From: Geomonas ferrireducens
Lineage (GTDB): Bacteria > Desulfobacterota > Desulfuromonadia > Geobacterales > Geobacteraceae
Assembly (NCBI RefSeq): GCF_004917065.1
Contig: NZ_SSYA01000003.1
Span: forward strand, 124,001-188,000
Reading direction: 5' to 3'
Length of the DNA stretch: 64,000 nucleotides
Positions 1 through 64,000 of this stretch are shown here, piece after piece. The notes under the pieces are model-generated. The model ran no database searches and had not been told where the DNA came from. It saw nothing but the letters and a program-made list of their open reading frames with translations. The first letter of the stretch is position 1, and the number at the start of each line of letters is the position of its first letter. The position numbers were made by a program, and so were the translations under genes.

Positions 1-329
1 GCGGTCTCCACCCATTCGACCTGTACGAGGTCGTAGTCGCCGGTGCGGATGAGCCGGTCGGCGAAGCGGCTGAAGGCGAGGTAGTTGGCCACAAGGCGCA
101 GTGACCCAAAAATTCCCCTGCGGGAGATGCGCGGGTAGCTGAAGGGATGGATGCGGGCGCAGTAGGGGGCCAGCTCGGCGAGGGATGCTTCCTCCCCCTC
201 TTCGAACCGGGTGGCGAGGTGGATCTCGTGCCGCTCCGAGAGCCGGCGCAGCAACTCATTGACGTAGCGTCCCCCGGCATGGTAGGCGTTTTGCTGCGGC
301 AGGAACAGGGAAACGAACAGGATCTTCAT
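1..329 (-). CDS. Glycosyltransferase, family 4-like, N-terminal part (cut by window edge)
   Basis: This is the first 109 codons of a gene running leftward out of the window. The start is the ATG complementary to 327-329. The protein begins MKILFVSLFLPQQ and continues with AYHAGGRYVNELL and LRRLSERHEIHLAT. That is the typical first beta strand and glycine-rich acceptor loop of GT-B fold glycosyltransferases of the GT4 type, which move sugars from nucleotide-sugar donors onto lipids or polysaccharides at the cytoplasmic face of the membrane. The donor-binding C-terminal half is outside the window, so donor and acceptor cannot be inferred. The family call is fairly sure and the substrate is unknown. 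Confidence 0.75.
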   Translation of the reverse strand, partial: MKILFVSLFLPQQNAYHAGGRYVNELLRRLSERHEIHLATRFEEGEEASLAELAPYCARIHPFSYPRISRRGIFGSLRLVANYLAFSRFADRLIRTGDYDLVQVEWVET

Positions 330-523
330 GGCGGGGCGTGCTCCGCTTGCGGGGCGGCGCGTGGACGCCCGGGTGATGTTCTCTGGGGCAACAGAGTAAC
401 CCGATTGCGGCGCATTGGTAAAGCTAAATCTCTGAGGGGAGAGCGTCGGAGTTGTTGACACTCTGGGCTCCCCATTTAGAATGTTTAATCATGCAGGCAA
501 GTCACAACGACGCGGAGCAAGAC

Positions 524-700
524 ATGAATCCGGATCTGACAAGGTTGACCCCGGGACAGAAGCTGATGAAGCAGGCGATCCACGAGATCGACGATTATTT
601 CGGCGAGGGAGTGGCCTTCAAGAACATCGATTTCCTGGGAGAGTACATGCAGGCCCTTGCCATCCTCGAGCTCAAGGAGACGCTCAGGAACAAGCTGTAG
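524..700 (+). CDS. Small hypothetical protein, 58 aa
   Basis: A short acidic, helix-prone protein beginning MNPDLTRLTPGQKLMKQ, with a GGAG Shine-Dalgarno at 513-516 seven bases before the ATG. Longer in-frame starts exist at 452 and 491, but neither has a ribosome site as good. There is no signal peptide, membrane segment or recognisable motif. It lies between a divergent glycosyltransferase and the 3' end of a convergent sensor kinase, and its stop is 17 bases from the kinase stop. I do not recognise the family. Codon use matches the neighbours, so it is probably real. Confidence 0.55.
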   Translation: MNPDLTRLTPGQKLMKQAIHEIDDYFGEGVAFKNIDFLGEYMQALAILELKETLRNKL

Positions 701-717
701 GGCGCCACCTCGCGGGG

Positions 718-2280
718 TCACACGGACGGCGGGGGTGTTTTCGGAAGCGAGAACCAGAAGCTCGCGCCGCCGTCCACGGTCCCTTCGGCCCAGACGCGTC
801 CTCCGTGTCTCAGCACGATGCGCTGGACGATGGCAAGCCCGACACCGGTACCCTCGAACTCCTCGTTGGCATGCAGGCGCTGGAACAGCCCGAACAGCTT
901 GTTGGCGTAGGCCTCGTCGAAGCCGACGCCGTTGTCCTTCACGAAGATGTCGGTTTCCCCTTCCAGTTCCACCGAACCAACGGCGATTCTAGCCACCTCT
1001 CTCCCGCGCGTGAACTTGACGGCATTGCCGATCAGGTTGATAAGCACCTGCCGCAGCATCGCCGCGTCGCCTAGCACCACCGGAAGCACGGTCACGTCCC
1101 ACTCGATCTTCCTGTCCTGCGCGTCCGCCTGCTGGTCCGCCACGATCTCCCGCACCAAAAGACCCAGGTCAACCCACCCCTTCATCATGTCGCTGCGTCC
1201 CATGCGGGAGAAGGCGAGCAGGTCGTCGATCAGCATCCCCATCTTCGTGGCGGCGCCGCTGATCACGTTGAGGTAGTGCCTGCTCTTGTCGTCGAGATTG
1301 GTCCCCCCCTTCGCGGTCAACAGGTCGACGAAACCGATGATGTGCCTTAAAGGCGCGCGCAGGTCGTGGGAAACCGAGTAGCTGAAGGATTCCAGCTCCC
1401 GGTTGGTCGCGGCGAGCTGGTCCAACTGGTTCCTGAGGGTGAGGTTCAGTTCCAGGATCTTCGCCTCCCCCTGCTTTTGCAGCGTGATGTCGCGGATGAC
1501 GGCGAAGACCCAGGTGGCGTCCTGCGCCGCGATCGGGTTCAGCATGATGTCGACCGGGATCTCCGCGCCGTTTTTGTGGCGCCCGTAGAGCTCGAGGCCG
1601 ATTCCCATCTTGCGGGCCCGCGGGTCGCCGAAGTAGTTGCGCAGGTGCTGGCGGTGGCGTTTGTGGAAGCGCTTCGGGATGAGGAGCTCGATGCGCTGCC
1701 CGAGCATCTCCTCGCGCATGTAGCCGAAGATCACCTCGGCCTGCTGGTTCACCTTGCGGATCACCCCGCCGCCGTCCACGACGACGACGGCGTCCGGCGC
1801 CGTCTCGAAGAGGCGTTCCAGCATGTTGCGGCTCTTCACCATCGCTTCTTCCGAGGCGCGCCGCTCCGTGTTGTCGTGGAGGATGAGGGAGTAGCCCAGA
1901 ATGCTGCCGGTATCGTCCTTGAGAGCGGTGAGCGCGATGGAGGCCCAGAAGCGGCCGCCGTCCTTGCGAAGCCGCCAACCCTGCAGCTCCAGGCTCCCCA
2001 ACGACCCCGCTACCGTCAGTTCCCGCTGCGGTGCGCCGGACTTCACCTCTTCCTTTGGATGCAGCAGGGAGTAGTGCCGTCCCAGTACCTCGTCCGGTTG
2101 GTACCGGGTGACCCGCTGGGCGCCACTGTTCCAGGAGGCGATATCCCCTTTGGCGTCCAGAAGGATGAGGGCGTAGTCCCTTACCTGATCTGCCATCAGA
2201 CGGAAGAGCTGGTCCCTTTCCGGCGTAGGTGCCTGGGATGAGCCAGCGGCTTTCATTTCCATGTCGTCTTTGTCTTTCAT
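718..2280 (-). CDS. PAS-PAS sensor histidine kinase (soluble)
   Basis: A 520-residue sensor kinase with no membrane segments, so a cytoplasmic sensor. Two PAS domains lie at about residues 25-140 and 150-275, the second with the usual FGYMREEMLGQ segment. A short coiled coil leads to a HisKA dimerisation domain with H-box SVSHDLRAPLRH. The ATPase domain follows, with N-box LINLIGNAVKFT, G1 DNGVGF, F-box LFGLFQRL and G2 GTGVGLAI. All catalytic boxes are intact. No receiver domain is attached and no response regulator is adjacent, so it is an orphan kinase whose partner and ligand are unknown. The gene ends 17 bases from the small convergent gene at 524-700. Confidence 0.9.
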   Translation of the reverse strand: MKDKDDMEMKAAGSSQAPTPERDQLFRLMADQVRDYALILLDAKGDIASWNSGAQRVTRYQPDEVLGRHYSLLHPKEEVKSGAPQRELTVAGSLGSLELQGWRLRKDGGRFWASIALTALKDDTGSILGYSLILHDNTERRASEEAMVKSRNMLERLFETAPDAVVVVDGGGVIRKVNQQAEVIFGYMREEMLGQRIELLIPKRFHKRHRQHLRNYFGDPRARKMGIGLELYGRHKNGAEIPVDIMLNPIAAQDATWVFAVIRDITLQKQGEAKILELNLTLRNQLDQLAATNRELESFSYSVSHDLRAPLRHIIGFVDLLTAKGGTNLDDKSRHYLNVISGAATKMGMLIDDLLAFSRMGRSDMMKGWVDLGLLVREIVADQQADAQDRKIEWDVTVLPVVLGDAAMLRQVLINLIGNAVKFTRGREVARIAVGSVELEGETDIFVKDNGVGFDEAYANKLFGLFQRLHANEEFEGTGVGLAIVQRIVLRHGGRVWAEGTVDGGASFWFSLPKTPPPSV

Positions 2281-2329
2281 GACGTCCGCCCCGCCGTTTC
2301 TTGCCGCCGCCTGTGCGCGCGGGCTTTTG

Positions 2330-2785
2330 CTACCTTGCCGGGACCACCGTGACGAAGCTCTGCATCCAGTTCATGCCATCTCCCTTGGCGTCGCCACCGT
2401 CGCTTCCCCAGTACTTATAGGTGAAGCGCAGCCGCTCGCCCGCTGTGACGGGGACGGGGAGCTTGACGGTGAAATCGGCGCTCTGGTCAAGAGGCAGGTC
2501 GTTCGGGATGATGTAGGTCACGCTGCGCGTGATTTCCTTTCCGGCCGGGTCAAGGGGCACCACCCAGATCTCCAGTCCGCGCATCATGAAGTAGCGTACG
2601 TTTTTCACCATTCCCTGCACGATGGTCCCGCCGTCGGAAGGTTTCACTTCCCATCCCATGACGAGATCGAACTGGCTGTACCGCTGCGGCATGGACTGCA
2701 GGCGCTGCTGCTGCGGATCCGGGTAAGTCGCGCAGGCGGAGAGGAGGGCGGCTGCTAATAAAAGAATCGCTGTCGGTCTTCTCAT
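2330..2785 (-). CDS. Outer-membrane-type lipoprotein, unknown function
   Basis: A 151-residue lipoprotein precursor: hydrophobic leader and lipobox LLSAC, with Cys18 as the lipidated residue. Position +2 is Ala rather than Asp, so sorting to the outer membrane is expected. The mature part is predicted beta-rich (for example GTIVQGMVKN and RGLEIWVVPLDPAGKE), like an FxLYD- or YcfL-type beta sandwich, but I cannot assign a family. The start has an AAGGAGG ribosome site. A good sigma-70-like promoter lies just upstream, and beyond it a nine-copy tandem repeat (2874-2984). The stop is 49 bases before the start of the downstream kinase gene, so the two may be co-transcribed. Confidence 0.75.
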   Translation of the reverse strand: MRRPTAILLLAAALLSACATYPDPQQQRLQSMPQRYSQFDLVMGWEVKPSDGGTIVQGMVKNVRYFMMRGLEIWVVPLDPAGKEITRSVTYIIPNDLPLDQSADFTVKLPVPVTAGERLRFTYKYWGSDGGDAKGDGMNWMQSFVTVVPAR

Positions 2786-2813
2786 GACTTTGGCCTCCTT
2801 TTTACCAGTGCCT

Positions 2814-2842
2814 ATTTTACGCTAGGGGATGGTAATGCACAA
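2814..2842 (-). promoter_or_regulatory. Sigma-70-like promoter of the lipoprotein gene
   Basis: On the minus strand there is a -35 TTGTGC (complement of 2837-2842), a 17-base spacer and a -10 TAAAAT (complement of 2814-2819). The -10 is about 28 bases upstream of the lipoprotein ATG. The match and spacing are good but this is sequence evidence only. Confidence 0.5.
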
Positions 2843-2873
2843 TGCGGGGGGGCGCAATGAAAGGCCGAAAGAG

Positions 2874-2984
2874 GTGATGGGAGTGATGGGAGTGATGGGA
2901 GTGATGGGAGTGATGGGAGTGATGGGAGTGATGGGAGTGATGGGAGTGATGGGAGTGGCCTGGAGTGGCCTGGAGTGGCCGGGA
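2874..2984. repeat. Tandem repeat: nine perfect GTGATGGGA units plus three 10-mers
   Basis: Nine exact copies of the 9-mer GTGATGGGA occupy 2874-2954. They are followed without a gap by GTGGCCTGGA twice and GTGGCCGGGA once (2955-2984). The array lies between the Spy-like gene and the lipoprotein gene, ending about 32 bases upstream of the lipoprotein -35 box. Open frames through it (MGV or ITP repeats) are artefacts of the 9-base period. Perfect copies suggest recent slippage and variable copy number. Confidence 0.95.
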
Positions 2985-3059
2985 GGGGAGCTCTCATCCG
3001 GTCCCCTCCCGGCTCCCCCCCAGTGGAGAAGTTGCACGAGCGGCGTGCCTCGTTCGGGG

Positions 3060-3551
3060 CTAGCGCTCCTGCTCGAGGCACATGCCGCCCATGCCGCGCC
3101 CATTCTTCAGCTCCTTGAACTTCGCTGCCTGCTCAGGCGTCAGCAGGGCCAGGACCTGTTTGGCGACCGCCGCACGGGCCACGGCGAGGTCAGCCTGCAG
3201 AGCGGCGACCTTGGCGGACTGGGCTCTGATCGCCCCCTCATCGGCACTGCCTGAGTGCACGAGGTCACGGAGCGCGCGACGCTCGGTGCCGAGTGCATTG
3301 AAAAGCGGAGCATTCTTCTTCCGCTCTGCCTCTAAGAGCGTACGCACCTGCTGTTTCTGGGCGTCGGTCAGGCCGAGCTCGCGGGCCATCTTTCTAAACA
3401 TCCCGCCTTGCCCCCTGTGTTTTTGCTGTTCGCACCCCCCCATGCGCCCTGCTCCCCCCGCGCCATTGCCGGCGAAGGCACTCTGACTTCCGAGGACGGT
3501 GGTGGCGGTGATGCAGGCGAACAGGACCAGGCGCTTCATTTGTCTTTTCAT
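3060..3551 (-). CDS. Spy/CpxP/ZraP-like periplasmic protein with LTxxQ motifs
   Basis: A 163-residue exported protein. The start is the ATG at 3551 (MKRQMKRLVLF), preceded by GGAG; the frame could be extended upstream but without a ribosome site. A cleavable signal peptide ends around SQSAFA. The mature part is helical with the two family LTxxQ motifs, LTDAQKQQ and LTPEQAAK. Proteins of this family are periplasmic chaperones or metal-responsive sensors of envelope stress. A Gly/His/Cys-rich N-terminus (GGCEQQKHRGQGG) and a C-terminal MGGMCLEQER could bind metal, as in ZraP-like members, but this is inference. No CpxA/R-type regulator is adjacent. Confidence 0.75.
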   Translation of the reverse strand: MKRQMKRLVLFACITATTVLGSQSAFAGNGAGGAGRMGGCEQQKHRGQGGMFRKMARELGLTDAQKQQVRTLLEAERKKNAPLFNALGTERRALRDLVHSGSADEGAIRAQSAKVAALQADLAVARAAVAKQVLALLTPEQAAKFKELKNGRGMGGMCLEQER

Positions 3552-3819
3552 CTCGGACTCCTTTTGTATTTCGTTTGGTGCTAAGACTCTCGGTTGCTGT
3601 CGAAGATGGAAATACTCTACCTCCCGAATGTGTAGACAATGAGGAAGAAGTGAGGAAATGACGGGAAAGGTCACAGGAGGCTGTCCTTCGCTCAAAGGCG
3701 GCAGCACTCGTACTCACGGCGGTTTTTTTTGCCTGTGGGGTTCTTGCCATCGCCTCGCGTATTGCTAAGATGTCTTAACGATGCGTGCGCGGGTGCTAGT
3801 ACTCTCAAGGAGGGAAGCT

Positions 3820-4023
3820 ATGAAGATTCCGGTTGTGTTTGCAGATGAAAGACGCGGGCTGGTAAAGGCGGAGGAACTCCAGAAGCTGATAGAACAGGCG
3901 GCGATCGTCTCCTTCCTGCGTAGTGACGGCGAGTGCGTTCAGGTCGGCGTCGACAGCGTGCGGGGGATGGGGGGCAGGGTCTATCGCGGTCCCGAACGCA
4001 GGGGTAACGTGCTGTTCTGTTGA
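3820..4023 (+). CDS. Small conserved-looking protein, 67 aa
   Basis: It begins MKIPVVFADERRGLV after a strong AAGGAGGG ribosome site, so the ATG at 3820 is preferred over the upstream in-frame ATG at 3781. It is a basic, soluble protein ending GGRVYRGPERRGNVLFC. The YRGPERR segment and the first-strand MKIPVVF pattern look like a family I have seen among Geobacter hypotheticals, but I have no function for it. It has no signal peptide and is followed directly by a terminator, so it is probably transcribed alone. Confidence 0.65.
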   Translation: MKIPVVFADERRGLVKAEELQKLIEQAAIVSFLRSDGECVQVGVDSVRGMGGRVYRGPERRGNVLFC

Positions 4024-4048
4024 ACCCTTTCAGGCGCCGCACGGCACC

Positions 4049-4085
4049 GGGCCGGCCCCCACGGGAGCCGGCCTTTGCTTTTTCT
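4049..4085 (+). terminator. Intrinsic terminator after the 67-aa gene
   Basis: Stem GGCCGGC (4050-4056) pairs with GCCGGCC (4067-4073) and is followed by a T-rich run. It begins 26 bases after the stop codon. Confidence 0.7.
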
Positions 4086-4450
4086 TCAGTCACCGTCTCA
4101 CCACACACCTCTTTACCTGTTATACGAATCCGCCAATATTTTCAATTTTGCAAAACATGGTGCGCCCCTTTCGCATATTTGCGAAGCGCCTCGGCGGGTC
4201 CGTCTCTCCGGACCAAGCTGCTGATATCACGCATCATACTGGGAAAACAGTACCGGAAACGGGCGCGAACCGCTTTCGCCGTTGTGCGAAAAGGGGACGC
4301 GATGAAAAATCGCTCCGTGACCATGCGCTCCGCCGTAATGTCCCGTAAACGCAGCGGAAATGAAAAATATACAAAACTTTAAAACATTGGTATGCAGGTT
4401 GCTAAGGTCTGTGGCAAGAGTCGTAAATCCAACTATGGAGGTATAAAGGC
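4086..4450. other. Intergenic region upstream of the OFA transporter
   Basis: 365 bases without a convincing gene; short frames here lack ribosome sites and protein-like composition. It is locally AT-richer than the genes and holds the sigma-54-like promoter at 4388-4403. I recognise no riboswitch. Confidence 0.6.
4388..4403 (+). promoter_or_regulatory. Candidate sigma-54 promoter of the OFA transporter
   Basis: TGGTATGCAGGTTGCT fits TGGCAC-R-N4-TTGCW at the key GG (-25/-24) and GC (-13/-12) positions with exact spacing. The predicted start is about 35 bases before the transporter ATG. Dependence on RpoN is inferred. Confidence 0.5.
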
Positions 4451-5752
4451 ATGGCACAAGCATCATCTAACAAGGGCTGGCAGGTAGTCTCCGCCGGAAC
4501 CGGTATCAACCTGGCGCTCGGGGTGTTGTATGCCTGGAGTATCTTCAAGGGGGCCATCAAGTCGTCCATCGAAAAGGGCGGCCCCGATGCCTTCCAGTGG
4601 AGCTTGAGCTCCATCAACGATCCCTACGCACTCTGCTGTCTCGCGTTCGCCTTCTCGATGATCCTCGCGGGCAAGTGCCAGGACAAGATCGGTCCGGCCA
4701 AGACCGCGCTGATCGGCGGCATCCTCGTCGGGGCGGGCTTCACCCTCATGGGTTACTCGAACAGCTACGCCGCCTGGGTCACCGGCTTCGGCGTCCTTGC
4801 CGGCTCCGGCTTCGGTTTCGGCTACTCCGCCGCCACCCCGCCGGCACTCAAGTGGTTCTCCTCCAAGAAAACCGGCCTCATAGCAGGCATCGTGGTCGCC
4901 GGCTTCGGTCTGGCACCGGTCTACATCGCCCCGCTCTCAAGCTACCTCTTGGGCGCCTACGGCATCCAGCAGTCCATGTACATCCTCGCCGCCGGCTTCG
5001 CCGTCATCGTCTGCGGCCTCTCCTTCGCCCTGGTCAACCCGCCCAAAGGGTACGTCCCGGCCGAGCCGGTACTGAAGGGTGAGGGGCAGGCGGCTCCGGC
5101 GAAGAAGTCCGGTTACGACGCAACGGTCAGTGAAATGCTCAAGTCTCCCAAGTTCTACATGCTGTGGGCCTGCTTCTTCATCGGTGCCGGCGCCGGCCTC
5201 ATGGTGATCGGTTCAGTGGCCGGTCTCGCCAAGCACAGCATGGGCTCCATGGCCTTCGTGGCGGTAGCCATCATGGCGATCGGCAACGCCTCCGGCCGCG
5301 TGGTCGCCGGTGTCCTCTCCGACAAGATCGGCCGCCGCGCCACCCTGACCATCATGCTCGGCTTCCAGGCCATCCTGATGTTCGCCGCGGTCCCCGTGGT
5401 CGGCTCCGGTTCCGCCGTGATGCTCGTTATCCTTGCATCGCTGATAGGCTTCAACTACGGCTCCAACCTGACCCTCTTCCCCTCCTTCGCGAAGGATTAC
5501 TGGGGCTTCAAGAACTACGGCCTCAACTACGGCGTGCTCTTCAGCGCCTGGGGCGTGGGCGGCCTCGTCATGGGCCGCGTCTCCGAGATGATGAACGCCC
5601 AGCCGGGTGGCCTGAACAAGTCCTTCATCCTCGCCGGCTCCTGCCTGGCCCTTGGTACCGTGATCACCTTCTTCCTGCGTGAGAAGAAAGCGGTCGAGGT
5701 CGAGGCAGCCGAGGTGGCGGGCGAGAAGGTCGCCGTCAAGGTTTCCGCCTAG
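4451..5752 (+). CDS. Major facilitator transporter, OFA (oxalate/formate antiporter-like) family
   Basis: A 433-residue inner-membrane carrier with about twelve hydrophobic segments. It has the OFA opening GTGINLALGVLYAWSIF and the MFS loop motif DKIGRRATL between the sixth and seventh C-terminal-half segments. OFA proteins exchange or import small carboxylates such as oxalate, formate, lactate or pyruvate; the actual substrate cannot be read from sequence. The C-terminal tail is long, charged and Glu/Val-rich (about residues 410-433), unusual but not disruptive. A GGAGG site lies 10 bases before the ATG. It is flanked by a possible sigma-54 promoter and a strong terminator, so it is a single-gene unit. 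Confidence 0.85.
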   Translation: MAQASSNKGWQVVSAGTGINLALGVLYAWSIFKGAIKSSIEKGGPDAFQWSLSSINDPYALCCLAFAFSMILAGKCQDKIGPAKTALIGGILVGAGFTLMGYSNSYAAWVTGFGVLAGSGFGFGYSAATPPALKWFSSKKTGLIAGIVVAGFGLAPVYIAPLSSYLLGAYGIQQSMYILAAGFAVIVCGLSFALVNPPKGYVPAEPVLKGEGQAAPAKKSGYDATVSEMLKSPKFYMLWACFFIGAGAGLMVIGSVAGLAKHSMGSMAFVAVAIMAIGNASGRVVAGVLSDKIGRRATLTIMLGFQAILMFAAVPVVGSGSAVMLVILASLIGFNYGSNLTLFPSFAKDYWGFKNYGLNYGVLFSAWGVGGLVMGRVSEMMNAQPGGLNKSFILAGSCLALGTVITFFLREKKAVEVEAAEVAGEKVAVKVSA

Positions 5753-5781
5753 GATGCTTTTCAACTGATGTTGTAAAAAAG

Positions 5782-5813
5782 AAGGGCCATGCGATTTCCG
5801 CATGGCCCTTTTT
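5782..5813 (+). terminator. Intrinsic terminator after the OFA transporter
   Basis: A 12-bp perfect stem AAGGGCCATGCG / CGCATGGCCCTT is followed by TTT, about 30 bases after the stop. Confidence 0.9.
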
Positions 5814-5877
5814 CGCGCGATGATGCTATTATGTCGCACCCGGCTGTAACAAAACACCGCCCCATCTGGAGATCCCC

Positions 5878-7050
5878 GTGTCCGGAGAAGATTCAGCCTT
5901 CGATACCAGCTACGTCACCATCATGCTGGTCGTCTTCCTCGTGGTGACAGGTCTTGCCATCGACATCGGCTACATGTACGTAAGCGAAGAGGATCTGCAG
6001 CATTCCGCCGAGATGGCGGCGTTGACCGGTGCCCAGAACATCAAGCAGCGCTACCTCCAGCAGGCCCAGACCGACCCCAGACTGCTTGCCGGGGTCGCGA
6101 ACGACCTGGTGCAGGCGCAGGCGCGCAGCGCCGCGGTCGATCTCGTCACAGGCAAGCACGACGCCGCGGCCCTCGTGGGACTCCTCAACAACAACGGCAA
6201 CGCGCTCACCGGCGACAACGACATCACCGTCGGCTTCTGGAACATGAGCAGCCGCAGCTATACCCCGGGTGCCACCCCCGTGAACGCCGTGCAGGTTAGA
6301 ACCAGGCGCACCGCCGAGAGCAGCTCGGTAGGCCTTGGCACCCTCGGGACCTTCATCGCAAAGATCAGCGGTACCGACAGCTTCGGTACCACCCCGGTCG
6401 CCACCGCGGCCCTGGTCCCCGGGACCCGCGCCAACATCGCCATCTGCGCCGAGGCGACCCCTGCCTCCTGCACCTTCCCGGAGATCTGCAGCATCCCGGA
6501 GCGGCGCATGAGCCACGCTCCGTGGGACGCGCAGGAAAAAGGCGTCCTCGCGAACCGTTATCTCTACACCTCCCTTTTGCATCCGGTCACCATCACGAAC
6601 GCCATGTCCGATCTCGTTTGCCAGGAGATGCCGGTCCAGGAGGTGTGCGGTCTCCCGATCTTCACCGCGGCAAGCGGCAGCGATGCGATTCTGCGTGACA
6701 TCAAGGCCATGATGTACGATCCGCAGGTGGACCGCTCCAACAAGGAGTACGACAAAAACGGGAGGCTTGTCGGGTGGTGGCTCATCGTTCCCGCTACCGA
6801 CTGCTCCGCCTTCGAGCCCGGCGGCAGCTATCAGCAGCACACCGTGACGCGGTATGCGCTGGTGCGTATCAGCAGGATCTGCACGACGGGAGCACCGGGA
6901 TGCGGCAAGGCGCAGGCACAGGCGGACCAGCCGGCCAACGCCTGCACTCCCGGCGGGGAAGGGCTCTACATCGACCGGATCTCCAGCGTCGCCTGCAACG
7001 ATCCCAATAAGCGCCTCCTCCCGGGGTTGCGTCCGGTGCTGGTCGATTAG
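5878..7050 (+). CDS. TadE/TadG-like membrane-anchored pilus/secretion protein
   Basis: A 390-residue protein with a GTG start preceded by GGAG. An N-terminal membrane anchor (residues about 14-33, MLVVFLVVTGLAIDIGYMYV) runs into EEDLQHSAEMAALTGAQ, the signature of Tad/Flp-associated TadG-type pseudopilins (the D-x-AALAGA region). The remainder is extracytoplasmic, with paired cysteines likely forming disulfides (CAEATPASC, CTTGAPGC). TadG proteins normally accompany Flp pilus assembly genes, but none is in this window, so this is an orphan copy. The context gives no further function. It is separated by 28 bases from the downstream DUF309 gene and may be co-transcribed with it. Confidence 0.7.
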   Translation: MSGEDSAFDTSYVTIMLVVFLVVTGLAIDIGYMYVSEEDLQHSAEMAALTGAQNIKQRYLQQAQTDPRLLAGVANDLVQAQARSAAVDLVTGKHDAAALVGLLNNNGNALTGDNDITVGFWNMSSRSYTPGATPVNAVQVRTRRTAESSSVGLGTLGTFIAKISGTDSFGTTPVATAALVPGTRANIAICAEATPASCTFPEICSIPERRMSHAPWDAQEKGVLANRYLYTSLLHPVTITNAMSDLVCQEMPVQEVCGLPIFTAASGSDAILRDIKAMMYDPQVDRSNKEYDKNGRLVGWWLIVPATDCSAFEPGGSYQQHTVTRYALVRISRICTTGAPGCGKAQAQADQPANACTPGGEGLYIDRISSVACNDPNKRLLPGLRPVLVD

Positions 7051-7078
7051 CAATGGTTGCCAAGGCGTGAGGTGCCCC

Positions 7079-7480
7079 ATGGATCCGTGCCGGGAAGAAA
7101 CCCCGCAGGAACTGCTTCAGGCAATCGAGGAGTTCAACTCCGGCGCCTGGTTCGAGTGCCACGAGACGCTCGAAGAACTCTGGGTGGGGTCCAAGGGGGA
7201 GATGAGGGACTTCTACCAGGGGGTGCTGCAGATAGCCGTAGCGCTGCACCATTGGCGTAACGGCAACTTCAAGGGGGCCGAGGGGCTTTTGGAGCGCGCC
7301 TGCGACATGCTGCGCCGGGTCTCCGCGGCTTGCCAGGGGGTGGACGTGGCGCGGCTTGTGGAGGACGCAGGGGTGATGCGCGCGGCGCTTGTCTCCCTGG
7401 GGGCGGAGCGGATGGCCGAACTGGACCCCGTCCTGGTCCCGACGCTGCACCCGCCGCCCCGCGCCGGGGACGCACCCTGA
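7079..7480 (+). CDS. DUF309 family protein
   Basis: A 133-residue soluble protein beginning MDPCREETPQELL. The diagnostic segment FNSGAWFECHETLEELW is followed by KGEMRDFYQGVLQIAVALHHW and GNFKGAEGLLERA, the all-helical DUF309 fold with its conserved His-Glu pair. The biochemical role of DUF309 is unknown. The ATG at 7079 has a GAGG site just upstream; longer frames would overlap the preceding gene. The C-terminal tail is Pro-rich. It is followed by a strong bidirectional terminator. Confidence 0.85.
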   Translation: MDPCREETPQELLQAIEEFNSGAWFECHETLEELWVGSKGEMRDFYQGVLQIAVALHHWRNGNFKGAEGLLERACDMLRRVSAACQGVDVARLVEDAGVMRAALVSLGAERMAELDPVLVPTLHPPPRAGDAP

Positions 7481-7497
7481 CCAAAGCGGCAAGACGC

Positions 7498-7533
7498 AAA
7501 AGAGCCGCCCACCTTTAAAGTGGGCGGCTCTTT
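7498..7533. terminator. Bidirectional intrinsic terminator
   Basis: A 14-bp stem (AGAGCCGCCCAC / GTGGGCGGCTCT plus flanking A/T) has T-runs on both strands. It serves the DUF309 gene (+) and the carbonic anhydrase gene (-). Confidence 0.9.
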
Positions 7534-7551
7534 GATTTTCAACGTGCTGGG

Positions 7552-8241
7552 CTACTTGAGCAGGGTGACCTTGCCGTCGTCGAGGTCGTACTTGGCGGCG
7601 ACGATCTTGATCTTACCTGCCTTCACTTCCTTGGCGAGGAGCTTCGACCGCTTGGGAAGCTGGGCGGCAACCGCCTTCGCGTTGATCTCGGAGGCGCACT
7701 CGATGATCTCCTCCTTCGCCTTACCCTTGCACTGCTCCTTCGCCTTCTTGGCGGCGGGGGCGATCTCCTTCACGATGGCGCCGATGTTTCCTTCCGGCTT
7801 GCCGCCGGCCACGGTCGCGGTGACGGCGCCGCAGCGCTCGTGCCCGAGCACCATGATGAGCGGGGTGCCGAGGTGCTCGGCGGCGTATTCGACGCTCCCC
7901 AGCACGAGCGGGTCGGCCACGTTGCCGGCGACGCGCACCACGAAGACCTCGCCCAGGGCCTGGTCGAAGATCAGTTCGGGGGGGACGCGGGAATCGGAGC
8001 AGGAGAGGATGATGGCGTAGGGGTGCTGGCTCTTCGCCAGCTTGCCGCGCGCCGAAGCGTCGCACAGCGTCCCGGCGGTCATCTTGCTTTCCACGTAGCG
8101 GGCGTTGCCGTCCATCAGTTTCTGCAGGGCCTGGTCGGCGGTGACGCCGCTTCCCTCGCTGGAGGCGAAGGCGATACCGGCCATTGCCGCCAGGGCCGTT
8201 GCCGCGATTGCGATCCTGCGTGCTAGCTTGCTGCTTTTCAT
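7552..8241 (-). CDS. Exported beta-class carbonic anhydrase
   Basis: A 229-residue protein with a cleavable Sec signal peptide (residues 1-27, ending IAFASS). The beta-carbonic anhydrase core follows: SCSDSR gives zinc ligand Cys81 and the Asp83/Arg85 dyad, and GHERC gives ligands His134 and Cys137. All active-site residues are present, so it should hydrate CO2 to bicarbonate in the periplasm. An insertion around residues 165-190 carries two further cysteines (KEQCKGK, IIECASE) that could form a disulfide. Most beta-carbonic anhydrases are cytoplasmic, so export is notable. The gene is transcribed alone. Confidence 0.9.
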   Translation of the reverse strand: MKSSKLARRIAIAATALAAMAGIAFASSEGSGVTADQALQKLMDGNARYVESKMTAGTLCDASARGKLAKSQHPYAIILSCSDSRVPPELIFDQALGEVFVVRVAGNVADPLVLGSVEYAAEHLGTPLIMVLGHERCGAVTATVAGGKPEGNIGAIVKEIAPAAKKAKEQCKGKAKEEIIECASEINAKAVAAQLPKRSKLLAKEVKAGKIKIVAAKYDLDDGKVTLLK

Positions 8242-8490
8242 GTGAACTCCTCCTTTTGATGTGTCGGGTAGACCCCGAAACTATTTCAGCCGCCGGCGGA
8301 CCGGGGCAATTGCAGATCATTGGAAAAAGGGGTGGCCTATTTTACATGAAACTAAGGATTATGCCACTCCAATATGGCGGCTCTAAATGAGCCGGATGCC
8401 ACGCGATATGTTCGCTAAGCGGCGGGATGGTTGACAAGTGGGAGCGCTTTGGGGCAGAGTGGGGCGGCAAATCAACGCAGCGAGGTGAGG

Positions 8491-8652
8491 ATGTTCCTGT
8501 TGAACCTGTTGGGTATCGGGATACTGGTGACGGTCGGCATCGCGGCCATCGCGTTTTTGGAAGAGAAGCTCGTGAGCGGGCCGCGCCGCAAGCAGATCGC
8601 CGAGCGGGCGAAGCAGAAGCTGGCCGCCTCGAAGGAAAAGAGGGAAGGCTAG
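8491..8652 (+). CDS. Small single-span membrane protein, 53 aa
   Basis: It begins MFLLNLLGIGILVTVGIA, one transmembrane helix (residues about 2-22), followed by a strongly basic tail (GPRRKQIAERAKQKLAASKEKREG). A GAGGTGAGG site abuts the ATG, and a TTGACA box lies at 8431-8436 with a weak -10. Its end overlaps the end of the convergent DUF1634 gene by 4 bases. I do not recognise it. Composition and start signal argue that it is real. Confidence 0.6.
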   Translation: MFLLNLLGIGILVTVGIAAIAFLEEKLVSGPRRKQIAERAKQKLAASKEKREG

Positions 8653-8963
8653 TCCCCCTTGCCGAAGTAGATGCCGGCGGCCATGGCGCAGAGCACCACG
8701 ATGGAGAAAAAGGCGAAGTGCCAGTCCCGCTCCTTGGTGAAGATGATGCTTGCCGCCACCACGCGCATCACCGGGGTCCCAAGCAGCACGAGCAGCCCGG
8801 CGGTGATCAGTTTCGGTGCGAGGACGGTCATCCCCATCGTCATGAGCGCTATCCCCACCGTGAGAAGCGCAGCGGCGATCAGGGAACCCAGCCGCAACAG
8901 CCGCGCGAGAACCAGCTCGATCGGGTGCACCTCCGCGCCCGCCTCGTGATCGTTTCCTACCAC
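8649..8963 (-). CDS. DUF1634 family membrane protein
   Basis: A 104-residue inner-membrane protein with three hydrophobic segments (GSLIAAALLTVGIALM, LITAGLLVLLGTPVMRV, FFSIVVLCAMAAGIYF) and the DUF1634 pattern PIELVLARLLRLGS. DUF1634 proteins are typically encoded next to TSUP-family anion exporters, as here. The GTG start overlaps the last codons of the TSUP gene, with AGGGGG inside that gene as ribosome site; GTG at 8966 is an alternative. Tight overlap implies translational coupling and a joint role, probably as an accessory subunit (inference). Confidence 0.8.
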   Translation of the reverse strand: MVGNDHEAGAEVHPIELVLARLLRLGSLIAAALLTVGIALMTMGMTVLAPKLITAGLLVLLGTPVMRVVAASIIFTKERDWHFAFFSIVVLCAMAAGIYFGKGD

Positions 8964-9793
8964 CACTTCACCCCCTTGTAGATCATCTCGATCGCCGTAT
9001 AGGCCAGGATCGGCATGAAGAAGAGCCTGATCTTGCTCGCCTTCATGTGCACCATGAGGCGCGCGCCGAGGATCGCCCCGATCAGCACCCCCAGAACGAC
9101 CGGCCCCGCCACCAGCGGCTTCACGTCGCCGCGCGCGAAGTAAACCACCGCACCCGATGCCGCGGTAACCCCGATCATGAAATTGGACGTGGCACTCGAG
9201 GCCTTGAACGGCATCCCCATCACCTGGTCCATGGCCGGGACCTTGAAAATCCCCGCCCCGATCCCCAAGAGTCCCGCGGCCGCTCCCGAGAAGTACATGA
9301 TGATGAGCCCCGGTATGGTGCGGCTCACCTGGTAGTCGACCCGGCGTCCGAGCGCCTTGTCGTAGTAGGAACCCCTGAGCCTCAGCCGCTGCGAGATGGC
9401 GTCGGGAGTCACCTCCTCCTTGTGCTCCTCCTTCCTGGTGCGGAACATGTTGTAGGCCGAGTAGGCGAGGAGCACTCCGAAGAGAATGAACAAAAGGCGC
9501 TGGTTCACCCAGCCGGCCAAGAGTGCGCCGGTCAGGGCGCCGGTGGCGGTCCCCATTTCGAGCCAGATGGCGACTCGGGTGTTGGTGAGCCGATCCCTCA
9601 GGAAGGCGACCGCCGCTCCCGTCGAGGTGGCGATGATGCAGACCGTGGAGGCCGCCACCGCGGTGCGCATCGGCATGCCGAAGCCGAGAGCCAGGGCGGG
9701 AACGATGATGATGCCACCGCCAAGGCCGAGCATGGCCCCCACCACCCCGGCAACGATCCCTAATACGAAAACGAGTATGAAGGTGATGACCAC
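8957..9793 (-). CDS. TSUP (TauE/SafE) family anion permease
   Basis: A 278-residue inner-membrane protein with about eight hydrophobic segments and the two TSUP half-repeats GAMLGLGGGIIIVP and GLLGIGAGIFKVP. The family moves sulfite, sulfonates or other small anions across the inner membrane; the substrate is not determinable here. I prefer the GTG at 9793 because it has GGAGGGG seven bases upstream. An ATG further upstream (9841) would add a basic stretch with no ribosome site. A charged cytoplasmic loop (RTRKEEHKEEV) separates the halves. It forms a two-gene unit with DUF1634. Confidence 0.85.
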   Translation of the reverse strand: MVITFILVFVLGIVAGVVGAMLGLGGGIIIVPALALGFGMPMRTAVAASTVCIIATSTGAAVAFLRDRLTNTRVAIWLEMGTATGALTGALLAGWVNQRLLFILFGVLLAYSAYNMFRTRKEEHKEEVTPDAISQRLRLRGSYYDKALGRRVDYQVSRTIPGLIIMYFSGAAAGLLGIGAGIFKVPAMDQVMGMPFKASSATSNFMIGVTAASGAVVYFARGDVKPLVAGPVVLGVLIGAILGARLMVHMKASKIRLFFMPILAYTAIEMIYKGVKWW

Positions 9794-10049
9794 TTTTAAA
9801 CCCCTCCGACCCGGCAACCGCCGGCGCGTTGCAACCGGCACAATCTACCTTTTCCGCGCATCCTTTACAAACAAAAAAGGCTAACAGCAACCCAATGTTA
9901 CGCGCTCCGAGCCCCGCTCCTCACGGGCGCCGGTGCGCAGGTGAGACTGCTTAAACATTGGGCTTCTCTGCCTCTTTTTTGCCTTCGTCCGGCGCTGGTG
10001 CCACATCTGCGCCTAATGATTACTGGTGGTTAGCCGCATGGATAGAAAC
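9794..10049. other. Intergenic region upstream of the TSUP gene
   Basis: No gene is supported here. The segment separates the leftward TSUP/DUF1634 unit from the rightward sigma-54-type promoter at 10050. I see no clear promoter for the TSUP gene. Confidence 0.5.
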
Positions 10050-10065
10050 TGGCACGGCTCCTGCT
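10050..10065 (+). promoter_or_regulatory. Strong candidate sigma-54 promoter
   Basis: TGGCACGGCTCCTGCT differs from the RpoN consensus (TGGCAC-R-N4-TTGCW) at one base of the -12 block, and both invariant dinucleotides and the spacing are intact. The predicted transcript starts near 10076, far from any start codon and immediately before a short terminated segment. Confidence 0.65.
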
Positions 10066-10075
10066 AATTACAGCG

Positions 10076-10162
10076 CACGGTACGAAGCACAGCGTAGTGC
10101 ACGTGGCCGAAGAATGACAGGCAAAGGCGCCTCTCCATTACGGGTGAGAGGCGCCTTTTTTT
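10076..10162 (+). ncRNA. Candidate ~87-nt sigma-54-driven small RNA or leader ending in an intrinsic terminator
   Basis: Predicted start about 12 bases after the -12 element. The segment has a small hairpin (TACG at 10081 region pairing with CGTA) and ends in a perfect intrinsic terminator: AGGCGCCTCTC (10125-10135) pairs with GAGAGGCGCCT (10146-10156), then a T-run to 10162. There is no open frame with a ribosome site. It could be a free small RNA, or an attenuated leader of the beta-barrel gene starting at 10267. Confidence 0.5.
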
Positions 10163-10266
10163 ATGCAAATTCAGTGAAAGGGGGAGGTTCAGTCGGAAGG
10201 CTGAAAGTCTGAGAGAGTTTGTTGCAAAGAAGATAGAACAAAAAACAATTACAAAGGAGTAACGAC

Positions 10267-11001
10267 ATGAAAAGAATCACCAAAAGCCTCATCATGGCAA
10301 CGGCGCTGACCATCGCAACCACCGGGATCGCAATGGCGACCCCCTCCACCCAGATCTGGATCCCGTCCACCGACGTGCAGGCCTTCAAGTCGCTGCACCT
10401 TGGCATCGACAACTACACCCGGACTTCCTCCGGCGGTTCCGAATTCCGTCCCAACGTCTACGACCTTGGGCTCACCGCCGGTGTGCTCCCCTTCGAGAAG
10501 GTTCAGGCCGAGGTCGGCGTGGACTATATGACCTACGGGATCAACGCGCTTGACAGCAACCCCCTCTCCTTCAACGCCAAGCTAGGCACCCCGGAAGACT
10601 CCCTCTTCTCCGGCTCCCCTGCGCTCGCTTTCGGCGGTTACGGCTTCGGCACCAAGAAGGACCTGACCGACAGCAACATCGTGTACGGTCTCGCCGCCAA
10701 GACCCTTCCGGTAGTGGGGCGCCTCTCCGCCGGCTATTACGTCGGCAACGACAAGGTGATCGGCGACAAGAACGACGGCGTGCTCCTCTCCTGGGACCGC
10801 ACCATGAGCGAGATCTCGGACAAGCTCTGGGTTGCCGCCGACTATCAGGGTGGCGACAACACGGTAGGCGCTTTCAGTTTCGGCGCCTCCTGGGCCTTCA
10901 CCAAGAACGTCTCGGTGATTCTGGGCTACGACATCTACAACGACCAGTCGATGGCCGGCAAGAACACCTTCACCACCCAGTTGGACATCAACTTCCCCTA
11001 A
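10267..11001 (+). CDS. Putative outer-membrane beta-barrel protein
   Basis: A 244-residue protein with a clear signal peptide (MKRITKSLIMATAL to AMA) and an AAAGGAG ribosome site. The mature sequence is built of amphipathic strands rich in Gly, Tyr and Phe (VYDLGLTAGVLPFEKVQAEVGVDYM, LAFGGYGFGTKK, RLSAGYYVGND), ending QLDINFP. That is typical of small barrels or outer-membrane-like secreted proteins. I do not recognise a named family. It lies downstream of the sigma-54 promoter/terminator element and is followed by the tRNA gene. Confidence 0.65.
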   Translation: MKRITKSLIMATALTIATTGIAMATPSTQIWIPSTDVQAFKSLHLGIDNYTRTSSGGSEFRPNVYDLGLTAGVLPFEKVQAEVGVDYMTYGINALDSNPLSFNAKLGTPEDSLFSGSPALAFGGYGFGTKKDLTDSNIVYGLAAKTLPVVGRLSAGYYVGNDKVIGDKNDGVLLSWDRTMSEISDKLWVAADYQGGDNTVGAFSFGASWAFTKNVSVILGYDIYNDQSMAGKNTFTTQLDINFP

Positions 11002-11126
11002 GCCGTGACGGCGTGGAAGGCTGCAGCATAGGCGGGGGAGGTGCCGTGGCATCTTCCCCGTCGCTTTTTGTGCAGGGTGCCCGACTGATGTTTTCGGCAT
11101 CGTCGAATTTTTTTTTGACAAAAGGG

Positions 11127-11155
11127 TTGACTCGGCTGTGAAGGCTGTGTTACAA
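11127..11155 (+). promoter_or_regulatory. Sigma-70-like promoter of the tRNA gene
   Basis: TTGACT (11127-11132), a 17-base spacer and TTACAA (11150-11155), ending 15 bases before the mature tRNA 5' end. Confidence 0.65.
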
Positions 11156-11170
11156 GTTGGGACTCAATGA

Positions 11171-11247
<77 letters not shown>

Positions 11248-11255
11248 AAACATAC

Positions 11256-11287
11256 AAGGGGTTAGCTGAATAGGCTAACCCCTTTTT
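11256..11287 (+). terminator. Intrinsic terminator after tRNA-fMet
   Basis: Stem AAGGGGTTAGC / GCTAACCCCTT with a 7-base loop and a T-run, 9 bases after the tRNA. Confidence 0.9.
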
Positions 11288-11388
11288 TGCGTTCTGTGTG
11301 TACCAGTCTGCTCGTAGCGCTAAACGTTGTGCGGTTTTATTGATGCAGATCAAGGAAATGTCACTGTCAAAGTGCTATTCCTGTAATC

Positions 11389-11721
11389 ATGAGCGTCATT
11401 CGCATGACCATACGGAACGTTGCCATCATTCTCCTGATGCTTGTTCTGACTGTGCCTGCCACTGTTCGTGCATACACTCTGGAAATGCCGGCAGCGCAAA
11501 CGGCGCACGCCGACTTGTGTCATGATGCGGACAGCGGCGCCGATCACGGCTCGACCGGCGATCATCAGTCCGATATCCGCTGCTGCGAACTTGATTCCCC
11601 TTACCTCCTGCCATCTTCCCCATCCCTTGTGACCCCAGCCGTGACCGGCATGCTTGCCTCCCCTTTCTACTGCAGGCAACTTGACGGTTACGCCCGAAGG
11701 CTATATAAGCCTCCTCGATAA
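11389..11721 (+). CDS. Small secreted His/Cys-containing protein (possible metal binding)
   Basis: A 110-residue protein. Its hydrophobic leader (TIRNVAIILLMLVLTVPATVRA) precedes a segment rich in His, Asp and Cys (AHADLCHDADSGADH, DHQSDIRCCELDSP), suggesting periplasmic metal binding. No clear ribosome site distinguishes the ATG at 11389 from that at 11404. It sits 70 bases upstream of a DUF6448 gene with a His-rich tail, so the pair may act together in metal handling (inference). I cannot assign a family. An overlapping frame at 11298-11525 is less plausible because it lacks a leader. Confidence 0.5.
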   Translation: MSVIRMTIRNVAIILLMLVLTVPATVRAYTLEMPAAQTAHADLCHDADSGADHGSTGDHQSDIRCCELDSPYLLPSSPSLVTPAVTGMLASPFYCRQLDGYARRLYKPPR

Positions 11722-11791
11722 TCCGGTTGTTGCAGTTAATTTCCTACCTAAAAGGCATAACTAACGTGCAAAACAACAGGAGATATTCGAC

Positions 11792-12445
11792 ATGAAAACC
11801 ATGCATATTCTTAAGATGACCTTGGCAGGAGTCGCCGCAATCGCGGCGGTTTCCTTCGGATTGCCCCGTTATGCGGCGGCGCACTGTGACACGCTTGATG
11901 GTCCCGTCATACAGGACGCGCAGAAGGCGTTGGAGGCAAAAGACATCACCCCCGTTCTCAAATGGGTAAAAGTGAAAGATGAGAAGGCGGTCAAAGCTGC
12001 CTTCAACAAGGCGCTGGCAGCGAAAGGCGCTCACAGTGAAGCCGCCCACCACAAATTCTTCGCCACTCTCGTGAAGATCCATCGTGCGGGGGAGGGCGCC
12101 CCTTTCACGGGACTGAAACCTGCGGGGGAGGTGGAGCCTGCGGTAGCGGAGGCTGACAAGGCTCTTGCCGGCGGTTCAGCTGATGCCCTCGTGAAGCTCG
12201 TTACCGATGATGTTACGGCGGGCATCAAGAAGCGTTACGACCGCGCCGCCGACGCCTACAAGTACAAGGACGAAAGCGTTGCCAAGGGGCGCGAGTTCGT
12301 CGAGGCGTATGTCGAGTTCACGCATTACGTGGAAAAGCTTCACATGGACGCTACCGGCAAAGGCGCCCATGGCGAACATAAGGAACATGAAGAACATAAA
12401 AGGCAGCACGGCGGCCACGCCGAGCACGGCACCGACAAGCATTGA
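11792..12445 (+). CDS. DUF6448 family secreted protein with His-rich tail
   Basis: A 217-residue protein with a GGAG ribosome site, a signal peptide ending RYAAA and a mature start HCDTLDGPVIQDAQKALE, the hallmark of DUF6448. The middle is helical. The last 35 residues are strongly His/Glu/Lys-rich (GAHGEHKEHEEHKRQHGGHAEH), a likely divalent-metal-binding tail. The family function is not known to me. It probably forms a transcription unit with the preceding His/Cys-rich protein, ending at the terminator at 12485-12520. Confidence 0.8.
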   Translation: MKTMHILKMTLAGVAAIAAVSFGLPRYAAAHCDTLDGPVIQDAQKALEAKDITPVLKWVKVKDEKAVKAAFNKALAAKGAHSEAAHHKFFATLVKIHRAGEGAPFTGLKPAGEVEPAVAEADKALAGGSADALVKLVTDDVTAGIKKRYDRAADAYKYKDESVAKGREFVEAYVEFTHYVEKLHMDATGKGAHGEHKEHEEHKRQHGGHAEHGTDKH

Positions 12446-12484
12446 CGTATAGACGTAATAGGCGACTAGCCTGAGATGAAAAAG

Positions 12485-12520
12485 GAAGTGCCAGTTGCGA
12501 TCCCCGCAACTGGCACTTTT
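12485..12520 (+). terminator. Intrinsic terminator after the DUF6448 gene
   Basis: Stem AAGTGCCAGTTGC / GCAACTGGCACTT with a 7-base loop and TTTT. Confidence 0.9.
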
Positions 12521-12557
12521 CTGTATACGACCAGCGTTCTCAGCCCGGGCCTGTCGC

Positions 12558-13064
12558 TCAATGAGTTCGGGCCAGCTCGGTGAACCCGCAGCGATTAGCG
12601 CTCCTCGAACGGAATTCCTCGAGGTGCAGTGAAGAGGAGAGTTGTCGGCGGACTATGGAGCCTTGCACGGCTGGAGTGGACATCATCCCCATCAGAAACC
12701 GCTCGAAAGCCTTGTCGTGGGTTCCGATGTGGTGCAAGACGACTTCGCGCAACTCATAAAGATCGTCCATCCTCTGCTGGGAGCGGGACCACCGCCAGCA
12801 AAGAGCGGCGATGGTTTTGCAGATCACCATATGATCAAGTTCATGTCTCGTCCTCTCAGGATAGTAGGTAGCCAGCATGGCCGCATTTTCGGCGCGGGCG
12901 TGGTCCAGGGTGTTGCTCAGTAGACGCTGGAGCCTCTTTCCCGACCTTTCCGCACAACCGTGCTCTGCATCGAAGATGACGTCGTCCATGACTTCGAGGA
13001 TATTGGCGTATCTGCTGTCGTATCCGTACCCGAGGTTATCGCGTAGCTGCAGCTGCTGTTCCAT
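12558..13064 (-). CDS. Divergent hemerythrin-like protein
   Basis: A 168-residue soluble, helical protein. The C-terminal half has the bacteriohemerythrin pattern: an HARAEN segment, ATYYPERTRHELDHMV (compare YP...H..H) and LHHIGTHDKAFERFL (compare HI..D...). The N-terminal helix that should carry the first iron-ligand motif (D.QH..L) reads YDSRYANILEVMDDV and lacks that His. It may therefore bind iron poorly, bind a single iron, or have lost O2 binding. About 30 C-terminal residues are extra and basic. It stands alone, downstream of the AssT/Dsb unit on the same strand. Confidence 0.6.
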   Translation of the reverse strand: MEQQLQLRDNLGYGYDSRYANILEVMDDVIFDAEHGCAERSGKRLQRLLSNTLDHARAENAAMLATYYPERTRHELDHMVICKTIAALCWRWSRSQQRMDDLYELREVVLHHIGTHDKAFERFLMGMMSTPAVQGSIVRRQLSSSLHLEEFRSRSANRCGFTELARTH

Positions 13065-13126
13065 GACTTTCCCGTCTCCATAGTATTTCCCGACATTCGC
13101 CAGGTACGTCGTCCCGCCCTGATGCT

Positions 13127-14041
13127 TTACAAAAGGTCGAAGGTCTTGCTCAGTTTCAACTCGATGCGGTACCCCTCGGACGGAGTATTGGCTTCATACC
13201 AGCGGGCGAAGGGGAACATGGCCGCCAGTCCCGCCGCGAAGCCGCCGGGCTTGTACTTGAACGCCACCTTGGGCCCGGCATACCACTCGTTCTTGGAGTC
13301 GTTCTGACTCTTGCCGTCCTTCTCGCTGCTGGCGTTCCAGTCGAACTGCGATTCAGCCCCCATGTCGAAATACTCGTTCACGGCATAGCCCCAGGCGCTG
13401 GTGCTCCTTATGTAGGTCGGCTTGCGGTAGGAGTGGGAGCCTTCGGTGAAGGTGTAGACGTGGATCTCCTGGTCGAGGCGGTGCGACCCGGTCGAGTAGG
13501 TGAGGCCCACGGCGCCGCCGGTGCCCCAGGCACCGTTGCCGACAAAGTCGACGCTCTTGCTGTTGACGTCCGTCGTCGGCACCACGAGGCCTACGTCGAC
13601 CGCCAGGTCGAAAAGCGACCCTTTGGATTGGTTCATCAGCACCTTGTGCAAGGCGATGGCGGTGTCGCCTATCCACCCCAGATGCTCCCCTGCGCCGGTC
13701 ACGTTGTTCTTCTTGTAGACATCGTAAAGTGGGGTTGCCGTGCGGACGTCGAGACCTTCGATAATGCCGTAGCGCAGTTTCACCACCCCGACATTCTTGG
13801 TCAGCTTCACGTTTTCGTTCACTTCGTTGCTTCCCTTGCGGATGCCGTCGGTCTCACAGTACTGGTAATTGAGAAGGACGCCGAGCTTCCCCACCGGGAA
13901 CCCGGTGCCGGCGGGGCCGAAGGCCGAGATGGTCGGCCCGAAGGGGCGGGGGGCGGCGGGGGCATCGGCGCCCCAAGATAGGCCGGCGCAGGTGCAAAGT
14001 GCCACGAGGGAAAGCGGGATGATGCGCTTGCTGAATTTCAT
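13127..14041 (-). CDS. Outer-membrane channel, MetA-pathway (phenol degradation) transporter-like
   Basis: A 304-residue protein with a signal peptide (to LSWGADAPA) and alternating amphipathic strands throughout, in the style of the Phenol_MetA_deg barrel family linked to uptake of aromatic compounds. Recognisable pieces are KLGVLLNYQYCETDGIRKG, LRYGIIEGLDVRTATPLYDVY and the C-terminal RIELKLSKTFDLL. It is the last gene of the run dsbL-dsbI-assT-tlpA-ccdA-rhodanese, 34 bases after the rhodanese gene. Its plausible job there is to admit aromatic sulfate esters or phenols (inference). Confidence 0.7.
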   Translation of the reverse strand: MKFSKRIIPLSLVALCTCAGLSWGADAPAAPRPFGPTISAFGPAGTGFPVGKLGVLLNYQYCETDGIRKGSNEVNENVKLTKNVGVVKLRYGIIEGLDVRTATPLYDVYKKNNVTGAGEHLGWIGDTAIALHKVLMNQSKGSLFDLAVDVGLVVPTTDVNSKSVDFVGNGAWGTGGAVGLTYSTGSHRLDQEIHVYTFTEGSHSYRKPTYIRSTSAWGYAVNEYFDMGAESQFDWNASSEKDGKSQNDSKNEWYAGPKVAFKYKPGGFAAGLAAMFPFARWYEANTPSEGYRIELKLSKTFDLL

Positions 14042-14075
14042 GACTTACTCCTTCGATCTGTGTCGCGTCGGTTGC

Positions 14076-14513
14076 TTACCGAACTGCGGTGAATGAAGCG
14101 TTGTCCTGCGGAAAAGGCACCAGCCTGACGCCTGCCTCTTTCGCCCTGGTCACCCCGCCGTCGACGTTCGTCACCGAGGTGAAGCCGTGATGCGCGAGGT
14201 ACCGGCTGACCTTGTCGGAACGGTTCCCTGTCCTGCAGATGATGGCGATCCTATCGTTGGGGGTGACGTAGCGCTTGAGCTTGGCCAGAAAGGCCTCGGC
14301 ATCGTAGCTCTTGTCCTCCCGGAAAAAGGTGAGGCCGAGGGCGCCCTTCACGACGCCGGTTTCCCGCCATTCTTTTTCCGTGCGGATGTCGATGATTTTC
14401 ACTCCTGACGAGAGAAGCTCCGGAGTGAGGGGGGCGTAGCGGACCTGGTTGGCGGCCTGGGCGGCCAGACTGCTGAGGATCAGGAGGGAGACGGTAAGGA
14501 TGAAAGTTCTCAT
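14076..14513 (-). CDS. Periplasmic rhodanese-domain protein
   Basis: A 145-residue protein with a signal peptide (residues 1-20, ending LAAQA) and a single rhodanese domain: VKIIDIRTEKEWRETG, then the active-site loop ICRTGNRS, with the nucleophilic Cys in CRTGNR. Such proteins transfer sulfane sulfur or act as thiol-disulfide partners. It lies 25 bases after the ccdA gene and before the outer-membrane channel gene. A periplasmic rhodanese next to a CcdA/TlpA pair suggests a persulfide or thiol function tied to that reductive pathway. Confidence 0.85.
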   Translation of the reverse strand: MRTFILTVSLLILSSLAAQAANQVRYAPLTPELLSSGVKIIDIRTEKEWRETGVVKGALGLTFFREDKSYDAEAFLAKLKRYVTPNDRIAIICRTGNRSDKVSRYLAHHGFTSVTNVDGGVTRAKEAGVRLVPFPQDNASFTAVR

Positions 14514-14538
14514 GGTGATATGCCTCTTTACGATGGAT

Positions 14539-15291
14539 TCAGACGCCGGCCGGGAGCCACTGGTAGAGCACGGTGCTCATGGTGTTGAAGAGGCCGAAGA
14601 AGAGCAGGATCCCCACGACCATGAGCAGCAGCCCGGTGAAGAACTCCATCTTCCTGATGTGCGTCCTGAAGCGTTTGAAGAAATCGAGAAAACTGTGGAA
14701 GAGCAGGCCCGAGACGATGAACGGGATGCCGAGTCCCGCGGCGTAGCTCCCCAAAAGGAACATGCTTTTGCCGGCCGAACCGGAAGTGCCGGCGGCCATG
14801 GCGAGGATGGCGCCGAGGATCGGACCGATGCACGGGGTCCAGCCTGCGGCGAAGGCGATCCCGACGAGGAAGGTGCCCACAAGTCCGCTTGGTTTGCTGT
14901 GCAGCTGGATCCGTTTGTCCCCGAGGAGGACTCCGAAATGGAACAGCCCTGACATGTGGACCCCGAAGAGGAAGATCAGCAATCCGCCGGCGCGCTGCAG
15001 CCAGACGAGCCCGTCCTTCATGACCGACTGGAAGGTGGTGGAGGCGACCCCGGCGATAGCCCCCATGCCGATGAAGACCGCGGAGAAGCCGAGGACGAAG
15101 GTGACCGAGTGGAGGAGGACGGTCAGGCGCACCTTCCTGGCCGGGTGGGCTTCCTGCAACTGCCCGAAGGAGAGTCCCGTTATGTAGGTGATGTAGGAGG
15201 GGATCAGCGGCAGCACGCATGGGGAAAAGAAGGAGAGAAAGCCCGCCGAGAATGCGATCCAGAAGGTGATGTCCGAGCCGAAAAAGGTCAT
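14539..15291 (-). CDS. CcdA/DsbD-type thiol-disulfide transmembrane protein
   Basis: A 250-residue inner-membrane protein with six hydrophobic segments. The two conserved redox cysteines are in SPCVLPLIPSY (helix 1) and TPCIGPILGA (helix 4). CcdA proteins carry electrons from cytoplasmic thioredoxin to periplasmic thioredoxin-like proteins. Its partner is almost surely the TlpA-like protein encoded 13 bases upstream (15305-15808). It could serve cytochrome c maturation, but its place in the AssT unit suggests a local reductive role. Loop lengths and residues are typical. Confidence 0.9.
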   Translation of the reverse strand: MTFFGSDITFWIAFSAGFLSFFSPCVLPLIPSYITYITGLSFGQLQEAHPARKVRLTVLLHSVTFVLGFSAVFIGMGAIAGVASTTFQSVMKDGLVWLQRAGGLLIFLFGVHMSGLFHFGVLLGDKRIQLHSKPSGLVGTFLVGIAFAAGWTPCIGPILGAILAMAAGTSGSAGKSMFLLGSYAAGLGIPFIVSGLLFHSFLDFFKRFRTHIRKMEFFTGLLLMVVGILLFFGLFNTMSTVLYQWLPAGV

Positions 15292-15304
15292 GGCTGTCCC
15301 TCCG

Positions 15305-15808
15305 CTACAGCGACTTCAGGTAGCTTACGACCTGGGAAGAATCCCACGGGATCCCGCCGGTCACCCGTTGCCGCAGCACTCCCTTGCGGTCGACGATGAA
15401 GGTTTCGGGCAGGCGGTTCGCGCCGTAGCGCTGCTGCACGAACCCGCTCGCGTCGCTGAGAAAATCGAAGGCGAAGGGGAGCTTGCGAAACCTTTCCGGG
15501 ACCTTTTTCTCGACGTTGACCGCGAGGATCACGAGGTCCCCCTTGGGGAAGGACTTGACCAGCCGGTCCATGGAGGGCATCTCGTCGCGGCAGTAGGGGC
15601 ACCAGGACGCCCAGAAGTTCACGAGGACGATCTTGCCGCGGTACTGGGCGAGGCTTTTGCCTTCGCCGGCGAGGCCGGGGAGCCTGAAGTCCGGGGCCGG
15701 CGCGCCGATCCGGACCGAAGCGTCATCCTGGGCTTTGCCCGGTGCCGGCACGGCAAGCACCGTCAGGGTCATGAGGCAGGCGCAGATGTAGCGGACCAAT
15801 CGTTTCAT
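15305..15808 (-). CDS. TlpA/ResA-like periplasmic thioredoxin
   Basis: A 167-residue protein with a signal peptide (to PAPGKA) and an AhpC/TlpA fold: GAPAPDFRLPGL, the active site NFWASWCPYCRDEMP (CPYC) and the cis-Pro segment RLPETFIVDRKG. It should reduce disulfides or mixed thiols in the periplasm using electrons from the adjacent CcdA protein. It begins 97 bases after the assT stop, with a hairpin between. The pairing of this reductive couple with an oxidative DsbL/DsbI couple in one run is unusual. Confidence 0.9.
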   Translation of the reverse strand: MKRLVRYICACLMTLTVLAVPAPGKAQDDASVRIGAPAPDFRLPGLAGEGKSLAQYRGKIVLVNFWASWCPYCRDEMPSMDRLVKSFPKGDLVILAVNVEKKVPERFRKLPFAFDFLSDASGFVQQRYGANRLPETFIVDRKGVLRQRVTGGIPWDSSQVVSYLKSL

Positions 15809-15856
15809 GGTGACAACCTCTCTGATGCGGTTTCCGGGGTGGTGGAGTTGTGCGGT

Positions 15857-15896
15857 GCCTCAGGCTGAAGGAGATCCTTCAACCTGAGGCGTTTTT
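15857..15896. terminator. Hairpin between assT and tlpA
   Basis: GCCTCAGG (15857-15864) pairs with CCTGAGGC (15883-15890), extended inward by TGAAG/CTTCA. The T-run is on the plus-strand side, whereas the flanking genes run on the minus strand. It may therefore be an RNA stability or partial-termination hairpin rather than a full stop. Confidence 0.5.
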
Positions 15897-15905
15897 GCAG
15901 GGTGA

Positions 15906-17786
15906 TTACTTGTTGGTGAAGGCCTTGTCCACGCTGAACGGCATGGCCTGGTAGCCGGTCGTATCTTTAAGCTGGATCTCGACCGCCGGCTCTTTCTCGC
16001 CGTAGTTGAACTCCATGATGTACGGGTTCGGGTCGGTCTTGAATGCGCCGGTGGTGATGTCGAAATCGGCGCCGGCGGTCGCCGAGTAGACGAACACGGA
16101 GTCCTTGTCGGTCTGGTATTCGGTGAGCGAGGTCACCGGGCTGTACCAGCCGTTGCCGCGCTCTTTGCCGAATTCCCAGATCTGCTCGACGGTCATCTTC
16201 TTCTGGTCGATCTTGTAGATGACGGCGCGGGAGTATTTCATGCTCGGCAGGGCGGGCTGCTCCATGCCGCGGCTGTCGCCGTTGTCGAAGACGCTCACGT
16301 AGATGATGTCACCCTTGGACTTGCTGTCGATCTTGAACGCGGTGTGCTGCGTCCAGGTCCAGTCGAAACCACCCTCTTCGTTCTCGTAACCGGGGCACTT
16401 GGAGCCGCCTGCCTCGCATACGATCTTGTTACCCTTGGAATCGACAGGGGTCAGGAACTTGCCCTGGTATTCCTTCTTCCACCCCTCGGGGCTGCCCATG
16501 ATCCACTTCACCTGCTTGTCACGGCCGATCTTGACGACCGCCGACTGGTGGCGGGAGCTGATGATGATGGAATCGTCCTCGGCGTCATGGTCGACGCTGT
16601 TCACGTGCGCCCAGTTCCTGCCCGGTCCGACGCCGACGATGTCGCCGAACTTGTCGCTCGCGTCCTGCTTGGCGAGTTCCTCGGCGCTCATGGTGTGGCC
16701 TGCCTTGCTGGCGTCGATGTTGAGGCACACGGCACCCTGGTCGAGCACCTTCATGTTGACGTCGCGATACGGGTCGAGAATGTCGAAGAGGCGCCACTCG
16801 TCCTTGACGAGGCCGGTGTCAGGCTCGACCTCGATGATCACGTCGCGCACGGTGCGCACGTTTCTGCCGTCGGCGCGCTTCAGGTTGGAGCTCGCCACGC
16901 GGAGGAAGTAGTTGCCGTTGGGGGAGTTGTCCATGGAGTGGGAGAAGTCGTTGTAACCGGCGGGAAGCTCGCGGTTGAAGACTTCCTTGCCCATGATGTC
17001 GTACTTCACGTAGCGCTGGCCGAAGCCCCAGCTCATGGCACCGTCGTTGTTCTGCTTGAAGCCCATCATGACGCCCGCGTTGTAGATCGACTTCAGATCG
17101 TAGATGGTGTCGGGTTTCATGTACCAGCGGACTTCGCCCTTGGTGTCGACGATGAAGTTCTGCGGGTAGTAGTTCCACTCAAGTGCGCCGCCGGTCGGGT
17201 TGTTCCAGACCGCCCTGGTCCCTTTGCCCGCCTTGTGCAGGAAGTTGTTCACGAAATAAAGTCGGTCGCTGAACTTCTTGTCCACCTTTTTGACGTTAGC
17301 CCCGGAGAAGAGGGCGGCCTTCAGCGTCTTGGTGGCGTTCGGCTCGGAATACACCGGGGGGGCGTAGAGGGTGTAGCTTTCCTTGGCGTGCTCCCACTTG
17401 CCGTTGAAGAGCTTCGAGTACTCGACCTCGACCGTATTGACGTAGTCCGCATATAGACCGAAGACCGGGATGCCGCCGTGGGTCAGAAGATGCTTGTTGG
17501 CGACGCGGTACTTGATTTCCTGCCCGTCCGCCTTCGGGACGATCCGTACCGTGACGTCCTTGAGGACGTACCCGCCGTTTTTGATGATCGCGGTCAGGGG
17601 CGCGAGATCATAGGGGTTCATGACGACCTCGCCGAGTTTACCCTGAACCTGGTAGTCGACATGCGGGCCGCTCGCACCGCCGATGGCGAGCGCCATGGTC
17701 GGTACCGCCGCTCCGAGCATGGCGGAGCACAACACGAGCCGCGCCACTCTTCCGGTTTTCACCAATGCTGCTTTTCGACAGTTCAT
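15906..17786 (-). CDS. assT: Periplasmic arylsulfate sulfotransferase
   Basis: A 626-residue protein with a signal peptide (to TMALA). An N-terminal beta domain (residues about 45-150) precedes a beta-propeller catalytic domain. Likely active-site residues are His283 (DFSHSMD), His393 (WAHVNSVDHD), Arg412/His413 (SSRHQSAV) and His481 (WTQHTAF). The last corresponds to the catalytic His that is transiently sulfated in E. coli AssT. A Cys pair (C457 and C464, VCEAGGSKC) just before it matches the disulfide that AssT needs for activity. The enzyme moves sulfate from one phenol to another without PAPS. dsbI and dsbL lie immediately upstream, reproducing the enterobacterial assT-dsbL-dsbI set. Confidence 0.93.
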   Translation of the reverse strand: MNCRKAALVKTGRVARLVLCSAMLGAAVPTMALAIGGASGPHVDYQVQGKLGEVVMNPYDLAPLTAIIKNGGYVLKDVTVRIVPKADGQEIKYRVANKHLLTHGGIPVFGLYADYVNTVEVEYSKLFNGKWEHAKESYTLYAPPVYSEPNATKTLKAALFSGANVKKVDKKFSDRLYFVNNFLHKAGKGTRAVWNNPTGGALEWNYYPQNFIVDTKGEVRWYMKPDTIYDLKSIYNAGVMMGFKQNNDGAMSWGFGQRYVKYDIMGKEVFNRELPAGYNDFSHSMDNSPNGNYFLRVASSNLKRADGRNVRTVRDVIIEVEPDTGLVKDEWRLFDILDPYRDVNMKVLDQGAVCLNIDASKAGHTMSAEELAKQDASDKFGDIVGVGPGRNWAHVNSVDHDAEDDSIIISSRHQSAVVKIGRDKQVKWIMGSPEGWKKEYQGKFLTPVDSKGNKIVCEAGGSKCPGYENEEGGFDWTWTQHTAFKIDSKSKGDIIYVSVFDNGDSRGMEQPALPSMKYSRAVIYKIDQKKMTVEQIWEFGKERGNGWYSPVTSLTEYQTDKDSVFVYSATAGADFDITTGAFKTDPNPYIMEFNYGEKEPAVEIQLKDTTGYQAMPFSVDKAFTNK

Positions 17787-17845
17787 ACTGATCTCCTTTT
17801 TTGTTGTCGGGGGCGGACATGCCGCCCCTCACGCCGAGATTGTCG

Positions 17846-18553
17846 TTACGCCAAGTTGCCGGTGTAGCTGGACGTTTCTACGTGTGCTGCGGCTTGGCGC
17901 TTGCGCACCAGGGTGATGATCCAGCAGCCCGCCGCTACCAGAAGGGCCAGTAGGATGACGCCGAAGGTGATGACGGTGCACTGCGCCATGTTCATGAAGT
18001 GTGCGGGCGGCCAGAGGTACCACCCTTCGGAGTAGAAGTCGGTGATGGCCTTCTGCATGGAGCTCAGTTGCGCGCCGTCGGGAATGATCGGGTTGTCGTA
18101 GCCGCAGTCGCCCGTCGGCTTGAACCATTCCGGAGACCACTTGTCGAGCGGCAGGTGGAACGGGAAGGTGGGCTCCGGGGAGCACCCCTGCACGCCGAAG
18201 AGGTCGTCGCTGTGGGCGGCGTGGTGGATCTTGTTGAGCTTTATGCTGTAGAGAACACCCTTGAAGCTTCCCCAGATGGCGAACAGGTAGCCGGCGATCT
18301 TCAAGCCGGTGTTCGAAGGCTTGATGGCGGCGAGGATGCCGCCGAAGGCCATGGCGAAGAAGGCGAGCCTTATGTAGACGCACTGCTCGCAGGGCCTCAT
18401 GTAGAGCCAGATCTGGAACACCGAGTGGGCCAGGATAACCATGAAGAGGCTGAGCCCCGCCATGAAGATCCAGAGAAACCGCTTGTCCTGCCAATTGCTG
18501 ATGGTACCTACCGGGTCCGACCTGAAGTTGCCGATCATTTCTGAGAGTTTCAC
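17846..18553 (-). CDS. dsbI: DsbI (DsbB-like) quinone-linked oxidase of DsbL
   Basis: A 235-residue inner-membrane protein with about four or five hydrophobic segments. The first redox pair is in RPCEQCVYIRLAF, matching DsbB's CXXC loop followed by conserved Arg. The second pair lies in a long periplasmic loop (GCSPEP and TGDCGYDN). It should reoxidise DsbL and pass electrons to quinone. Its start is 11 bases after the dsbL stop and its stop 59 bases before the assT start, so the three are co-transcribed and dedicated to AssT folding, as in uropathogenic E. coli. Confidence 0.9.
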   Translation of the reverse strand: MKLSEMIGNFRSDPVGTISNWQDKRFLWIFMAGLSLFMVILAHSVFQIWLYMRPCEQCVYIRLAFFAMAFGGILAAIKPSNTGLKIAGYLFAIWGSFKGVLYSIKLNKIHHAAHSDDLFGVQGCSPEPTFPFHLPLDKWSPEWFKPTGDCGYDNPIIPDGAQLSSMQKAITDFYSEGWYLWPPAHFMNMAQCTVITFGVILLALLVAAGCWIITLVRKRQAAAHVETSSYTGNLA

Positions 18554-18564
18554 GACGCGTCTCC

Positions 18565-19227
18565 TTATTTGGTCTTCAGCTCGTTGATAAGCTTCAGCAT
18601 GCCGTCTATGGAGGTGATGTTCTTGGTCATGATGAGGTACTTGCCGTTGACGACGAAGCCGGGGACGCCCTGGACCTTGGCGACGTCATAGGACTGGTCC
18701 CACTCTTTCAGCAGCGCCTTGACCTTGGGATCCGCTTTTGCCTTGTCGAACTCGGCCTTGCTCATGCCGACTGCGTCGAGACCGGTCTTAAGGTAGGCGT
18801 CGGGGCCCGCATCCCAGCGCTCTTTCTTGTCGTGGTAGGCGGTGTAGTAGGCCATCTTCGCTTTTTTCAGCAGGGATTTTTCGGTGTAAAGATCGCGGTC
18901 GGAGAGGCCGGCCTTCTGGTCTTTCAGGAGCAGTACTGCGAAGAGCTCGCTACCTTGAACGCCGTATTTACCCTTGGTCTTCAGATGGAAGGGGCGGAAC
19001 TTGAGATCGCTCGGCAGCTTGGGAACCAGGTTCGGAGTGATCTTTTTGTCGTACTTGTAGCAGAAGGGGCAGTCGTAGCTGAACACCTTGATCAGGGTGC
19101 CCTGGGCGTTCGGGATCGGTTTGGCGAGCTTCACGTAGTCGGTCCCTTCGGTGAAGGCGAAGCTGGTTGCGGCGAAAAGGGCTACGAGGGCAAAACTTGC
19201 GGCGATTTTTTTGACGAATTTGAACAT
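18565..19227 (-). CDS. dsbL: DsbL (DsbA-like) thiol oxidase
   Basis: A 220-residue periplasmic protein with a signal peptide (to SFAFTEG). It has a thioredoxin fold with active site YDCPFCYKYD and cis-Pro loop GVPGFVVNG. The CPFC dipeptide is that of DsbL rather than the CPHC of general DsbA. Its surface is Lys-rich, another DsbL trait. It is the first gene of the run and introduces the disulfide into AssT. An AGGAGAGA ribosome site precedes the ATG. Regulation is not evident; no clear promoter is visible in the AT-rich region upstream. Confidence 0.9.
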   Translation of the reverse strand: MFKFVKKIAASFALVALFAATSFAFTEGTDYVKLAKPIPNAQGTLIKVFSYDCPFCYKYDKKITPNLVPKLPSDLKFRPFHLKTKGKYGVQGSELFAVLLLKDQKAGLSDRDLYTEKSLLKKAKMAYYTAYHDKKERWDAGPDAYLKTGLDAVGMSKAEFDKAKADPKVKALLKEWDQSYDVAKVQGVPGFVVNGKYLIMTKNITSIDGMLKLINELKTK

Positions 19228-19810
19228 GATCTCTCTCCTTTGTGACTGTGACGTATGGTTGTTAATGCTGTTCCTGGCCTCGTTCGGTATCGTTTGACAT
19301 GCGGTTGCGGTGTCTCCCTCCTTTCCTCCTGGTGCCGGTTTGGTGATAGTGCTTGCCGTGTTTATACTGTTGTTGTGAACCTGACTGCTGATTTGTGCGG
19401 TTAGCTGGCCTTGCTGGTTTCTTTTGAGGTCATATTTTGCTTTTTGGTTTATTTAACAAAACCAAAAGCTGGTCGTCAAGCATTTTTTTTACGTTTTTTT
19501 TGCTGCCGCCGCTGCCGCTTCCTGCAGAAGCATTTCCGTGCTCTGCTGGTCCGCGAGCGAGAGGTTGGTAAGTCAGCTAAACTGAGGGGTTACGGGGAAA
19601 TTGAGCTGTGTGTAAAGCTGGTTGGTAAGTGCAGTCGCGTGATGATGGGGGAGGCTTGAAGGGGATTAGGACTTTTCGGTTTACATCGTTTGTTATATTG
19701 AAGTAAACTAAATCGGCTTTCCGGCGCAGTCAGCTGTGGATGCGGAAGCTTTTGTGCAAGCCGGACATGCCGTTTCACGAACCAGCGAACAGTTTTGACG
19801 AGGGTGCCCT
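19228..19810. other. AT-rich divergent intergenic region
   Basis: 583 bases between divergent dsbL and a sensor kinase, without a supported gene. It is noticeably lower in GC than its surroundings. An AT-rich inverted repeat lies at 19439-19469 (GCTTTTTGGTTT / AAAACCAAAAGC), another (GTTTAC / GTAAAC) at 19679-19708. Both could be operators or, for the first, a weak hairpin. Confidence 0.5.
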
Positions 19811-21544
19811 ATGAAGCAATTTCTCGAAGCGAGCAAAAGCCGTATCGTTATCGTCACCTATGTGCTGCTCTTCTGCATGTTCTGCTTCTTTTCCTTGATG
19901 GATCTGCACAAGAGGACTTCCGACTACGCCTACTTCGCCAACAAGATCAATAGTTTCATCCAGCATGCGCATGACAGTGAAGCCGAGTACCTCTGCTCGC
20001 GCCTGGTCAACTACGTAAGCACCATCGCAAAAGAGAAACACTTCGCCGAACTGCTGAAGGCAGGCGATGCGAAAGCCCTGGAGAAGGCGGCAGAACCGGT
20101 TTTCTACGATTTCGGGAAACGCTACGTTCCGGTCATCTCGGTTCTGATCTATGACGGCAACGGTAAACTCAAATACCACATGACCCCGCCATCCATAGAA
20201 CATGATCCTGAAAGCTTACGACCCAATGTGAGCAAGGATGTCTTCGCCACTAAAAAATACACCTACGGCTATGAAACCAACCTCGTTCCCCTCTACTTCT
20301 GCACCGTTCTTCCGGTGCGGGACGCTCGCTCGGAAGTGGTGGGTACGATCGAGATCGGTGTGGACCTGTCGTTTTTTCACTACAACCTGAAATGGTTTTT
20401 GCACGACGTGAAGACGGCCATCTTCTCCGACGGAAAATTCCTTGAAGTTGACACCGGGTACAAAACGGATTCCGCAGAATACGTCTATGACTATTACAAA
20501 AGACTAAAAGCCAACGACGCCGCGTTCTTCAACCAGATCAAAAAACAGATTGATTTCCGATGGACGAAAAACGATATTCAGATCGGGAACAAGTACTATC
20601 TGGTGAGCACCTCCCAGGTCCTGAGAGACAACGCAGGGCGTGAAGTCGGCAAGTATCTTGTCGCCTACGACATGACGGAACTGCGGAACCGGCACTGGGG
20701 CTATTTCTATGCATGGCTGCTGTTCTTCGCCATCACCGCCTGCGTCATGCTCTGTATCAACTTGGTCGGTTTCAGAAAGTATGAGCGTATCATCACGGAT
20801 CAGAGTAAGATGCTGTCCCAGCGCTCGAAGCAGTGTGCACTCGGCGAAATGCTGGGACACATAGGTCACCAATGGCGGCAGCCTCTATACAACCTGTCTC
20901 TCATCGTTCAGAACATCGGGCTGCAGAACCAGTTCGGTAAACTGGATGACGCCATGCTCAACAAGCAGATCACCCAGGCGAATCAGAACATCGAGTACAT
21001 GTCGAACATAATCGACGACTGGCGTTCGCTGCTTATGTCAGGCAGCAGCCGGACCTTGATCGAGCTGCAAAGTTCCGTCGAGCGTGCCATTGCTATGGTT
21101 GCACCGGTCATGGAGCAGAGCCGGGTCACCATCGAGAACCGTATCACGGCGCCGGTGTACACCATGGGCTTCGTGAACGACCTGGTTCAGCTGACCATTA
21201 ACGTGCTTTTGAATGCGCGCGACCAGCTCTCTATGCTGCAAGGGGACCGCTTCATCCTGCTTTCCTCAAGCGAGGAGGCTGAAGGGGTGGTGACGGTCAC
21301 CTTTCAGGACAACGGCGGCGGGATCCCCGATCACCTGTTGAAACGCATCTTCGAGCCTTATGTCACCACCAAGGACAAGGCCGACGGCACAGGACTTGGA
21401 CTGTATCTGTGCCACCAGATCGTCGACAATCTCGACCATGGCAAAGTCTGGGCGGAGAACCGGTCCTTTGAACTGCATGGGGAAACGCGCTATGGCGCCT
21501 GCATCTGTCTGCAGTTCGCCAGAACAACCGAGGGAGGTAAATAG
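19811..21544 (+). CDS. Membrane sensor histidine kinase with periplasmic Cache-like domain
   Basis: A 577-residue kinase. Transmembrane helix 1 is at about 12-30. A large periplasmic sensor domain (about 31-295) has double-Cache-like features such as VISVLIYDGNGKLKYHM and VVGTIEIGVDLSFF. Transmembrane helix 2 is at about 298-322. The DHp H-box GHIGHQWRQPLYNLSL is of the HQWRQPL type. The ATPase region has N-box LLNARDQL, G1 DNGGGIP, F-box IFEPYVTT and G2 GTGLGLYL. It forms an operon with the regulator starting 1 base after its stop. Cache domains bind small carboxylates or amino acids, but the ligand is unknown. Confidence 0.9.
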   Translation: MKQFLEASKSRIVIVTYVLLFCMFCFFSLMDLHKRTSDYAYFANKINSFIQHAHDSEAEYLCSRLVNYVSTIAKEKHFAELLKAGDAKALEKAAEPVFYDFGKRYVPVISVLIYDGNGKLKYHMTPPSIEHDPESLRPNVSKDVFATKKYTYGYETNLVPLYFCTVLPVRDARSEVVGTIEIGVDLSFFHYNLKWFLHDVKTAIFSDGKFLEVDTGYKTDSAEYVYDYYKRLKANDAAFFNQIKKQIDFRWTKNDIQIGNKYYLVSTSQVLRDNAGREVGKYLVAYDMTELRNRHWGYFYAWLLFFAITACVMLCINLVGFRKYERIITDQSKMLSQRSKQCALGEMLGHIGHQWRQPLYNLSLIVQNIGLQNQFGKLDDAMLNKQITQANQNIEYMSNIIDDWRSLLMSGSSRTLIELQSSVERAIAMVAPVMEQSRVTIENRITAPVYTMGFVNDLVQLTINVLLNARDQLSMLQGDRFILLSSSEEAEGVVTVTFQDNGGGIPDHLLKRIFEPYVTTKDKADGTGLGLYLCHQIVDNLDHGKVWAENRSFELHGETRYGACICLQFARTTEGGK

Positions 21545-21545
21545 T

Positions 21546-22208
21546 ATGAACGTCACCGCCTTGCAACAGATGACGGTGCTCTTTGTTGATGACGAGGAGA
21601 CTGCGCGGGAGCAGATGAAGATGGTCCTGAGCAGTTTTTGCAAAAACACGATCTGCGTGGGTAGCGCCGATCAGGCCCTGACAGCACTGGAGGAGCATCA
21701 CCCGGATATAGTGCTCACCGACATCCGTATGCCCGGCTTGTCAGGTATAGAGCTCCTCAATGCCGTGAAGCAGAAGGACCCGGCGGTCGCCGTAGTCATG
21801 GTTTCGGCCCACTCGGAGTCGGAGTACCTGCTGGACGCGTTTCGCTACAAGGCGGACGGCTACCTGCTGAAACCGTTCAACTTCCACGACCTGCTCGAGC
21901 TGCTTTCCGACATAGCGACAGAGAAGGTAGCCGCCGGCAAGGACTCCGGCAACGGCCCGGAAAAGAAGGAGTTCGTCCTCAGAATTCTCGATACCCTCGG
22001 TGGAAGACGCGCCGAGATCATGGAGTACGTCATCAACCATCTCGACGAGGAGAACCTGTTCCACGGCACCTACGACGAGGTTGCGGAGGCGCTGAGTGCC
22101 AGCAAGCCCACCGTGGTGGCTACCTTTCAGATCATGCTGGAAAAGAAGGTGCTGACCCGGCTCAAGTACGGAACGTACCGCATGAACGTGGAGGAGCTCT
22201 CCGACTGA
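21546..22208 (+). CDS. Response regulator with RepL-like winged-helix output domain
   Basis: A 220-residue regulator. Its receiver domain (about 8-125) has acidic residues VDDEE, phospho-acceptor Asp in VLTDIRMPG and Lys in LKPF. The C-terminal domain (about 140-220: IMEYVINHLDEENLFHGTYDEVAEALSASKPTVVATFQIMLEK) resembles the winged helix of RepL-type replication proteins. That is a known but uncommon output fused to receivers. The ATG at 21546 has GGGAGG upstream and lies 1 base after the kinase stop, so the two are translationally coupled. Function is presumably transcriptional; targets unknown. Confidence 0.8.
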   Translation: MNVTALQQMTVLFVDDEETAREQMKMVLSSFCKNTICVGSADQALTALEEHHPDIVLTDIRMPGLSGIELLNAVKQKDPAVAVVMVSAHSESEYLLDAFRYKADGYLLKPFNFHDLLELLSDIATEKVAAGKDSGNGPEKKEFVLRILDTLGGRRAEIMEYVINHLDEENLFHGTYDEVAEALSASKPTVVATFQIMLEKKVLTRLKYGTYRMNVEELSD

Positions 22209-22240
22209 GCTTGAACCTGCACCTTCCTGGTCACCCTCAT

Positions 22241-22561
22241 ATGAATGACACCGTCTATTCGACTTACAGCCACATCTACGCCGTGGTTGCCGCGATCCCG
22301 AAGGGGAAGGTGGCGACCTACGGCCAGGTGGCGCTTTTGGCCGGCCTGCCGGGGCGGGCGCGCCAGGTGGGCTACGCCCTGCACGCACTTGCCGACCCGT
22401 CGCTTCCCTGGCATCGCGTGGTGAACGCCAAGGGAGAGATCAGCCTGCGCTCCGGCGGAAGCGAGGGGGACCGTGTGCAGCGGCTGCGTCTTGAGGCGGA
22501 GAGTGTCGTTTTCGACCGGTGCGGGCGCATCGATCTTGAGCGTTACCGCTGGCGGCCATGA
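22241..22561 (+). CDS. Alkyltransferase-like (ATL) DNA-binding protein
   Basis: A 106-residue protein matching the DNA-binding domain of O6-alkylguanine transferases: IPKGKVATYGQVALLAGLPGRARQVGYAL, then LPWHRVVNAKGEIS. The active-site Cys of the PCHRV motif is Trp (PWHRV), which defines ATLs. These bind alkylated guanine without repairing it and hand it to nucleotide excision repair. No ribosome site marks the ATG at 22241. A TTG at 22211, just after the regulator stop, is an alternative start. It is probably co-transcribed with the kinase/regulator pair but functionally separate. Confidence 0.9.
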   Translation: MNDTVYSTYSHIYAVVAAIPKGKVATYGQVALLAGLPGRARQVGYALHALADPSLPWHRVVNAKGEISLRSGGSEGDRVQRLRLEAESVVFDRCGRIDLERYRWRP

Positions 22562-22679
22562 TGCTCACCCCGTCTCGTTTCTTGCACGTGCTCTAACAAC
22601 CCATCACGCTGTAACTGTCACGCCTGCAGAATGCAAATCTTTTCCCCCGCAATGACAGTAGCGTTACCTTTACCGCTAA

Positions 22680-25007
<2,328 letters not shown>

Positions 25008-25174
25008 TTTAAGGGGAGCTTGCGGGACGCGAGGTTTCGCGAGCGCAGCAGCTGCCGCAGCGTACCCGCCCCCGGAGGGGGAGGGACGGGGAGGGGGAGC
25101 GTAGCGGCTTGATCCGGCTTCCGCCTCCCCCCCGGGGGGAGGTGCATGTAGCGTGCACAGCTGATCAGGAAAAA

Positions 25175-25207
25175 GAAAAGGCACTTGGGAAAGTCCCAAG
25201 TGCCTTT
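25175..25207. terminator. Bidirectional terminator between katG and gltD
   Basis: Stem AAAGGCACTTGGGA / TCCCAAGTGCCTTT with a 3-base loop, A-run before and T-run after. It serves both convergent genes. Confidence 0.9.
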
Positions 25208-25230
25208 TGTCGTTTTATCGGAAAGGGCCG

Positions 25231-26712
<1,482 letters not shown>

Positions 26713-26751
26713 AGCTATTTCCTATCTGAAGAAATCAGTCGATCTTCTTTT

Positions 26752-29700
26752 CTAGTGCGCCGCCTGGCGTGCGTTCTCTTCGAAGGCTGCGGAGAGTGCG
26801 TCGTCGCCGGTAAGCCCGGCCGCCTTGGCACGCTCGATGGCCAGGAGCACCCGCTTGTAGTCCGTCGGCATGACCTTGACGAACTTGTGGGCGTGGGTTT
26901 TCCAGTCGTGCAGGATGCGGGTGGCGCGTGCGCTGCCGGTCCTTTTCGCGTGCTGGGAGATCATCTCCTTGAGGGTCTCGAGGTCCTGCTCTTCGAGCTG
27001 CTCAAGTTTCACCATCTCGGTGTTGCAGCGCTCCTTGAAGTCCCCCGCGCTGTCGAGGACGTAGGCGACCCCGCCACTCATCCCCGCCGCGAAGTTCCTT
27101 CCTGTCTCGCCGAGCACCACGACGGTGCCGCCGGTCATGTACTCGCAACCGTGGTCGCCGACGCCTTCCACCACCGCGCTCACGCCCGAGTTCCTTACGC
27201 AGAAGCGTTCACCGGCGATCCCGCTGATGTAGGCGGTGCCGCTCGTGGCGCCGTAAAGGGCGACGTTGCCGGCGATGATGTTCTCCTCGGCCTTGAACGG
27301 CGAGCCGTCCGGCGGGTAGACGACGATGGTGCCGCCGCTAAGCCCCTTGCCGACGTAGTCGTTCGCGTCGCCGGCAAGCTCGAGGGTCATCCCTTTCGGA
27401 ACGAAGGCGCCGAAGCTCTGGCCTGCGGAGCCGTGGAACTTGAGCCTGATGGTGTCGTCGGGGAGCCCTTCCGCACCGTAGGTACGGGTGACCTCGTTGC
27501 CGACGATGGTGCCGACCACGCGGTCGACGTTGGTGATGGCGACCTCAGCGCTCACCTTCTCGCCCTTCTCGATGGCCGGCTTGCAGATATCGAGGAGCTT
27601 CGTCATGTCGAGGGACTTGTCGAGACCGTGGTCCTGGCTCTCGGTGCAGTAGCGGCTTCCCTTGATACCCATCTGCGGCTGGTACAGCACGTTGCTGAAG
27701 TCGAGTCCCTGTGCCTTCCAGTGGGCGACGGCCCGCTTGGGCTCCAGGCGGTTCGCGCGGCCGACCATGTCGTTGAAGGTGCGGAAGCCGAGTTCGGCCA
27801 TGATCTCGCGCACTTCCTGCGCGATGAAGCGCATGTAGTTGACCACGTACTCGGGCTTGCCCGAAAAGTTCTTCCTGAGCTCCGGGTCCTGCGTCGCGAC
27901 GCCGGCCGGGCAGGTGTTGCTGTGGCAGACGCGCATCATGACGCAACCAAGGGTAACAAGCGGCGCGGTGGCGAAGCCGAATTCCTCGGCGCCCAAAAGC
28001 GCGGCGATGGCGACGTCGCGGCCGGTCTTAAGCTGGCCGTCGACCTCGACGATGATGCGGCTTCTCAGGTTGTTGAGGACCAGCGTCTGGTGCGTTTCGG
28101 CAAGACCCAGCTCCCAAGGAAGCCCCGCGTGCTTGATCGAGGAGAGCGGGGAGGCGCCGGTGCCGCCGTCGTAGCCCGAGACGAGTACCACGTCGGCGTG
28201 CGCCTTGGCCACGCCGGCCGCGATGGTGCCGACGCCGACCTCGGAGACCAGCTTCACGCTGATCCTCGCGCGGCGGTTCGCGTTCTTCAGGTCGTGGATC
28301 AGCTCCGCCAGGTCCTCGATGGAGTAGATGTCGTGGTGCGGCGGCGGCGAAACGAGGCCGACGCCCGGGGTGGTGTGGCGGGTCTTCGCAACCCACGGGT
28401 ACACCTTGTGTCCCGGAAGCTCGCCACCTTCGCCCGGCTTGGCACCCTGGGCCATCTTGATCTGCAGCTCGCTCGCGTTGGAGAGGTAGTTGCTGGTGAC
28501 GCCGAAGCGCCCCGAGGCGACCTGCTTGATGGCGCTGTTCTTGGAGTCCCCCTCGGCGTTGGTCCAGGTGAAGCGCTCCGGATCCTCGCCGCCTTCGCCG
28601 GTGTTGGAGCGGCCGCCGATCCTGTTCATGGCGATGGCGAGCGCCTCGTGCGCCTCCTGGCTGATGGAGCCGTAGGACATGGCGCCGGTCTTGAAGCGCT
28701 TCATGATCTCCTCGACCGACTCGACCTCTTCGATGGGGACAGGGATGCGGATCTCGGTGTTGAAGTCGAGAAGGCCCCTCAAGGTGTAGAGACGCTCGTT
28801 CTGCTCGTCGATCAGCTGCGAGAAGACCTTGAACTCCTTGTAGTCGTTGGTCCTGGTCGCCTTCTGCAGCGCCTGGATGGTGAGCGGGTTGAAGAGGTGC
28901 TCCTCACCCTCCTTGCGCCACTGGTACTGGCCGCCCGGGTCGAGGGTCGGGTCGGCCGGGACGCGGTGCGGGTACGCCTTTTTGTGGCGCTGCAAAAGCT
29001 CCTGGGCGATGCCGGAGAGGTCGATGCCGCCGATCCTGGACGGGGTCCAGGTGAAGTACTTGTCGATCAGCGACTGGTGCAGGCCGACTGCTTCGCAGAT
29101 CTGGGCGCCGCGGTAGCTCTGGATGGTGGAGATACCCATCTTCGCCATGGTCTTCACGATCCCCTTGATGGAGGCCTTGATGAAGTTCTTGACGCCGGTC
29201 TTGTAGTCGATGCCGGTGAGCATCCCCTCCTTGATCATGTCGTCGATGGACTCGAAGGCGAGGTAGGGGTTGATGGCGGTCACGCCGTAGCCCAAAAGGA
29301 CGGCGAAGTGGTGCACCTCGCGCGGCTCGCCCGACTCGAGAATCAGGGATGCGTGGGTCCTCGTCGCGGTGCGGATCAGGTGGTGGTGCAGGCCGGCCAC
29401 GGCGAGCAGGGCCGGCAGCGCCGCGTACTCCTCGTTCACGCCGCGGTCGGAGAGGATGAGGACGGTGGTCCCCATCTCGATGTGGCGGATCGCGCTGGAG
29501 AAGAGGCTGTCGAGCGCCTTCTCCATCCCTTCGGCGCCGTCGGCGGCCTTGAAGAGCAGGGAAAGGGTGGCGGTCTTGAAGCCGGGGCGGTCGAGGCTCC
29601 TGATCTTCTCCATGTCCTCGTTGGTGAGGATCGGGTGCTCGAGGCGGATGACGCGTGCGCTCGTCGCCGACGGCTTCAGAAGGTTCGACTCGGAGCCGAT

Positions 29701-31335
29701 CCTGACCGCGGTCGCGGTGATGATCTCCTCGCGGATCGGGTCGATCGGCGGGTTGGTCACTTGGGCGAAGAGCTGCTTGAAGTAGCTGTAAAGAAGCTGC
29801 GGCTTCTCGGAGAGGACCGCGAGCGGGGTGTCGGTGCCCATGGAGCCAAGCGGCTGCACGCCGGAGGTCGCCATGGGGCCGATGATGGTCTCCTGGTCCT
29901 CGAAGGTGTAGCCGAAGGCCTTCTGGCGCTGCACGAGGGGGGATTCCTCCTCGCCCTGCGTCTTCGCCGCTTTCGGGAGGTCGGCCAGCAGGTGGTGGTT
30001 CACCTTGACCCAGTCGGCGTAGGGCTTCGCGGTGGCGAGGTCGTTCTTGATCTCCTCGTCCGGGATGATGCGACCCTGTTCGGTGTCGATGAGGAACATC
30101 TTGCCCGGCTGGAGGCGACCCTTCTTGATCACCTTCGCGGGGGATACCGGCAGAACGCCAGCCTCGCTCGCCATGATGACGAGGTCGTCGTCGGTCAGGT
30201 AGTAGCGGCAGGGACGCAGGCCGTTTCTGTCCAGCACCGCGCCGATGATGCGGCCGTCGGTGAAGGTGAGGGCGGCGGGGCCGTCCCACGGCTCCATGAG
30301 GCAAGAGTGGTACTCGTAGAAGGCACGCTTCTCACGGCTCATGGTCTCGTGGTTCTCCCACGGCTCCGGCACCATCATCATAACGGCGTGGGGGAGGGAA
30401 CGGCCGGTCATGAGCAGGAGCTCGAGACAGTTGTCGAACATCGCCGAGTCGGAGCCGTTGGTGTTGATAACCGGCAGGAGCTTCTTGATGTCGTCGCCGA
30501 AGAGCTCGCTGTTGAACATGGACTGGCGCGCGTGCATCCAGTTCACGTTGCCGCGCAGGGTGTTGATCTCGCCGTTGTGGGCGAGGTAGTGGTACGGGTG
30601 CGCACGGTCCCAGGAGGGGAAGGTGTTCGTGGAGAAGCGGGAGTGGACTACCGCGATGGCGCTCTCGACCGCCTCGTCGCGCAGCTCGGGGAAGTACTGG
30701 TCCAGCTGGGCCGGCATCAGCATCCCTTTGTAGACTATGGTGCGGGTCGAGATGCTGGCGACGTACCAGTACGGATCGACCTCCTCGTCGCGTATCTCGT
30801 GGATCGCGCGCTGGTTCACGAGGTAGAGCTTCCTGTTGAAGGCGTCCTCGTCGGCGCACGAAGCGTCGCGTTTGAAGAAGATCTGGCGCACGAGCGGCTC
30901 GCCCGCCTTGGCGGTGTCGCCCAAGGACGAGTTGTCCGTCGGCACCTCGCGCCAGCCGATCACCTCGACCCCTTCCTCTCTTATGATGCGCTGGAAGACG
31001 TGCTTCGCCGCGCTCCTTTCGGTCGCCTCGGGGGAGGTGAAGAGCATGGCGACGCCGTATTCGCCCGGAGCCGGGAGTTCGAAGCCGAGCTCGGGGCATG
31101 CCTTGCGGAAAAAGGCGTCGGGGATCTGGATCAGGATGCCGGCACCGTCACCGGTGTTGTGCTCGCTCCCCACCGCGCCGCGGTGGTCGAGGTTTTCCAG
31201 GACGGTTATCGCCTGTTTGACGATCTCGTGGGATTTCTTTCCCTTGATGTTGGTGACGAAGCCGACGCCGCAGGCGTCGTGCTCGAACTGGGGATCGTAC
31301 ATCCCTTGCTTCTTGGGTAATCCGATTGTTTTCAT
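26752..31335 (-). CDS. gltB: Glutamate synthase, large subunit
   Basis: A 1527-residue enzyme that makes two glutamates from glutamine and 2-oxoglutarate. A 21-residue propeptide precedes the nucleophile Cys22 (HDACGVGF) of the class II amidotransferase domain (about 22-430). A central domain is followed by the FMN-binding synthase domain (about 830-1200), with [22 protein letters not shown] and the [3Fe-4S] motif [15 protein letters not shown]. The C-terminal GXGXG beta-helix domain (about 1270-1460) holds repeated G-A-x-G segments. It pairs with gltD downstream. The very long antisense frame across this gene is a codon-bias artefact. Confidence 0.98.
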
Positions 31336-31701
31336 GATGCAACCTTTTGCGAGGTAGTGATCGTGCGCTGCGTCTGCGAAAAGGAGCAGTTACTGTGCCA
31401 ACTCGGCAGAAACAGGCGCGGAAAAAATGTTTACGGTGTAAGTGGCGGCTTTCCCGCCATCCCTGCGTGGCCGCTGGTGGCGAGGTGGCCGCGTGTTGTA
31501 ATACAAAGTGACTACTCTTGCTACTCAGGAGTGTACTCATCTGCCCGATAGTAGTCATCCATCTGACGCAAGGAAGTCAGAAAAAAACGCCCTGCCTTGA
31601 TAACGTGCTAAAGAAGGGGGCGATGCTTCCGAAGAGAATACAATGAAATGTAACACTGTTATTGTCGCGGCGCCGAATAAGAACAACAGTCGAGGAAAAT
31701 C
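31336..31701. other. Divergent region between gltB and the MCP gene, with an inverted repeat
   Basis: 366 bases without a gene. An inverted repeat GACTACT (31510-31516) / AGTAGTC (31550-31556) flanks another partial dyad (ACTCaggaGTGT). It lies about 175-220 bases upstream of gltB, a reasonable place for an operator, but I recognise no known regulator site. Confidence 0.5.
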
Positions 31702-32880
31702 ATGAAATTTCTCTTTGGTCTCTACCTGCACCTGCGCATCCGCACCCGCATCATCCTGCTCTGTGTCTGTTACAGCTTCTGCATTGTCTTCGCCGTAGGA
31801 GCGGGACGCTCCTTCTCCCTGTCCATCTCGGTCATATCCACCGCGCTCTTTCTCATTGCCGGAGCTTTCTTCAGTTCCCTGCTTTTCTGGTCGGTGAACG
31901 ACGCACTGAAAAGGATCATCGGCATCCTGGAGACCATGATCAGCGGGGACCTCACCAAGCCGATCCAGGCCAAGCGCAACAACGAGATCAGCACCATCAT
32001 CCGCTCCATCGACACGCTGCAGACCACGATGCGGGACATGATCCGCCGGATTCAGCAGAGCTCCGAGCAGGTGGCGCTCACCTCGCACCAGTTGCAGGAC
32101 AACGCCGACCGCATCTCCGCGGGGACCGACGACGTCGCCTCCCAGACCAACGCCGTGGCCGTCGCCAGTGAAGAGATGGCCGCGACCTCAGGCGACATCG
32201 CGAGAAACTGCGTGCACGCCGCCGAGAACTCGACCCGTGCGAGCCGGACCGCGAGCTCCGGCGCCGACGTGGTGCGGCAGACGACGCTCGGAATGGAACG
32301 GATCGCAAGCCGGGTGCAGGGGGCGGCCAAGACCGTGGAGGAACTGGGCGCCCAGTCGGACCAGATCGACCAGATCATCGGTACCATCCAGGAGATCGCG
32401 GACCAGACCAACCTGCTCGCTTTGAACGCGGCGATCGAGGCGGCGCGCGCCGGAGAGCAGGGGCGCGGTTTCGCCGTCGTTGCCGACGAGGTGCGCGCCT
32501 TAGCCGAGAGGACGACCCGGGCGACCCGGGAGATAGGCGAGATGATCAAGGCGATCCAGGGGGGGACGCGCGGCGCCATCGCCGCCATCGAGGAAGGGGT
32601 TGCCGAGGTGGGAAAAGGGGCGGAGTATTCGGCGCGATCGGGCGAGGCGTTGGAGGAAATCCTGGCCCAGGTGGGCGTGGTGAGCGATCAGATCAACCAG
32701 ATCACCACGGCTGCCCAGCAGCAGACCTCCACCACCGACGAGATAACCCGCAGCATCCAGAGGATCACCGACGTGGTGCAGCAGACGGCCCATGGCGTCA
32801 CCGAAACCGCCGCCGCGGCGTCCACACTCTCCCATCAGTCGGAAGAACTGCAGCGCCTGGTGCGCCAGTTCAGGCTTTAA
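31702..32880 (+). CDS. Methyl-accepting chemotaxis protein without a periplasmic sensor domain
   Basis: A 392-residue protein. Two hydrophobic segments (about 16-38 and 42-66) are joined by only a few residues, so there is no room for an extracytoplasmic ligand domain. A HAMP-like region (about 67-120) and the cytoplasmic coiled-coil signalling domain follow. The conserved hairpin tip reads [42 protein letters not shown] in two adjoining pieces. It must sense through the membrane, the cytoplasm or a partner. No CheR/CheB docking pentapeptide is at the C-terminus (ends LVRQFRL). It is a single-gene unit. Confidence 0.92.
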
Positions 32881-33028
32881 AGCCGGCCGCAGGCGGCCCT
32901 TTGCGGGCTTCGGAACGCTAGCCCGTACGCCTGACGACCTTTGAGAGTCAGGGCCGCAGCGCTCTTTCGATGGCCTCCTTCAAGCATCTGCTTGGTGAGG
33001 TCGGCCGCTCGTTGCGCGGATCTCGCAA

Positions 33029-33058
33029 AAAAAAGCCGCCCGAGTGGGGCGGCTTTTG
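33029..33058. terminator. Terminator between the MCP and PEP-CTERM genes
   Basis: Stem AAAAGCCGCCC / GGGCGGCTTTT (one offset G) with an A-run before and T-run after. Likely works for both convergent genes. Confidence 0.85.
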
Positions 33059-33077
33059 CCAAAACAAGCGCGGTGCG

Positions 33078-33752
33078 TCAGGCCCGCACCCTGCGCCGGC
33101 CGTAGACGGCAAGTCCCAGGAAGCCGACTCCAAGCAGCAGGAAGGTGCCCGGTTCCGGCACTGGGGCCAGTTCCGCATCGAAGCTGGTGCTGGCGTGACC
33201 GGTATGGGTGATTTCCAGCGCCTGGGTCAGGGAGTAGGGAACGTCGAGGCCCAGTGCGGAAGCGGTGTTGACGTCGCTGAAGGCGAGGCCGCTGTACAGT
33301 TCCTCGGTCAAAACCGTGCTCATGGCAAAGGCGGTGTTGGCGGCGTCGAAATAGGTGCTGTACTTGACCGTTCCTCCCGTGGTCCCGCCGATGGCGGCCT
33401 GGAAGCTGGAAGCTGCGCCGGTAAAGCCGGTGTCGGTGAGGTAGATGTAGAGCTTGCTGGTGCCGCTCGAGCCGCTCGTCACGTCGACCGAGTTCAGCTC
33501 CAGCCACGGGGAGTCCAGGCTCCCGAGGATAGGGTAGGAAAGCCCGGTGCTCACGTTGGTGGTGAAGGCACCGATGCTGCCGATGTAGGTGACGGCGCCT
33601 GCCGCGGGGTTAACGTCCCCCACCCCGTTGTCCCCAATGGTGACGGTATTGACGCCGCCGTCCGTCAGTCTTATGGATAGTGCGTTTGCAGATGTGGTCA
33701 TCAGCGTCAGGGTGAGCATGATGACCGCCAATCCTCCTCTTCTCATGCGCAT
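33078..33752 (-). CDS. PEP-CTERM sorting domain protein
   Basis: A 224-residue secreted protein. It has a signal peptide (to SANA), a beta-rich Gly/Thr/Ser-rich mature domain, and a C-terminal PEP-CTERM signal: VPEPGTFLLLG, hydrophobic helix, then GRRRVRA. The signal is recognised by an exosortase (EpsH-type), which cleaves and releases or anchors such proteins during exopolysaccharide export. No exosortase is in this window. The mature domain has no recognisable enzymatic motif and is likely structural. A good sigma-54 promoter lies about 50 bases upstream, fitting the RpoN/PrsR control known for PEP-CTERM genes in other bacteria. Confidence 0.9.
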   Translation of the reverse strand: MRMRRGGLAVIMLTLTLMTTSANALSIRLTDGGVNTVTIGDNGVGDVNPAAGAVTYIGSIGAFTTNVSTGLSYPILGSLDSPWLELNSVDVTSGSSGTSKLYIYLTDTGFTGAASSFQAAIGGTTGGTVKYSTYFDAANTAFAMSTVLTEELYSGLAFSDVNTASALGLDVPYSLTQALEITHTGHASTSFDAELAPVPEPGTFLLLGVGFLGLAVYGRRRVRA

Positions 33753-33798
33753 GGGTTACCCTCCTTGAGGTGGTACTTTATGTAACGCCCATACGCTC

Positions 33799-33814
33799 AG
33801 CATCATGCATGCCA
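33799..33814 (-). promoter_or_regulatory. Candidate sigma-54 promoter of the PEP-CTERM gene
   Basis: The minus strand reads TGGCATGCATGATGCT. GG and GC are correctly spaced and only two consensus positions differ. The -12 element is about 48 bases upstream of the ATG. Confidence 0.6.
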
Positions 33815-34098
33815 GTCTCTGGTAAAGCATAAGGTTTCAGATAGTTATGTCTGTGATGCCTGCTTGACTTGCCCCCCTTGTTTTACTGCGCATGCTGCCG
33901 TGACCGGCGTAAACTGCGTGAAATCAAGAGCTTGCCGGCCCGAGACCGTGCTGCTGGCAAGCGCGTCAGGCTGTCCGTGACCGTAGCGGCTTTACACACC
34001 TCCTTTACACTTTGAGGGAACCACACGAAAAAAATGAACCGTGACCGCTGTTTGTGCCTCTGAGAGTGGTGTCGGAAAATTAGACACGCTGTGTGTCC
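33815..34098. other. Intergenic region before the PEP-CTERM promoter
   Basis: Nothing gene-like. It contains a small dyad GACAC/GTGTC (34083-34097) next to the terminator of the HD-GYP gene. Confidence 0.45.
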
Positions 34099-34132
34099 AA
34101 AAAGAAAGGGACCGCCTCTGGGCGATCCCTCG
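34099..34132 (-). terminator. Intrinsic terminator of the HD-GYP/REC gene
   Basis: On the minus strand AGGGATCGCC pairs with GGCGGTCCCT (one mismatch), followed by TTTCTTTTT. It lies about 40 bases after the stop. Confidence 0.85.
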
Positions 34133-34171
34133 TTGGTGTGTGCCGCTGTTCCGGACCGGCGCACCCCTGCA

Positions 34172-35593
34172 TCATTGACCGATTGCTTGTCCGACGCAGT
34201 AATCATGGGAGTCGCTCTTTACCCCCCAGCGCCGCAGGCCGAAGCTGACCGCACGCATGAGGTTGGTCCTGTTGTACGGCTTCTGGTTCAGGAAGAAGTG
34301 GGGATCGTCGCCAAGGCGCATGTAGAACTCTCCCGGAGCCTCGGGAGCCCCGGAGAGCGCGCATACCGTGGTGGCGGGGAAGCCCCGAGTTTTCCCCTCC
34401 TCCTGGCGGATGAGCTGCGCCGTCTTTGCGCCGGAAATGCCGGGGAGGTTGTAGTCCAGACAGACGAGCCCGTAAGGGGTCTGCTCGCCTAGGGCCGTCA
34501 CGAACTTCTGCAACGCCTCTTCCCCGGTTGCCGCGCAGTCCACGTGGCAAAACGGCTTCAACACCCGTTCCAGAAGCTTGCGGTCCAGTTCGTCGTCGTC
34601 GACTATGAGCGCACGCATGGTTCCCTCCTCCGTGTCCGATTGCGTTATGGTGCGGGAAAGAGGCCCGTCGATGGTCTCGCTCCCTTGTGTAGTGCAGGTG
34701 GTGGCGCCGGCTGCATCGGGGCATCCTATCCCGTTCCTCGGGGCCGGGCCGGTTGCCTGCCTGATTGTGCCGATAGTTGATGTTTCGGGATGGCTCACGC
34801 CGTCGTGGCCTTGCGCGATGGTCTCGACCTGGGGCAAAAGCCGCGTGAAAGCGGCCACGACGTAGGGGTCGAACCGGACTCCGCTCATGGAGACGATGTA
34901 GGCGCTCGCACGCTTCCACGAAAAGGCCTTCTTGTACACCCGGGAAGTGGTCAGGGCATCGAAGACGTCGGCCACCGAGACGATGCGCGCGGCAAGCGGA
35001 ATGGCCTCCCCCGCCAGGCCGTCGGGATAGCCCAGGCCGTCCCAGCGCTCGTGGTGCCAAAGCGCGATGTCGGCGGCCATCTGGAAGACGAGGGCGCCCT
35101 CCTCGGGATTGCAGCAGGCCCCGCCGCTGTCCCTGTCGGCTGCGGCGATGATGTCTCGGCCGATGCGGGTGTGGGTCTTCATGACCTCGAACTCTTCCCG
35201 GCTAAGCGAGGCGGGTTTGAGCAGGATGCGGTCCGGGATGCCGATCTTCCCGATGTCGTGCAGCGGGACCACCCTTACCAGGCGCTCTATCCACTGCCGG
35301 CTCAGCAGGGAGGAGTACGGTGAGTCGAGCTTCAGCGCGTTCCCCAGTGCCAGCGTGTAGTCCTGCACCCGCTTTACGTGGCGCCCGGTCTCCCGGTCCC
35401 GTGCCTCGGCGATGCTCGTCAGCAGGTCCACCGCCACCTCGCACGCGTGTCTTTTCTCACGGCGGTGGCGCTCGAGTTCGCGCAAAAGGCGCAGGTTCTC
35501 GGCCTCCAGCATCAGCATGGGGTGGTCCTTTGCGGCCTTTTGCCGCTCTTGCGATGTTGGTACCGGAGTAAACACCTGCGTCTCCTCATGCAT
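34172..35593 (-). CDS. HD-GYP phosphodiesterase fused to a C-terminal receiver domain
   Basis: A 473-residue frame. Residues about 50-255 form an HD-GYP domain, with LHDIGKIGIPD (His112, Asp113) and HHERWDGLGYPDG (180-192), the metal site and GYP signature of c-di-GMP hydrolases. Residues about 256-325 are a low-complexity linker. Residues 326-473 form a receiver domain (IVDDDELD, phospho-acceptor Asp in CLDYNLPG). This order is the reverse of the usual REC-HD-GYP. Codon 326 is an ATG at 34618 preceded by GGAGGGAACC, a very good ribosome site. The receiver may thus also be made alone (34172-34618, 148 aa), and the fusion may have arisen by loss of a stop. Confidence 0.85.
   Translation of the reverse strand: MHEETQVFTPVPTSQERQKAAKDHPMLMLEAENLRLLRELERHRREKRHACEVAVDLLTSIAEARDRETGRHVKRVQDYTLALGNALKLDSPYSSLLSRQWIERLVRVVPLHDIGKIGIPDRILLKPASLSREEFEVMKTHTRIGRDIIAAADRDSGGACCNPEEGALVFQMAADIALWHHERWDGLGYPDGLAGEAIPLAARIVSVADVFDALTTSRVYKKAFSWKRASAYIVSMSGVRFDPYVVAAFTRLLPQVETIAQGHDGVSHPETSTIGTIRQATGPAPRNGIGCPDAAGATTCTTQGSETIDGPLSRTITQSDTEEGTMRALIVDDDELDRKLLERVLKPFCHVDCAATGEEALQKFVTALGEQTPYGLVCLDYNLPGISGAKTAQLIRQEEGKTRGFPATTVCALSGAPEAPGEFYMRLGDDPHFFLNQKPYNRTNLMRAVSFGLRRWGVKSDSHDYCVGQAIGQ
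34618..34634 (-). promoter_or_regulatory. Internal ribosome binding site and start of the receiver domain
   Basis: The minus strand reads GGAGGGAACCATG, ending at the ATG 34618-34616, in frame within the longer HD-GYP frame. Its quality suggests the receiver was, or still is, a separate gene. Confidence 0.6.
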
Positions 35594-35658
35594 ACCGCCA
35601 TGTGCGCAGGGGCACCGTTGAGGTTCCCTCTGCGTCTGCCCCGTTGCCGGGGGGTGGA

Positions 35659-35679
35659 CGATGGTCTCATTAATAGCAG
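35659..35679 (-). promoter_or_regulatory. Shared promoter-like element, copy 1
   Basis: The minus strand reads CTGCTATTAATGA followed, after two bases, by CCATCG. It includes a TATTAAT -10-like core about 70 bases upstream of the HD-GYP start. Nearly the same element occurs at 39600-39619 upstream of the large kinase. Confidence 0.5.
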
Positions 35680-35773
35680 GGACTTGTTTTTTTGTATGTC
35701 GGGCGCGGGACGTTAAAGGTGAGAGACTTTTTCCGACATGCAGCGGGAGCGAGAGGGGAGGAGCGCGCTCCGC

Positions 35774-35807
35774 GGCGGGAGAGGCGAAGGGATCCGCCTC
35801 TCCCGCC
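35774..35807. terminator. GC-rich hairpin after the NarL-type regulator
   Basis: A 13-bp perfect stem GGCGGGAGAGGCG / CGCCTCTCCCGCC with an 8-base loop, starting 7 bases after the regulator stop. It lacks a clear T-run. Confidence 0.6.
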
Positions 35808-35813
35808 GGGGGA

Positions 35814-36455
35814 TCAGGCGTTGTCGCACAGAAGTCCGTTTTTTACGACGTAGGTGGTCAGTTCCGCGTTGTTCTTCATCCCCATCTTGAGCAGAACCCG
35901 GGTCCGGTAGGTGCTGATGGTCTTGACGCTCAGGGCGAGCTTGTCGGCGATGCCGGTCAGGGTGAGCCCGGAGCCGATCATGCACATGATCTGGTACTCG
36001 CGGTCGGAAAGAAGCGTGTGCGGCTCCGCTCCGCGGGGATTGGCGAGCTCGGTGAAGAGTCGCTCCGCGAGGTTCGAGCTCAGGTACTTGCCGCCGGTGT
36101 GGACCTTGCGGATCGCGTGCACCAGTTCCTGGGAGGCGGTCTCCTTGGTGAGGTAGCCGGCGGCGCCGGAGCGGATGGCGCGGATGGCGTACTGCTCCTC
36201 CGGGTGCATGCTGAGTACCAGCACCGGCGTCGTAATCCCCTCGGCCTTCAACTGCTTCAGGGCGTCAAGACCGCTTCTGCCGGGAAGCGAGATGTCGAGG
36301 ACGATGACGTCGCAGGCCACACTCCCCAAACGGGCGAACAGCTCCTGGATGTCCCCCGCCTCGCCGACCACGGTGATGTCGTCGGTGTCGTGCAAAAGCC
36401 CCTTGAGCCCCTCGCGCAGTATCTTGTGATCGTCAGTGAGCAAAACCCTTATCAT
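35814..36455 (-). CDS. NarL/FixJ-type response regulator
   Basis: A 213-residue regulator. The receiver domain (about 3-120) has DDHKILREGLK, phospho-acceptor Asp in VLDISLPGRSG and Lys in LTKE. The LuxR-type helix-turn-helix (about 148-205) reads LSDREYQIMCMIGSGLTLTGIADKLALSVKTISTYRTRV. Its start overlaps the stop of the upstream kinase by 4 bases (ATGA), so the two are a coupled two-component pair. Targets are unknown. A GC-rich hairpin follows the gene. Confidence 0.93.
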   Translation of the reverse strand: MIRVLLTDDHKILREGLKGLLHDTDDITVVGEAGDIQELFARLGSVACDVIVLDISLPGRSGLDALKQLKAEGITTPVLVLSMHPEEQYAIRAIRSGAAGYLTKETASQELVHAIRKVHTGGKYLSSNLAERLFTELANPRGAEPHTLLSDREYQIMCMIGSGLTLTGIADKLALSVKTISTYRTRVLLKMGMKNNAELTTYVVKNGLLCDNA

Positions 36456-39400
36456 CTCTTTTTCCTCCTTCGTTCCACGGGCATCTCAACCCGAATCGTA
36501 GTTCCCTTACCGTGCACTCCCCTGATCTCGGCCGTCCCTCCCCAGCGCAGGGCCCTCTCCTTGATCCCTAGAAGGCCAAGCGACTGCAGGTTGTTGATCT
36601 GTTCCTCGTTGATGCCGCGGCCGTTGTCCTCTATCTGCAGCACGATGCCGTCCTCACTTATGTCGAGGAGGATCTCGGCCTTCGTCGCGCCGGAGTGGCG
36701 CATCACGTTGGTCATGCTTTCCTGGAAGATGCGGAAGAGGGAGTTGGCCCGTTCCGGGTCGACCTCGGCGTCGCGCTGCGGGACGATGAACCGGCAGTCG
36801 ATCTGGCGCTGGCGGTAAAGCTCCAGCTGCTCCTCGATGGCGGCGACCAGGCCGAGCTCGTCCAGCATGCGGGGGCGGAGGTCCCGCGTGATGCGGCGCG
36901 CGCACTGTATGGTGACGTTCAGGAGCTCGTTCATCGCCTTCACCTTCGCGGCGTACTTTTCGTCCCCTTCCGGGATGCGCTTTTGGAACCAGGCGACGTC
37001 CATCATGAGCGCGGCAAGCAGTTGCCCCAGCTCGTCGTGGATCTCCTGGGCCACCGAGGCCCGCTCGTGCTCGGCTACCGTCTCTATTCGCTCCGCCAGT
37101 CGCCGCAGGTCCGCGGTCCGCTCGGCCACGGCGCGTTTCAGCTCCTCCTTCGCCTCGTGCTGCGCCGTGATGTCGCGGGCGATGCCCAAAATCCCCAGCT
37201 GGTTCCCGGCGCGGTCCAGCATCGGGGTTTTCTTCGTTTCCAGCAGGATGCGCCTTCCTCCGCTGCTGTCGGTCAGCCATTCCTCGTGAGCGATCTGACG
37301 GCCTGCCGCGAGCACCTCACGGTCCCTTTTTACGAAAAGCTCGGCCTCTTCTGCGTTCCAGATGTCGCGATCCGTCCGGCCGATGATCTCCGCTTCCGGG
37401 TGCCCCGCCATCTTCTGAAATGCCGGGTTTGCCGCGAGAAACACGCCGTTTACGTCCTTCAGAAAGATCAGGTCCGGGATGGTGCTGATGATGGTACGCA
37501 AAAGCGACCGCTCCTGCTCCAGTTGTTCCTCCATCCGGATGCGGTCGGTGATATCACGGGAGATGGCGAAGATCCCGGTCACGGCGCCGGCATGGTCACG
37601 GATCGGCCCCTTCACCACGTTGAAGACGCGGGACTGCCCCAGGTGGTTGCGGCGGGATTGTTCGAAGGAGACGATGGCGCCGGTTTCCAGTACGCGCCGG
37701 TCGTACGCGAGGATCACCTCTTCCTCTTCCGCCCCATAGATGCGGGTTTCCTCACTGCCGATCGCCTCCCGTCCGAGAAACTCCAGCCCCGCCTTGTTCA
37801 TCATGAGGTAGGTCCCCTGGCGGTCCTTGACCGAGATCGGGTCGGGCGTCGTTTCGATGACTGCGTTTAAAAGCTGCCGGCTTTCCCTCAGTTGCGCGGT
37901 GCGCTCCTCGACGCGCTGCTCCAGGCTCTGGTTCAGCTGTTTGAGCGCCGTGTGCGAGAGCAACAGCTCCCTCGTCATCACCTGCACGTTGTCGGTGAGC
38001 CCCTTGAACTCGGTGGTCACCGGAGGAGGCCACTCGATGGTGGTTCCGGCCGCGATCTGGGCGGGAAGCTCGCGCGTCACGCGCTCGAAGTCCGAGAGGA
38101 TGGAGGCGATCCTGCCGGCGAAAAGCCGTGAGCAGAAGACCAGTAACACGAGCAGCAGACCGATGCCGGAGAGCGCCGCGGTGATCTTTTCGGAGAGCGC
38201 GGTGATGGGGCGCTTGAGCGGAGACTCAACCACCAGCTTCCACCCCGGGTACCCGTCCAGCGGCATCTCCTTCACGTAAAACGAGGCAAGCCAGCGCTTG
38301 TACGGGCTCAACCCGGGTTTGGGGGCCGGGATCCAGTGGCGTATCCCTTTGGCCACCGGCATCAGGGAGCCCCCTGCGGGAAGGACGTAAGGGGTGAGGG
38401 GCCTTAACTCCTGCTTGGTACTCATGACCACCATCCCCCGGTCGTCGACGAGGGTCACCTGCACGGAGTCTTCGTGCACGAGCTTTTGCAGGAGCTCCGT
38501 CAGGCTGCCGAGGTCGGCGACGCCGAATACGGCGCCCCGGTAACCTTCCTTTTCAAGCACCGGCGCGACCAGGATGAGTCTCGGCCCCGGCGCGCCGATC
38601 CTCCCCTGGAAGAGCTCCATCACCTCGGGGTAGGGTGGGGTGGAGACCTTCTTCAGGTAACTGCGGTCCGACAGGTCCAGTCCGACGGTGGTCGCGCCGT
38701 TCTCGTCCACGGCCGGGGAGAAGGCCACCGTGATGCCTCGCTCGTCGGTCATCCCGAGGCGCCTGAAGTCGGTGAGCGACTGGCGCATGTTCTCCAGGTC
38801 GCGCCGCATGTGGGCCACCGGTCCGCTGCTGGAGGAGGCAAGGAAGCGGATCACCCCGAGGCTGCTGTCCAGCCAGGATGCCGCTCCGGTCTGGGCCGCG
38901 GTGGCGATACGAACCGTTGCCTCCTGGTGCCGTGCGAGGTCCTGGCGCATCGTGTGTCTTATGTCCAGGTAGAGGAAAAGCAGGGTCGGGATGGTGACAA
39001 AGAGCGATATGGCGACGAAGATCAGCTGGCGCAGCCCGGGAAGCCTTTCCTGGCGCCGCCGGTAGAAGCCGTAGCCCATGTGGAGCGCGGCCGCGATCAG
39101 CGTGTTGACGATGCCGTTGATCCCCTGCTTGAGCCCCATCACCATGGCGGGCAGGAGAGGGAAGTGCATGACACCGGCGTAGAAGAAGAGCACGAGGGCG
39201 ATGCCGCCGCTGAACCAGTAGGCTAGGTTGTTAAGGACCGGGTCGCGGTCTTTGGAGAGGTTCAACCGCGCGGTGCAGAGCGTCTCGGCGCAGAAGATGA
39301 TCACCGCCCAGGGATGGTGCCAGAGAAACCAGGTGCAGCTGGCGGCGATGAGCGTCGCCGTCATCCCGGCAACGAGACCGAAGCGCATCAGGGCGAACAT

Positions 39401-39559
39401 GGAGAGGATGGAGCCGAAGATGAAATCGACGTTGAAGAAGAATTCCAGCTTGAACCAGTTCAGTACGAATCCGGCGAGGCCGAAGGCGATCCCGATGGCT
39501 GCCTGGTGCCGGCAGTTCGGCCGGGATGAGTACGTCTTTTGCGCTTTCTGGTCCGGCAT
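36452..39559 (-). CDS. Large membrane sensor kinase (membrane sensor + Cache + 2 PAS + HisKA_3)
   Basis: A 1035-residue kinase. The N-terminal 190 residues hold several hydrophobic segments resembling a MASE-type or ECF-like membrane sensor. A further helix (about 178-200) leads to a Cache-like extracytoplasmic domain (about 200-445) and a closing helix (about 455-475). HAMP-like linker, then PAS domains at about 555-675 and 685-800 follow. The NarX-type DHp domain has H-box QEIHDELGQLLAALM, with ATPase motifs DNGRGI and GLLGIKERA. It is coupled to the NarL-type regulator. Combining an integral membrane sensor, Cache and two PAS domains suggests integration of several signals. Confidence 0.9.
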   Translation of the reverse strand: MPDQKAQKTYSSRPNCRHQAAIGIAFGLAGFVLNWFKLEFFFNVDFIFGSILSMFALMRFGLVAGMTATLIAASCTWFLWHHPWAVIIFCAETLCTARLNLSKDRDPVLNNLAYWFSGGIALVLFFYAGVMHFPLLPAMVMGLKQGINGIVNTLIAAALHMGYGFYRRRQERLPGLRQLIFVAISLFVTIPTLLFLYLDIRHTMRQDLARHQEATVRIATAAQTGAASWLDSSLGVIRFLASSSSGPVAHMRRDLENMRQSLTDFRRLGMTDERGITVAFSPAVDENGATTVGLDLSDRSYLKKVSTPPYPEVMELFQGRIGAPGPRLILVAPVLEKEGYRGAVFGVADLGSLTELLQKLVHEDSVQVTLVDDRGMVVMSTKQELRPLTPYVLPAGGSLMPVAKGIRHWIPAPKPGLSPYKRWLASFYVKEMPLDGYPGWKLVVESPLKRPITALSEKITAALSGIGLLLVLLVFCSRLFAGRIASILSDFERVTRELPAQIAAGTTIEWPPPVTTEFKGLTDNVQVMTRELLLSHTALKQLNQSLEQRVEERTAQLRESRQLLNAVIETTPDPISVKDRQGTYLMMNKAGLEFLGREAIGSEETRIYGAEEEEVILAYDRRVLETGAIVSFEQSRRNHLGQSRVFNVVKGPIRDHAGAVTGIFAISRDITDRIRMEEQLEQERSLLRTIISTIPDLIFLKDVNGVFLAANPAFQKMAGHPEAEIIGRTDRDIWNAEEAELFVKRDREVLAAGRQIAHEEWLTDSSGGRRILLETKKTPMLDRAGNQLGILGIARDITAQHEAKEELKRAVAERTADLRRLAERIETVAEHERASVAQEIHDELGQLLAALMMDVAWFQKRIPEGDEKYAAKVKAMNELLNVTIQCARRITRDLRPRMLDELGLVAAIEEQLELYRQRQIDCRFIVPQRDAEVDPERANSLFRIFQESMTNVMRHSGATKAEILLDISEDGIVLQIEDNGRGINEEQINNLQSLGLLGIKERALRWGGTAEIRGVHGKGTTIRVEMPVERRRKKR

Positions 39560-39599
39560 GGCCTACTCCTGAGGCGGTTGAGCGTGTCGGCGTGGGCGT

Positions 39600-39619
39600 C
39601 GATGGATCATTAATAGCAG
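39600..39619 (-). promoter_or_regulatory. Shared promoter-like element, copy 2
   Basis: The minus strand reads CTGCTATTAATGATCCATCG, about 40 bases upstream of the large kinase start. It matches the copy at 35659-35679 except for one inserted base and one substitution. Confidence 0.5.
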
Positions 39620-39812
39620 AAGCTCTCTCGCTTATGGATCGGCCTTCTTCCTTTTTTTCTGTAGTCTTTTTCCTACAAGCGGACGATGCCGGAAGGGGGC
39701 GTCTGTAGTCGCAACCCCTACGACACTTGCAGCCTCTTTCGGATTTACAGGGAAGCGCCCCGGGCGGTAAAGGTGGAGCAGGTGGAGAGTCACCGCTCAG
39801 AAGGAGGGGGAA

Positions 39813-40217
39813 ATGGGTGCACCAGGGCAAGAGGCGGGGTGGAGCACGGTGGATGAGAAGGGGGACGGCGTCCCGGCGGGAAGGGGGGAGCGCGTCGACG
39901 CCAGGATCGCCATCTTCGAAGGTCCCTATCAGAAAAAGCTGGTATTGAACTATTCGGTCAACGTGAGCCGGGGCGGTCTCTTCCTCGAGACTTCCCACCT
40001 CCGCCCGGTGGACACCCTTTTGACCATCAAGTTCAAGCTCTCGGACCGTGACTCCGTCATCTCCTGCCAGGCCCGGGTGGCCTGGGTCCGCGAGCGGGGA
40101 AGGAAGAAACATAAGCTCCCCTCCGGCATGGGCCTTTGTTTCGTGGGGCTTTCCCTTGCGGACCTGCATGCCCTCAGAAGGTTTTTGGAGCGCTCCAGCA
40201 TCATCCCGGTCTGGTAG
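39813..40217 (+). CDS. PilZ domain protein (c-di-GMP receptor)
   Basis: A 134-residue soluble protein with an AAGGAGGGGG ribosome site. It has both c-di-GMP contact motifs: RVDAR (RxxxR, about residues 26-30) and NVSRGG (N-x-S-x-x-G, about 50-55), then a beta barrel with ISCQARVAWVRE and GMGLCFVGLS. It should bind c-di-GMP and act as an effector, stand-alone. The first 24 residues are a charged, flexible extension. The gene abuts the Lrp gene tail to tail (0 bases), and sits near an HD-GYP gene that could degrade the same signal. Confidence 0.88.
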   Translation: MGAPGQEAGWSTVDEKGDGVPAGRGERVDARIAIFEGPYQKKLVLNYSVNVSRGGLFLETSHLRPVDTLLTIKFKLSDRDSVISCQARVAWVRERGRKKHKLPSGMGLCFVGLSLADLHALRRFLERSSIIPVW

Positions 40218-40691
40218 TCACAAAGGGAGCGAGGTTCTGCTCACCACGGTGCGCAGCGCGAAGGACGACTGCACCCGTAAAACGCCGGGGAGCCCGGTCA
40301 GCTTGTTGTGCAGGCGCAGGTAGTCGTCCGTGTCCTTCACCGCGACGCGCATCAGGTAATCGACGTCGCCGGACATGAGGTAGCACTCCATCACCTCGGG
40401 AACCGTGGCGATCGCCTCCTCGAAGGCCGAAAGCCTCTCGCGCTGCTGCCCGTCAAGCGTCACCCGCACGAAGACGTTCCCCGGTTTGCCCGCTCGCCCC
40501 TGATCCACCAGCATCACGTAGCGGTCGATGATGCCGCTTTGCTCCAGAAGGCGCACCCGGCGCAGGCAGGCGGACTCGGAAAGCCCGACGAGCTCGGCCA
40601 ACTGCACGTTGGTCAGCCTGCCGTCCCTCTGCAACTCGTTCAGGATGGCCCGATCAATCCTGTCTACGGCTGTTTCCGCAAGATTCCTCAT
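40218..40691 (-). CDS. Lrp/AsnC family transcriptional regulator
   Basis: A 157-residue regulator. An N-terminal helix-turn-helix (VDRIDRAILNELQRDGR, TNVQLAELVGLSESACLRRV) is followed by a RAM ligand-binding domain (GNVFVRVTLDGQ, VMECYLMSGDVDYLMRV). The ATG at 40691 has AAGGGG seven bases upstream; longer frames lack a site. It is divergent from alanine dehydrogenase with a 172-base gap, the standard arrangement for an Lrp-type activator responding to alanine. Control of ald is inferred. Confidence 0.92.
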   Translation of the reverse strand: MRNLAETAVDRIDRAILNELQRDGRLTNVQLAELVGLSESACLRRVRLLEQSGIIDRYVMLVDQGRAGKPGNVFVRVTLDGQQRERLSAFEEAIATVPEVMECYLMSGDVDYLMRVAVKDTDDYLRLHNKLTGLPGVLRVQSSFALRTVVSRTSLPL

Positions 40692-40863
40692 CGATTGCCC
40701 CTTATAGTGAAACATCCTGCGAAAAAATACCGTTTTTGTCGCTTGTTCGCAAGAAAAAATCCCGGCCGATCTGGTATGCTGAGACGCCGGTCTAATGAAC
40801 CCGGCCCGGACTGCGGTACAATGCTGACAGTCGGCACACTCATCAAGGGGAGAGGGAGCGCAG

Positions 40864-41979
40864 ATGGTCGTCGGGATACTGAAGGAAATCAAGGTCGAAG
40901 AGAATCGTGTCAGCATGACCCCCGCCGGGGTCGAGGTCATGGTGGGGCACGGGCACACCATGCTGGTCGAGAGCGGCGCCGGCAACGGCAGCGGGTTCTC
41001 CGATGACGCCTATCGCAAGGCGGGCGCCGAGATCGTGGCTGAACCGGCCGAGATCTACGCACGGGCCGAGATGGTCATGCACGTGAAGGAACCGCAGCCA
41101 AGCGAGTACGAGATGATCCGCGAGGGGCAGATCGTTTTCACCTACTTCCACTTCGCCGCCTCGGAGGGACTCACCCGTGCCTTCATGAAGAGCGGGGGGG
41201 TAGCCGTCGCCTATGAGACCATCACCGGTCCCGGTAACACGCTCCCGCTGCTCACCCCGATGAGCGAGGTCGCCGGCCGCATGGCGGCGCAGCAGGCCGC
41301 CAAGTACGCGGAGCGGGCCCAGGGGGGGCGCGGCATCCTGTTGGGAGGCGTTCCCGGCGTCGCACCGGCCACCGTCGTCGTGATCGGTGGCGGCGTGGTG
41401 GGGACCCACGCGGCGCAGATGGCCTGCGGCCTGGGTGCCAAGGTCTACCTCCTCGACATGAACCTCGAACGCCTGCGCCACCTCTCCGAGGTCATGCCGA
41501 AGAACTGCTTCCCGGTCATGTCTTCTCCCGCCGTCATCCGCGAGCTGGTGCAGCAGGCGGACGTGGTGATCGGCGCCGTGCTCGTGCACGGGGCGAAGGC
41601 GCCCAAGCTTGTGACCCGCGACATGCTGAAGGGGATGAAGCCGGGCGCGGTCTTGGTCGACGTCGCCATCGATCAGGGGGGGTGTTTCGAGACTTCGCGC
41701 GCGACCACGCACCGCGAGCCGACCTACCTCGAGGAGGGGGTGCTGCACTACTGCGTGGCGAACATGCCCGGCGCGGTGCCGCTAACCTCGACGGCCGCCC
41801 TCACCAACGCAACACTCTCCTATGCCGTGTCGCTGGCCGAACGCGGCTGGCGCGAGGTCGCGCGCGAGAGCGCCGGCGTGCGTGAGGGGATCAACATCGC
41901 TTTGGGCCAGGTCACCTACCGCGGCGTCGCCGACGCCTTCGGGCTCCCCTACACCCCGGTGGAGGCGCTGCTGGGATAG
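40864..41979 (+). CDS. ald: Alanine dehydrogenase
   Basis: A 371-residue NAD-dependent enzyme that reversibly deaminates L-alanine to pyruvate and ammonium. The start MVVGILKEIKVEENRVSMTPAG is canonical. Catalytic Lys (VMHVKEPQPSEY) and His (FTYFHFAAS) are present. The NAD site is VVIGGGVVGTHAAQMA with Asp at the end of the second strand (VYLLDMN). It has a GGGGAGAGGGAG region just before the ATG. It is probably regulated by the divergent Lrp-type protein. A repeat element and terminator follow. Confidence 0.97.
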   Translation: MVVGILKEIKVEENRVSMTPAGVEVMVGHGHTMLVESGAGNGSGFSDDAYRKAGAEIVAEPAEIYARAEMVMHVKEPQPSEYEMIREGQIVFTYFHFAASEGLTRAFMKSGGVAVAYETITGPGNTLPLLTPMSEVAGRMAAQQAAKYAERAQGGRGILLGGVPGVAPATVVVIGGGVVGTHAAQMACGLGAKVYLLDMNLERLRHLSEVMPKNCFPVMSSPAVIRELVQQADVVIGAVLVHGAKAPKLVTRDMLKGMKPGAVLVDVAIDQGGCFETSRATTHREPTYLEEGVLHYCVANMPGAVPLTSTAALTNATLSYAVSLAERGWREVARESAGVREGINIALGQVTYRGVADAFGLPYTPVEALLG

Positions 41980-41994
41980 AAGGGCATTCGAAAG

Positions 41995-42077
41995 TCCCCC
42001 TTTGCGAAGGGGGATTTAGGGGGATTTAGCTGGCTGGCAAAAGCAAATCCCCCGCCCCCCTTCGCAAAGGGGGGAGC
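41995..42077. repeat. REP-like inverted repeat, copy 1
   Basis: The left arm CCCCCTTTGCGAAGGGGG plus ATTTAGGGGGATTT and the right arm AAATCCCCC plus CCCCCCTTCGCAAAGGGGGG are inverted copies about 35 bases long around a 17-base loop. The core recurs at 47641-47706. It looks like a dispersed intergenic repeat of the genome. Confidence 0.75.
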
Positions 42078-42089
42078 CTATAAACCGAA

Positions 42090-42126
42090 AAAAAAAGAGG
42101 CCGTCCCGGAAGGGGCGGCCTCTTTT
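42090..42126. terminator. Terminator between ald and the binding-protein gene
   Basis: Stem AAAGAGGCCGTCCC / GGGGCGGCCTCTTT (one wobble) with A-run before and T-run after; usable in both directions. Confidence 0.9.
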
Positions 42127-42138
42127 GCGTCAGGGGCG

Positions 42139-43002
42139 TTAAGGGGAGGGGGGCTTCAAGTGCAGTTTGCGCAGCACGCTCTCGTTGACCTGGAGCCGGA
42201 CCTTGCGCGGGTCGACGATGGGGACCCGGTGCCCCCCGCTGGAACGCAGGAGGGACTGGGCCATTTCGCCCGCCTGCCATCCGAGGTCGTGTGGGTCGAT
42301 GTCGAGAGCGACCGCGGCGCCGTTTTTCAGGTACTGCCCGGTGAAGCTCACCGCCGGGACCCCCTGGGTCATGGAAAAGACGAGGAGCGCCTCCAGGTTG
42401 ACCGTGGTGATGGCGGTGCTGTCCGGCAACAGCCATAGAAGGTCGATGTCCCCCTTCAGTTGCTCCAGTTTCCCCTGCAGGTCGCGCGGGTTGCGCAGCG
42501 TCTCGGTGACGATGGTGACGCCGTAACCCTCCGCCTCGGTGACTGCTCGTTTGACGTAGAGCCCCGAGAGCCTCGGGTCGTAGAGCACCCCCACCCGCCT
42601 GACCCGCATCTGGGAGAAGAGTTCGAGGTAGCGCTCCGGCGCGGCGGTCATGGCGATGCCGCCTACATGATCCGGGACCGCCCTCTGGGTGAGCGCCAGG
42701 GATAGCAGGGCGAGCACCGGGACCTCCCGGGTCTTGCGGCATTCGCTCAGCGCGCGGTCCCCCAGCGCGATCAAAAGCCTCGGGCGCTCCTCCCTGACCA
42801 GGCGCTGCACGTCGACGTCGGAGTAGTCCGAGAGCACGAGGGTCTTCGAGTCGAGTTTGGCCGCGCCGTGCAGCCCGCGCAGCGCGTCGGTATAGACGGG
42901 GCTGCGGCCGCTTTGCAGGATGAGCACGTCCAGGGCCTCGGCCGGGCGTGGCGACACCAGCATGATGAGGAAAAGCAGCATTAAGGGGATCGGTGCGCGC
43001 AT
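42139..43002 (-). CDS. Periplasmic binding protein, ABC_sub_bind (DUF534) family
   Basis: A 287-residue protein with a signal peptide (to RPAEA) and a two-lobed type I binding fold: LIALGDRALSEC, VGVLYDPRLSGLYVKRA, DIDLLWLLPDSTAITT and VPAVSFTGQYLKNGAAVALDID. The family includes binding components of ABC transporters for poorly defined ligands. No permease or ATPase gene is present. Its ATG overlaps the TonB receptor stop (TGATG), so the two are translationally coupled. The divergent membrane kinase may read its ligand state (inference). Confidence 0.85.
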   Translation of the reverse strand: MRAPIPLMLLFLIMLVSPRPAEALDVLILQSGRSPVYTDALRGLHGAAKLDSKTLVLSDYSDVDVQRLVREERPRLLIALGDRALSECRKTREVPVLALLSLALTQRAVPDHVGGIAMTAAPERYLELFSQMRVRRVGVLYDPRLSGLYVKRAVTEAEGYGVTIVTETLRNPRDLQGKLEQLKGDIDLLWLLPDSTAITTVNLEALLVFSMTQGVPAVSFTGQYLKNGAAVALDIDPHDLGWQAGEMAQSLLRSSGGHRVPIVDPRKVRLQVNESVLRKLHLKPPSP

Positions 43003-44879
43003 CAGAAGCGTAGCCTCCCCCCGAACTCAAACCACCGCGGTGCCGCGGGGCGGAACTCGTACTGGTACAGCTTGGTGTCCAGGATGTTGCGCACCGAGAA
43101 GAAGAGCTCCGGTGACCGGTCCGAGGACGACGCGAGCTTCTGGGTCACGTGCAGGTCCAGGAACGTTGCAGTCGAGTCGGCACCGGGCGTGGCGAGGTTC
43201 CAGTCGCTGTAGTTGGCGGTCAGGACCGAGGTGAGACCGATCTCCTCGTTCTGGTAGGTGAGTGCCCCCTTGACCGCGTGGCGCGGGCCGCTCTCGCCGC
43301 CGCTTAACTGCTTCCCTGTTTTTTTGTCGCGGGCGTCGGTGAAGGTGTAGCCGCCGCTTAGCATGAAGCCGTACAAGGAAGAGGTGCGCCATTCCATGTC
43401 GACCCCTTCGCGGCTCTGTTCGTCCCGGTGCAGTACGTTGTAGCGGTCGATGGTCTGGATGTTCCAGACCTCGTTGTCAAACAGCATCACCTTGAGCCAC
43501 AGGTATGGGATCGCGGTGCTCTCGATCCCCGCTTGTACGGTCCGTATCTGCTGCAGTTTGTGCGGTACCTGTCCATCGGTGGAGCCGTAATTGCTGATGA
43601 GCGGCATGCTGTAGCCGTACGCCGCATAGCCGCGCAAAAGGGTATTGTCGGTCAGGCGGTAGGTGGCGCCAAGGGTGCCGCTCAGGGCGTCATCCAAAAG
43701 GTTGAAGCGGTCGAAGCGGGCACCGGGGAGCACGGAGAGCTTTCCGAGGGTGTAGGTGCCGTTCAGGTACGCGCTGTAGCGGGTGAGGGTTTTATCGATG
43801 TTGAAGTCGGGGATCGGCATGAGGAGTTCACGCTGCCGCACCTCGGTCTGCTCGTACTCCACCCCGGCCTTGAGTCCCCGGTTCGCGTCTCCCCAGTTGA
43901 GTGCCGTCTCGTACCCCTGGTACACTTCGCGCGCCGTTGCGTGGACGAAGGGGGCGGGTTCGGGGAAGAAGTTCCCGATGACGTGCGCGGTGCTGCGTCT
44001 CCCCCCGCGGGCGTTTGCCTCGAGCGATAGACGCTCGGCGAGCGGGTACTGCACCGAGAAGTAGCCGTTCAGATAACGGGCCATCCCGGTTTCCCAGAAG
44101 TTGTAGAGGTAGGACTCGCTGAGGCCCATGTCGGCATCGCGTGCGTCGACTGCGAGGATTGCCCTGCCGCCGTTTAGGAAGTCGTAGCTCAGTTTCCCGA
44201 AGCCGTGGTTGAAATCGACGTCGTTTCGGGGGATGAGGCCGTCTGAGAAGAGCTTTCCGCCGGTCAGGTAGTACCCGAGCTGCTCTACGGTGCCGCTGAC
44301 CTCCGCCCTCAGGTCAGTGGTGGCGTTCTTGCCGATGGAGGCTGAGGCGAGACCGGTCGCCGGGGTATCCTGTGCGGGGAGCTTGGTGATGATGTTGATC
44401 ACCCCGCCAAGGGAAGAGCCCCAGGCTGCCGAGGCTGGCCCCTTGATGATCTCGATGCGCTCGATCATCTGCACCGGGATGCTGCCGATGTGGGCGAAGT
44501 TGTCGGAGCTTACGAAGTTCTGGGGCACCCCGTCGATCTGAACCAGGACGTGCCGGCTCGAGCTGCCGAGGATGTCGTAAAGGACGACGTTGCCGGGAGT
44601 CTGCAACAGGTCCACCTGGGCGCCGGGGACCGTCTGAAGCACGTCGGCCACGGTGTGAGCGTTAAGCCGGGCGATCTCGTCGGCGTCTATTACGGTGACG
44701 TTTTCCGCGATGAGCGAAGCGGGACGGGGGGAATGGGGGACTGCGACGGCCTCTTCGCCGGACAGGCCGAGCGAGCGTGTCACCTCGTCCGTATCCTCGG
44801 CGCGAAGCTGGGTGACGGCCATCGGGGACAGGACCATCAGGGAGGCAAGCAGTATTGTGATGAGCTGTTTTGCTGTCAA
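43002..44879 (-). CDS. TonB-dependent outer-membrane receptor
   Basis: A 625-residue receptor with a signal peptide (to TQLRA). The plug domain (about 50-165: VTVIDADEIARLNAHTVADVLQ, HVLVQIDGVPQN, IERIEIIKGPASAAWGSSLGG) is of the BtuB/CirA style. A 22-strand-type barrel follows, ending FEFGGRLRF with a terminal Phe for BAM recognition. It takes up a scarce ligand such as a metal chelate or cofactor. I see no cobalamin riboswitch upstream. It forms a two-gene operon with the binding protein and is divergent from a hybrid kinase. Confidence 0.92.
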   Translation of the reverse strand: MTAKQLITILLASLMVLSPMAVTQLRAEDTDEVTRSLGLSGEEAVAVPHSPRPASLIAENVTVIDADEIARLNAHTVADVLQTVPGAQVDLLQTPGNVVLYDILGSSSRHVLVQIDGVPQNFVSSDNFAHIGSIPVQMIERIEIIKGPASAAWGSSLGGVINIITKLPAQDTPATGLASASIGKNATTDLRAEVSGTVEQLGYYLTGGKLFSDGLIPRNDVDFNHGFGKLSYDFLNGGRAILAVDARDADMGLSESYLYNFWETGMARYLNGYFSVQYPLAERLSLEANARGGRRSTAHVIGNFFPEPAPFVHATAREVYQGYETALNWGDANRGLKAGVEYEQTEVRQRELLMPIPDFNIDKTLTRYSAYLNGTYTLGKLSVLPGARFDRFNLLDDALSGTLGATYRLTDNTLLRGYAAYGYSMPLISNYGSTDGQVPHKLQQIRTVQAGIESTAIPYLWLKVMLFDNEVWNIQTIDRYNVLHRDEQSREGVDMEWRTSSLYGFMLSGGYTFTDARDKKTGKQLSGGESGPRHAVKGALTYQNEEIGLTSVLTANYSDWNLATPGADSTATFLDLHVTQKLASSSDRSPELFFSVRNILDTKLYQYEFRPAAPRWFEFGGRLRF

Positions 44880-45249
44880 AAGGGTTTCCCCGGAAAAGAG
44901 CCGTTGACAGTTGCAGAATTCTTAAAAGAACTGGCACAGAGATTGTTGCATACCTATCAGTTTGATGCTTCTCTGTCAAAGGAATTTCGGTAATACAGTG
45001 CTTATGCGGTTAATGATGGACAAAGTAGTTACTTATTACAGTTGAATCCCGCGACATATCTGGTATAGTCCTCCGACAGACTCCATGTAAAGCCTCGCGT
45101 ACAAACATTCACACTGCCTCAGGTCCGCAGCCTGCAGCTCAGCTCCAAAGCTCGCCCTGCACGCAGCTGTTACACACAACAATGAAGCCGCCGTCTGCAC
45201 CAACCGGCCACGATTCGGCCGCGGCGCCGACCCCAATAAAGGCCTTGCC
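44880..45249. other. Divergent region between the TonB receptor and the hybrid kinase
   Basis: 370 bases without a gene. A plus-strand TGGCAC at 44932-44937 resembles half a sigma-54 promoter, but the -12 GC is missing. No riboswitch is recognised. Confidence 0.5.
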
Positions 45250-47595
45250 ATGGACACGCCTTCTCCCGCCGGACGCTTAGGCGCCCTTCGCTCGAGCTTC
45301 CAGTACAAGCTGTTCCTGCGTTTTACCCTCTTCTCCGCGCTGATCACCATCGTCTGCGTCACACTCTTCGTATTGCACCAGATCAACCAGAACAAGCGGC
45401 ACGCCGCCGAGATGCTCCGCCTGCAGGCCCATGCCCTGGCCGACTCGGTGCGGCTTCCCCTTTACGCTGAGAACACCGACCTGCTTCAGTCCCACGCGCG
45501 CCAGGCGCTCACCCTTCCAGAGATCCGGGGCGTGGAGATAGCAGCCGCGAGCGGCAGGATCATGGTGCGCTTAGGGACCAACGCTGGGGCGGACCTGATC
45601 CAACAGAGCGTGCAGGTGCGGGGCAATCCGCTTACCGTGCTTCCCGAGCCGGGGCAAGGCGAGCAGCGGCCGGGTGAGCTTATCGGCGAGGTGCGCCTTT
45701 TCCGTGGCACCCGGGACCTGTGGCGAGAGGGGAGGCGGCTTGCCTTTCTGAGCGTAGTGCTGGCCACGGCGAGCTGGCTCTTCATCCTCTTCTCCTGCTA
45801 CCTGATCCTGAAGAGGGTGACCGCATCGTTCAACTCGCTGATGCAGGGGCTGGAGAACGTCCACTGCGGCGACTACGTCTCACGCATCGCCGTCCTCTCC
45901 GATGACGAGCCGGGGAGGGCCTCTGCATCGCTCAACGATCTGGCCGAGTCGCTCAGGCAACGCGAGGAGGAGAACCGTCGGCTGCATGCGGAACTGCTGG
46001 CAGCCATGGAGTTCGAGATCGCCTCGAAGCAACAGCTGGTCACCATCAACCTGGATCTGGAGAAGGAAATCGAGCAGAGGACCCAGGCGCGCCAGGAGCT
46101 GAAGAACCTGGTGGAGCAGCTCCCCATGGGGATCGTCTGGTCCGACGAGCGGGGCGGTGTCGAGTACCTGAACGCCTTCATGACGAAGAGCTTCGGTTAT
46201 CGCCAGGACGAGGTTCAAGATGTCGACCAACTGCTCGCCCTGCTTTGCCCCGAACCGGAGTACCGCGAAAAGGTCGCCGGCAAGCGCCGCGCCGCCATCG
46301 AGGCATGGGAGCAGGGGAACCGGGTCACCTTCTTCGAAGTGAACGCGCTTTGCAAGGACGGCACCGTCAAGCATCTGAACTGCAGCAACCAGCGCTCCGG
46401 CGCGCGCATCGTCGACATCATGATCGACATGACCGAACGCGAGCTTTTGCAGCAGCAGATCGTGAGAAACCAGAAGCTGGAGTCTATCGGCGTTCTCGCC
46501 GGCGGGATCGCGCATAACTTCAACAACGCCCTGACCGGCGTGCTCGGCTACATCTCCTTCGCAAAAAAGTTCATCGATCCGTCGCACAACTCCCACGAGC
46601 TTTTGCAGCAGGCCGAAAAGGCGACCATGCGTGCCGCCGGGTTCGCGAACCAGCTCCTTAGTTTCGCCAAAGGGGGAGCCCCCCTGAGAAAAGCCGTCCC
46701 GGTCGCGAGGCTGGTGGAGGAATCGGTGCAGCTTGCCACGCGCGGTTCCAACGTTACCTGCCTCCTTGATCTGTCGCCGGAACTCCCCCCGGTGTACGTG
46801 GACGACGGCCAGATCCGGCAGGCTTTCAACTGCATCTGCATCAACGCGGTGCAGTCAATGCCGGACGGCGGGACGCTGACCGTGCGCGGGAGAATGGTGT
46901 CGACCGACGCGGAAAGGCTTCCGGCCCCCCTGAGTGGCTGCTACGTCGAGCTCTCGTTCCAGGACGAGGGGTGCGGCATCCGCGACGAGCACAAGTCGAG
47001 CATCTTCACTCCCTATTTCACCACCAAAGCTGCACTTGGCACCGGGCTTGGTCTTGCGACGGTCCATTCGATCATCACCCGGCACGGCGGGGTGATCACC
47101 TTCGACACCCTCTTGGGAAAAGGGACCACCTTCACCCTCTATCTTCCCGTTTTCTGCATCGAATCGGCACAGCCGAAGCTGGAAGCCGACGCGGAGCGCG
47201 ACGCGCAGCAGGCGCTTGTCGGCTGCAGCAGAAGAGTCCTTGTGATGGATGATGAGGAGATGATTCGGCTCCTCGCCGCCAAAGTCCTCGCGGCCAAAGG
47301 GTACGAGGTGACCCTCTGCGCGAGCGGCGATGAGGCCGTCGCCATGTACGGAAGGGCATCAAAGGAAGGGACGCCGTTTTTGGCGGCGATTCTGGATCTC
47401 ACGGTGCCTAATGGGATGGGGGGTAAGGAGGCGGCGCGTCTTATTCTCGCACAGGACCCGGCGGCGCGGCTCATCGTGTCCAGCGGCTACAGCAACGACG
47501 AGGTGATGGATTCGTACCGGGATTACGGGTTTTGCGGGAGTGTGGTGAAGCCTTACGATTCCGACAAGCTCTGCGGGGTGCTGGAGGCGCTGTAA
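45250..47595 (+). CDS. Hybrid membrane sensor kinase (HAMP-PAS-HisKA-REC)
   Basis: A 781-residue kinase. Transmembrane helix 1 is at about 24-46, a periplasmic domain at about 47-165, helix 2 at about 168-190, and HAMP at about 190-245. A coiled coil leads to PAS (about 290-395). DHp has H-box GGIAHNFNNALTG, followed by ATPase motifs (INAVQSMPDGG, DEGCGI, TGLGLATV) and a C-terminal receiver (about 660-781; VMDDEEM, Asp in AILDLTVPNGMGG). The ribosome site is weak. Its position divergent from the TonB receptor/binding protein pair suggests it senses or controls that uptake system. Confidence 0.92.
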   Translation: MDTPSPAGRLGALRSSFQYKLFLRFTLFSALITIVCVTLFVLHQINQNKRHAAEMLRLQAHALADSVRLPLYAENTDLLQSHARQALTLPEIRGVEIAAASGRIMVRLGTNAGADLIQQSVQVRGNPLTVLPEPGQGEQRPGELIGEVRLFRGTRDLWREGRRLAFLSVVLATASWLFILFSCYLILKRVTASFNSLMQGLENVHCGDYVSRIAVLSDDEPGRASASLNDLAESLRQREEENRRLHAELLAAMEFEIASKQQLVTINLDLEKEIEQRTQARQELKNLVEQLPMGIVWSDERGGVEYLNAFMTKSFGYRQDEVQDVDQLLALLCPEPEYREKVAGKRRAAIEAWEQGNRVTFFEVNALCKDGTVKHLNCSNQRSGARIVDIMIDMTERELLQQQIVRNQKLESIGVLAGGIAHNFNNALTGVLGYISFAKKFIDPSHNSHELLQQAEKATMRAAGFANQLLSFAKGGAPLRKAVPVARLVEESVQLATRGSNVTCLLDLSPELPPVYVDDGQIRQAFNCICINAVQSMPDGGTLTVRGRMVSTDAERLPAPLSGCYVELSFQDEGCGIRDEHKSSIFTPYFTTKAALGTGLGLATVHSIITRHGGVITFDTLLGKGTTFTLYLPVFCIESAQPKLEADAERDAQQALVGCSRRVLVMDDEEMIRLLAAKVLAAKGYEVTLCASGDEAVAMYGRASKEGTPFLAAILDLTVPNGMGGKEAARLILAQDPAARLIVSSGYSNDEVMDSYRDYGFCGSVVKPYDSDKLCGVLEAL

Positions 47596-47640
47596 GAAGG
47601 GAGGGGGCGTGGCCACGTAGCGTGGCATTAGGCCTAGCGT

Positions 47641-47706
47641 TCCCCCTTTGCGAAGGGGGAGCCTGCCCCCCGTAGCATGCCTACGCGAAGGGGGGACAGG
47701 GGGGAT
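47641..47706. repeat. REP-like inverted repeat, copy 2
   Basis: CCCCCTTTGCGAAGGGGG starts the element, and CGCGAAGGGGGGACAGGGG follows after a GTAGCATGCCTAC dyad. The CCCCTTTGCGAAGGGG core is shared with 41995-42077. Confidence 0.7.
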
Positions 47707-47729
47707 TTCGTCTATATCAGAAGCTGCGT

Positions 47730-47987
47730 CTACTCGCTGAGTTTCCTCAAGATCCCCGCGAGTGAGCGCTTTTCATCGCAGTCGGCGCTGCAGGCGTCGT
47801 CCTCCACCTGGCAGCTCTTCTCAAGGATTACCCGTGCGTCGGGTGAGGCGGATTCGATCGACTTCAGGCAGTCTGTGTAGTCAGTGGTGCATTTATCCCT
47901 GCAGGAAGGGGAATCCTCCGCATACGCCGTAACGGCGGAAACCAGTACTGTCAGAGAAAACGCCAATACTCTGATGCTTTTGCTCAT
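47730..47987 (-). CDS. Small periplasmic six-cysteine protein
   Basis: An 85-residue precursor with a signal peptide (MSKSIRVLAFSLTVLVSAVTAYA) and a GGGAGAAAAG ribosome site. The mature ~60 residues hold six Cys in two triplets (CRDKC...DC and SC...ACSADC), the look of a disulfide-linked helical hairpin. I do not recognise the family. A perfect 12-bp palindrome lies about 30 bases upstream. It sits between the hybrid kinase and the cytochrome block, without evident operon partners. Confidence 0.65.
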   Translation of the reverse strand: MSKSIRVLAFSLTVLVSAVTAYAEDSPSCRDKCTTDYTDCLKSIESASPDARVILEKSCQVEDDACSADCDEKRSLAGILRKLSE

Positions 47988-48014
47988 ATCTTTTCTCCCA
48001 CTGTCACAGCGAAA

Positions 48015-48026
48015 AGTGACGTCACT
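48015..48026. promoter_or_regulatory. Perfect 12-bp palindrome upstream of the six-Cys protein gene
   Basis: AGTGACGTCACT is 28 bases upstream of the ATG, within probable promoter distance. The core TGACGTCA resembles a dimeric regulator operator; the regulator is unknown. Confidence 0.45.
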
Positions 48027-48059
48027 ATATCACTTCCGCCTTTGCTTTACCATTTCAAT

Positions 48060-48351
48060 GTCGTCCTACAACTGACATACCTTTAGTCTTTTTTCTCAAA
48101 AAATGTTGTTCCCTTCTCCGCCGCCTCGGCGTACCGCAAATGGATCATGCAAGTTAATGTAATTCCTTGGCGGAGTCCTTCGTGGAGTGCCGGGAAACGC
48201 GAAGCACTGCTTTCCGCGAAGCGCTGTGCGAGCCCTAATGTTCCCCCATTTGCGGGGGATTTGCTTTTTGTCGGCACTTGCAACTCCTCGGTGCTATGAA
48301 CGGCGCGTGGCAGGGGGATGGGGTACCCCTCTCAATCGAGCTTGATGCGAC
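48060..48351. other. Intergenic region between the six-Cys gene and cytochrome A
   Basis: No supported gene. Contains a hairpin CCCCC-ATTTG-CGGGGG near 48243-48258, similar in style to one at 58148-58165. Confidence 0.4.
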
Positions 48352-48384
48352 AAAAAAAAGCCCGGAACTTTCGTTCCGGGCTTC
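48352..48384 (-). terminator. Intrinsic terminator of cytochrome gene A
   Basis: On the minus strand AAGCCCGGAAC pairs with GTTCCGGGCTT around a GAAA loop, followed by a long T-run. The stem is nearly the same as that of cytochrome gene B. Confidence 0.93.
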
Positions 48385-48430
48385 GAAATTACTGCAATGC
48401 ATCAATCAAGTTGCCTGCAAGAGACAGGAC

Positions 48431-51400
48431 TTAGGGGACTTCTACAATGACAGACTGCGAGGAGACCAGGGTCGACCCGTTGAACAGCTGGATCGTGGTC
48501 TTGAAGGTGTACTTGCCGGTACCGGACTTGAAGTACTTCTCGTAGCGGTTGTACACGTGAGCCACGCCGCCTGCACCGTTGGCCGTTGCGAAGTCGGCAG
48601 CGGTAAGGGTGGTGGAGGAGCTGCCGTCACCCCAGAAGAACCTGACCTTGTCGTAGGTGGTGCCTGCGACGACGGTTACCGGCACCTTGGTTTCCTGCAC
48701 GGTGTAGGTGTATGCCGGCCTGGTGGCGGTCGCCGCGATGGTCTTGACGACGGGGGCGGTGGCCGTGCCGGTTACGGAGATCAGTACCGGGTTTGTGACG
48801 TTGACGAGCTTGTAGCTGGTTGCGGTAGCGCCGTCGACGTTGGTCACGGTAAGGGCGACCCTGTAGGTGCCGGCCTTGTTGAAGCTGATGCTGGTGCTTG
48901 CTGCGGTTGCGTCGGTGATGCTCGCTGCGGTGCCGGCGTTGGTAGCCCACTGGAACCTGGCGCCTGCAGCCGGTGTGCCGGTGGCTGCGATGGCGTAGGA
49001 GAGGTCCTTGACCAGCGGAGCCGCGGTGGTGCCCGACTCGCCGTTCACTGCTGCGATGCCGGCTACCGGGGTGGCGCCGACGCCGAAGGCCGACGCGGTG
49101 ATGCTGTTCAGGTAGGTTACGTACTGGGCGCGGGTTGCATAGCTGTTGGCGCCACGAACGATCGGGGCGGTTTTCCAGAGAGCGCCCTTCAGGCCGAACG
49201 GACCCACGTCGGAGAGCTTGTTGATGCGGATCTGGTAGCCGGCAGCGGCGTCCAGCTTCACGCCGCCGTTGGCGGCGGTGACGGTGAAGAAGGTGCTGCC
49301 GAATTTACCGGCGTTGTCAAGCAGGGTTACCAGCTGGTCAACGGTGGTCACCTTGTCGTCGGTGATCTGGACGGTGCGGCTGGTGATCACGCCGTTGCTG
49401 TCCTTCACGTCCACCTTGAGGGTCCAGCCGAGGGTGGAGGTGGCGCCCTTCTTGGCGGCGTTGAAGATGTACGCCGGATCTTCACAGTAGAACGGGCTTG
49501 CGGCGCTGCAGGCTGCCGCGATGGCACCGCCCTGGATGCTGGTTACCCAGTCCTGGTTGATGGTCTGGAAGGTGTTCTCGTAGAGAACCTCGCTGCGGTC
49601 GATGTTACGCAGGGTCTGCCCCGGGGTCGCGGTCTGAACGTAGGGACCGTCGAACTTGGTGAGGATCGGGATCGGCAGAGAGCGGGTGCCGTCTTTGGTC
49701 ACGACGTTCGGGTGCGAATCGGTGATGTCGACGAGGCCGTTCACCTTGGTGAAGGTGGTCACCTGGTTGGAGTCGAAGCTGAACTTGCCGTCCATGTTGC
49801 CGTTGATCGGGTAGGCGCCGTTGTAGAAGCCTGCGTTGGCGGCATGGCACTCCTGGCAGCCGTTCTTGCCCCACGCCCTGTCGGCGGAAGCGATGTTGTG
49901 GCTCGCCTTGAAAGGAACCATGAGGAAGGAGACCTTCGGCAGGAACGCGTTGGTCGCCTGGGTGGTGGTGTTGCCGAGCTGCCCCCTGATGCCTGCCGAG
50001 AGGGCGGCTTGCTGGGTGGCGATTTCGGCGGCGTTCACCACGCCGTCAGCGGTGAGGGCGTGCAGGCCGTTTATGCGGTTGATGTTGGCCACATGGGTCT
50101 GCAGCAGCGGATCCATGCCGGCCTCGCGGCCGTCGTTGTTGGCGTCGAAACCGCCGTTGATGGTCTTAAGGCCGTTCATGTCGCGCCAGAAGAAGGAGGT
50201 CAAGAGGTTGGCGGCGTAGATCTTGCCGTTCTGCCAGTGCAGCGCGACGCCGTTGTTCATGTTGCCTTTGGCGACGTACTCGGTGTCGTGGACTGCCAGA
50301 CGCCCTTCCTCGTCGGCGCCGGTGCCGTCGACGAACGCGCCGCCGCTGAAGCCGTCCTTACGGATGTGGCAGGCGGTGCAATCGATGAGGTCGATGTGGC
50401 TTACCTGTGCGCCCGCCTTATCGTAGGCGATCTTCGCGGTCAGGCCGGCCCTGTCGTGAGCGCCCTTGGAGTTCGGTGCGCCGAAGGTGGCGAAGGCCGG
50501 AGCGGTGGCGTACTCGTGGCAGCCGGAGCAGTCCTTGAACTCCACCTTGTCCATCTTGTTCCACATGGCGTCAAACGGAGAAGCGCCGCCCTTGGCGGGG
50601 TCGCACAGGCCGAGCTTGTTGTCGCCTATGTTGCCGCTCACGCCGACTTGGGCGGTGGTCCCTGCGGTAGCGCCGGTGCGCTCATGGCAGCCCATGCAGC
50701 CGATGGCGCCGTGGACGTCGAGGATGGTGCCGTTCTGGCTCCACATCTCGCCGCGCTTCTTCCAGTCGACCTGGTATTTCTCGCCGCCGGTCACGGTCAC
50801 TACGCCGGTGATTGCATCCTTGGTCTCGATGGTGTTGCCGAGGTGACAGGAGGAGCACTGGTTGGAGGTCGGCTTGCCGACGATCTTGTACTCGAGGTTG
50901 GCGACCAGGCCGGCCGGGGTGGCGGTTACCGAGGTCGAGTTGTAGAAGACGTTCACGCCGTCCTTCGCGGAGAAGGCCAGCTTGGAGCCGACGGCGCGGG
51001 AAGCGTCGAACTCACCCTTGCGGACCGCGTCCTTGCGCTTTTCCCAGCTGTAGTCGTTCTGGTGGCAGATGAGGCAGTCCATCTCGAGAACGCCGGTCTG
51101 GGAGTAATCCTGCACCACCACGTTGCCGCGGTTGGCCGGGGTGTCGTTGAAGATGTCGATCAGGGCGTTGAAGGCGGTGACTGCGCCGCCGAAGACGTAG
51201 TCGCGGAGCGACTTGCGCTTGTTGGCGTCGTAGGTCCCGGAGGTGGCTGCGCTGTCGTCGACCATGTATTCCATGGCGCCGCCGCCGACGTGGCACTCGC
51301 CGCAGTCGCGCATCTCGCCGGCCACGGAGTTGTCCGCCTTCTGGGCGAAGGTGGTCGCGTCGGTGAAGTTGTACGGCTCGTAGTACTTGGTCGCGCCGCC

Positions 51401-51952
51401 AACGAGGTTGGCCACCCTGGAGGTGCCGGAAGCAACCTCACCGAAGAGAACGGTTTCAAACTGGGCCGTGGTCGCGTTGTAAACCGCACCTGCACCGTCT
51501 TTGTACATTCTCGCCAACTGGCGAGCAGACGGCGGTCACCAAGACCCCACATGCCCGGGGCTCTGCACCCAGTTTTTACCCTGGGGGCCTGCGCCGGTGC
51601 GGAAAGCGTCGGACGAGTCGATGTTGAACGGGTTGAAGCCGCGGATCTCGTTCGCGCCAAGCTGTGCGTGGTAGGAGTGCTTTTCGATGTCGTCGTAGGT
51701 GTACTTGAGGACGCTCGAGGTGCCGGCGGCAGCGTCACCGTGGCAACCGGCGGTGCCGAAGCAGGTCGTCTTGATGCTGTAGGCTTTTGCGGAGCCGTCG
51801 GCGTTCTTGGTGATCGCCTGGCCTGCCGGATCCTTGAGCGGGATCTGTTTGTGGGCAGAGACGGAAGCCATCGCCATCCCCGTGCCGACCCCGATAAGGG
51901 CGGCGCAGGAAGCGGCGGTAAGCAGCACCGTCTTCTTGGTGGGTTGTTTCAT
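48431..51952 (-). CDS. Multiheme c-type cytochrome A with in-frame TGA (predicted selenocysteine), 1173 aa
   Basis: Read through TGA codon 139 (51536-51538), the frame encodes 1173 residues. Codons 1-138 give a signal peptide (MKQPTKKTVLLTAASCAALI), an atypical heme motif CFGTAGCH (CX5CH), SYHAQLG, and QSPGHVGSW just before the TGA. The same frame resumes PPSARQLARMYKDG. After it come seven CXXCH motifs (CGECH, CLICH, CSSCH, CMGCH, CSGCH, CTACH, CQECH). The last ~260 residues are PKD/Ig-like domains ending SSQSVIVEVP. The downstream part alone has no signal peptide or convincing ribosome site. The ATG at 51952 follows AAAGGAG at good spacing; an ATG at 51955 is also possible. Likely a periplasmic or outer-surface electron carrier. 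Confidence 0.85.
51495..51538 (-). promoter_or_regulatory. Candidate bacterial SECIS element of cytochrome A
   Basis: Sixteen bases after the TGA begins loop AGTT, closed by a 6-bp stem CTCGCC (51525-51520) / GGCGAG (51515-51510). A lower stem CCGTCT (51532-51527) / AGACGG (51500-51495) encloses it. Distance, a G in the first two loop bases and small loop fit the general bacterial SECIS model. Confidence 0.7.
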
Positions 51953-52265
51953 CATGGGTCTCCTTTGTCTCGATTCAATGGAAGTACGAATCACATCTTG
52001 CGTCCGGTATGGGGGTACCGTTCGCCATCTGCAGTCCTGCTTCAGCTTTAGAGAGCCTGGATTCATCATTAGCACGGGGTGTGCCGCTATTTTATTTTTC
52101 TCACTAAATTTTTAAAACAGTAGTAATTGCTAAAACTTCCGTGACGCGTTTCATTGGGACGACAGGGGGGGCGGAAGGGGATGGGGTGTTTGTTGGGGTA
52201 AATACCCCAAGTTCACCCAGTGACTGGGGGGCTTTTACCCCAATGTGGGGGTAGGGTGGTGTAAA
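51953..52265. other. Upstream region of cytochrome gene A
   Basis: No gene. It contains the palindrome at 52193-52210 and further GGGG/CCCC-rich dyads between 52160 and 52255. A short AT-rich stretch near 52085-52135 may hold the promoter, but I cannot place it. Confidence 0.45.
52193..52210. promoter_or_regulatory. Palindrome TGGGG-N6-CCCCA upstream of cytochrome A
   Basis: TTGGGGTAAATACCCCAA, about 240 bases upstream of the cytochrome A start. The same TGGGG-N6-CCCCA layout occurs at 60841-60856. Probable protein-binding site, regulator unknown. Confidence 0.45.
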
Positions 52266-52267
52266 CG

Positions 52268-52306
52268 GCAAAAGAGCAGGTGGGGGAGCCCCTCCTGCTC
52301 TTTTGG
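52268..52306. terminator. Terminator of the parvulin gene (bidirectional form)
   Basis: AAAAGAGCAGG / CCTGCTCTTTT with an inner GGGG/CCCC stem, 23 bases after the parvulin stop, T-runs on both strands. Confidence 0.85.
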
Positions 52307-52328
52307 TGTGTGTAAGTGTTTGCGATTC

Positions 52329-53357
52329 TTAGGCTTTTTCTATCTTTGCCTTTTCTCTGAGCTCCTTGAGCAGGGCGGGGATCTCCGCGCGTACCTTTTC
52401 GCGCTTCAGGTACTCCACGATTTTCGCCTTAACCTCGTCGAAGGGCTGTACGCTGGGCGGGAGGGCCTCGGTGAGTTTGATGATGTGGTAGCCGAACACG
52501 GTGGAAACGACCCCGCTGATCTCGCCGGGTTTCAGCCCGAAGGCCGCTTTTTCAAACGGGGGAACCATGTCCCCCTGGCCGAAGACCCCCAGGTCGCCAC
52601 CCTTCTCCTTGCTGGGGCAGGTGGACTCCTTCCTGGCGATCTCGGCGAAATCTTCGCCTTTCTTGATGCGCTCCAACAGGGCCTCGGCTTTCGCCTTGGC
52701 CTCGTCCTTTTCCTTCTGGGAGGCGCTCTGGCTGACGCCCACGAGGATGTGGCTTGCCCTCACCCTGGCCCCCTGCTCGAAGTACTTGGTACGGTTGTCG
52801 TCGTAGAACTTCTTCGCATCGCTTTCCGCCACCTGCACCTTGGAGCCGAAGCGGACTTCGATCATGTTGTTGATGGCGATGTCCTTGCGGGTGAATTCCT
52901 CAAGGTCCTTAGGGCTCATGAGCAGCTCGTCCATGGCGGCCTTGTATTCGGCGTCGCTCTTGAACTTCGCTCGGTTCTCGGCGAGGGCCTTCTTCACCTG
53001 CTGGTCCAGGTCCTTCATCTCGACCCCCTTAGACGCCTGGTACAAGAGCTCCGAATCGGTGAGTTGCTCGAGGATGGTGTCCTGCGCCTTCTTGAGCGCT
53101 TCGGGGACGAGTTGCTTGGTGCCGGTCTGCTTCAGCATGATTTTCAGGGCGCGGTTGACTTCCTTGCGGATGATCGGCGTGCCGTTCACCTTCACCAGCG
53201 TCTCGTCGGGTGACGGCTGCGCCGCCTGCGCTGCCTTGGCCGCCAGGGCCGCGGCGTCTTTGACTGTGGCCTCTTCCGCAAACGATGCACCTGCGCCCAT
53301 GGTCATGAGCATGATTGCGGCAACGGTGGACGATACGATCTTCTTCGGGTGCGGCAT
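52329..53357 (-). CDS. Periplasmic parvulin-type peptidyl-prolyl isomerase (SurA/PrsA-like)
   Basis: A 342-residue exported protein with signal peptide (to GASFA). An N-terminal SurA-like helical chaperone region (about 50-190: VKVNGTPIIRKEVNRALK, ILEQLTDSELLYQ) is followed by a rotamase domain (about 195-300: VRASHILVGVSQSASQKE, GGDLGVFGQGDMVPPFEKAAFGL, FGYHIIKLTE) with the conserved His residues. A Lys-rich C-terminal helix follows. It assists folding of exported proteins. Sitting between the two large cytochrome genes on the same strand, it is probably their dedicated foldase, though it has its own terminator. Confidence 0.9.
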   Translation of the reverse strand: MPHPKKIVSSTVAAIMLMTMGAGASFAEEATVKDAAALAAKAAQAAQPSPDETLVKVNGTPIIRKEVNRALKIMLKQTGTKQLVPEALKKAQDTILEQLTDSELLYQASKGVEMKDLDQQVKKALAENRAKFKSDAEYKAAMDELLMSPKDLEEFTRKDIAINNMIEVRFGSKVQVAESDAKKFYDDNRTKYFEQGARVRASHILVGVSQSASQKEKDEAKAKAEALLERIKKGEDFAEIARKESTCPSKEKGGDLGVFGQGDMVPPFEKAAFGLKPGEISGVVSTVFGYHIIKLTEALPPSVQPFDEVKAKIVEYLKREKVRAEIPALLKELREKAKIEKA

Positions 53358-53433
53358 GGTTGATTCTCCTTGTCTTTGAGCTGCTCCAGGCGCGTCTTGC
53401 TCCCGACGTCGGCCCGAAAATCCTGTCCCTCTA

Positions 53434-53466
53434 CCAAAAAGGGCCCGGAACTTTCGTTCCGGGCCA
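53434..53466 (-). terminator. Intrinsic terminator of cytochrome gene B
   Basis: On the minus strand GGCCCGGAAC pairs with GTTCCGGGCC around GAAA, then CTTTTTGG. It is almost identical to the terminator of cytochrome gene A. Confidence 0.93.
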
Positions 53467-53509
53467 TGGATTTACATCACTGCATGTTCATCGAAGTTCC
53501 ATTGTTGCA

Positions 53510-56500
53510 TTACTGTACTTCTACCTTCACAGACTGCGAGCTGACCAGGGTCGACCCGTTGAACAGCTGGATCGTGGTCTTGTAGGTGTACTTGTTGGTA
53601 GTAGCGTTCAGGTACTTGCTGTACCGGTTGTACACGTGCGCCACGCCGCCTGCACCGTTGGCCGTTGCGAAGTCTGCAGCGGTGAGGGTGGTGGAGGAGC
53701 TGCCGTCACCCCAGAAGAACCTGACCTTGTCGTAGGTCGGGGGGGTAAGCGTGAAGGTTACCGGCACCTGGGTCTGCTGTACGGTGTAGCTGTAAGCCGG
53801 CCTGGTGGCGGTGGCAGGGATGGTAGTGGTGACCGGTGCGGTGGTGGTGCCGGTTACTGCGATGTACACCGGGTTGGCTACGTTGACGAGCTTGTAGCTG
53901 GTTGCGGTAGTGCCGTCGACGTTGGTCACGGTAAGGGCGACCCTGAAGGTGCCGGCCTTGGTGAAGGTGATGCCGGTGTTTGCTGCGGCCGGTGCGGAGA
54001 TGATCGCGCCCGGTACTGCAGGAGGAACTGCGGTGTCACCAGCGTTGGTTGCCCACTGGAATTTGGCGCCGGCTGCCGGGGTGGTGGCGGGGGCGAAGTT
54101 GTAGGAGGTCCCCTTGATCAGCATAGCTGCGTTGGTGCCGGTCTCGCCGTTCACTGCCGCGATGGTTGCGACCGGTTTCACGCCGAGGCCTGCTGCGGTT
54201 GCGTCGAAGTTTTGGGCGATGGACTCCATGTAATCGGCGTAAGCAATGCCGTTCACAGGGGTTGCGCCAGTCTTGATGCTGCCGTCGTCGTTGGTGTCTG
54301 CGATCTTGTAGTAGATGGCGCCGTCTTCGGGCGGATACAGGATGTCTGCACGCTCAAGATCGGTGGTCCAGGTGTAGTTAGCATCGCTCTTCTGGAACTT
54401 CACGGTGCGCGGCTGGCCGAGCTTGTTGAAGCCTTCGAATGCGGTGCGGAGGTCGCCGAGTTTCGCCTTGACGCGTACCGGCTCGAGCGGACGACCCATC
54501 AGGTTGCTGGCGGAGTCGAGGCTCGGGATGCCAGGGATGCGGGTGACGGTGCCGCTCGTCTGGTCGATGGAGACCTGCGAGGTCGGGTTGAAGGTGTGGT
54601 CGGCCGGGATAGCGGTGCCGACCATGTCGAAGCCGCCTTTGAAGAAGCCTGCGCCCGGTGCATGGCAGTCTGCGCAGCTCTTGCCTTTAACGTACTGCTG
54701 TACCGGCTTCACGCCGTGGGTGACCATGAACGGAGCGCCGATGTAGGCGAGTTCGGTCTTGGTCCAGTCCTTGCGCAGTGCTGCCGGTTTCATGCTCTCA
54801 AGCTGGTTGCGGTAGTTCTTGTAGTCGGTGATCTGGTAAGGCTCGGTGAAGTTCACCGCGCCGCTCCAAACGCTGACGTACTTCCAGTAGTTGGCCGGAG
54901 AGAAGGTGCCGTCCGGCATGAATGCGGAGCCGGAAGCGGTGCTCATCGGGTCGTTGAAGCCGATCGAGATGACGGAGAGGGCGGAAGGACCGAAGTTCAT
55001 GCCGGCCTTCAGGTCGCGCTGGATCCACGGGTCGTAGATCGGCTCGCCGTAGCCCTGGGTGTTGTTCTCGTGCGGCGGCAGGCCGTCGAAGACGTCGGTG
55101 TAGCCGACCAGCGAGGGCTTGGTCGGGACCAGGTCGCCGCCGGGGACGGTGTCGCCGTTTGCATCGACGTTGGAGTCGGTGTTGTTCCAGATGACTGCGG
55201 AGATCGCGTTGCTCAGGTAGATCTTGCGGCGGAACTTCATGCCGCTCTTGTCGCTGTTGCCGAAGCTGAGCGGCGCTTCCATGTTGCCGAGTCTCTGCCA
55301 GAGGTTGAGCGGTTTCCACTCTTTGAGCGCGCCGCCCACCACGTGGGTGCCGGCCGGAATGGGCGCCTGGTAGCCAGGCATACCTTCGGTAAGGCCCATG
55401 GCCTGGTTGATTGCTGCGAACATCTGGTTGTACTGAGCGACTGCGCCTGCGTTGAACGCATCGGGAGCCGGATCCTCGAACAGGCCGATCATCCCCTTGG
55501 AGGGATCGGTGCCGACGATTGCCGGGAAGCGCATACCGGAGGTGGCGTCGAGGGCGCGTACCGCCATGCTCTTCTTCTGTACGTGGCAGACGGTGCAGTC
55601 CATGACGTCGAGGTGGTTGCCGCGGCCGAGCTTGTTCTTGTCGGAGGTGAAGTTGGTGTGCTCGGGTACGCCCTGGCCGCCGAAGCCGGCCTGCTCGGTG
55701 TCGAACTTGTCGACGATCTGGACGATGTTGTTGTTCAGGCCGTACTGGGTGTGTGCCGCATCCGGGTTCGGCGCGCCGAAGGTCTGGATGGGGTTGCCGT
55801 AGTAGTCCTTGCCGGTGATGTGGCAGAACTCGCAGCGCTTGACGGTGTTGCGGGTGTCGTGCTTCTGAACGGCTGCGGCAATCTCGCCACCTACGGCGAG
55901 GACCGGCTTACCTTCTGCGTCGTATTCCTTCACGACCTGACGCTTCCAAAGCGGCGGAACGCCGTCCTGGGTGGTGCTGGACATGTCGAAGCCGCGGCCC
56001 GGGTCGCACTGGTTCTTGTTGGTGCTGTTGCCGGTGAAGTGGCAGCCGGCGCAACCGAAGGAACCGTGGACGTCCTGGCCTGCCTGCCATGCGTCGCCAC
56101 GCTTGAACCACTCTGCGCGCGGGAACGGCATGGTGGAACGCTTGAGCGCGTTCTGGTCAGGCATGGAGCCGTCGGAGTTGTAGTAGTAGAGCGGGCCGGA
56201 CTGGGCCGGGTTGCCGCCGCCCATGAAGCCGGTAGCGCTCGCAGGGCTGTAGAAGGTCTGCTGCGCCTGCACGTACGGCATGCCGGGCATCATGTACTGA
56301 GTGTAGTTGTCCATGGTGATGACCGGGGAGGACCCGGTGGACATCCACATGGCGTTGATGTCGAAGGAGGTCATCCTCTTGCCGTTGGGGCCGACGCCGT
56401 TGTTCGGGTCGAAGATCATCGGCGCGGAGGAGAGGAAGCCGCTGCTGGTGCCGGTGACGCCGAACATCTCGGGGAGATTCTTCAGGGTCTTGGTGGCGTG

Positions 56501-57760
56501 GCACTGCATGCAGTTGTTGGAGTCCGGCGCGCCCTTGATGCGGCCGAGCAGGCTGGTGGAGAGCGACACGGTCTGCATCCCGTTGCCGGCATCGGCGAAG
56601 GTCACGTTGCCGTTGTACTGGCTGTAGCCCATGTAGGTCGGGCTGGCCGGGTTCATGTCGAAGAGCATGGCGCCGGCGGCCGGCGCGGCGTTCAGGCTTC
56701 CTGCCTGGGTCATCACGGAGGACATGACGTTGTCGTAGCCGGAGAGGTGGCAGAAGAAGCAGTCCATCTCCTTAACGTTAGGCACCATGAGCTGCTTGGC
56801 GTAGACCGGCATCGCTTTGGTCGCGTCGCCGGGGAAGTTCGGGTTCGGCATGCTCATCGGCTGGCCCCAACCGCTGGGGGCGATGATCGCGCCGTTGTTC
56901 GGCTTGCTCGGGTCAGGCCTGTTGCCTGCGTAGGCCGGGTAGACCCACGGAGCGATGGTTGCGAAGGAGGATTCGATCCCCTGCGCGCTGAAGTTCTCCC
57001 ACACGGTGCTGGTGAAGGGGTTCACGTCGCCCATCGCCATGTCGGTGAGGGTCTTGTAGGGGAGCCTGTTGCCGTTTCTGTCCTCTTCGTAGGCGATGCC
57101 GCCCGGATGGCAGGTGCCGCACATGGTCGCCTGGTCCCACAGGGAGAGGTCGACTTTCGGGTACGGTTTGCCATCGGCGCCAGTGCCGCCGTTAAGGAAG
57201 AGGTAGAGGCTGGTGCCGGGGGTCTGAGAATCTCTTACCGCGTCGCCGGTGCTAGGAACGGTGCCCGGGTATGCGATGCCTTTGCCGTCTGCTTTTTTCT
57301 GTAAGTCCGCCACCTGGCGGAGCGAGGGGGTTCACCACTTGCCGTTGTGGCCGTGGGACTGCAGCCAGGGTTTCTGCGGGTTGAGGCCCGTCTGCTTGCC
57401 GTTCTCCATGAACAGGCCGCTGTCGGAGTTGTCCATCCACTCGGCGGTGCCGAGGGTGGCGTGGTATGCGCCCTTGGACATGTCGGTGTAGCTCTTGAGC
57501 CCGGCGGTGTTGCCCGGGGTGTGGCAGCCCATGGAGCCGCCGCCCATGCAAGTCTGTTTCGGGCTGTAGGGCATGCCCTGTTTGGAGGTCGGGTCCACCA
57601 TGACCGGCATGGCGGGTGCGCCGTACTGCTGCGCTACCTCCTCATAGGTATAAAGCTGGATTGCCGGGTGTGCCGCTTGGGCAATCGTCCCGCCTACGGT
57701 GAGGCCGGCTACCGCCGAGGCCCCCGCCAAAAGCGAGATTTTCAATCCCCTTTTTTTCAT
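53510..57760 (-). CDS. Multiheme c-type cytochrome B with in-frame TGA (predicted selenocysteine), 1416 aa
   Basis: Read through TGA codon 143 (57332-57334), the frame encodes 1416 residues. Before the TGA are a signal peptide (MKKRGLKISLLAGASAVAGL), an atypical heme motif CMGGGSMGCH (CX7CH), AYHATLG and LQSHGHNGKW. After it the same frame continues TPSLRQVADLQKKADG. Seven CXXCH motifs follow (CGTCH, CFFCH, CMQCH, CAGCH, CEFCH, CTVCH, CADCH), then ~280 residues of PKD/Ig-like domains ending SSQSVKVEVQ. Order and flanking residues match cytochrome A, so they are paralogues. The ATG at 57760 has GAGAGGG upstream. The downstream frame alone would lack an export signal and so could not bind heme. 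Confidence 0.87.
57306..57334 (-). promoter_or_regulatory. Candidate bacterial SECIS element of cytochrome B
   Basis: Sixteen bases after the TGA begins loop AGGT, closed by TCCGCC (57321-57316) / GGCGGA (57311-57306), a perfect 6-bp stem. The AGGU loop recalls the loop of the E. coli formate dehydrogenase SECIS. Spacing is identical to cytochrome A. Confidence 0.72.
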
Positions 57761-57895
57761 AGGTTGTTTCCCTCTCAGTCTCTTGATTGGATTTGAAATA
57801 AATTGCACTGTGCTGCCTCTTTGTTGCTGCTACTTCGGACCTTCAGGTCGCCGTGTGAATGGGGGCACATGACGACTGCGCCGGACCAGGTTTAA

Positions 57896-57960
57896 GGCAT
57901 CACCGGTACGGTGTGAAGAGAGCTTGTCAGGGTAATAGCAATTGTCGTACCTGTGATGCC
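57896..57960. repeat. Long inverted repeat in the leader of cytochrome gene B
   Basis: The 15-base arms GGCATCACCGGTACG (57896-57910) and CGTACCTGTGATGCC (57946-57960) are inverted with one mismatch around 35 bases. It lies 136 bases upstream of the ATG, in the likely 5' untranslated region or promoter. Confidence 0.8.
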
Positions 57961-58021
57961 GATCACTGCGTCTCCAGCCGCAAAAAAAACGCATGCGGTC
58001 GGGCTGATGAGGAGATCGTGC

Positions 58022-58050
58022 TTGGAAACTTATATAATAATTGATATATT
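58022..58050 (+). promoter_or_regulatory. Possible sigma-70 promoter in an AT-rich patch
   Basis: TTGGAA, 17-base spacer, TATATT on the plus strand. The patch is AT-rich enough to match by chance and there is no gene close downstream except the lipoprotein 300 bases away. Confidence 0.3.
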
Positions 58051-58301
58051 GCACTCGACCTCCGCCTCAGCAATTTTCAGTATGGGCACAGCCCTGGTTC
58101 CCCCTTCCGTGGCAGGCTCTGAAAAAAGGTGCGAAGAGTGCGGTGATTTCCCCCGCATGGGGGAACGCTGGGGTGAAATCGCCCACGTTCGACAGGTGCA
58201 GCCGGCGGTGCGATGGTTTATGACGGCACGGCAAACCGGAAAAGCAGCGGTGGGGCGCATCTGTAACGCGGCGCTGCTCGCGCGGCTGGAAACGTTCAAG
58301 T

Positions 58302-58317
58302 TGGCAGAGAGGTTGCA
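58302..58317 (+). promoter_or_regulatory. Candidate sigma-54 promoter of the BamE-like lipoprotein
   Basis: TGGCAGAGAGGTTGCA matches the RpoN consensus except one base, with exact spacing. Predicted start about 29 bases before the ATG. Confidence 0.62.
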
Positions 58318-58356
58318 CGTTTTGCGTGCGGTATTTTATTCATATCAGGAGGTCAG

Positions 58357-58791
58357 ATGATGAAGAGGGTTGGTTTGCTGGTTCTGGGCGCGTTTTTGGG
58401 AGGGTGCATGCATGCCGCACCCGGGGAAGTGAAAAAGGAAGCCGCGCCTGCTACGGTGCAGGCGCCTAAGAAGCTGGAGCTTAGCGAGGCTTCGCTTGCG
58501 GAACTGATCGTGAAGGATAAGACCACCAAGCAGGAGATCTTGGCGGCATTCGGCAGTCCTATTACCGTCGAACCTAATCAGCGGCAGCTTTCCAAGGAGA
58601 TGCTGGCCACCATCAAGATCGCCCTGCCTCCCATTGCCCGCACCAAGGAATTCTGGAAGTACAACGCACTTCCCTTTAACGCCGACGGCTCGATGAAGAG
58701 TAAGGTTCTGAGCGCCATGATCTTCATTGACGACAACGGCGTAGTGGTCGACTACATGACCTCATACACCCACGTCGCTCCTCCCCAGTAG
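58357..58791 (+). CDS. BamE/SmpA-like lipoprotein
   Basis: A 144-residue precursor with AGGAGG ribosome site. The leader MMKRVGLLVLGAFLGGC ends at a lipobox (LGGC, Cys17); an ATG at 58360 would drop one Met. A Pro/Ala-rich linker precedes a small alpha-beta domain with the BamE/SmpA-type opening LIVKDKTTKQEILAAFGSP, ending in strand LSAMIFIDDNGVVVDYMTS. BamE is part of the outer-membrane assembly complex, but many Geobacter lipoproteins carry this fold in other roles. The gene appears to be controlled by a sigma-54 promoter, unusual for a core BAM subunit, so a specialised role is more likely. Confidence 0.75.
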   Translation: MMKRVGLLVLGAFLGGCMHAAPGEVKKEAAPATVQAPKKLELSEASLAELIVKDKTTKQEILAAFGSPITVEPNQRQLSKEMLATIKIALPPIARTKEFWKYNALPFNADGSMKSKVLSAMIFIDDNGVVVDYMTSYTHVAPPQ

Positions 58792-58915
58792 TCAGTCCAT
58801 CCCGGGGAATGCCCCGCACTCGCCCTTCGGGCAAACTTCCCCCTTGCGGCGCGAAGGCCCCTAGGGGGTGAAGTCCGCGGTGCGAGAGACGAGGTCGGCG
58901 AAATAAGCGACGGCA

Positions 58916-58959
58916 ACAAAAAAGGCTCCTCTTCGAAAGAAGAGGAGCCTTTTTTGTTG
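58916..58959. terminator. Terminator after the lipoprotein gene
   Basis: AAAAAAGGCTCCTCTTC pairs with GAAGAGGAGCCTTTTTT around GAAA. T-runs on both strands, so it also serves the convergent gene at 58974. Confidence 0.93.
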
Positions 58960-58973
58960 TATCCCGGTGCCGT

Positions 58974-59210
58974 TTAAAGCTGGGGACGTGACCGTTGGGG
59001 ATGACAGCTGACGGACGCACCTCCCGCGCATCCTTGCATCATACCGACTGCCGCATCCGCGCCCCGGCCGGCGGGCGCGCTTTTCAGGCTCACCTGCCGC
59101 TCCACCCCCAACGGGGCCATCTCCACCCTTGGCGCAAGCCCGATCCCCGCTGCGAGGCAGGTGAGGGCGCCTACCAGGATCGCCGTGCATTTCTTGCTGA
59201 GTCTTTCCAT
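58974..59210 (-). CDS. Small exported hypothetical protein, 78 aa
   Basis: An AAGGAG site lies 8 bases before the ATG. The N-terminus MERLSKKCTAILVGALTCLAAGIGLA is a signal peptide or anchor. The rest is low in recognisable features, Gly/Ala-rich, with two Cys (GCAGGASVSC) and a basic end. It lies between a convergent terminator and the dockerin-type gene 24 bases upstream, so it may be the second gene of that unit. I do not recognise it. Confidence 0.5.
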   Translation of the reverse strand: MERLSKKCTAILVGALTCLAAGIGLAPRVEMAPLGVERQVSLKSAPAGRGADAAVGMMQGCAGGASVSCHPQRSRPQL

Positions 59211-59233
59211 TGCCGCTGCTCCTTACCCCTTTG

Positions 59234-60685
59234 CTACCGTGTCGGCAGGTTTTTTTGCACCTGCTTGAAGGTTGATAGCTCGTCCACGGGATAACCCGCC
59301 ACCGGTTTGGCGAGGTTGTACGTCTGGGTCGGGTCGACCGTGGACATGATGTTCTTGTCGGTCACCGTGTTGCCGTCGAGTTCGAAGACGGTCCAGGTGT
59401 TACCGGACTTGTTGGGGACGGTGTAGCTCTTCACGAGGGTGGTGCCGCGGAAAAGCTTGAGCTGGGCGCCGGACTCGGCGAGGTAACCGGTGGCCGAGTT
59501 GTTGTAGACGTAGAAGCGGTAGACGCCTGCCTGCTGGGTCAGGATGGTGAAGGTCTCGCTGCCGTTGTCGACGCCGTGGTTTGCCTGGTCCTGGTCGAGG
59601 TATGCCTCGGTGGTCGCACCGGGGAGGTTCCTGAGGGTCGTGCCGGTGATGGCGCTGCCGTACGGGTAACTGGTCTGGGGGTCGGCGGTGCTGGTGCCGA
59701 CGTGGAACCTCGGGGTGTTGTTGGACCCTATGGTGGTGAAGGTGTCGTCCGGGTTCAGGGGGCCGGTTACGTGGAGGTCGAGGTCGCGCTCGGCGCTCCC
59801 CCAGCTGAGGACGGCGCGGTAGGTGGTGGAGGGTGGCGTCCCGGTATCCACGGTGAAGTTCTGGCTGTTGTTGTAGGTGGACACCCCGGGGACGGAGTAG
59901 ACGGTGAAGTAGCCGTAGCTGGTCTCCACCCCGTCAACGAGCTTCACCACCTCCGCCGTGTAGCACCCGGCGGGGAAGTAGTCCTTGTAGTAATACCCGT
60001 AGCCGTCGGCCGTCTTGGCCAGGTAGGTTCCGGTGGTGGCGCCCAGCCCCGGGCGGAACCTGACCGTCAGGGCCGCACCGGTGTTGTTGGAGGCGTTCAG
60101 GACATAGCCGTTGATCGAGGTGGTGAGCGAAGCCTTGTCGGTCGTGAGCATGAGGACGGTTTCAAGTGCGGTGGCTGCACTCTGGCTCGGCTTGACGCCG
60201 TAGTAGTTCACGTCGCCGTAGCCGGTTTTGCTGAACACGAGCTGATAGGTGCTGGCCGCCGAGAGTCCGGAGAGACTGTAGCTGCCGGTGCTTTGCACCG
60301 TGGCGGTTGCCGCGGGGGTGCCTGCGCCGTCGGCGTACGCCGTCACGGTCGCCCCGGTGACGGCCAGCCCGGAGATCGGGTCCTTCACCGTGCCGGTAAC
60401 GGCGAGCGCCGGGATCATGACCGGGAGCCCGAGGTAGGCGTTGACCACGTTGCGCAGCTCTGTTATCGTGACCGCGCCGCTTTGGTCGGTGTCCACGCAG
60501 GACGTCGCGGTCTTGGTGCCGAGGAACATGTTGATCGCCCCCTGCACCTCGATCATAGTGACGCTTCCGTTCCCGTCGCAGTCCCCGGGTAGTGCGGTTG
60601 CGAACGCGGAAAGGTTGGAAATGAGGAGGGCGGCGCAGGCGAGCGCGACGATGAGTCCCCGTTTGTACAGGTCTGCCAGCTTCAT
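59234..60685 (-). CDS. Secreted protein with dockerin-type EF-hands and carboxypeptidase-regulatory-like domain
   Basis: A 483-residue exported protein. The start MKLADLYKRGLIVAL has AGGAG seven bases upstream. After the signal peptide are two calcium-binding EF-hand loops of dockerin type (DCDGNGSVTMIEV and DTDQSGAVTITEL, each ending in a helix ending YLG or FLG). A CarboxypepD_reg-like beta sandwich (about 100-185: ALAVTGTVKDPISGLAVTGATV) follows, then repeated beta domains including YRAVLSWGSAERDLDLHVTGP, similar to YfaP-type domains. No catalytic motif is seen. Probably a cell-surface or matrix protein. Dockerin here does not imply a cellulosome. Confidence 0.75.
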   Translation of the reverse strand: MKLADLYKRGLIVALACAALLISNLSAFATALPGDCDGNGSVTMIEVQGAINMFLGTKTATSCVDTDQSGAVTITELRNVVNAYLGLPVMIPALAVTGTVKDPISGLAVTGATVTAYADGAGTPAATATVQSTGSYSLSGLSAASTYQLVFSKTGYGDVNYYGVKPSQSAATALETVLMLTTDKASLTTSINGYVLNASNNTGAALTVRFRPGLGATTGTYLAKTADGYGYYYKDYFPAGCYTAEVVKLVDGVETSYGYFTVYSVPGVSTYNNSQNFTVDTGTPPSTTYRAVLSWGSAERDLDLHVTGPLNPDDTFTTIGSNNTPRFHVGTSTADPQTSYPYGSAITGTTLRNLPGATTEAYLDQDQANHGVDNGSETFTILTQQAGVYRFYVYNNSATGYLAESGAQLKLFRGTTLVKSYTVPNKSGNTWTVFELDGNTVTDKNIMSTVDPTQTYNLAKPVAGYPVDELSTFKQVQKNLPTR

Positions 60686-60840
60686 GTAGTTTCTCCTGCT
60701 TTGCGGTGCGGAAAATGGCCCGCGCGGCCCCGCTGCGGCGCCACTGCGGCTGCCGTTTTCCAGCAAATACGGTGCCACTTGCCCCGTGCGCCGTCAGTGC
60801 CTCCCCCGCGCGGGTTTGCGTGTTTCGCCCCATGGGGCTA

Positions 60841-60856
60841 TGGGGGATATGCCCCA
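60841..60856. promoter_or_regulatory. Palindrome TGGGG-N6-CCCCA in the divergent region
   Basis: TGGGGGATATGCCCCA lies between the dockerin-type gene (155 bases away) and the kinase (140 bases away). It has the same layout as the site at 52193-52210. Confidence 0.45.
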
Positions 60857-60996
60857 GTTTTTGTCAGGCGTTGAGGTTATAGGTGGGGCAAATCGCTCGA
60901 TTGTGCCCCGGGAGCGGGGCTCACCCCCGTCTGCAGGCACCTCCGGCGCTCTGGCGCAGGTTTTGCTCCGCTGCATTCATTTACGGCGAGGTGATC

Positions 60997-62385
60997 ATGA
61001 GTACCAACCTTTTTACCAGCATCGTGCTTAACCTGACCGACGGGATCTACGTGATCCAGGAGGGGAAGGCTATCTTTTTGAACGACCGCTTCGGGGCGAT
61101 TTTCGGCTACCCGAGCGTCGAAGGGCTGATCGGCCGCGACATGTACGCCGACGTCTATCCCGACCGGCAGAGCGTCGACCTGTTCCGCCACGTGCACGAG
61201 CAGCTCTTGAAGGGGGATCGCTCCGCGGTCTCCTGGGGGCAGCCGTCGGCGCGGCTTGACGGCAGCGTCTTCTGGATCGAGGTGGAAGCGCGTCTCATCG
61301 AGGTGGAAGGTAAACCCGCCATCTTCGGAACCTTCCTGGACCGCACCGACTGCAAGCTGATCGGCGAGGCGATGCATGCGACCCAGGAGACCCTGCGGCT
61401 TCTTTTGGACGCCATGGAGGACCGCGTTTACGTCGTCACCGACGACTACCGCATCGTCTACGCGAACCGCAAGATGCGCGAGGGGCTTTTGGGGGATCTC
61501 GAGCAGGACTTCTGCTACCAGGTCTGCCGCGGCCAGCAGACCCGCTGTGAGGACTGCTGCGTCGACGACGGGTTCTTCGACTCCGAGCGCCCCCTGCACA
61601 AGGAGTTCTACAACGAGGTGACCAAGCTTTGGTACTCGGTCATCGAGCTTCCCGTCCGGATGCCCGGCATCGAGCAGCGCACGAAGCTCGCCGTCGCCCG
61701 CGACATCACCGTGCGACGGGAGGCCGAGAACAAGGTGCGCGCTCTCACCCGGAAACTTCTGAGCGTGCAGGAGGACGAGAGAAAGCACCTCTCCAGGGAG
61801 CTGCACGACGACCTCGGGCAGCGCTTGAACGCCGCGAAGATCATCGTCGACGTTCTCGCCGAGGACCTCGCTTCCTCCCCGGGTGATGCTCCCGCCCGGA
61901 TGCGTCATCTCTCCGAGGTGCTGAAGGACAGCGTGCAGTCGATCCGCACCATCTGCGCCGGCCTGCGCCCCTCGCCGCTTGAGAAACTTGGGCTTGTCGA
62001 CGCCATCCGCCACGACTGCGACAGTTTCTCGACCCACCACGGGGTGAACGTCCGCTTTTCCGCCCATGGACTGGAAGGGGTGCGCCTCCCCCATGAGGGT
62101 GAAATCACCCTGTACCGGGTATTCCAGGAGGCGCTGCATAACGTGGTGAAGCACGCGCGGGCAAGCGAGGTGGCCATAAGCCTCGTCGTTTCCCACCCGG
62201 TGCTCAGGATGCGCATCACCGACAACGGCAGGGGATTCGATCCCGCTCGCGCGGTCCCCGCCGGAAAAGCGGGGCTCGGGCTCGTCGGCATGGCCGAGCG
62301 GGTCGAGCTTTTAAACGGCTCCTTCGAGCTCACCTCCCGCCCCGGGAAGGGGACGCGTATCGCCGTGGAGATTCCCATCGCCTAG
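60997..62385 (+). CDS. Soluble PAS-PAS sensor kinase, HisKA_3 type
   Basis: A 462-residue cytoplasmic kinase without membrane segments. The GAGGTGATC site supports the ATG at 60997. The first PAS domain is at about 8-125 (NDRFGAIFGYPSVEGLIG). The second, at about 135-250, contains an unusual Cys cluster (FCYQVCRGQQTRCEDCC), which could hold a metal, an iron-sulfur centre or redox disulfides. The NarX-type DHp H-box is SRELHDDLGQRLNAAK, with ATPase motifs ALHNVVKHA, DNGRGFD and GLGLVGMAERV. It pairs with the NarL-type regulator 41 bases downstream. The Cys cluster suggests redox or metal sensing (inference). Confidence 0.9.
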   Translation: MSTNLFTSIVLNLTDGIYVIQEGKAIFLNDRFGAIFGYPSVEGLIGRDMYADVYPDRQSVDLFRHVHEQLLKGDRSAVSWGQPSARLDGSVFWIEVEARLIEVEGKPAIFGTFLDRTDCKLIGEAMHATQETLRLLLDAMEDRVYVVTDDYRIVYANRKMREGLLGDLEQDFCYQVCRGQQTRCEDCCVDDGFFDSERPLHKEFYNEVTKLWYSVIELPVRMPGIEQRTKLAVARDITVRREAENKVRALTRKLLSVQEDERKHLSRELHDDLGQRLNAAKIIVDVLAEDLASSPGDAPARMRHLSEVLKDSVQSIRTICAGLRPSPLEKLGLVDAIRHDCDSFSTHHGVNVRFSAHGLEGVRLPHEGEITLYRVFQEALHNVVKHARASEVAISLVVSHPVLRMRITDNGRGFDPARAVPAGKAGLGLVGMAERVELLNGSFELTSRPGKGTRIAVEIPIA

Positions 62386-62426
62386 CGCCCTCGCGGCGCC
62401 GGCTTCAATTCGAGGAGGTTTTTTGC

Positions 62427-63101
62427 ATGGAAGGAAAAAGCAGGGTCATCATCGTTGACGATCACCCCCTGTTTCGTGAAGGGGTGAAGGGGCTTGTGGA
62501 GCGAACCTCCGAGTACACCTGCATCGGTGAAGCGGGAAGCGGCGCCGAGGCGCTGGCGCTGGCCAGGGAGCTGAAACCCGAGCTCATGACCATGGACATC
62601 TCGCTTCCAGATGTAAGCGGCATCGAGGCGGTGCGCCAGATCATGCGCGAGGTCCCGTCGGTGAAGATCCTCATGCTGAGCATGCATCCCAAATTCGAGT
62701 ACGTGGCCGAGGCCCTGAGGGCCGGAGCGCGCGGCTACGTGATGAAAGAGGCGACCAGTACCCGACTAGTGGCCGCCATGGACGCCCTGCGGCGCGGCGA
62801 GTACTTCCTGGACGGGCAGGTCTCGCAGGACATCGTGGCGAACCTGGGGAATTCCGGTCAGGGGGAAGCCACGGTGTGCGACGAACGGTACGCGCTTTTG
62901 TCCCCCAGGGAGCAGCAGGTGATGCGACTGGTCGCCGAAGGCGGGGTGATACGACAGATAGCGTCGGATCTGGGGCTCAGCGTGAAGACGGTTGAGAACC
63001 ACCTCACAAACCTCATGAAGAAGCTCGATGTGCACAGCAGGATGGAACTCGTGCGCTATGCGGCGCGTCTTGGGGTTATCGATCTGGAGCAGTGGAAATA
63101 G
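62427..63101 (+). CDS. NarL/FixJ-type response regulator
   Basis: A 224-residue regulator with a GGAGG ribosome site. The receiver (about 6-125) has VDDHPLFREGVK, phospho-acceptor Asp in TMDISLPDVSG and Lys in VMKE. The LuxR-type helix-turn-helix (about 158-220) reads LSPREQQVMRLVAEGGVIRQIA, then LGLSVKTVENHLTNLMKK. It is the cognate partner of the PAS-PAS kinase upstream. Targets unknown. A GC-rich hairpin at 63116-63153 follows. Confidence 0.93.
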   Translation: MEGKSRVIIVDDHPLFREGVKGLVERTSEYTCIGEAGSGAEALALARELKPELMTMDISLPDVSGIEAVRQIMREVPSVKILMLSMHPKFEYVAEALRAGARGYVMKEATSTRLVAAMDALRRGEYFLDGQVSQDIVANLGNSGQGEATVCDERYALLSPREQQVMRLVAEGGVIRQIASDLGLSVKTVENHLTNLMKKLDVHSRMELVRYAARLGVIDLEQWK

Positions 63102-63115
63102 GTAGGAAGTTAGAG

Positions 63116-63153
63116 GGCCCTGCCGGCAGAGGATGGTCGCTGCCGGCAGGGCC
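63116..63153. terminator. GC-rich hairpin between convergent genes
   Basis: GGCCCTGCCGGCAG / CTGCCGGCAGGGCC, a perfect 14-bp stem with 10-base loop, 15 bases after the regulator stop. It lacks a strong T-run. Confidence 0.65.
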
Positions 63154-63163
63154 ATAGCGGTTG

Positions 63164-64000
63164 TTACAGCTTTGCGGTTGCGTCTTTCTTGCCCTGCTGA
63201 TCCTGCATTTCCTGCTGTCTCTTGCGTTCCTTGAGGATCTCCTGGGCCTTGTGCTCCCTTTCCTCCGCCGCCTTGCGGTATGCGGCATCGTAGTCGACCC
63301 CCTTCAGCTTGCCAAGCCCGTAGACCCCGATCTTGTTCTCGCCGAACTGGTTCGCCACGAAGATCACCTCGGAGAGTTCGAAGTCCTTCTGGGCCAGTTT
63401 CTGGAAATAGTCCAGATCCCTTTTGCTGATGGAGATGTCGCTGGGGAGGTTCATCCCCCCGACCGGAAGCTTCGCCGAGCCGAAGTAGCCCAACAGGCGC
63501 CCCTTGTCGCTGAAGATCTGCACGTTCTGGTGCCCGGAGTCGACCACGTAGACGTAGCCGTTCTCGTCCGTGGCAATCCCCTTCGGACGGGCGAACTGCC
63601 CCATGCCGTCGCCGAACTTGCCGAAGGTGCCGAGGAAGTGGCCGTCGCGGTCGTAGGAGGTCACCGTCCCCCTGCCGGCGTTGGTGACCCAGAGGACCCC
63701 TTTGTCGTCGAGGCTCATCCGGGTGGGGAGGCACAGGGACTGGTTCGGGTCGTCCATCTTTCCGATCTCGCGGATCTGCGCTCCCGTCATCGGGTTCAGC
63801 ACGCGGATCACGGATTTCCTCGTGTCGAGCACGTACAGGTTCTCGTCATCGACCGCGATGTCGGTCGGCGTGAAGCCTAAGTCCCCTCCGATGGATTTCA
63901 GGTACTCACCGTTGTTGTCGTAGATGAGGACCTCCTTGCGTTCGATGTCGGACGCGAACACGAAGCCCGTGCTGTCCACGGCAACGCCTACCGGTTTCTT
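63164..64000 (-). CDS. NHL-repeat protein, C-terminal part (cut by window edge)
   Basis: The frame is open to the window end, so this is the last ~278 residues of a longer protein. It is built of NHL-type propeller repeats: GFTPTDIAVDDENLYVLDTRKSVIRVLN, LPTRMSLDDKGVLWVTNAGRGTV and RPKGIATDENGYVYVVDSGHQNVQIF, in each of which a strand is followed by Asp-x-x-x-(V/I). The C-terminus is a long charged helix (AAEEREHKAQEILKERKRQQEMQ). NHL proteins often accompany envelope cytochromes in Geobacter, possibly as scaffolds. The start and any signal peptide lie outside the window. Confidence 0.85.
   Translation of the reverse strand, partial: KKPVGVAVDSTGFVFASDIERKEVLIYDNNGEYLKSIGGDLGFTPTDIAVDDENLYVLDTRKSVIRVLNPMTGAQIREIGKMDDPNQSLCLPTRMSLDDKGVLWVTNAGRGTVTSYDRDGHFLGTFGKFGDGMGQFARPKGIATDENGYVYVVDSGHQNVQIFSDKGRLLGYFGSAKLPVGGMNLPSDISISKRDLDYFQKLAQKDFELSEVIFVANQFGENKIGVYGLGKLKGVDYDAAYRKAAEEREHKAQEILKERKRQQEMQDQQGKKDATAKL

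Follow-up and report, generated by a model that had tools for sequence, protein, structure and literature searches.

Two genes on the reverse strand of a 64,000-nucleotide stretch of DNA from the metal-reducing bacterium Geomonas ferrireducens (the whole stretch analysed, here called the window) each carry an in-frame TGA inside a frame coding for a large multiheme cytochrome. This raises the question of how the codon is read and what kind of protein results. The two genes, A and B, and the features around them are as follows.

48431..51955, reverse strand: gene A, putative selenocysteine (Sec)-containing octaheme c-type cytochrome, 1174 aa, U140
51536..51538, reverse strand: in-frame TGA, putative Sec codon of gene A
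51510..51525, reverse strand: SECIS-like hairpin of gene A, nt 11-26 after the TGA, six-pair stem, loop AGTT at nt 17-20
52329..53357, reverse strand: PpiC/SurA-type peptidyl-prolyl isomerase between A and B (PF13616, PF00639, PF13624)
53510..57760, reverse strand: gene B, putative Sec-containing octaheme c-type cytochrome, 1416 aa, U143
57332..57334, reverse strand: in-frame TGA, putative Sec codon of gene B
57306..57321, reverse strand: SECIS-like hairpin of gene B, nt 11-26 after the TGA, six-pair stem, loop AGGT at nt 17-20
60883..62385, forward strand: PAS-HisKA_3 sensor kinase
62427..63101, forward strand: response regulator that pairs with the kinase, assigned by eye on the basis of its N-terminus

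The joined frames of A and B held one TGA each and zero other stops. Both proteins presented a signal-like N-terminus and a PKD-like C-terminus, with CX5CH plus seven CXXCH motifs in A and CX7CH plus seven CXXCH motifs in B. Around the TGA, A reads QSPGHVGSW-TGA-PPSARQLA and B reads QSHGHNGKW-TGA-TPSLRQVA, with G-x-W-TGA-x-PS-x-RQ as the common core. An earlier note on this DNA had quoted these motifs, exact in every letter, together with the upstream elements YSxKxTC...GCH and YHAxLG, which are indeed present in both genes. Its claim of in-frame translation across the TGA was supported by the single TGA per joined frame and by the residues kept on both sides.

Loci with the same site were then drawn from two genome samplings, of the order and of the phylum. 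A row was counted if it fitted an explicit pattern (aromatic residue, U/C/S, RQ) and had sufficient sequence on either side, and duplicates were collapsed. The counts are therefore no census, and residues other than U, Cys or Ser at the site would be missed. The alignments and trees were built on related genomes, and the counts and statistics ignore kinship. Among the 87 distinct rows, 73 presented U (A and B included), seven Cys and seven Ser; the U rows formed four clades and one lone row. Geomonas oryzae S43 and Geomonas edaphica Red53 also carry A and B (loci L009 and L010). The recurrence of the site across order and phylum indicates a conservation beyond chance, and the W-5-RQ spacing was retained in all Cys and Ser relatives. 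The Cys homologues that the earlier note had asked for were thus found at seven loci (L081, L082, L107, L108, L110, L112 and L114). These data bear on the possibility that the TGA is a true stop and that each locus consists of two genes of a conserved operon, as standard gene finding, which splits the genes at the TGA, would have it. We regard this as very improbable, since residues are conserved at fixed spacing on either side of the codon, the Cys and Ser relatives form a single continuous frame, the site was always TGA and never TAA or TAG in the rows read, the downstream part carries no signal sequence as judged by eye, and the hairpin is restricted to TGA genes.

Specifically, the core stem of the hairpin (11-26 nt after the TGA, loop at 17-20) was present in 68 out of 68 TGA genes and in none of 14 Cys/Ser genes, while RQ was kept in all of them. 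In a separate hairpin scan, the best-scoring hairpin sat in another register in 4 out of 69 TGA genes; the two totals differ because, for the count of 68, two CXXCH within 300 aa were a further requirement and a separate context filter was applied. The Leu after RQ was encoded by TTG in 40 out of 40 TGA genes versus 1 out of 13 Cys/Ser genes, and TTG accounts for 4 of the 128 Leu codons in A and B together. The six-pair stem arose in 0.8% and 2.6% of synonymous resamplings. Longer folding windows gave z-scores of only -2.65 to 0.35, and a longer outer stem was predicted for gene A in one of two folding windows. Part of the RQ(V/L)A conservation is at the DNA level, caused by the SECIS hairpin that these codons form. 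As an explanation for the whole of it, a mere by-product of SECIS codons was rejected, because Cys/Ser genes keep RQ without the hairpin.

The decoding machinery was also found. Of the 58 genomes with family members, 54 had tRNA-Sec, that of A and B among them, and the four genomes that showed none all have a TGA member. SelB was present in 34 out of 35 genomes and likewise in that of A and B; selB lay within 7 kb (<=7 kb) of gene B in 8 of the 28 carrier genomes of the order. Reading of the TGA as Trp, or leaky near-cognate read-through, could be argued from the Trp that precedes the site, from one true octaheme tetrathionate reductase (OTR; L154) with Trp at the corresponding Cys position, and from the fact that frames alone cannot discriminate. 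We consider it extremely improbable, given that the A/B relatives have Cys or Ser in 14 of 14 non-TGA rows, that the SECIS-like hairpin, tRNA-Sec and SelB are all present, and that the other genes of the window terminate normally under the standard code. Altogether, the sequence comparisons support Sec as the residue at the TGA, and the UGA in A and B is almost certainly decoded in this way.

The motif proposed in the earlier note, SxGHxGxW-U-xPSxRQ, held in part. The residue directly before U was W in 78, F in 8 and Y in 1 of the 87 rows, and RQ at U+5 was constant, although this constancy arises partly by construction because both elements belong to the search pattern; in the 25-row alignment A1, too, the W and RQ columns did not vary. 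The H of 'GH' (U-5) was not general. All 27 A-type rows had H, the 28 B-type rows had H (12) or M (16), all 8 F-type rows had M and all 9 Y-type rows had Q; the Cys and Ser rows showed M, K or V. As U-5 varies between row types, this H was rejected as a general heme ligand.

The earlier note was aware of no established selenoprotein family among multiheme cytochromes, an impression that proved wrong. Fujita et al. 2007 proposed the pentaheme GSU2937+GSU2936 as a selenoprotein and gave as the alternative a true stop between two genes of a conserved operon (PMC1914089); the protein was later named ExtKL (PMC5877670, PMC6148476). Both ExtKL and a 'tetrathionate reductase family octaheme c-type cytochrome' appear in a table of a 2026 review, which gives the Sec form of the OTR family as GenBank-annotated (PMC13188914). 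A and B reached neither the ExtKL nor the OTR model. ExtKL (NF040886) is, like A/B, a Geobacterales multiheme cytochrome with an in-frame TGA, and the copy in the same genome, a gene separate from A and B, shows by eye a hairpin at a similar distance. In contrast to A/B, its hemes number five and all precede the Sec, which is located in a C-terminal domain (GHSIPDG-U-PTPNR). ExtKL membership was rejected on these heme differences and on the model scores (A 10.5 bits against a cut-off of 250, B not listed). Assignment to the MtrC/OmcA outer-membrane cytochromes (PF22113) was rejected as well, with 27 and 21.1 bits, below the gathering cut-off of 30. MmcA, a heptaheme cytochrome of Methanosarcina, is a relative of OTR, and a term search of the text of that paper returned no mention of selenium (PMC11024163). 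Its model (TIGR04314) was weakly matched by compact Sec (6.7e-11) and Ser (1.7e-16) relatives of A/B, and all these matches fell far below the 250-bit cut-off. Selenium cytochromes are thus already on record, and the A and B families appear to be new branches of the idea.

The closest resemblance was to OTR (TIGR04315). In A, B and OTR, one heme site precedes and seven follow the Sec/Cys, attachment at CX5CH and CX7CH being assumed; the Sec or Cys lies between hemes 1 and 2 after an aromatic residue. Profile comparison of alignment A1 with OTR gave 98.9% (E 1.5e-17), with the K-R-G after heme 4 of the family falling on the OTR invariant Lys, K166 of OTR alignment A2. With the compact Sec relatives, the match spanned all eight hemes (99.4%, E 5.6e-22). 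A/B differ from OTR in size (1174 and 1416 aa versus open frames of about 450-600 aa), in a much longer Sec-to-heme 2 linker, in the PKD-like C-termini, in the W-U-xPSxRQ motif and in a variable CXnCH heme-1 motif, whose count is crude (13 of the 87 rows lack the upstream C and 5 lack CH within 75 aa). Neither protein had a match to TIGR04315 listed up to E 10 (cut-off 375 bits); the best alignment member reached 6.4e-5. Searched against solved structures, P0001 and P0002 had no match, alignment A1 gave three hits, all at chance level, and the Ser relative L141 weakly matched chains of NrfA, octaheme nitrite reductase and OTR (1sp3). An AlphaFold model of the gene A cytochrome part, built with eight sequences, had a mean pLDDT of 27.3 and was not used. 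On the profile evidence, A and B are very probably octaheme cytochromes distantly related to OTR, within a wider OTR superfamily.

Regarding the site itself, 30 of the 79 over-cut-off OTR matches in the phylum draw contained one TGA, and in the loci read it fell on the invariant non-heme Cys in 13 out of 13 true OTRs. In the compact-relative profile alignment, Sec paired with the OTR Cys when U was entered as C; this pairing was lost once the Sec column was masked. The B-type rows alone hardly aligned with OTR (52%), and in the native Cys relatives the hemes aligned but the Cys was out of register. Since many true OTRs carry TGA exactly there, the A/B Sec probably sits at the OTR Cys site, in a register that we infer.

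These results support the functional site at Sec suggested in the earlier note. We take Cys64 and Lys153 to have roles in OTR, and the Lys to be a heme ligand. The SECIS hairpin, centred 17-20 nt downstream of the UGA, very probably directs Sec insertion into the heme 1-heme 2 linker, where OTRs hold the invariant Cys. Catalysis would take place at heme 2, ligated by the Lys, and the adjacent selenolate could act as nucleophile or redox partner. It would attack an oxyanion or a substrate with a chalcogen-chalcogen bond (for example tetrathionate, polysulfide or selenite), while the other seven hemes would bring electrons to reduce the Se-substrate adduct. That the Sec takes part in catalysis on a substrate of the sulfur or selenium type is put forward tentatively. 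The Sec could instead be real but serve as heme ligand, structural residue or ligand of a further metal, with A/B mainly electron conduits; in the MccA sulfite reductase, copper is ligated by Cys. This seems unlikely, although the residue at U-5 could often ligate a heme (H, M or K), Ser, which a catalytic nucleophile would tolerate badly, replaces Sec in 7 of 87 rows, and other multiheme cytochromes occur among the neighbours. Against it, U-5 is also Q (9/87) and V (1/87), the OTR invariant Lys is kept, and Cys/Sec exchange at one site, also seen within true OTRs, is typical of catalytic Sec. On balance we favour exported Sec octaheme cytochromes of the OTR superfamily, with a catalytic Sec beside heme 2, as the best overall explanation. 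The PKD-like C-termini, together with the cytochromes encoded nearby, hint at a terminal reductase at the cell surface or in the periplasm.

More broadly, it is nearly as likely as not that a Sec octaheme reductase superfamily is widespread in the phylum. It would comprise true OTRs with Sec at the active-site Cys and no fewer than four divergent branches, giant or membrane-linked (A, B, Y and F, which no family model covers), with Sec as catalytic chalcogen beside a Lys-ligated heme; in some lineages, the genes would travel together with their own selB and tRNA-Sec copies as a transferable island for selenium-dependent respiration. Because ordinary gene finding splits such genes at the TGA, the annotation of iron-reducing soil bacteria may present very large exported cytochromes as two separate pieces. 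If the proposed reading is true, a selenolate beside a multiheme wire would be an unusual coupling of extracellular electron transfer to two-electron chemistry, and selenium supply would be tied to metal or sulfur respiration. Natural variants with Sec, Cys or Ser at this single position offer a way to test the contribution of selenium to a heme enzyme.

As for the remaining genes, the PpiC/SurA-type isomerase between A and B is likely a folding helper. Other multiheme cytochromes were among the neighbouring genes of family members, and the kinase/regulator pair also adjoined family genes in other genomes.

In the window, two genes on the minus strand encode octaheme cytochromes whose in-frame TGA very likely specifies selenocysteine (Sec, U).

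Gene A: 51955-48431, minus strand, one continuous frame when its only TGA is translated; 1174 residues, U140
Gene B: 57760-53510, minus strand, one continuous frame when its only TGA is translated; 1416 residues, U143

The strings around the TGA from which an earlier note had derived a shared motif, SxGHxGxW-U-xPSxRQ(V/L)A, matched the sequence of both genes exactly. Upstream of the TGA, A and B both begin with what by eye resembles a signal sequence and contain YHAxLG and a CXnCH motif; downstream they carry seven CXXCH motifs followed by PKD-like ends. Identity between them is 37% over the N-terminal 230 residues and 73% over the last ~230. The heme-1 motif (window 51731-51766 in A) has n=5 in A and n=7 in B; relatives show n=2, 4, 8 or higher values, the largest being 14 by eye, at an otherwise conserved place. 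A gene for a PpiC/SurA-type isomerase lies between A and B, and beyond B follow a PAS kinase, a response regulator, a gene crossing the window edge and a four-CXXCH protein. Neighbours in other genomes include 10- or 11-heme cytochromes, a Ser paralogue, a kinase/regulator pair and an NHL-repeat protein.

Of 141 genomes of the order, 28 contained relatives of B, and one TGA was present in the matches that covered the site region. At 1e-8, the family profile matched 78 of 395 genomes of the phylum draw, many of them in later heme regions only. We read the site in the fetched loci and merged identical rows, which gave 87 distinct rows with U in 73, Cys in seven and Ser in seven; the Cys homologues that the earlier note had proposed to seek thus exist. 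In a quick tree computed with the site masked, which carries a long-branch warning, the A-type (27 rows), B-type (28), Y-type (nine; GQFGAW-U-PPSYRQ and similar) and F-type (eight; GKF-U-PPSFRQ) relatives each formed one clade with SH-aLRT 100. One more U row (locus L139) stood alone, and all seven Cys rows grouped with six of the seven Ser rows in a clade of 13. The residue five positions before U varies among H, M, Q, K and V in the aligned rows and is not an obligate ligand. A third paralogue of ~1050 aa, often beside A and B, carries Ser in place of U and has Lys five residues earlier (GPGKFGKW-S-P..NRQ; L053:4500, L056:7333 and L076:6008).

Evidence at the DNA level was a stronger argument for the Sec reading than the site rows. 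The codons after the TGA form a hairpin in which nt 11-16 pair with nt 21-26 around a four-base loop (nt 17-20) of sequence AGGT or AGTT, and AGAT once. Its four core pairs were present in 68 of 68 TGA genes and in none of 14 Cys/Ser genes (0-3 pairs there), and the Leu codon after RQ was TTG in 40 of 40 TGA genes, as against 12 of 13 Cys/Ser genes with CTN and one with TTG, counts that are not independent events since the rows share kinship. The RQ peptide itself is retained in both sets, and TTG accounts for four of the 128 Leu codons of A and B combined. When the codons of A and B were resampled synonymously in 20,000 trials, 0.8% and 2.6% of the trials yielded the six-pair stem. Folds of longer stretches were less clear-cut than the short hairpin, whose loop and distance to the TGA resemble those of the E. 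coli fdhF SECIS.

The genome of the window has both tRNA-Sec and SelB, encoded away from the A/B locus. A tRNA-Sec above the cut-off was present in 54 of the 58 genomes that encode a family member, of which 56 were regarded as TGA carriers, G220 as a Cys carrier and G427 as a Ser carrier; no match was obtained in G304, G471, G340 and G243, each of which has a TGA member. Ten of the 28 carriers in the order, several of them closely related genomes, have selB close to the locus. It is no more than 7 kb from B in G118, G053, G023, G043, G079, G089, G086 and G095, and no more than 18 kb away in G009 and G117. Another selB copy occurs elsewhere in G053, G023, G043 and G117, and the sole selB match of G118 stands at the locus. 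In G118, G053, G043 and G023, tRNA-Sec is likewise encoded 2-3 kb from B, with two copies in the locus of G118.

Loci (genome:contig) with selB, often with an extra tRNA-Sec, a few kb from a B-type gene
L058/L169 (G118:C43)
L064 (G053:C38)
L066/L162 (G023:C72)
L070 (G043:C19)
L164 (G089:C28)
L165 (G086:C35)

Neither A nor B attained any NCBIfam family cut-off. Some members of the alignment weakly matched TIGR04314 (MmcA) and TIGR04315 (octaheme tetrathionate reductase, OTR), the compact relatives more clearly. When the 25-row alignment of the family was compared as a profile with nine OTR-family proteins, the match reached 98.9% (E 1.5e-17), and the invariant K-R-G fell on the invariant Lys of OTR. 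The match of the compact relatives (eight Sec, one Ser) to OTR spanned all eight hemes (99.4%, E 5.6e-22). With the site masked, the F-type and A-type groups compared well with OTR, and the B-type and Cys/Ser groups poorly. A, B and OTR have a common heme order, with one heme site before the Sec/Cys and seven after it.

All nine OTR-family proteins have an invariant non-heme Cys between hemes 1 and 2; it corresponds to Cys64 of Shewanella OTR, which lies close to heme 2 with its Lys153 ligand. In the comparison with the compact relatives, U, written as C, paired with this Cys. The putative register of Sec on the OTR Cys rests on topology, the aromatic residue just before it and Cys/Sec exchange, because the pairing was lost from the profile alignment when the site column was masked. 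The exchange argument is strengthened by true OTRs that carry TGA at the invariant Cys. In the phylum draw, 30 of 79 OTR matches above the curated cut-off contained one TGA; 13 of these 30 were read, and in all 13 the TGA stands exactly at the invariant residue (e.g. L176, L180, L190 and L199). Over the 30 OTR loci read, with or without a TGA (L174-L203), the position is thus TGA in 13 and Cys in 17. In several of these TGA genes a stem with an AGGT loop follows the TGA at ~25-28 nt, farther than in A and B. A Geomonas-group OTR outside this set (L154) has Trp at the Cys position.

A Sec-containing pentaheme cytochrome was proposed by Fujita et al. 2007, who reported no SECIS in the family (PMC1914089); it appears in later papers as ExtKL (PMC5877670, PMC6148476). 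ExtKL is a separate gene of the genome that holds A and B (L172, G000:C1:1213046-1214323), where a hairpin, judged by eye to have the stem ACCGAC/GTCGGT, may begin ~11 nt behind the TGA. The Sec families tabulated in a 2026 review include ExtKL, a GSU2204-family protein and an OTR-family octaheme cytochrome (PMC13188914), and those named in a 2022 review include a cytochrome c family protein (PMC9312934). The accessible passages of these publications on Sec cytochromes contain no description of A-, B-, Y- or F-type proteins, and open-access PMC returned nothing under phrases such as 'selenocytochrome'.

The octaheme layout, the conserved Lys and the Sec, Cys or Ser at one site are apparent in the aligned proteins. 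Heme 2 would be the catalytic, Lys-ligated heme, with the selenolate at its distal side; the selenolate may attack the substrate while the heme chain supplies electrons for its reduction. Nitrite, hydroxylamine and tetrathionate are all reduced by OTR (PMC4484225), so that a polysulfide, or an oxyanion of sulfur or selenium, is a plausible candidate substrate of the A/B-type proteins. One F-type protein (L137:4275-6953) has, fused to the C-terminal side of its Sec octaheme domain, a cytochrome b that resembles the formate dehydrogenase gamma subunit (136 bits to TIGR01583, above its cut-off) and could pass quinol electrons to the octaheme domain.

Follow-up and report, generated by a model that had tools for sequence, protein, structure and literature searches.

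Selenocysteine (Sec) has already been described in multiheme c-type cytochromes of Geobacter: ExtKL (NCBIfam NF040886) was proposed as such a protein in 2007 (PMC1914089) and is treated again in PMC5877670 and PMC6148476, and a 2026 inventory of 119 families and subfamilies lists both ExtKL and a Sec form of an octaheme cytochrome (PMC13188914). The bacterial SECIS elements that accompany Sec codons have a small apical loop with a conserved guanosine (PMC1088965).

We analysed a stretch of 64,000 nucleotides from Geomonas ferrireducens (the window), which contains two large octaheme cytochrome genes, here called A and B, each with a single in-frame TGA (Table 1). The UGA in both genes is almost certainly decoded as Sec. 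As judged from the sequences, A and B constitute a separate selenoprotein family, comprising at least an A, a B and a ‘PGQFGAW-U’ subfamily and a clade with cysteine at the site. The original prediction had placed Sec at the TGA of gene A, where it would join two apparent genes into one. A conserved TGA, a hairpin and the decoding machinery now lend this strong computational support; the prediction covered only one of two sibling genes, and the TGA of gene B had gone unmentioned.

Table 1 Features of the cytochrome locus, in window coordinates.
Feature	Position	Strand	Details
Gene A, octaheme cytochrome read-through ORF	48431..51955	-	1174 aa, C-terminal PKD/Ig-like region
In-frame TGA of gene A, predicted Sec140	51536..51538	-	context ...WVQSPGHVGSW-U-PPSARQLAR...
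Hairpin of gene A, CTCGCC-AGTT-GGCGAG	51510..51525	-	loop 16 nt after TGA
Span closed by supporting lower stem of gene A	51494..51533	-	GCCGTCT 51533-51527 with AGACGGT 51500-51494
PpiC-type (parvulin) peptidyl-prolyl isomerase between B and A	52329..53357	-	Pfam PF13616/PF00639, E about 1e-30
Gene B, second octaheme cytochrome read-through ORF	53510..57760	-	~1416 aa from its ATG
In-frame TGA of gene B, predicted Sec	57332..57334	-	context ...WLQSHGHNGKW-U-TPSLRQVAD...
Hairpin of gene B, TCCGCC-AGGT-GGCGGA	57306..57321	-	own hairpin of paralogue
Sensor histidine kinase (PAS, HisKA_3, HATPase_c), recurrent neighbour	60883..62385	+	domain matches
NarL/LuxR-type response regulator, recurrent neighbour	62427..63101	+	domain matches

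The frame of gene A is open on both sides of the TGA, as originally claimed: a conceptual read-through over its full length meets this single TGA, which is codon 140 if counted from the earlier of two neighbouring ATGs and codon 139, the number given before, if counted from the later. Upstream of the TGA, the N terminus resembles a signal peptide by eye, and a CX5CH motif (C65, C71, H72) follows, in agreement with the signal peptide and unusual heme motif predicted for this part; downstream, all seven predicted CXXCH motifs were located, followed by the PKD/Ig-like C terminus. Gene B lies upstream of gene A in transcription order, with the parvulin gene between them. Its frame also has only one TGA, at the site homologous to that of gene A, and it encodes a CX7CH motif, seven CXXCH motifs and a C-terminal region similar to that of gene A. 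With seven CXXCH motifs, one CXnCH motif and a signal peptide judged by eye, each of the two products has the motif composition of a multiheme c-type cytochrome. The heme motif before the TGA (residues 65-72 of protein A, P0001, and 72-81 of protein B, P0002) occurs within the family as CX2CH, CX4, CX5, CX7, CX8, CX10, CX11 and CX14CH, an unusual spread for a single site. Over their C-terminal 230 residues (~48431-49120 and 53517-54241, minus strand), A and B are 73% identical and the remainder is far more diverged, which suggests that the PKD/Ig-like ends may have undergone recent exchange or conversion.

Relatives of protein A were found in 21 of the 141 genomes of the order, among them Geomonas oryzae S43, which has both genes, Geomonas edaphica Red53 and a Geobacter sp. 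assembly, and each order match that spans the site has exactly one TGA, in a local sequence of approximately WVQSPGHxGxW-U-PPSARQLAR. A combined A and B profile, run against 277 class genomes and a sample of 395 from the phylum, returned matches in 38 and 19 genomes, respectively. After removal of duplicates, 85 homologues cover the codon. It is TGA in 80 of them, TGC in three, TGT in one and GAT in one, and neither TAA nor TAG in any, with coding conservation on both sides of the in-frame UGA. The original prediction had asked whether homologues have Cys or Sec at the position, and had named an unrelated residue, or a true stop followed by a new start, as the outcomes that would speak against it. 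These were not found: the codon is never another stop, and no start codon preceded by a ribosome site is conserved there.

The residues around the site are strongly conserved. In the profile rows, G(-3), W(-1), P(+2), S(+3), R(+5) and Q(+6) are invariant; among the more distant Sec forms Y(-1) and A(+3) each occur once, and the Cys forms depart from the Sec forms at +2 and +3. A quick tree separates A, B, the ‘PGQFGAW-U’ group, a single long branch and the Cys clade, whose deep placement is uncertain because of long branches. The four homologues with Cys at the Sec site all belong to this one deep clade, so the exchange between Sec and Cys rests on few events. The single Asp (GAT) form is a paralogue that groups among Sec forms, and its genome has several Sec copies besides. 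It lies close to Sec paralogues (L114, G215:C19, reverse-strand offset 9758) and has a 6-bp hairpin with the loop AGCT. This paralogue perhaps represents a recent loss of Sec; with Asp at the site and the hairpin retained, it shows that Sec is not indispensable in every copy.

The hairpin originally reported after the TGA of gene A is present. In the folding check proposed with it, the TGA and the following 42 nt fold at -18.0 kcal/mol; shuffled sequences average -10.4 (z -3.06), and 1 of 200 reached so low an energy. Across both strands of the window, 2 of 1831 TGA triplets are followed by a 6-bp AGNT hairpin at this spacing, and these are the TGAs of genes A and B only. The upper hairpin of gene A is thus far beyond chance. 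The supporting lower stem, also part of the original prediction, is real in gene A and is no feature of the family, being absent from gene B and partly present or absent in the other homologues folded. By shuffle comparison, the folding energy of gene B alone is not significant, and against synonymous shuffles the whole-region folding energy reaches p < 0.05 in only 32.5% of TGA homologues, so it is a weak test here; the test of the specific hairpin is decisive where whole-region folding is weak.

For that test, codons were redrawn synonymously from each gene’s own codon usage. The stem is 4-7 bp long in the 80 TGA genes, with a mean of 5.76 compared with 0.95 under the redraw, and has p <= 0.05 in 97.5% of them. 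The loop occupies nucleotides 17-20 after the TGA in all 80 and reads AGTT in 47, AGGT in 30, AGTC in two and AGAT in one, giving a consensus of AG[T/G/A][T/C] with an invariant AG. Every TGA gene therefore has a hairpin just 3′ of the UGA with a small loop and a conserved G. Rare codons are fixed at +7 and +8: Leu is encoded by TTG in 47 of 47 cases and Ala by GCG in 75 of 75, and the codons used here would be expected at a mean frequency of ~0.15. Compensated changes in the stem are seen among the TGA homologues (for example CTCGACAGTTGTCGAG), and the four Cys homologues, with stems of 0 to 3 bp, have no such hairpin. Over 22 distinct sequences, the covariation score is 0.372 versus 0.105 when shuffled (0 of 500 shuffles reach it), figures that are not true probabilities because the sequences are related; structures slid along the same 22 sequences, a control that preserves relatedness, score at most 0.091. 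Taken at the level of sequence, the hairpin is conserved, as seen in synonymous-site constraint and covariation.

The machinery for Sec insertion is complete. The same genome encodes a tRNA-Sec (selC; 74.9 bits), selB (396 bits), selA (610 bits) and selD (359 bits), the last with its own in-frame TGA, so the absence of selB or selC that had been named as contrary evidence is not seen. It also encodes ExtKL, the known selenocytochrome, with its TGA. Comparison of two lists places selA in 37 of the 38 class genomes that bear the family, the exception being an assembly that is 78% complete. Because 234 of the 277 class genomes, a large majority, have selA in any case, this co-occurrence adds little and is consistent with Sec decoding rather than strong evidence for it.

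We considered three other explanations of the TGA. The locus could comprise two separate genes, with translation stopping at the TGA and restarting at a TTG or GTG codon in the hairpin loop. Codon +7 is indeed a possible start (TTG, GTG or ATG) in 78 of the 80 homologues, and the ORF list begins the downstream gene at this loop codon. However, it is TCG in the other two, and a Shine-Dalgarno-like site precedes it in none of the 80, in line with the earlier remark that the downstream part has no export signal or convincing ribosome site. A restart would moreover yield a product with seven hemes and no export signal, whereas protein conservation is strong exactly over the TGA (W-U-x-P-S-x-R-Q), the type of stop is invariant, the stem codons are under synonymous constraint and the Cys homologues read straight through. 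We rejected the loop NTG as a start on the two TCG codons and the missing Shine-Dalgarno-like sites, and consider the two-gene explanation very improbable.

It is just as hard to credit that the UGA is read as an ordinary amino acid such as Cys or Trp, or by general readthrough: one clade of homologues does have Cys at the site, but the genome has a complete Sec system, and recoding is tied to a local, conserved and covarying hairpin that the other TGA triplets of the window do not have. A lone TGA that splits a gene often signals a sequencing error or a pseudogene, and the original prediction had allowed for the former; the occurrence of the same TGA in 80 distinct homologous genes, and in two paralogues of this genome, rules out a sequencing error and makes error, decay or chance together negligible as an explanation. 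Decoding as Sec accounts for these observations with each of A and B as one exported octaheme c-type cytochrome: the UGA would be read by SelB and tRNA-Sec, guided by the hairpin with its AGNU loop 16 nt downstream, and selA and selD would supply the selenium chemistry.

The genes around A and B also recur. In a sample of 25 stretches from 24 other genomes, picked for holding A or B, the two types are no more than about 15 kb apart in 19 stretches, a kinase/regulator pair related to that of the window stands beside or between them in 12, and parvulin relatives are nearby in 10. The recurrent pairing and the kinase/regulator neighbours suggest that A and B may function together under a NarL-type regulator; they would then belong to a single respiratory system, in many cases under the control of the adjacent NarL-type two-component system. 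Elsewhere in the window, a minus-strand cluster at 13127-19227 encodes arylsulfotransferase, DsbA-like, DsbB, CcdA/DsbD-like, thioredoxin-like and rhodanese proteins.

Selenocysteine is costly, and usually catalytic where its role is known. In this family it sits in a W-U-x-P-[SA]-x-R-Q motif, ~70 residues after the first heme motif, and would adjoin the N-terminal heme. Five positions before it stands a His (A and some B), a Met (other B) or a Gln (the third group). Our guess, made with not quite even confidence, is that Sec at this heme is the residue with which an extracytoplasmic reductase reacts with or binds its substrate, perhaps an oxyanion, a metal or a chalcogen compound. Possible as well, if somewhat doubtful, is that Sec serves chiefly as a heme ligand or as a structural redox element of an electron wire, in which case the proteins would carry electrons and not be terminal reductases. 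The eight heme motifs and PKD/Ig-like C terminus are consistent with a wire, as is the adjacent parvulin, of a kind that aids folding of exported proteins; the position five residues ahead of Sec is occupied in most forms by His or Met, which commonly ligate heme, but by Gln in one subfamily, and the cost of Sec together with its usually catalytic role (PMC13188914) argues for chemistry instead.

If Sec is the reactive residue of a reductase, A and B might exemplify a widespread, unrecognised respiratory system of paired large extracytoplasmic octaheme selenocytochromes, in which Sec at or on the heme reacts with an external acceptor or donor and so constitutes a naturally evolved heme-Sec active site; we regard this wider proposal as rather unlikely. 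A free Cys in a CDPxxG motif (C451 of P0001, C586 of P0002) is found in 30 of 37 long Sec forms. This Cys may be a redox partner of Sec or a metal site, although the motif does not occur in all Sec forms. An AlphaFold2 model of protein A from eight input sequences has a mean pLDDT of 39, and ~25 over the heme region, which is too low for a structural claim on the proximity of Sec and heme.

The family adds a clearly supported set of predicted selenoproteins to metal-reducing and related bacteria, and would tie selenium supply to cytochrome-based respiration. It offers a testable case of Sec possibly acting beside a heme, for which naturally occurring Cys and Asp homologues already stand available as comparisons. 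Mechanical ORF calling splits A and B at the TGA, and the intact proteins are therefore likely missing from databases and from proteomics searches.

No family corresponding to A and B was found in NCBIfam (June 2026), where neither protein reaches a family cut-off, in the 2026 inventory (PMC13188914) or in the literature searched, which extended to neither most subscription journals nor any preprints; by these comparisons the selenoprotein family is new, and a prior report in another journal is possible. The headline of the original prediction, Sec in a multiheme cytochrome, is thus novel as regards the family, whereas Sec in such cytochromes was known already from ExtKL (PMC1914089, PMC5877670, PMC13188914). 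TIGR04315, the tetrathionate reductase family octaheme cytochrome, resembles A and B in being an octaheme c-type protein with a reported Sec form (PMC13188914). We rejected membership in it, since the matches listed for the two proteins at E values as high as 10 do not include it. Single-sequence searches of solved structures returned no match for A or B, and profile comparison with solved structures gave PKD domains only and a weak match to diheme NapB; for the heme part, these searches turned up no solved relative.

OmcZ, an octaheme nanowire cytochrome, has an enlarged CXnCH motif, and a parvulin gene lies in its vicinity. A and B share all three features, a likeness that we take as a lead only. 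To ExtKL they are alike in being exported multiheme c-type proteins of the same lineage, each with a single TGA-encoded Sec that splits the annotated gene. Membership in ExtKL was rejected (with NF040886, whose cut-off is 250 bits, A scores 10.5 and B is not listed), and profile comparison around the Sec showed no relation between the N-terminal Sec module of A and B and ExtKL. ExtKL has about 450 residues, five hemes and its Sec in the C-terminal part (GHSIPDG-U-PTPNR), whereas A and B, at 1174 and ~1416 residues, have eight heme motifs and Sec near the N terminus.

Follow-up and report, generated by a model that had tools for sequence, protein, structure and literature searches.

In-frame UGA codons very likely read as selenocysteine in multiheme cytochromes of Geomonas ferrireducens and related Desulfobacterota

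In a stretch of 64,000 nucleotides from the genome of Geomonas ferrireducens, referred to below as the window, two paralogous genes for multiheme cytochromes, A and B, are each interrupted by a TGA codon in frame, and the question arises whether these codons end the proteins or are decoded as selenocysteine (Sec). An earlier note, made without database searches, had favoured selenocysteine on the grounds that codon 143 of gene B is TGA and is followed by 1273 further codons, that an AGGT loop lies 16 nt after the TGA, and that both paralogues keep the TGA at one place, each with its own hairpin. On the sequence, all of these observations held. Comparative evidence, in the absence of peptide, 75Se or mutant data, makes it very likely that the UGA of both genes is decoded as selenocysteine. 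The features concerned are as follows.

53510..57760, minus strand: gene B, multiheme cytochrome of 1416 codons, 150.9 kDa apo-precursor (translation, heme inventory and relatives with one TGA)
57332..57334, minus strand: in-frame TGA of gene B, codon 143, very likely read as selenocysteine (conserved alignment column)
57306..57321, minus strand: very likely SECIS hairpin of gene B, TCCGCC-AGGT-GGCGGA (covariation and the presence of the stem only with TGA)
48431..51955, minus strand: gene A, paralogue of B, multiheme cytochrome of 1174 codons, 123 kDa apo-precursor, with a PKD-like C-terminal domain and Sec140
51536..51538, minus strand: in-frame TGA of gene A, codon 140 (sequence)
51510..51525, minus strand: very likely SECIS hairpin of gene A, CTCGCC-AGTT-GGCGAG (sequence and covariation)
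52329..53357, minus strand: parvulin/SurA-type peptidylprolyl isomerase gene, between B and A (NF000809, E 6e-42, below the cut-off of that model)

On the minus strand, gene B starts with ATG at 57760 and, after the TGA at 57334-57332, remains open for 1273 codons until it is closed by a stop at 53510. The loop AGGT (57315-57312) follows the TGA at 16 nt and is enclosed by the arms TCCGCC (57321-57316) and GGCGGA (57311-57306). Gene A starts with ATG at 51955 and its loop, AGTT, is likewise found 16 nt after the TGA. The two TGA codons fall in a single alignment column and the C-terminal parts of the proteins are 73% identical. Both proteins carry a signal-like N-terminal segment and eight heme sites, comprising C71-X7-C79-H80 and seven CXXCH motifs in B, and C65-X5-C71-H72 and seven CXXCH motifs in A. 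Sec143 of B and Sec140 of A lie N-terminal of seven of the eight hemes. The PKD-like domain is located near the C-terminus of A. Pfam assigns Cytochrome_C7 to A and Cytochrome_C554 to B, both of them short generic heme-motif models barely above cut-off, and no other Pfam or NCBIfam family reaches its cut-off for either protein.

The isomerase gene adjoins gene B in many relatives, and its product is inferred to be a dedicated folding helper for the cytochromes. Upstream of gene B, at 59234-60778 on the minus strand, is encoded an exported-looking protein of 514 residues with dockerin/EF-hand-like segments discerned by eye and no NCBIfam match. Two further frames in the window that contain a single TGA were rejected: the first, at 39231-40985, has the look of accidental read-through beyond a small regulator gene, and the second, around 59234-60976, does not share the frame of the gene actually encoded there.

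Among relatives, nearly all matches to A and B that span the site carry a single TGA, and most have no other in-frame stop. In the named genomes, the TGA is present in 35 of 35 copies of A or B, from 23 loci in Geomonas, Geotalea, Oryzomonas, Geomesophilobacter and metagenome-assembled genomes of Geobacteraceae or Desulfuromonadaceae. The region downstream is also conserved, with 43-85% identity over the aligned protein and the seven CXXCH hemes, which supports the earlier claim that sequencing error or decay is a poor explanation and counts against a protein ending at residue 142. For about 100 distinct homologues of wider origin, the residue at the site is U in 78, C in 10, S in 8, Q in 2, L in 2 and G in 1; the mixture of U and C is the usual exchange of Sec and Cys, Sec is replaced mostly by Cys or Ser, and Trp was not found among these homologues. 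The occurrence of Ser, Gln or Leu in some of them implies that a selenol is not required in every member. The surrounding motif is SPGxxGxW-U-PPSxRQLA and it lies between heme 1 and heme 2. In some Geomonas genomes, a further paralogue, C, occurs in tandem between B and A (loci L079-L081 and L078; L182:13752-16832, L183:13707-16784 and L185:13839-16940), in which Ser stands at the Sec position and the hairpin is absent, and it constitutes a natural non-selenium sister at the same locus.

The strongest evidence that the hairpin is a SECIS, which we consider very likely on comparative grounds and without readthrough data, is its strict association with the UGA codon. The four inner stem pairs form in all 96 TGA-bearing homologues and in none of the 18 homologues whose residue at the site is Cys, Ser or Gln, despite the same RQL-type peptide in the latter. 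Of the 96 TGA loci, 94 have TTG or GTG as the Leu/Val codon of the loop, the exceptions being one ATG and one TCG, whereas this codon is mostly CTN where the TGA is absent. When synonymous codons, drawn from the two cytochrome genes of the window, were resampled, a mean of 4.3 and a maximum of 12 of the 96 loci were fully paired. No relative with the TGA was seen to have lost the stem, the outcome set beforehand as refuting.

Stem covariation across related genomes, a check put forward in the earlier note, was also tested, and compensatory exchanges are present. In a set of 20 varied sequences, 96.7% of the cells were paired and the covariation was 0.352, against 0.124 for shuffled sequences (0 of 500) and no more than 0.114 for slid controls, although three of the six pairs are invariant in this set. 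Among the 96 TGA loci, the inner pairs are exchanged between C-G, G-C, A-U and U-G. Thus B genes with Asp carry CTC..GA[CT] (Leu CTC) and B genes with Asn carry CTT..AA[CT] (Leu CTT), while the corresponding codons in gene A are GCT..AGA; further changes accompany amino acid replacements, namely CGA..TCG with Ala to Ser in locus L058 and CGG..CCG with Ala to Pro in L191 and L192. Since pair and covariation counts are inflated by the relatedness of the sequences, the contrast between TGA and non-TGA homologues is the stronger test. In most members a four-base loop, AGGU or AGUU, follows the TGA at exactly 16 nt. Folding energy of the single sequence would not by itself have revealed the gene B hairpin (z -0.74, which is ordinary; z -2.44 for gene A), and the case therefore rests on comparative evidence. 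An Rfam scan of positions 44000-64000 yielded no RNA family.

The genome of Geomonas ferrireducens carries SelB, SelA and a tRNA-Sec (anticodon tca, i.e. UCA) and, together with the covarying stem, this supports the selenocysteine reading. A SelA match was found in every relative with A or B, but also in 86 of 97 genomes sampled, and because most of the sampled genomes have SelA this co-occurrence is weak evidence by itself. Much stronger is the position of the genes: of 24 loci, 9, drawn from several genera (L188-L193, L196, L199 and L200), have selA and/or selB adjoining gene B, usually past the isomerase gene. It is possible that this adjacency to the genes of the seleno-cytochrome and isomerase reflects a mobile or co-selected selenium module.

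Selenium-containing cytochromes have been described earlier. ExtKL, a multiheme cytochrome of Geobacter, had previously been suggested to contain Sec (PMC1914089, PMC5877670), and a review of the prokaryotic selenoproteome from 2026 (PMC13188914) includes, among cytochromes, ExtKL and an octaheme cytochrome of the tetrathionate reductase family; neither A nor B matches the cytochromes listed there. ExtKL (NF040886) resembles A and B in being a predicted Sec-containing multiheme cytochrome of the same bacteria, and a copy is present as a separate gene in the Geomonas ferrireducens genome. It differs, however, in its size of about 450 residues, its five hemes, the location of Sec C-terminal of all hemes and the motif IPDGU. 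Against the NF040886 model, with a cut-off of 250 bits, A scored 10.5 bits (E 0.16) and B gave no match, and A and B are set apart from ExtKL both by this score and by their Sec not being C-terminal of a pentaheme domain.

A likeness is also seen to octaheme tetrathionate reductase (OTR; TIGR04315, PDB 1sp3), which has eight hemes and a Cys or Sec between hemes 1 and 2, as in A and B. Profiles of the wider octaheme module align with those of OTR over hemes 4-7 (probability 99.5, E 3e-23) and show the two to be distantly related, but the alignment does not reach the Sec column. While 24 of 35 members of the wider module match TIGR04315 weakly, the best module member attains 54.4 bits against a cut-off of 375 bits, and A and B do not match. 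Moreover, the OTR motif is NNFU and that of the A/B family GxWUPPSxRQLA, and A and B have two to three times the length of OTR. In 1sp3, position 64 belongs to the motif NNFC, immediately ahead of heme 2, and the 2004 paper on the OTR structure reportedly places Cys64 in the active-site pocket. The corresponding residue is U in 11 of 20 OTR members from Desulfobacterota (L203, L206, L209, L210, L212, L214-L218 and L220), nine of which share a conserved hairpin, CTGGTGC-AGGT-GCACCAG, with its AGGU loop 24 nt downstream. The equivalence of the A/B selenocysteine to Cys64 is inferred from heme order alone. Seven more octaheme cytochromes that match TIGR04315 are encoded in the Geomonas ferrireducens genome (contigs C1 and C2); two of them are above cut-off and none has an internal stop.

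Two other systems invite comparison. The SECIS of fdhF is an in-frame hairpin just past the UGA with an AGGU-type loop. By general form rather than by sequence comparison, the hairpins of A and B resemble it in lying within the coding frame just past the UGA and in their AGGU-type loops, a likeness to formate dehydrogenase put forward in the earlier note. A difference is that the loop of the A/B family has four bases, AGGU or AGUU, in most members at the distance given above. The octaheme sulfite reductase MccA carries a CX15CH heme site (PMC7096707) and thus shares with the A/B family one heme motif of expanded spacing, but in the latter this motif is that of heme 1, with a spacing of 2 to 14, and no sequence match between MccA and the A/B family was found.

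Of 395 sampled genomes of Desulfobacterota, 82 had matches to the profile of the N-terminal module; the family is phylum-wide and not a curiosity confined to one locus. Its members include the giant PKD-bearing form and compact proteins of about 650-880 residues, some of which are membrane-fused, and the spacing of heme 1 is unusually variable across the family, from CX2CH to CX14CH (window positions 57521-57550 in gene B). In L160 and L173, the Sec-containing octaheme module is fused to a membrane domain of the formate dehydrogenase gamma/cytochrome b561 type, from which it may be inferred that members of this kind exchange electrons with the quinone pool, as possible quinone-linked selenoenzymes. 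No earlier catalogue entry for the A/B family was found in open-access papers or NCBIfam release 20.0 and, within those limits and without excluding earlier notice elsewhere, it appears to be a widespread, uncatalogued family of selenium-containing cytochromes.

In the mechanism that we propose, SelB and tRNA-Sec very likely decode the UGA owing to the hairpin with its AGGU or AGUU loop 16 nt downstream, and the polypeptide, bearing eight heme c groups at the sites shown, would be exported, as inferred from its N-terminus. The selenol within SPGxxGxW-U-PPSxRQLA lies between hemes 1 and 2 of the octaheme module, and its most likely role, inferred by analogy with Cys64 of OTR, is that of a catalytic or heme-pocket residue beside an active-site heme; electrons would pass along the heme chain, and the C-terminal PKD-like region may hold the domain outside the cell as a tether or spacer. 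The AlphaFold2 models of both the A and B cores are poor (pLDDT 37.7 and 36.7, from alignments of 16 and 18 sequences) and thus do not establish that Sec is close to a heme. There is no solved structure related to A or B by sequence; among solved structures, the profile of the N-terminal module retrieved no credible hit and that of the wider module mostly NrfA-type cytochromes, via common heme motifs. A catalytic role of Sec near a heme, which is inferred only, could as readily prove wrong as right. Substrate, location and catalysis are inferences, and to name oxyanions of sulfur or selenium, or polysulfides, as substrates is no more than a guess.

Several alternative explanations merit consideration. 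If the TGA were a genuine stop, or resulted from decay or sequencing error, the product would end at residue 142 and the remainder would be a pseudogene or a separately started protein; in favour of this, a reading with translation table 11 splits the gene and the downstream open reading frame has a candidate GTG start at 57313. Against it stand the TGA in all A/B relatives, mostly without another in-frame stop, the conserved downstream region with its seven heme sites and the Cys found at the site in homologues, and a product with its own start would be without the N-terminal export segment needed for c-type heme attachment. This explanation is all but excluded. Near-cognate readthrough of UGA occurs in bacteria, and insertion of an ordinary amino acid such as Trp might be envisaged, but it is scarcely tenable given Sec machinery both in the genome and linked locally, a hairpin occurring only with TGA, and replacements that are mainly Cys and Ser and never Trp.

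The hairpin could also merely reflect the conserved peptide RQ(L/V)A, without function as RNA, and the conservation of this peptide and the three invariant pairs of the 20-sequence set lend this some support. It is virtually ruled out, however, by the absence of the stem from all 18 non-TGA homologues with the same kind of peptide, by the mere 4.3 of 96 loci expected from synonymous resampling, and by compensatory changes that alter amino acids (L058, L191/L192, and Asp versus Asn). More difficult to dismiss is the possibility that Sec is real but not catalytic, acting as a heme ligand or as a metal-binding or structural residue in an electron conduit. The Ser, Gln and Leu variants are in accord with this, the giant size and PKD-like domain fit a conduit, and a structure is lacking. 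We lean slightly against it, because Sec, like Cys64 of OTR, lies between hemes 1 and 2 and because of the general tendency of Sec to sit at redox active sites.

Decoding of the UGA as selenocysteine, our preferred reading, carries several implications. Annotation of UGA as a stop would break each gene of the A/B type into a small stub and a cytochrome lacking its N-terminal part, and therefore the family may be overlooked or taken for pseudogenes. The all-or-nothing association of the hairpin with UGA provides an unusually clean natural data set for a minimal bacterial SECIS. A bolder reading, for which we see the arguments as balanced, is that of a large, uncatalogued superfamily of octaheme selenoenzymes across the Desulfobacterota, with giant PKD-bearing, membrane cytochrome-b-fused and compact forms, in which Sec would be a catalytic selenol beside a heme and which, in Geomonas and its relatives, would take the form of a giant surface selenoenzyme, linked to selA/selB in some lineages. 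Within an eight-heme chain, a selenol would constitute a redox centre of a new kind in bacteria that export electrons, and it would render the selenium dependence of growth on extracellular electron transfer directly testable.
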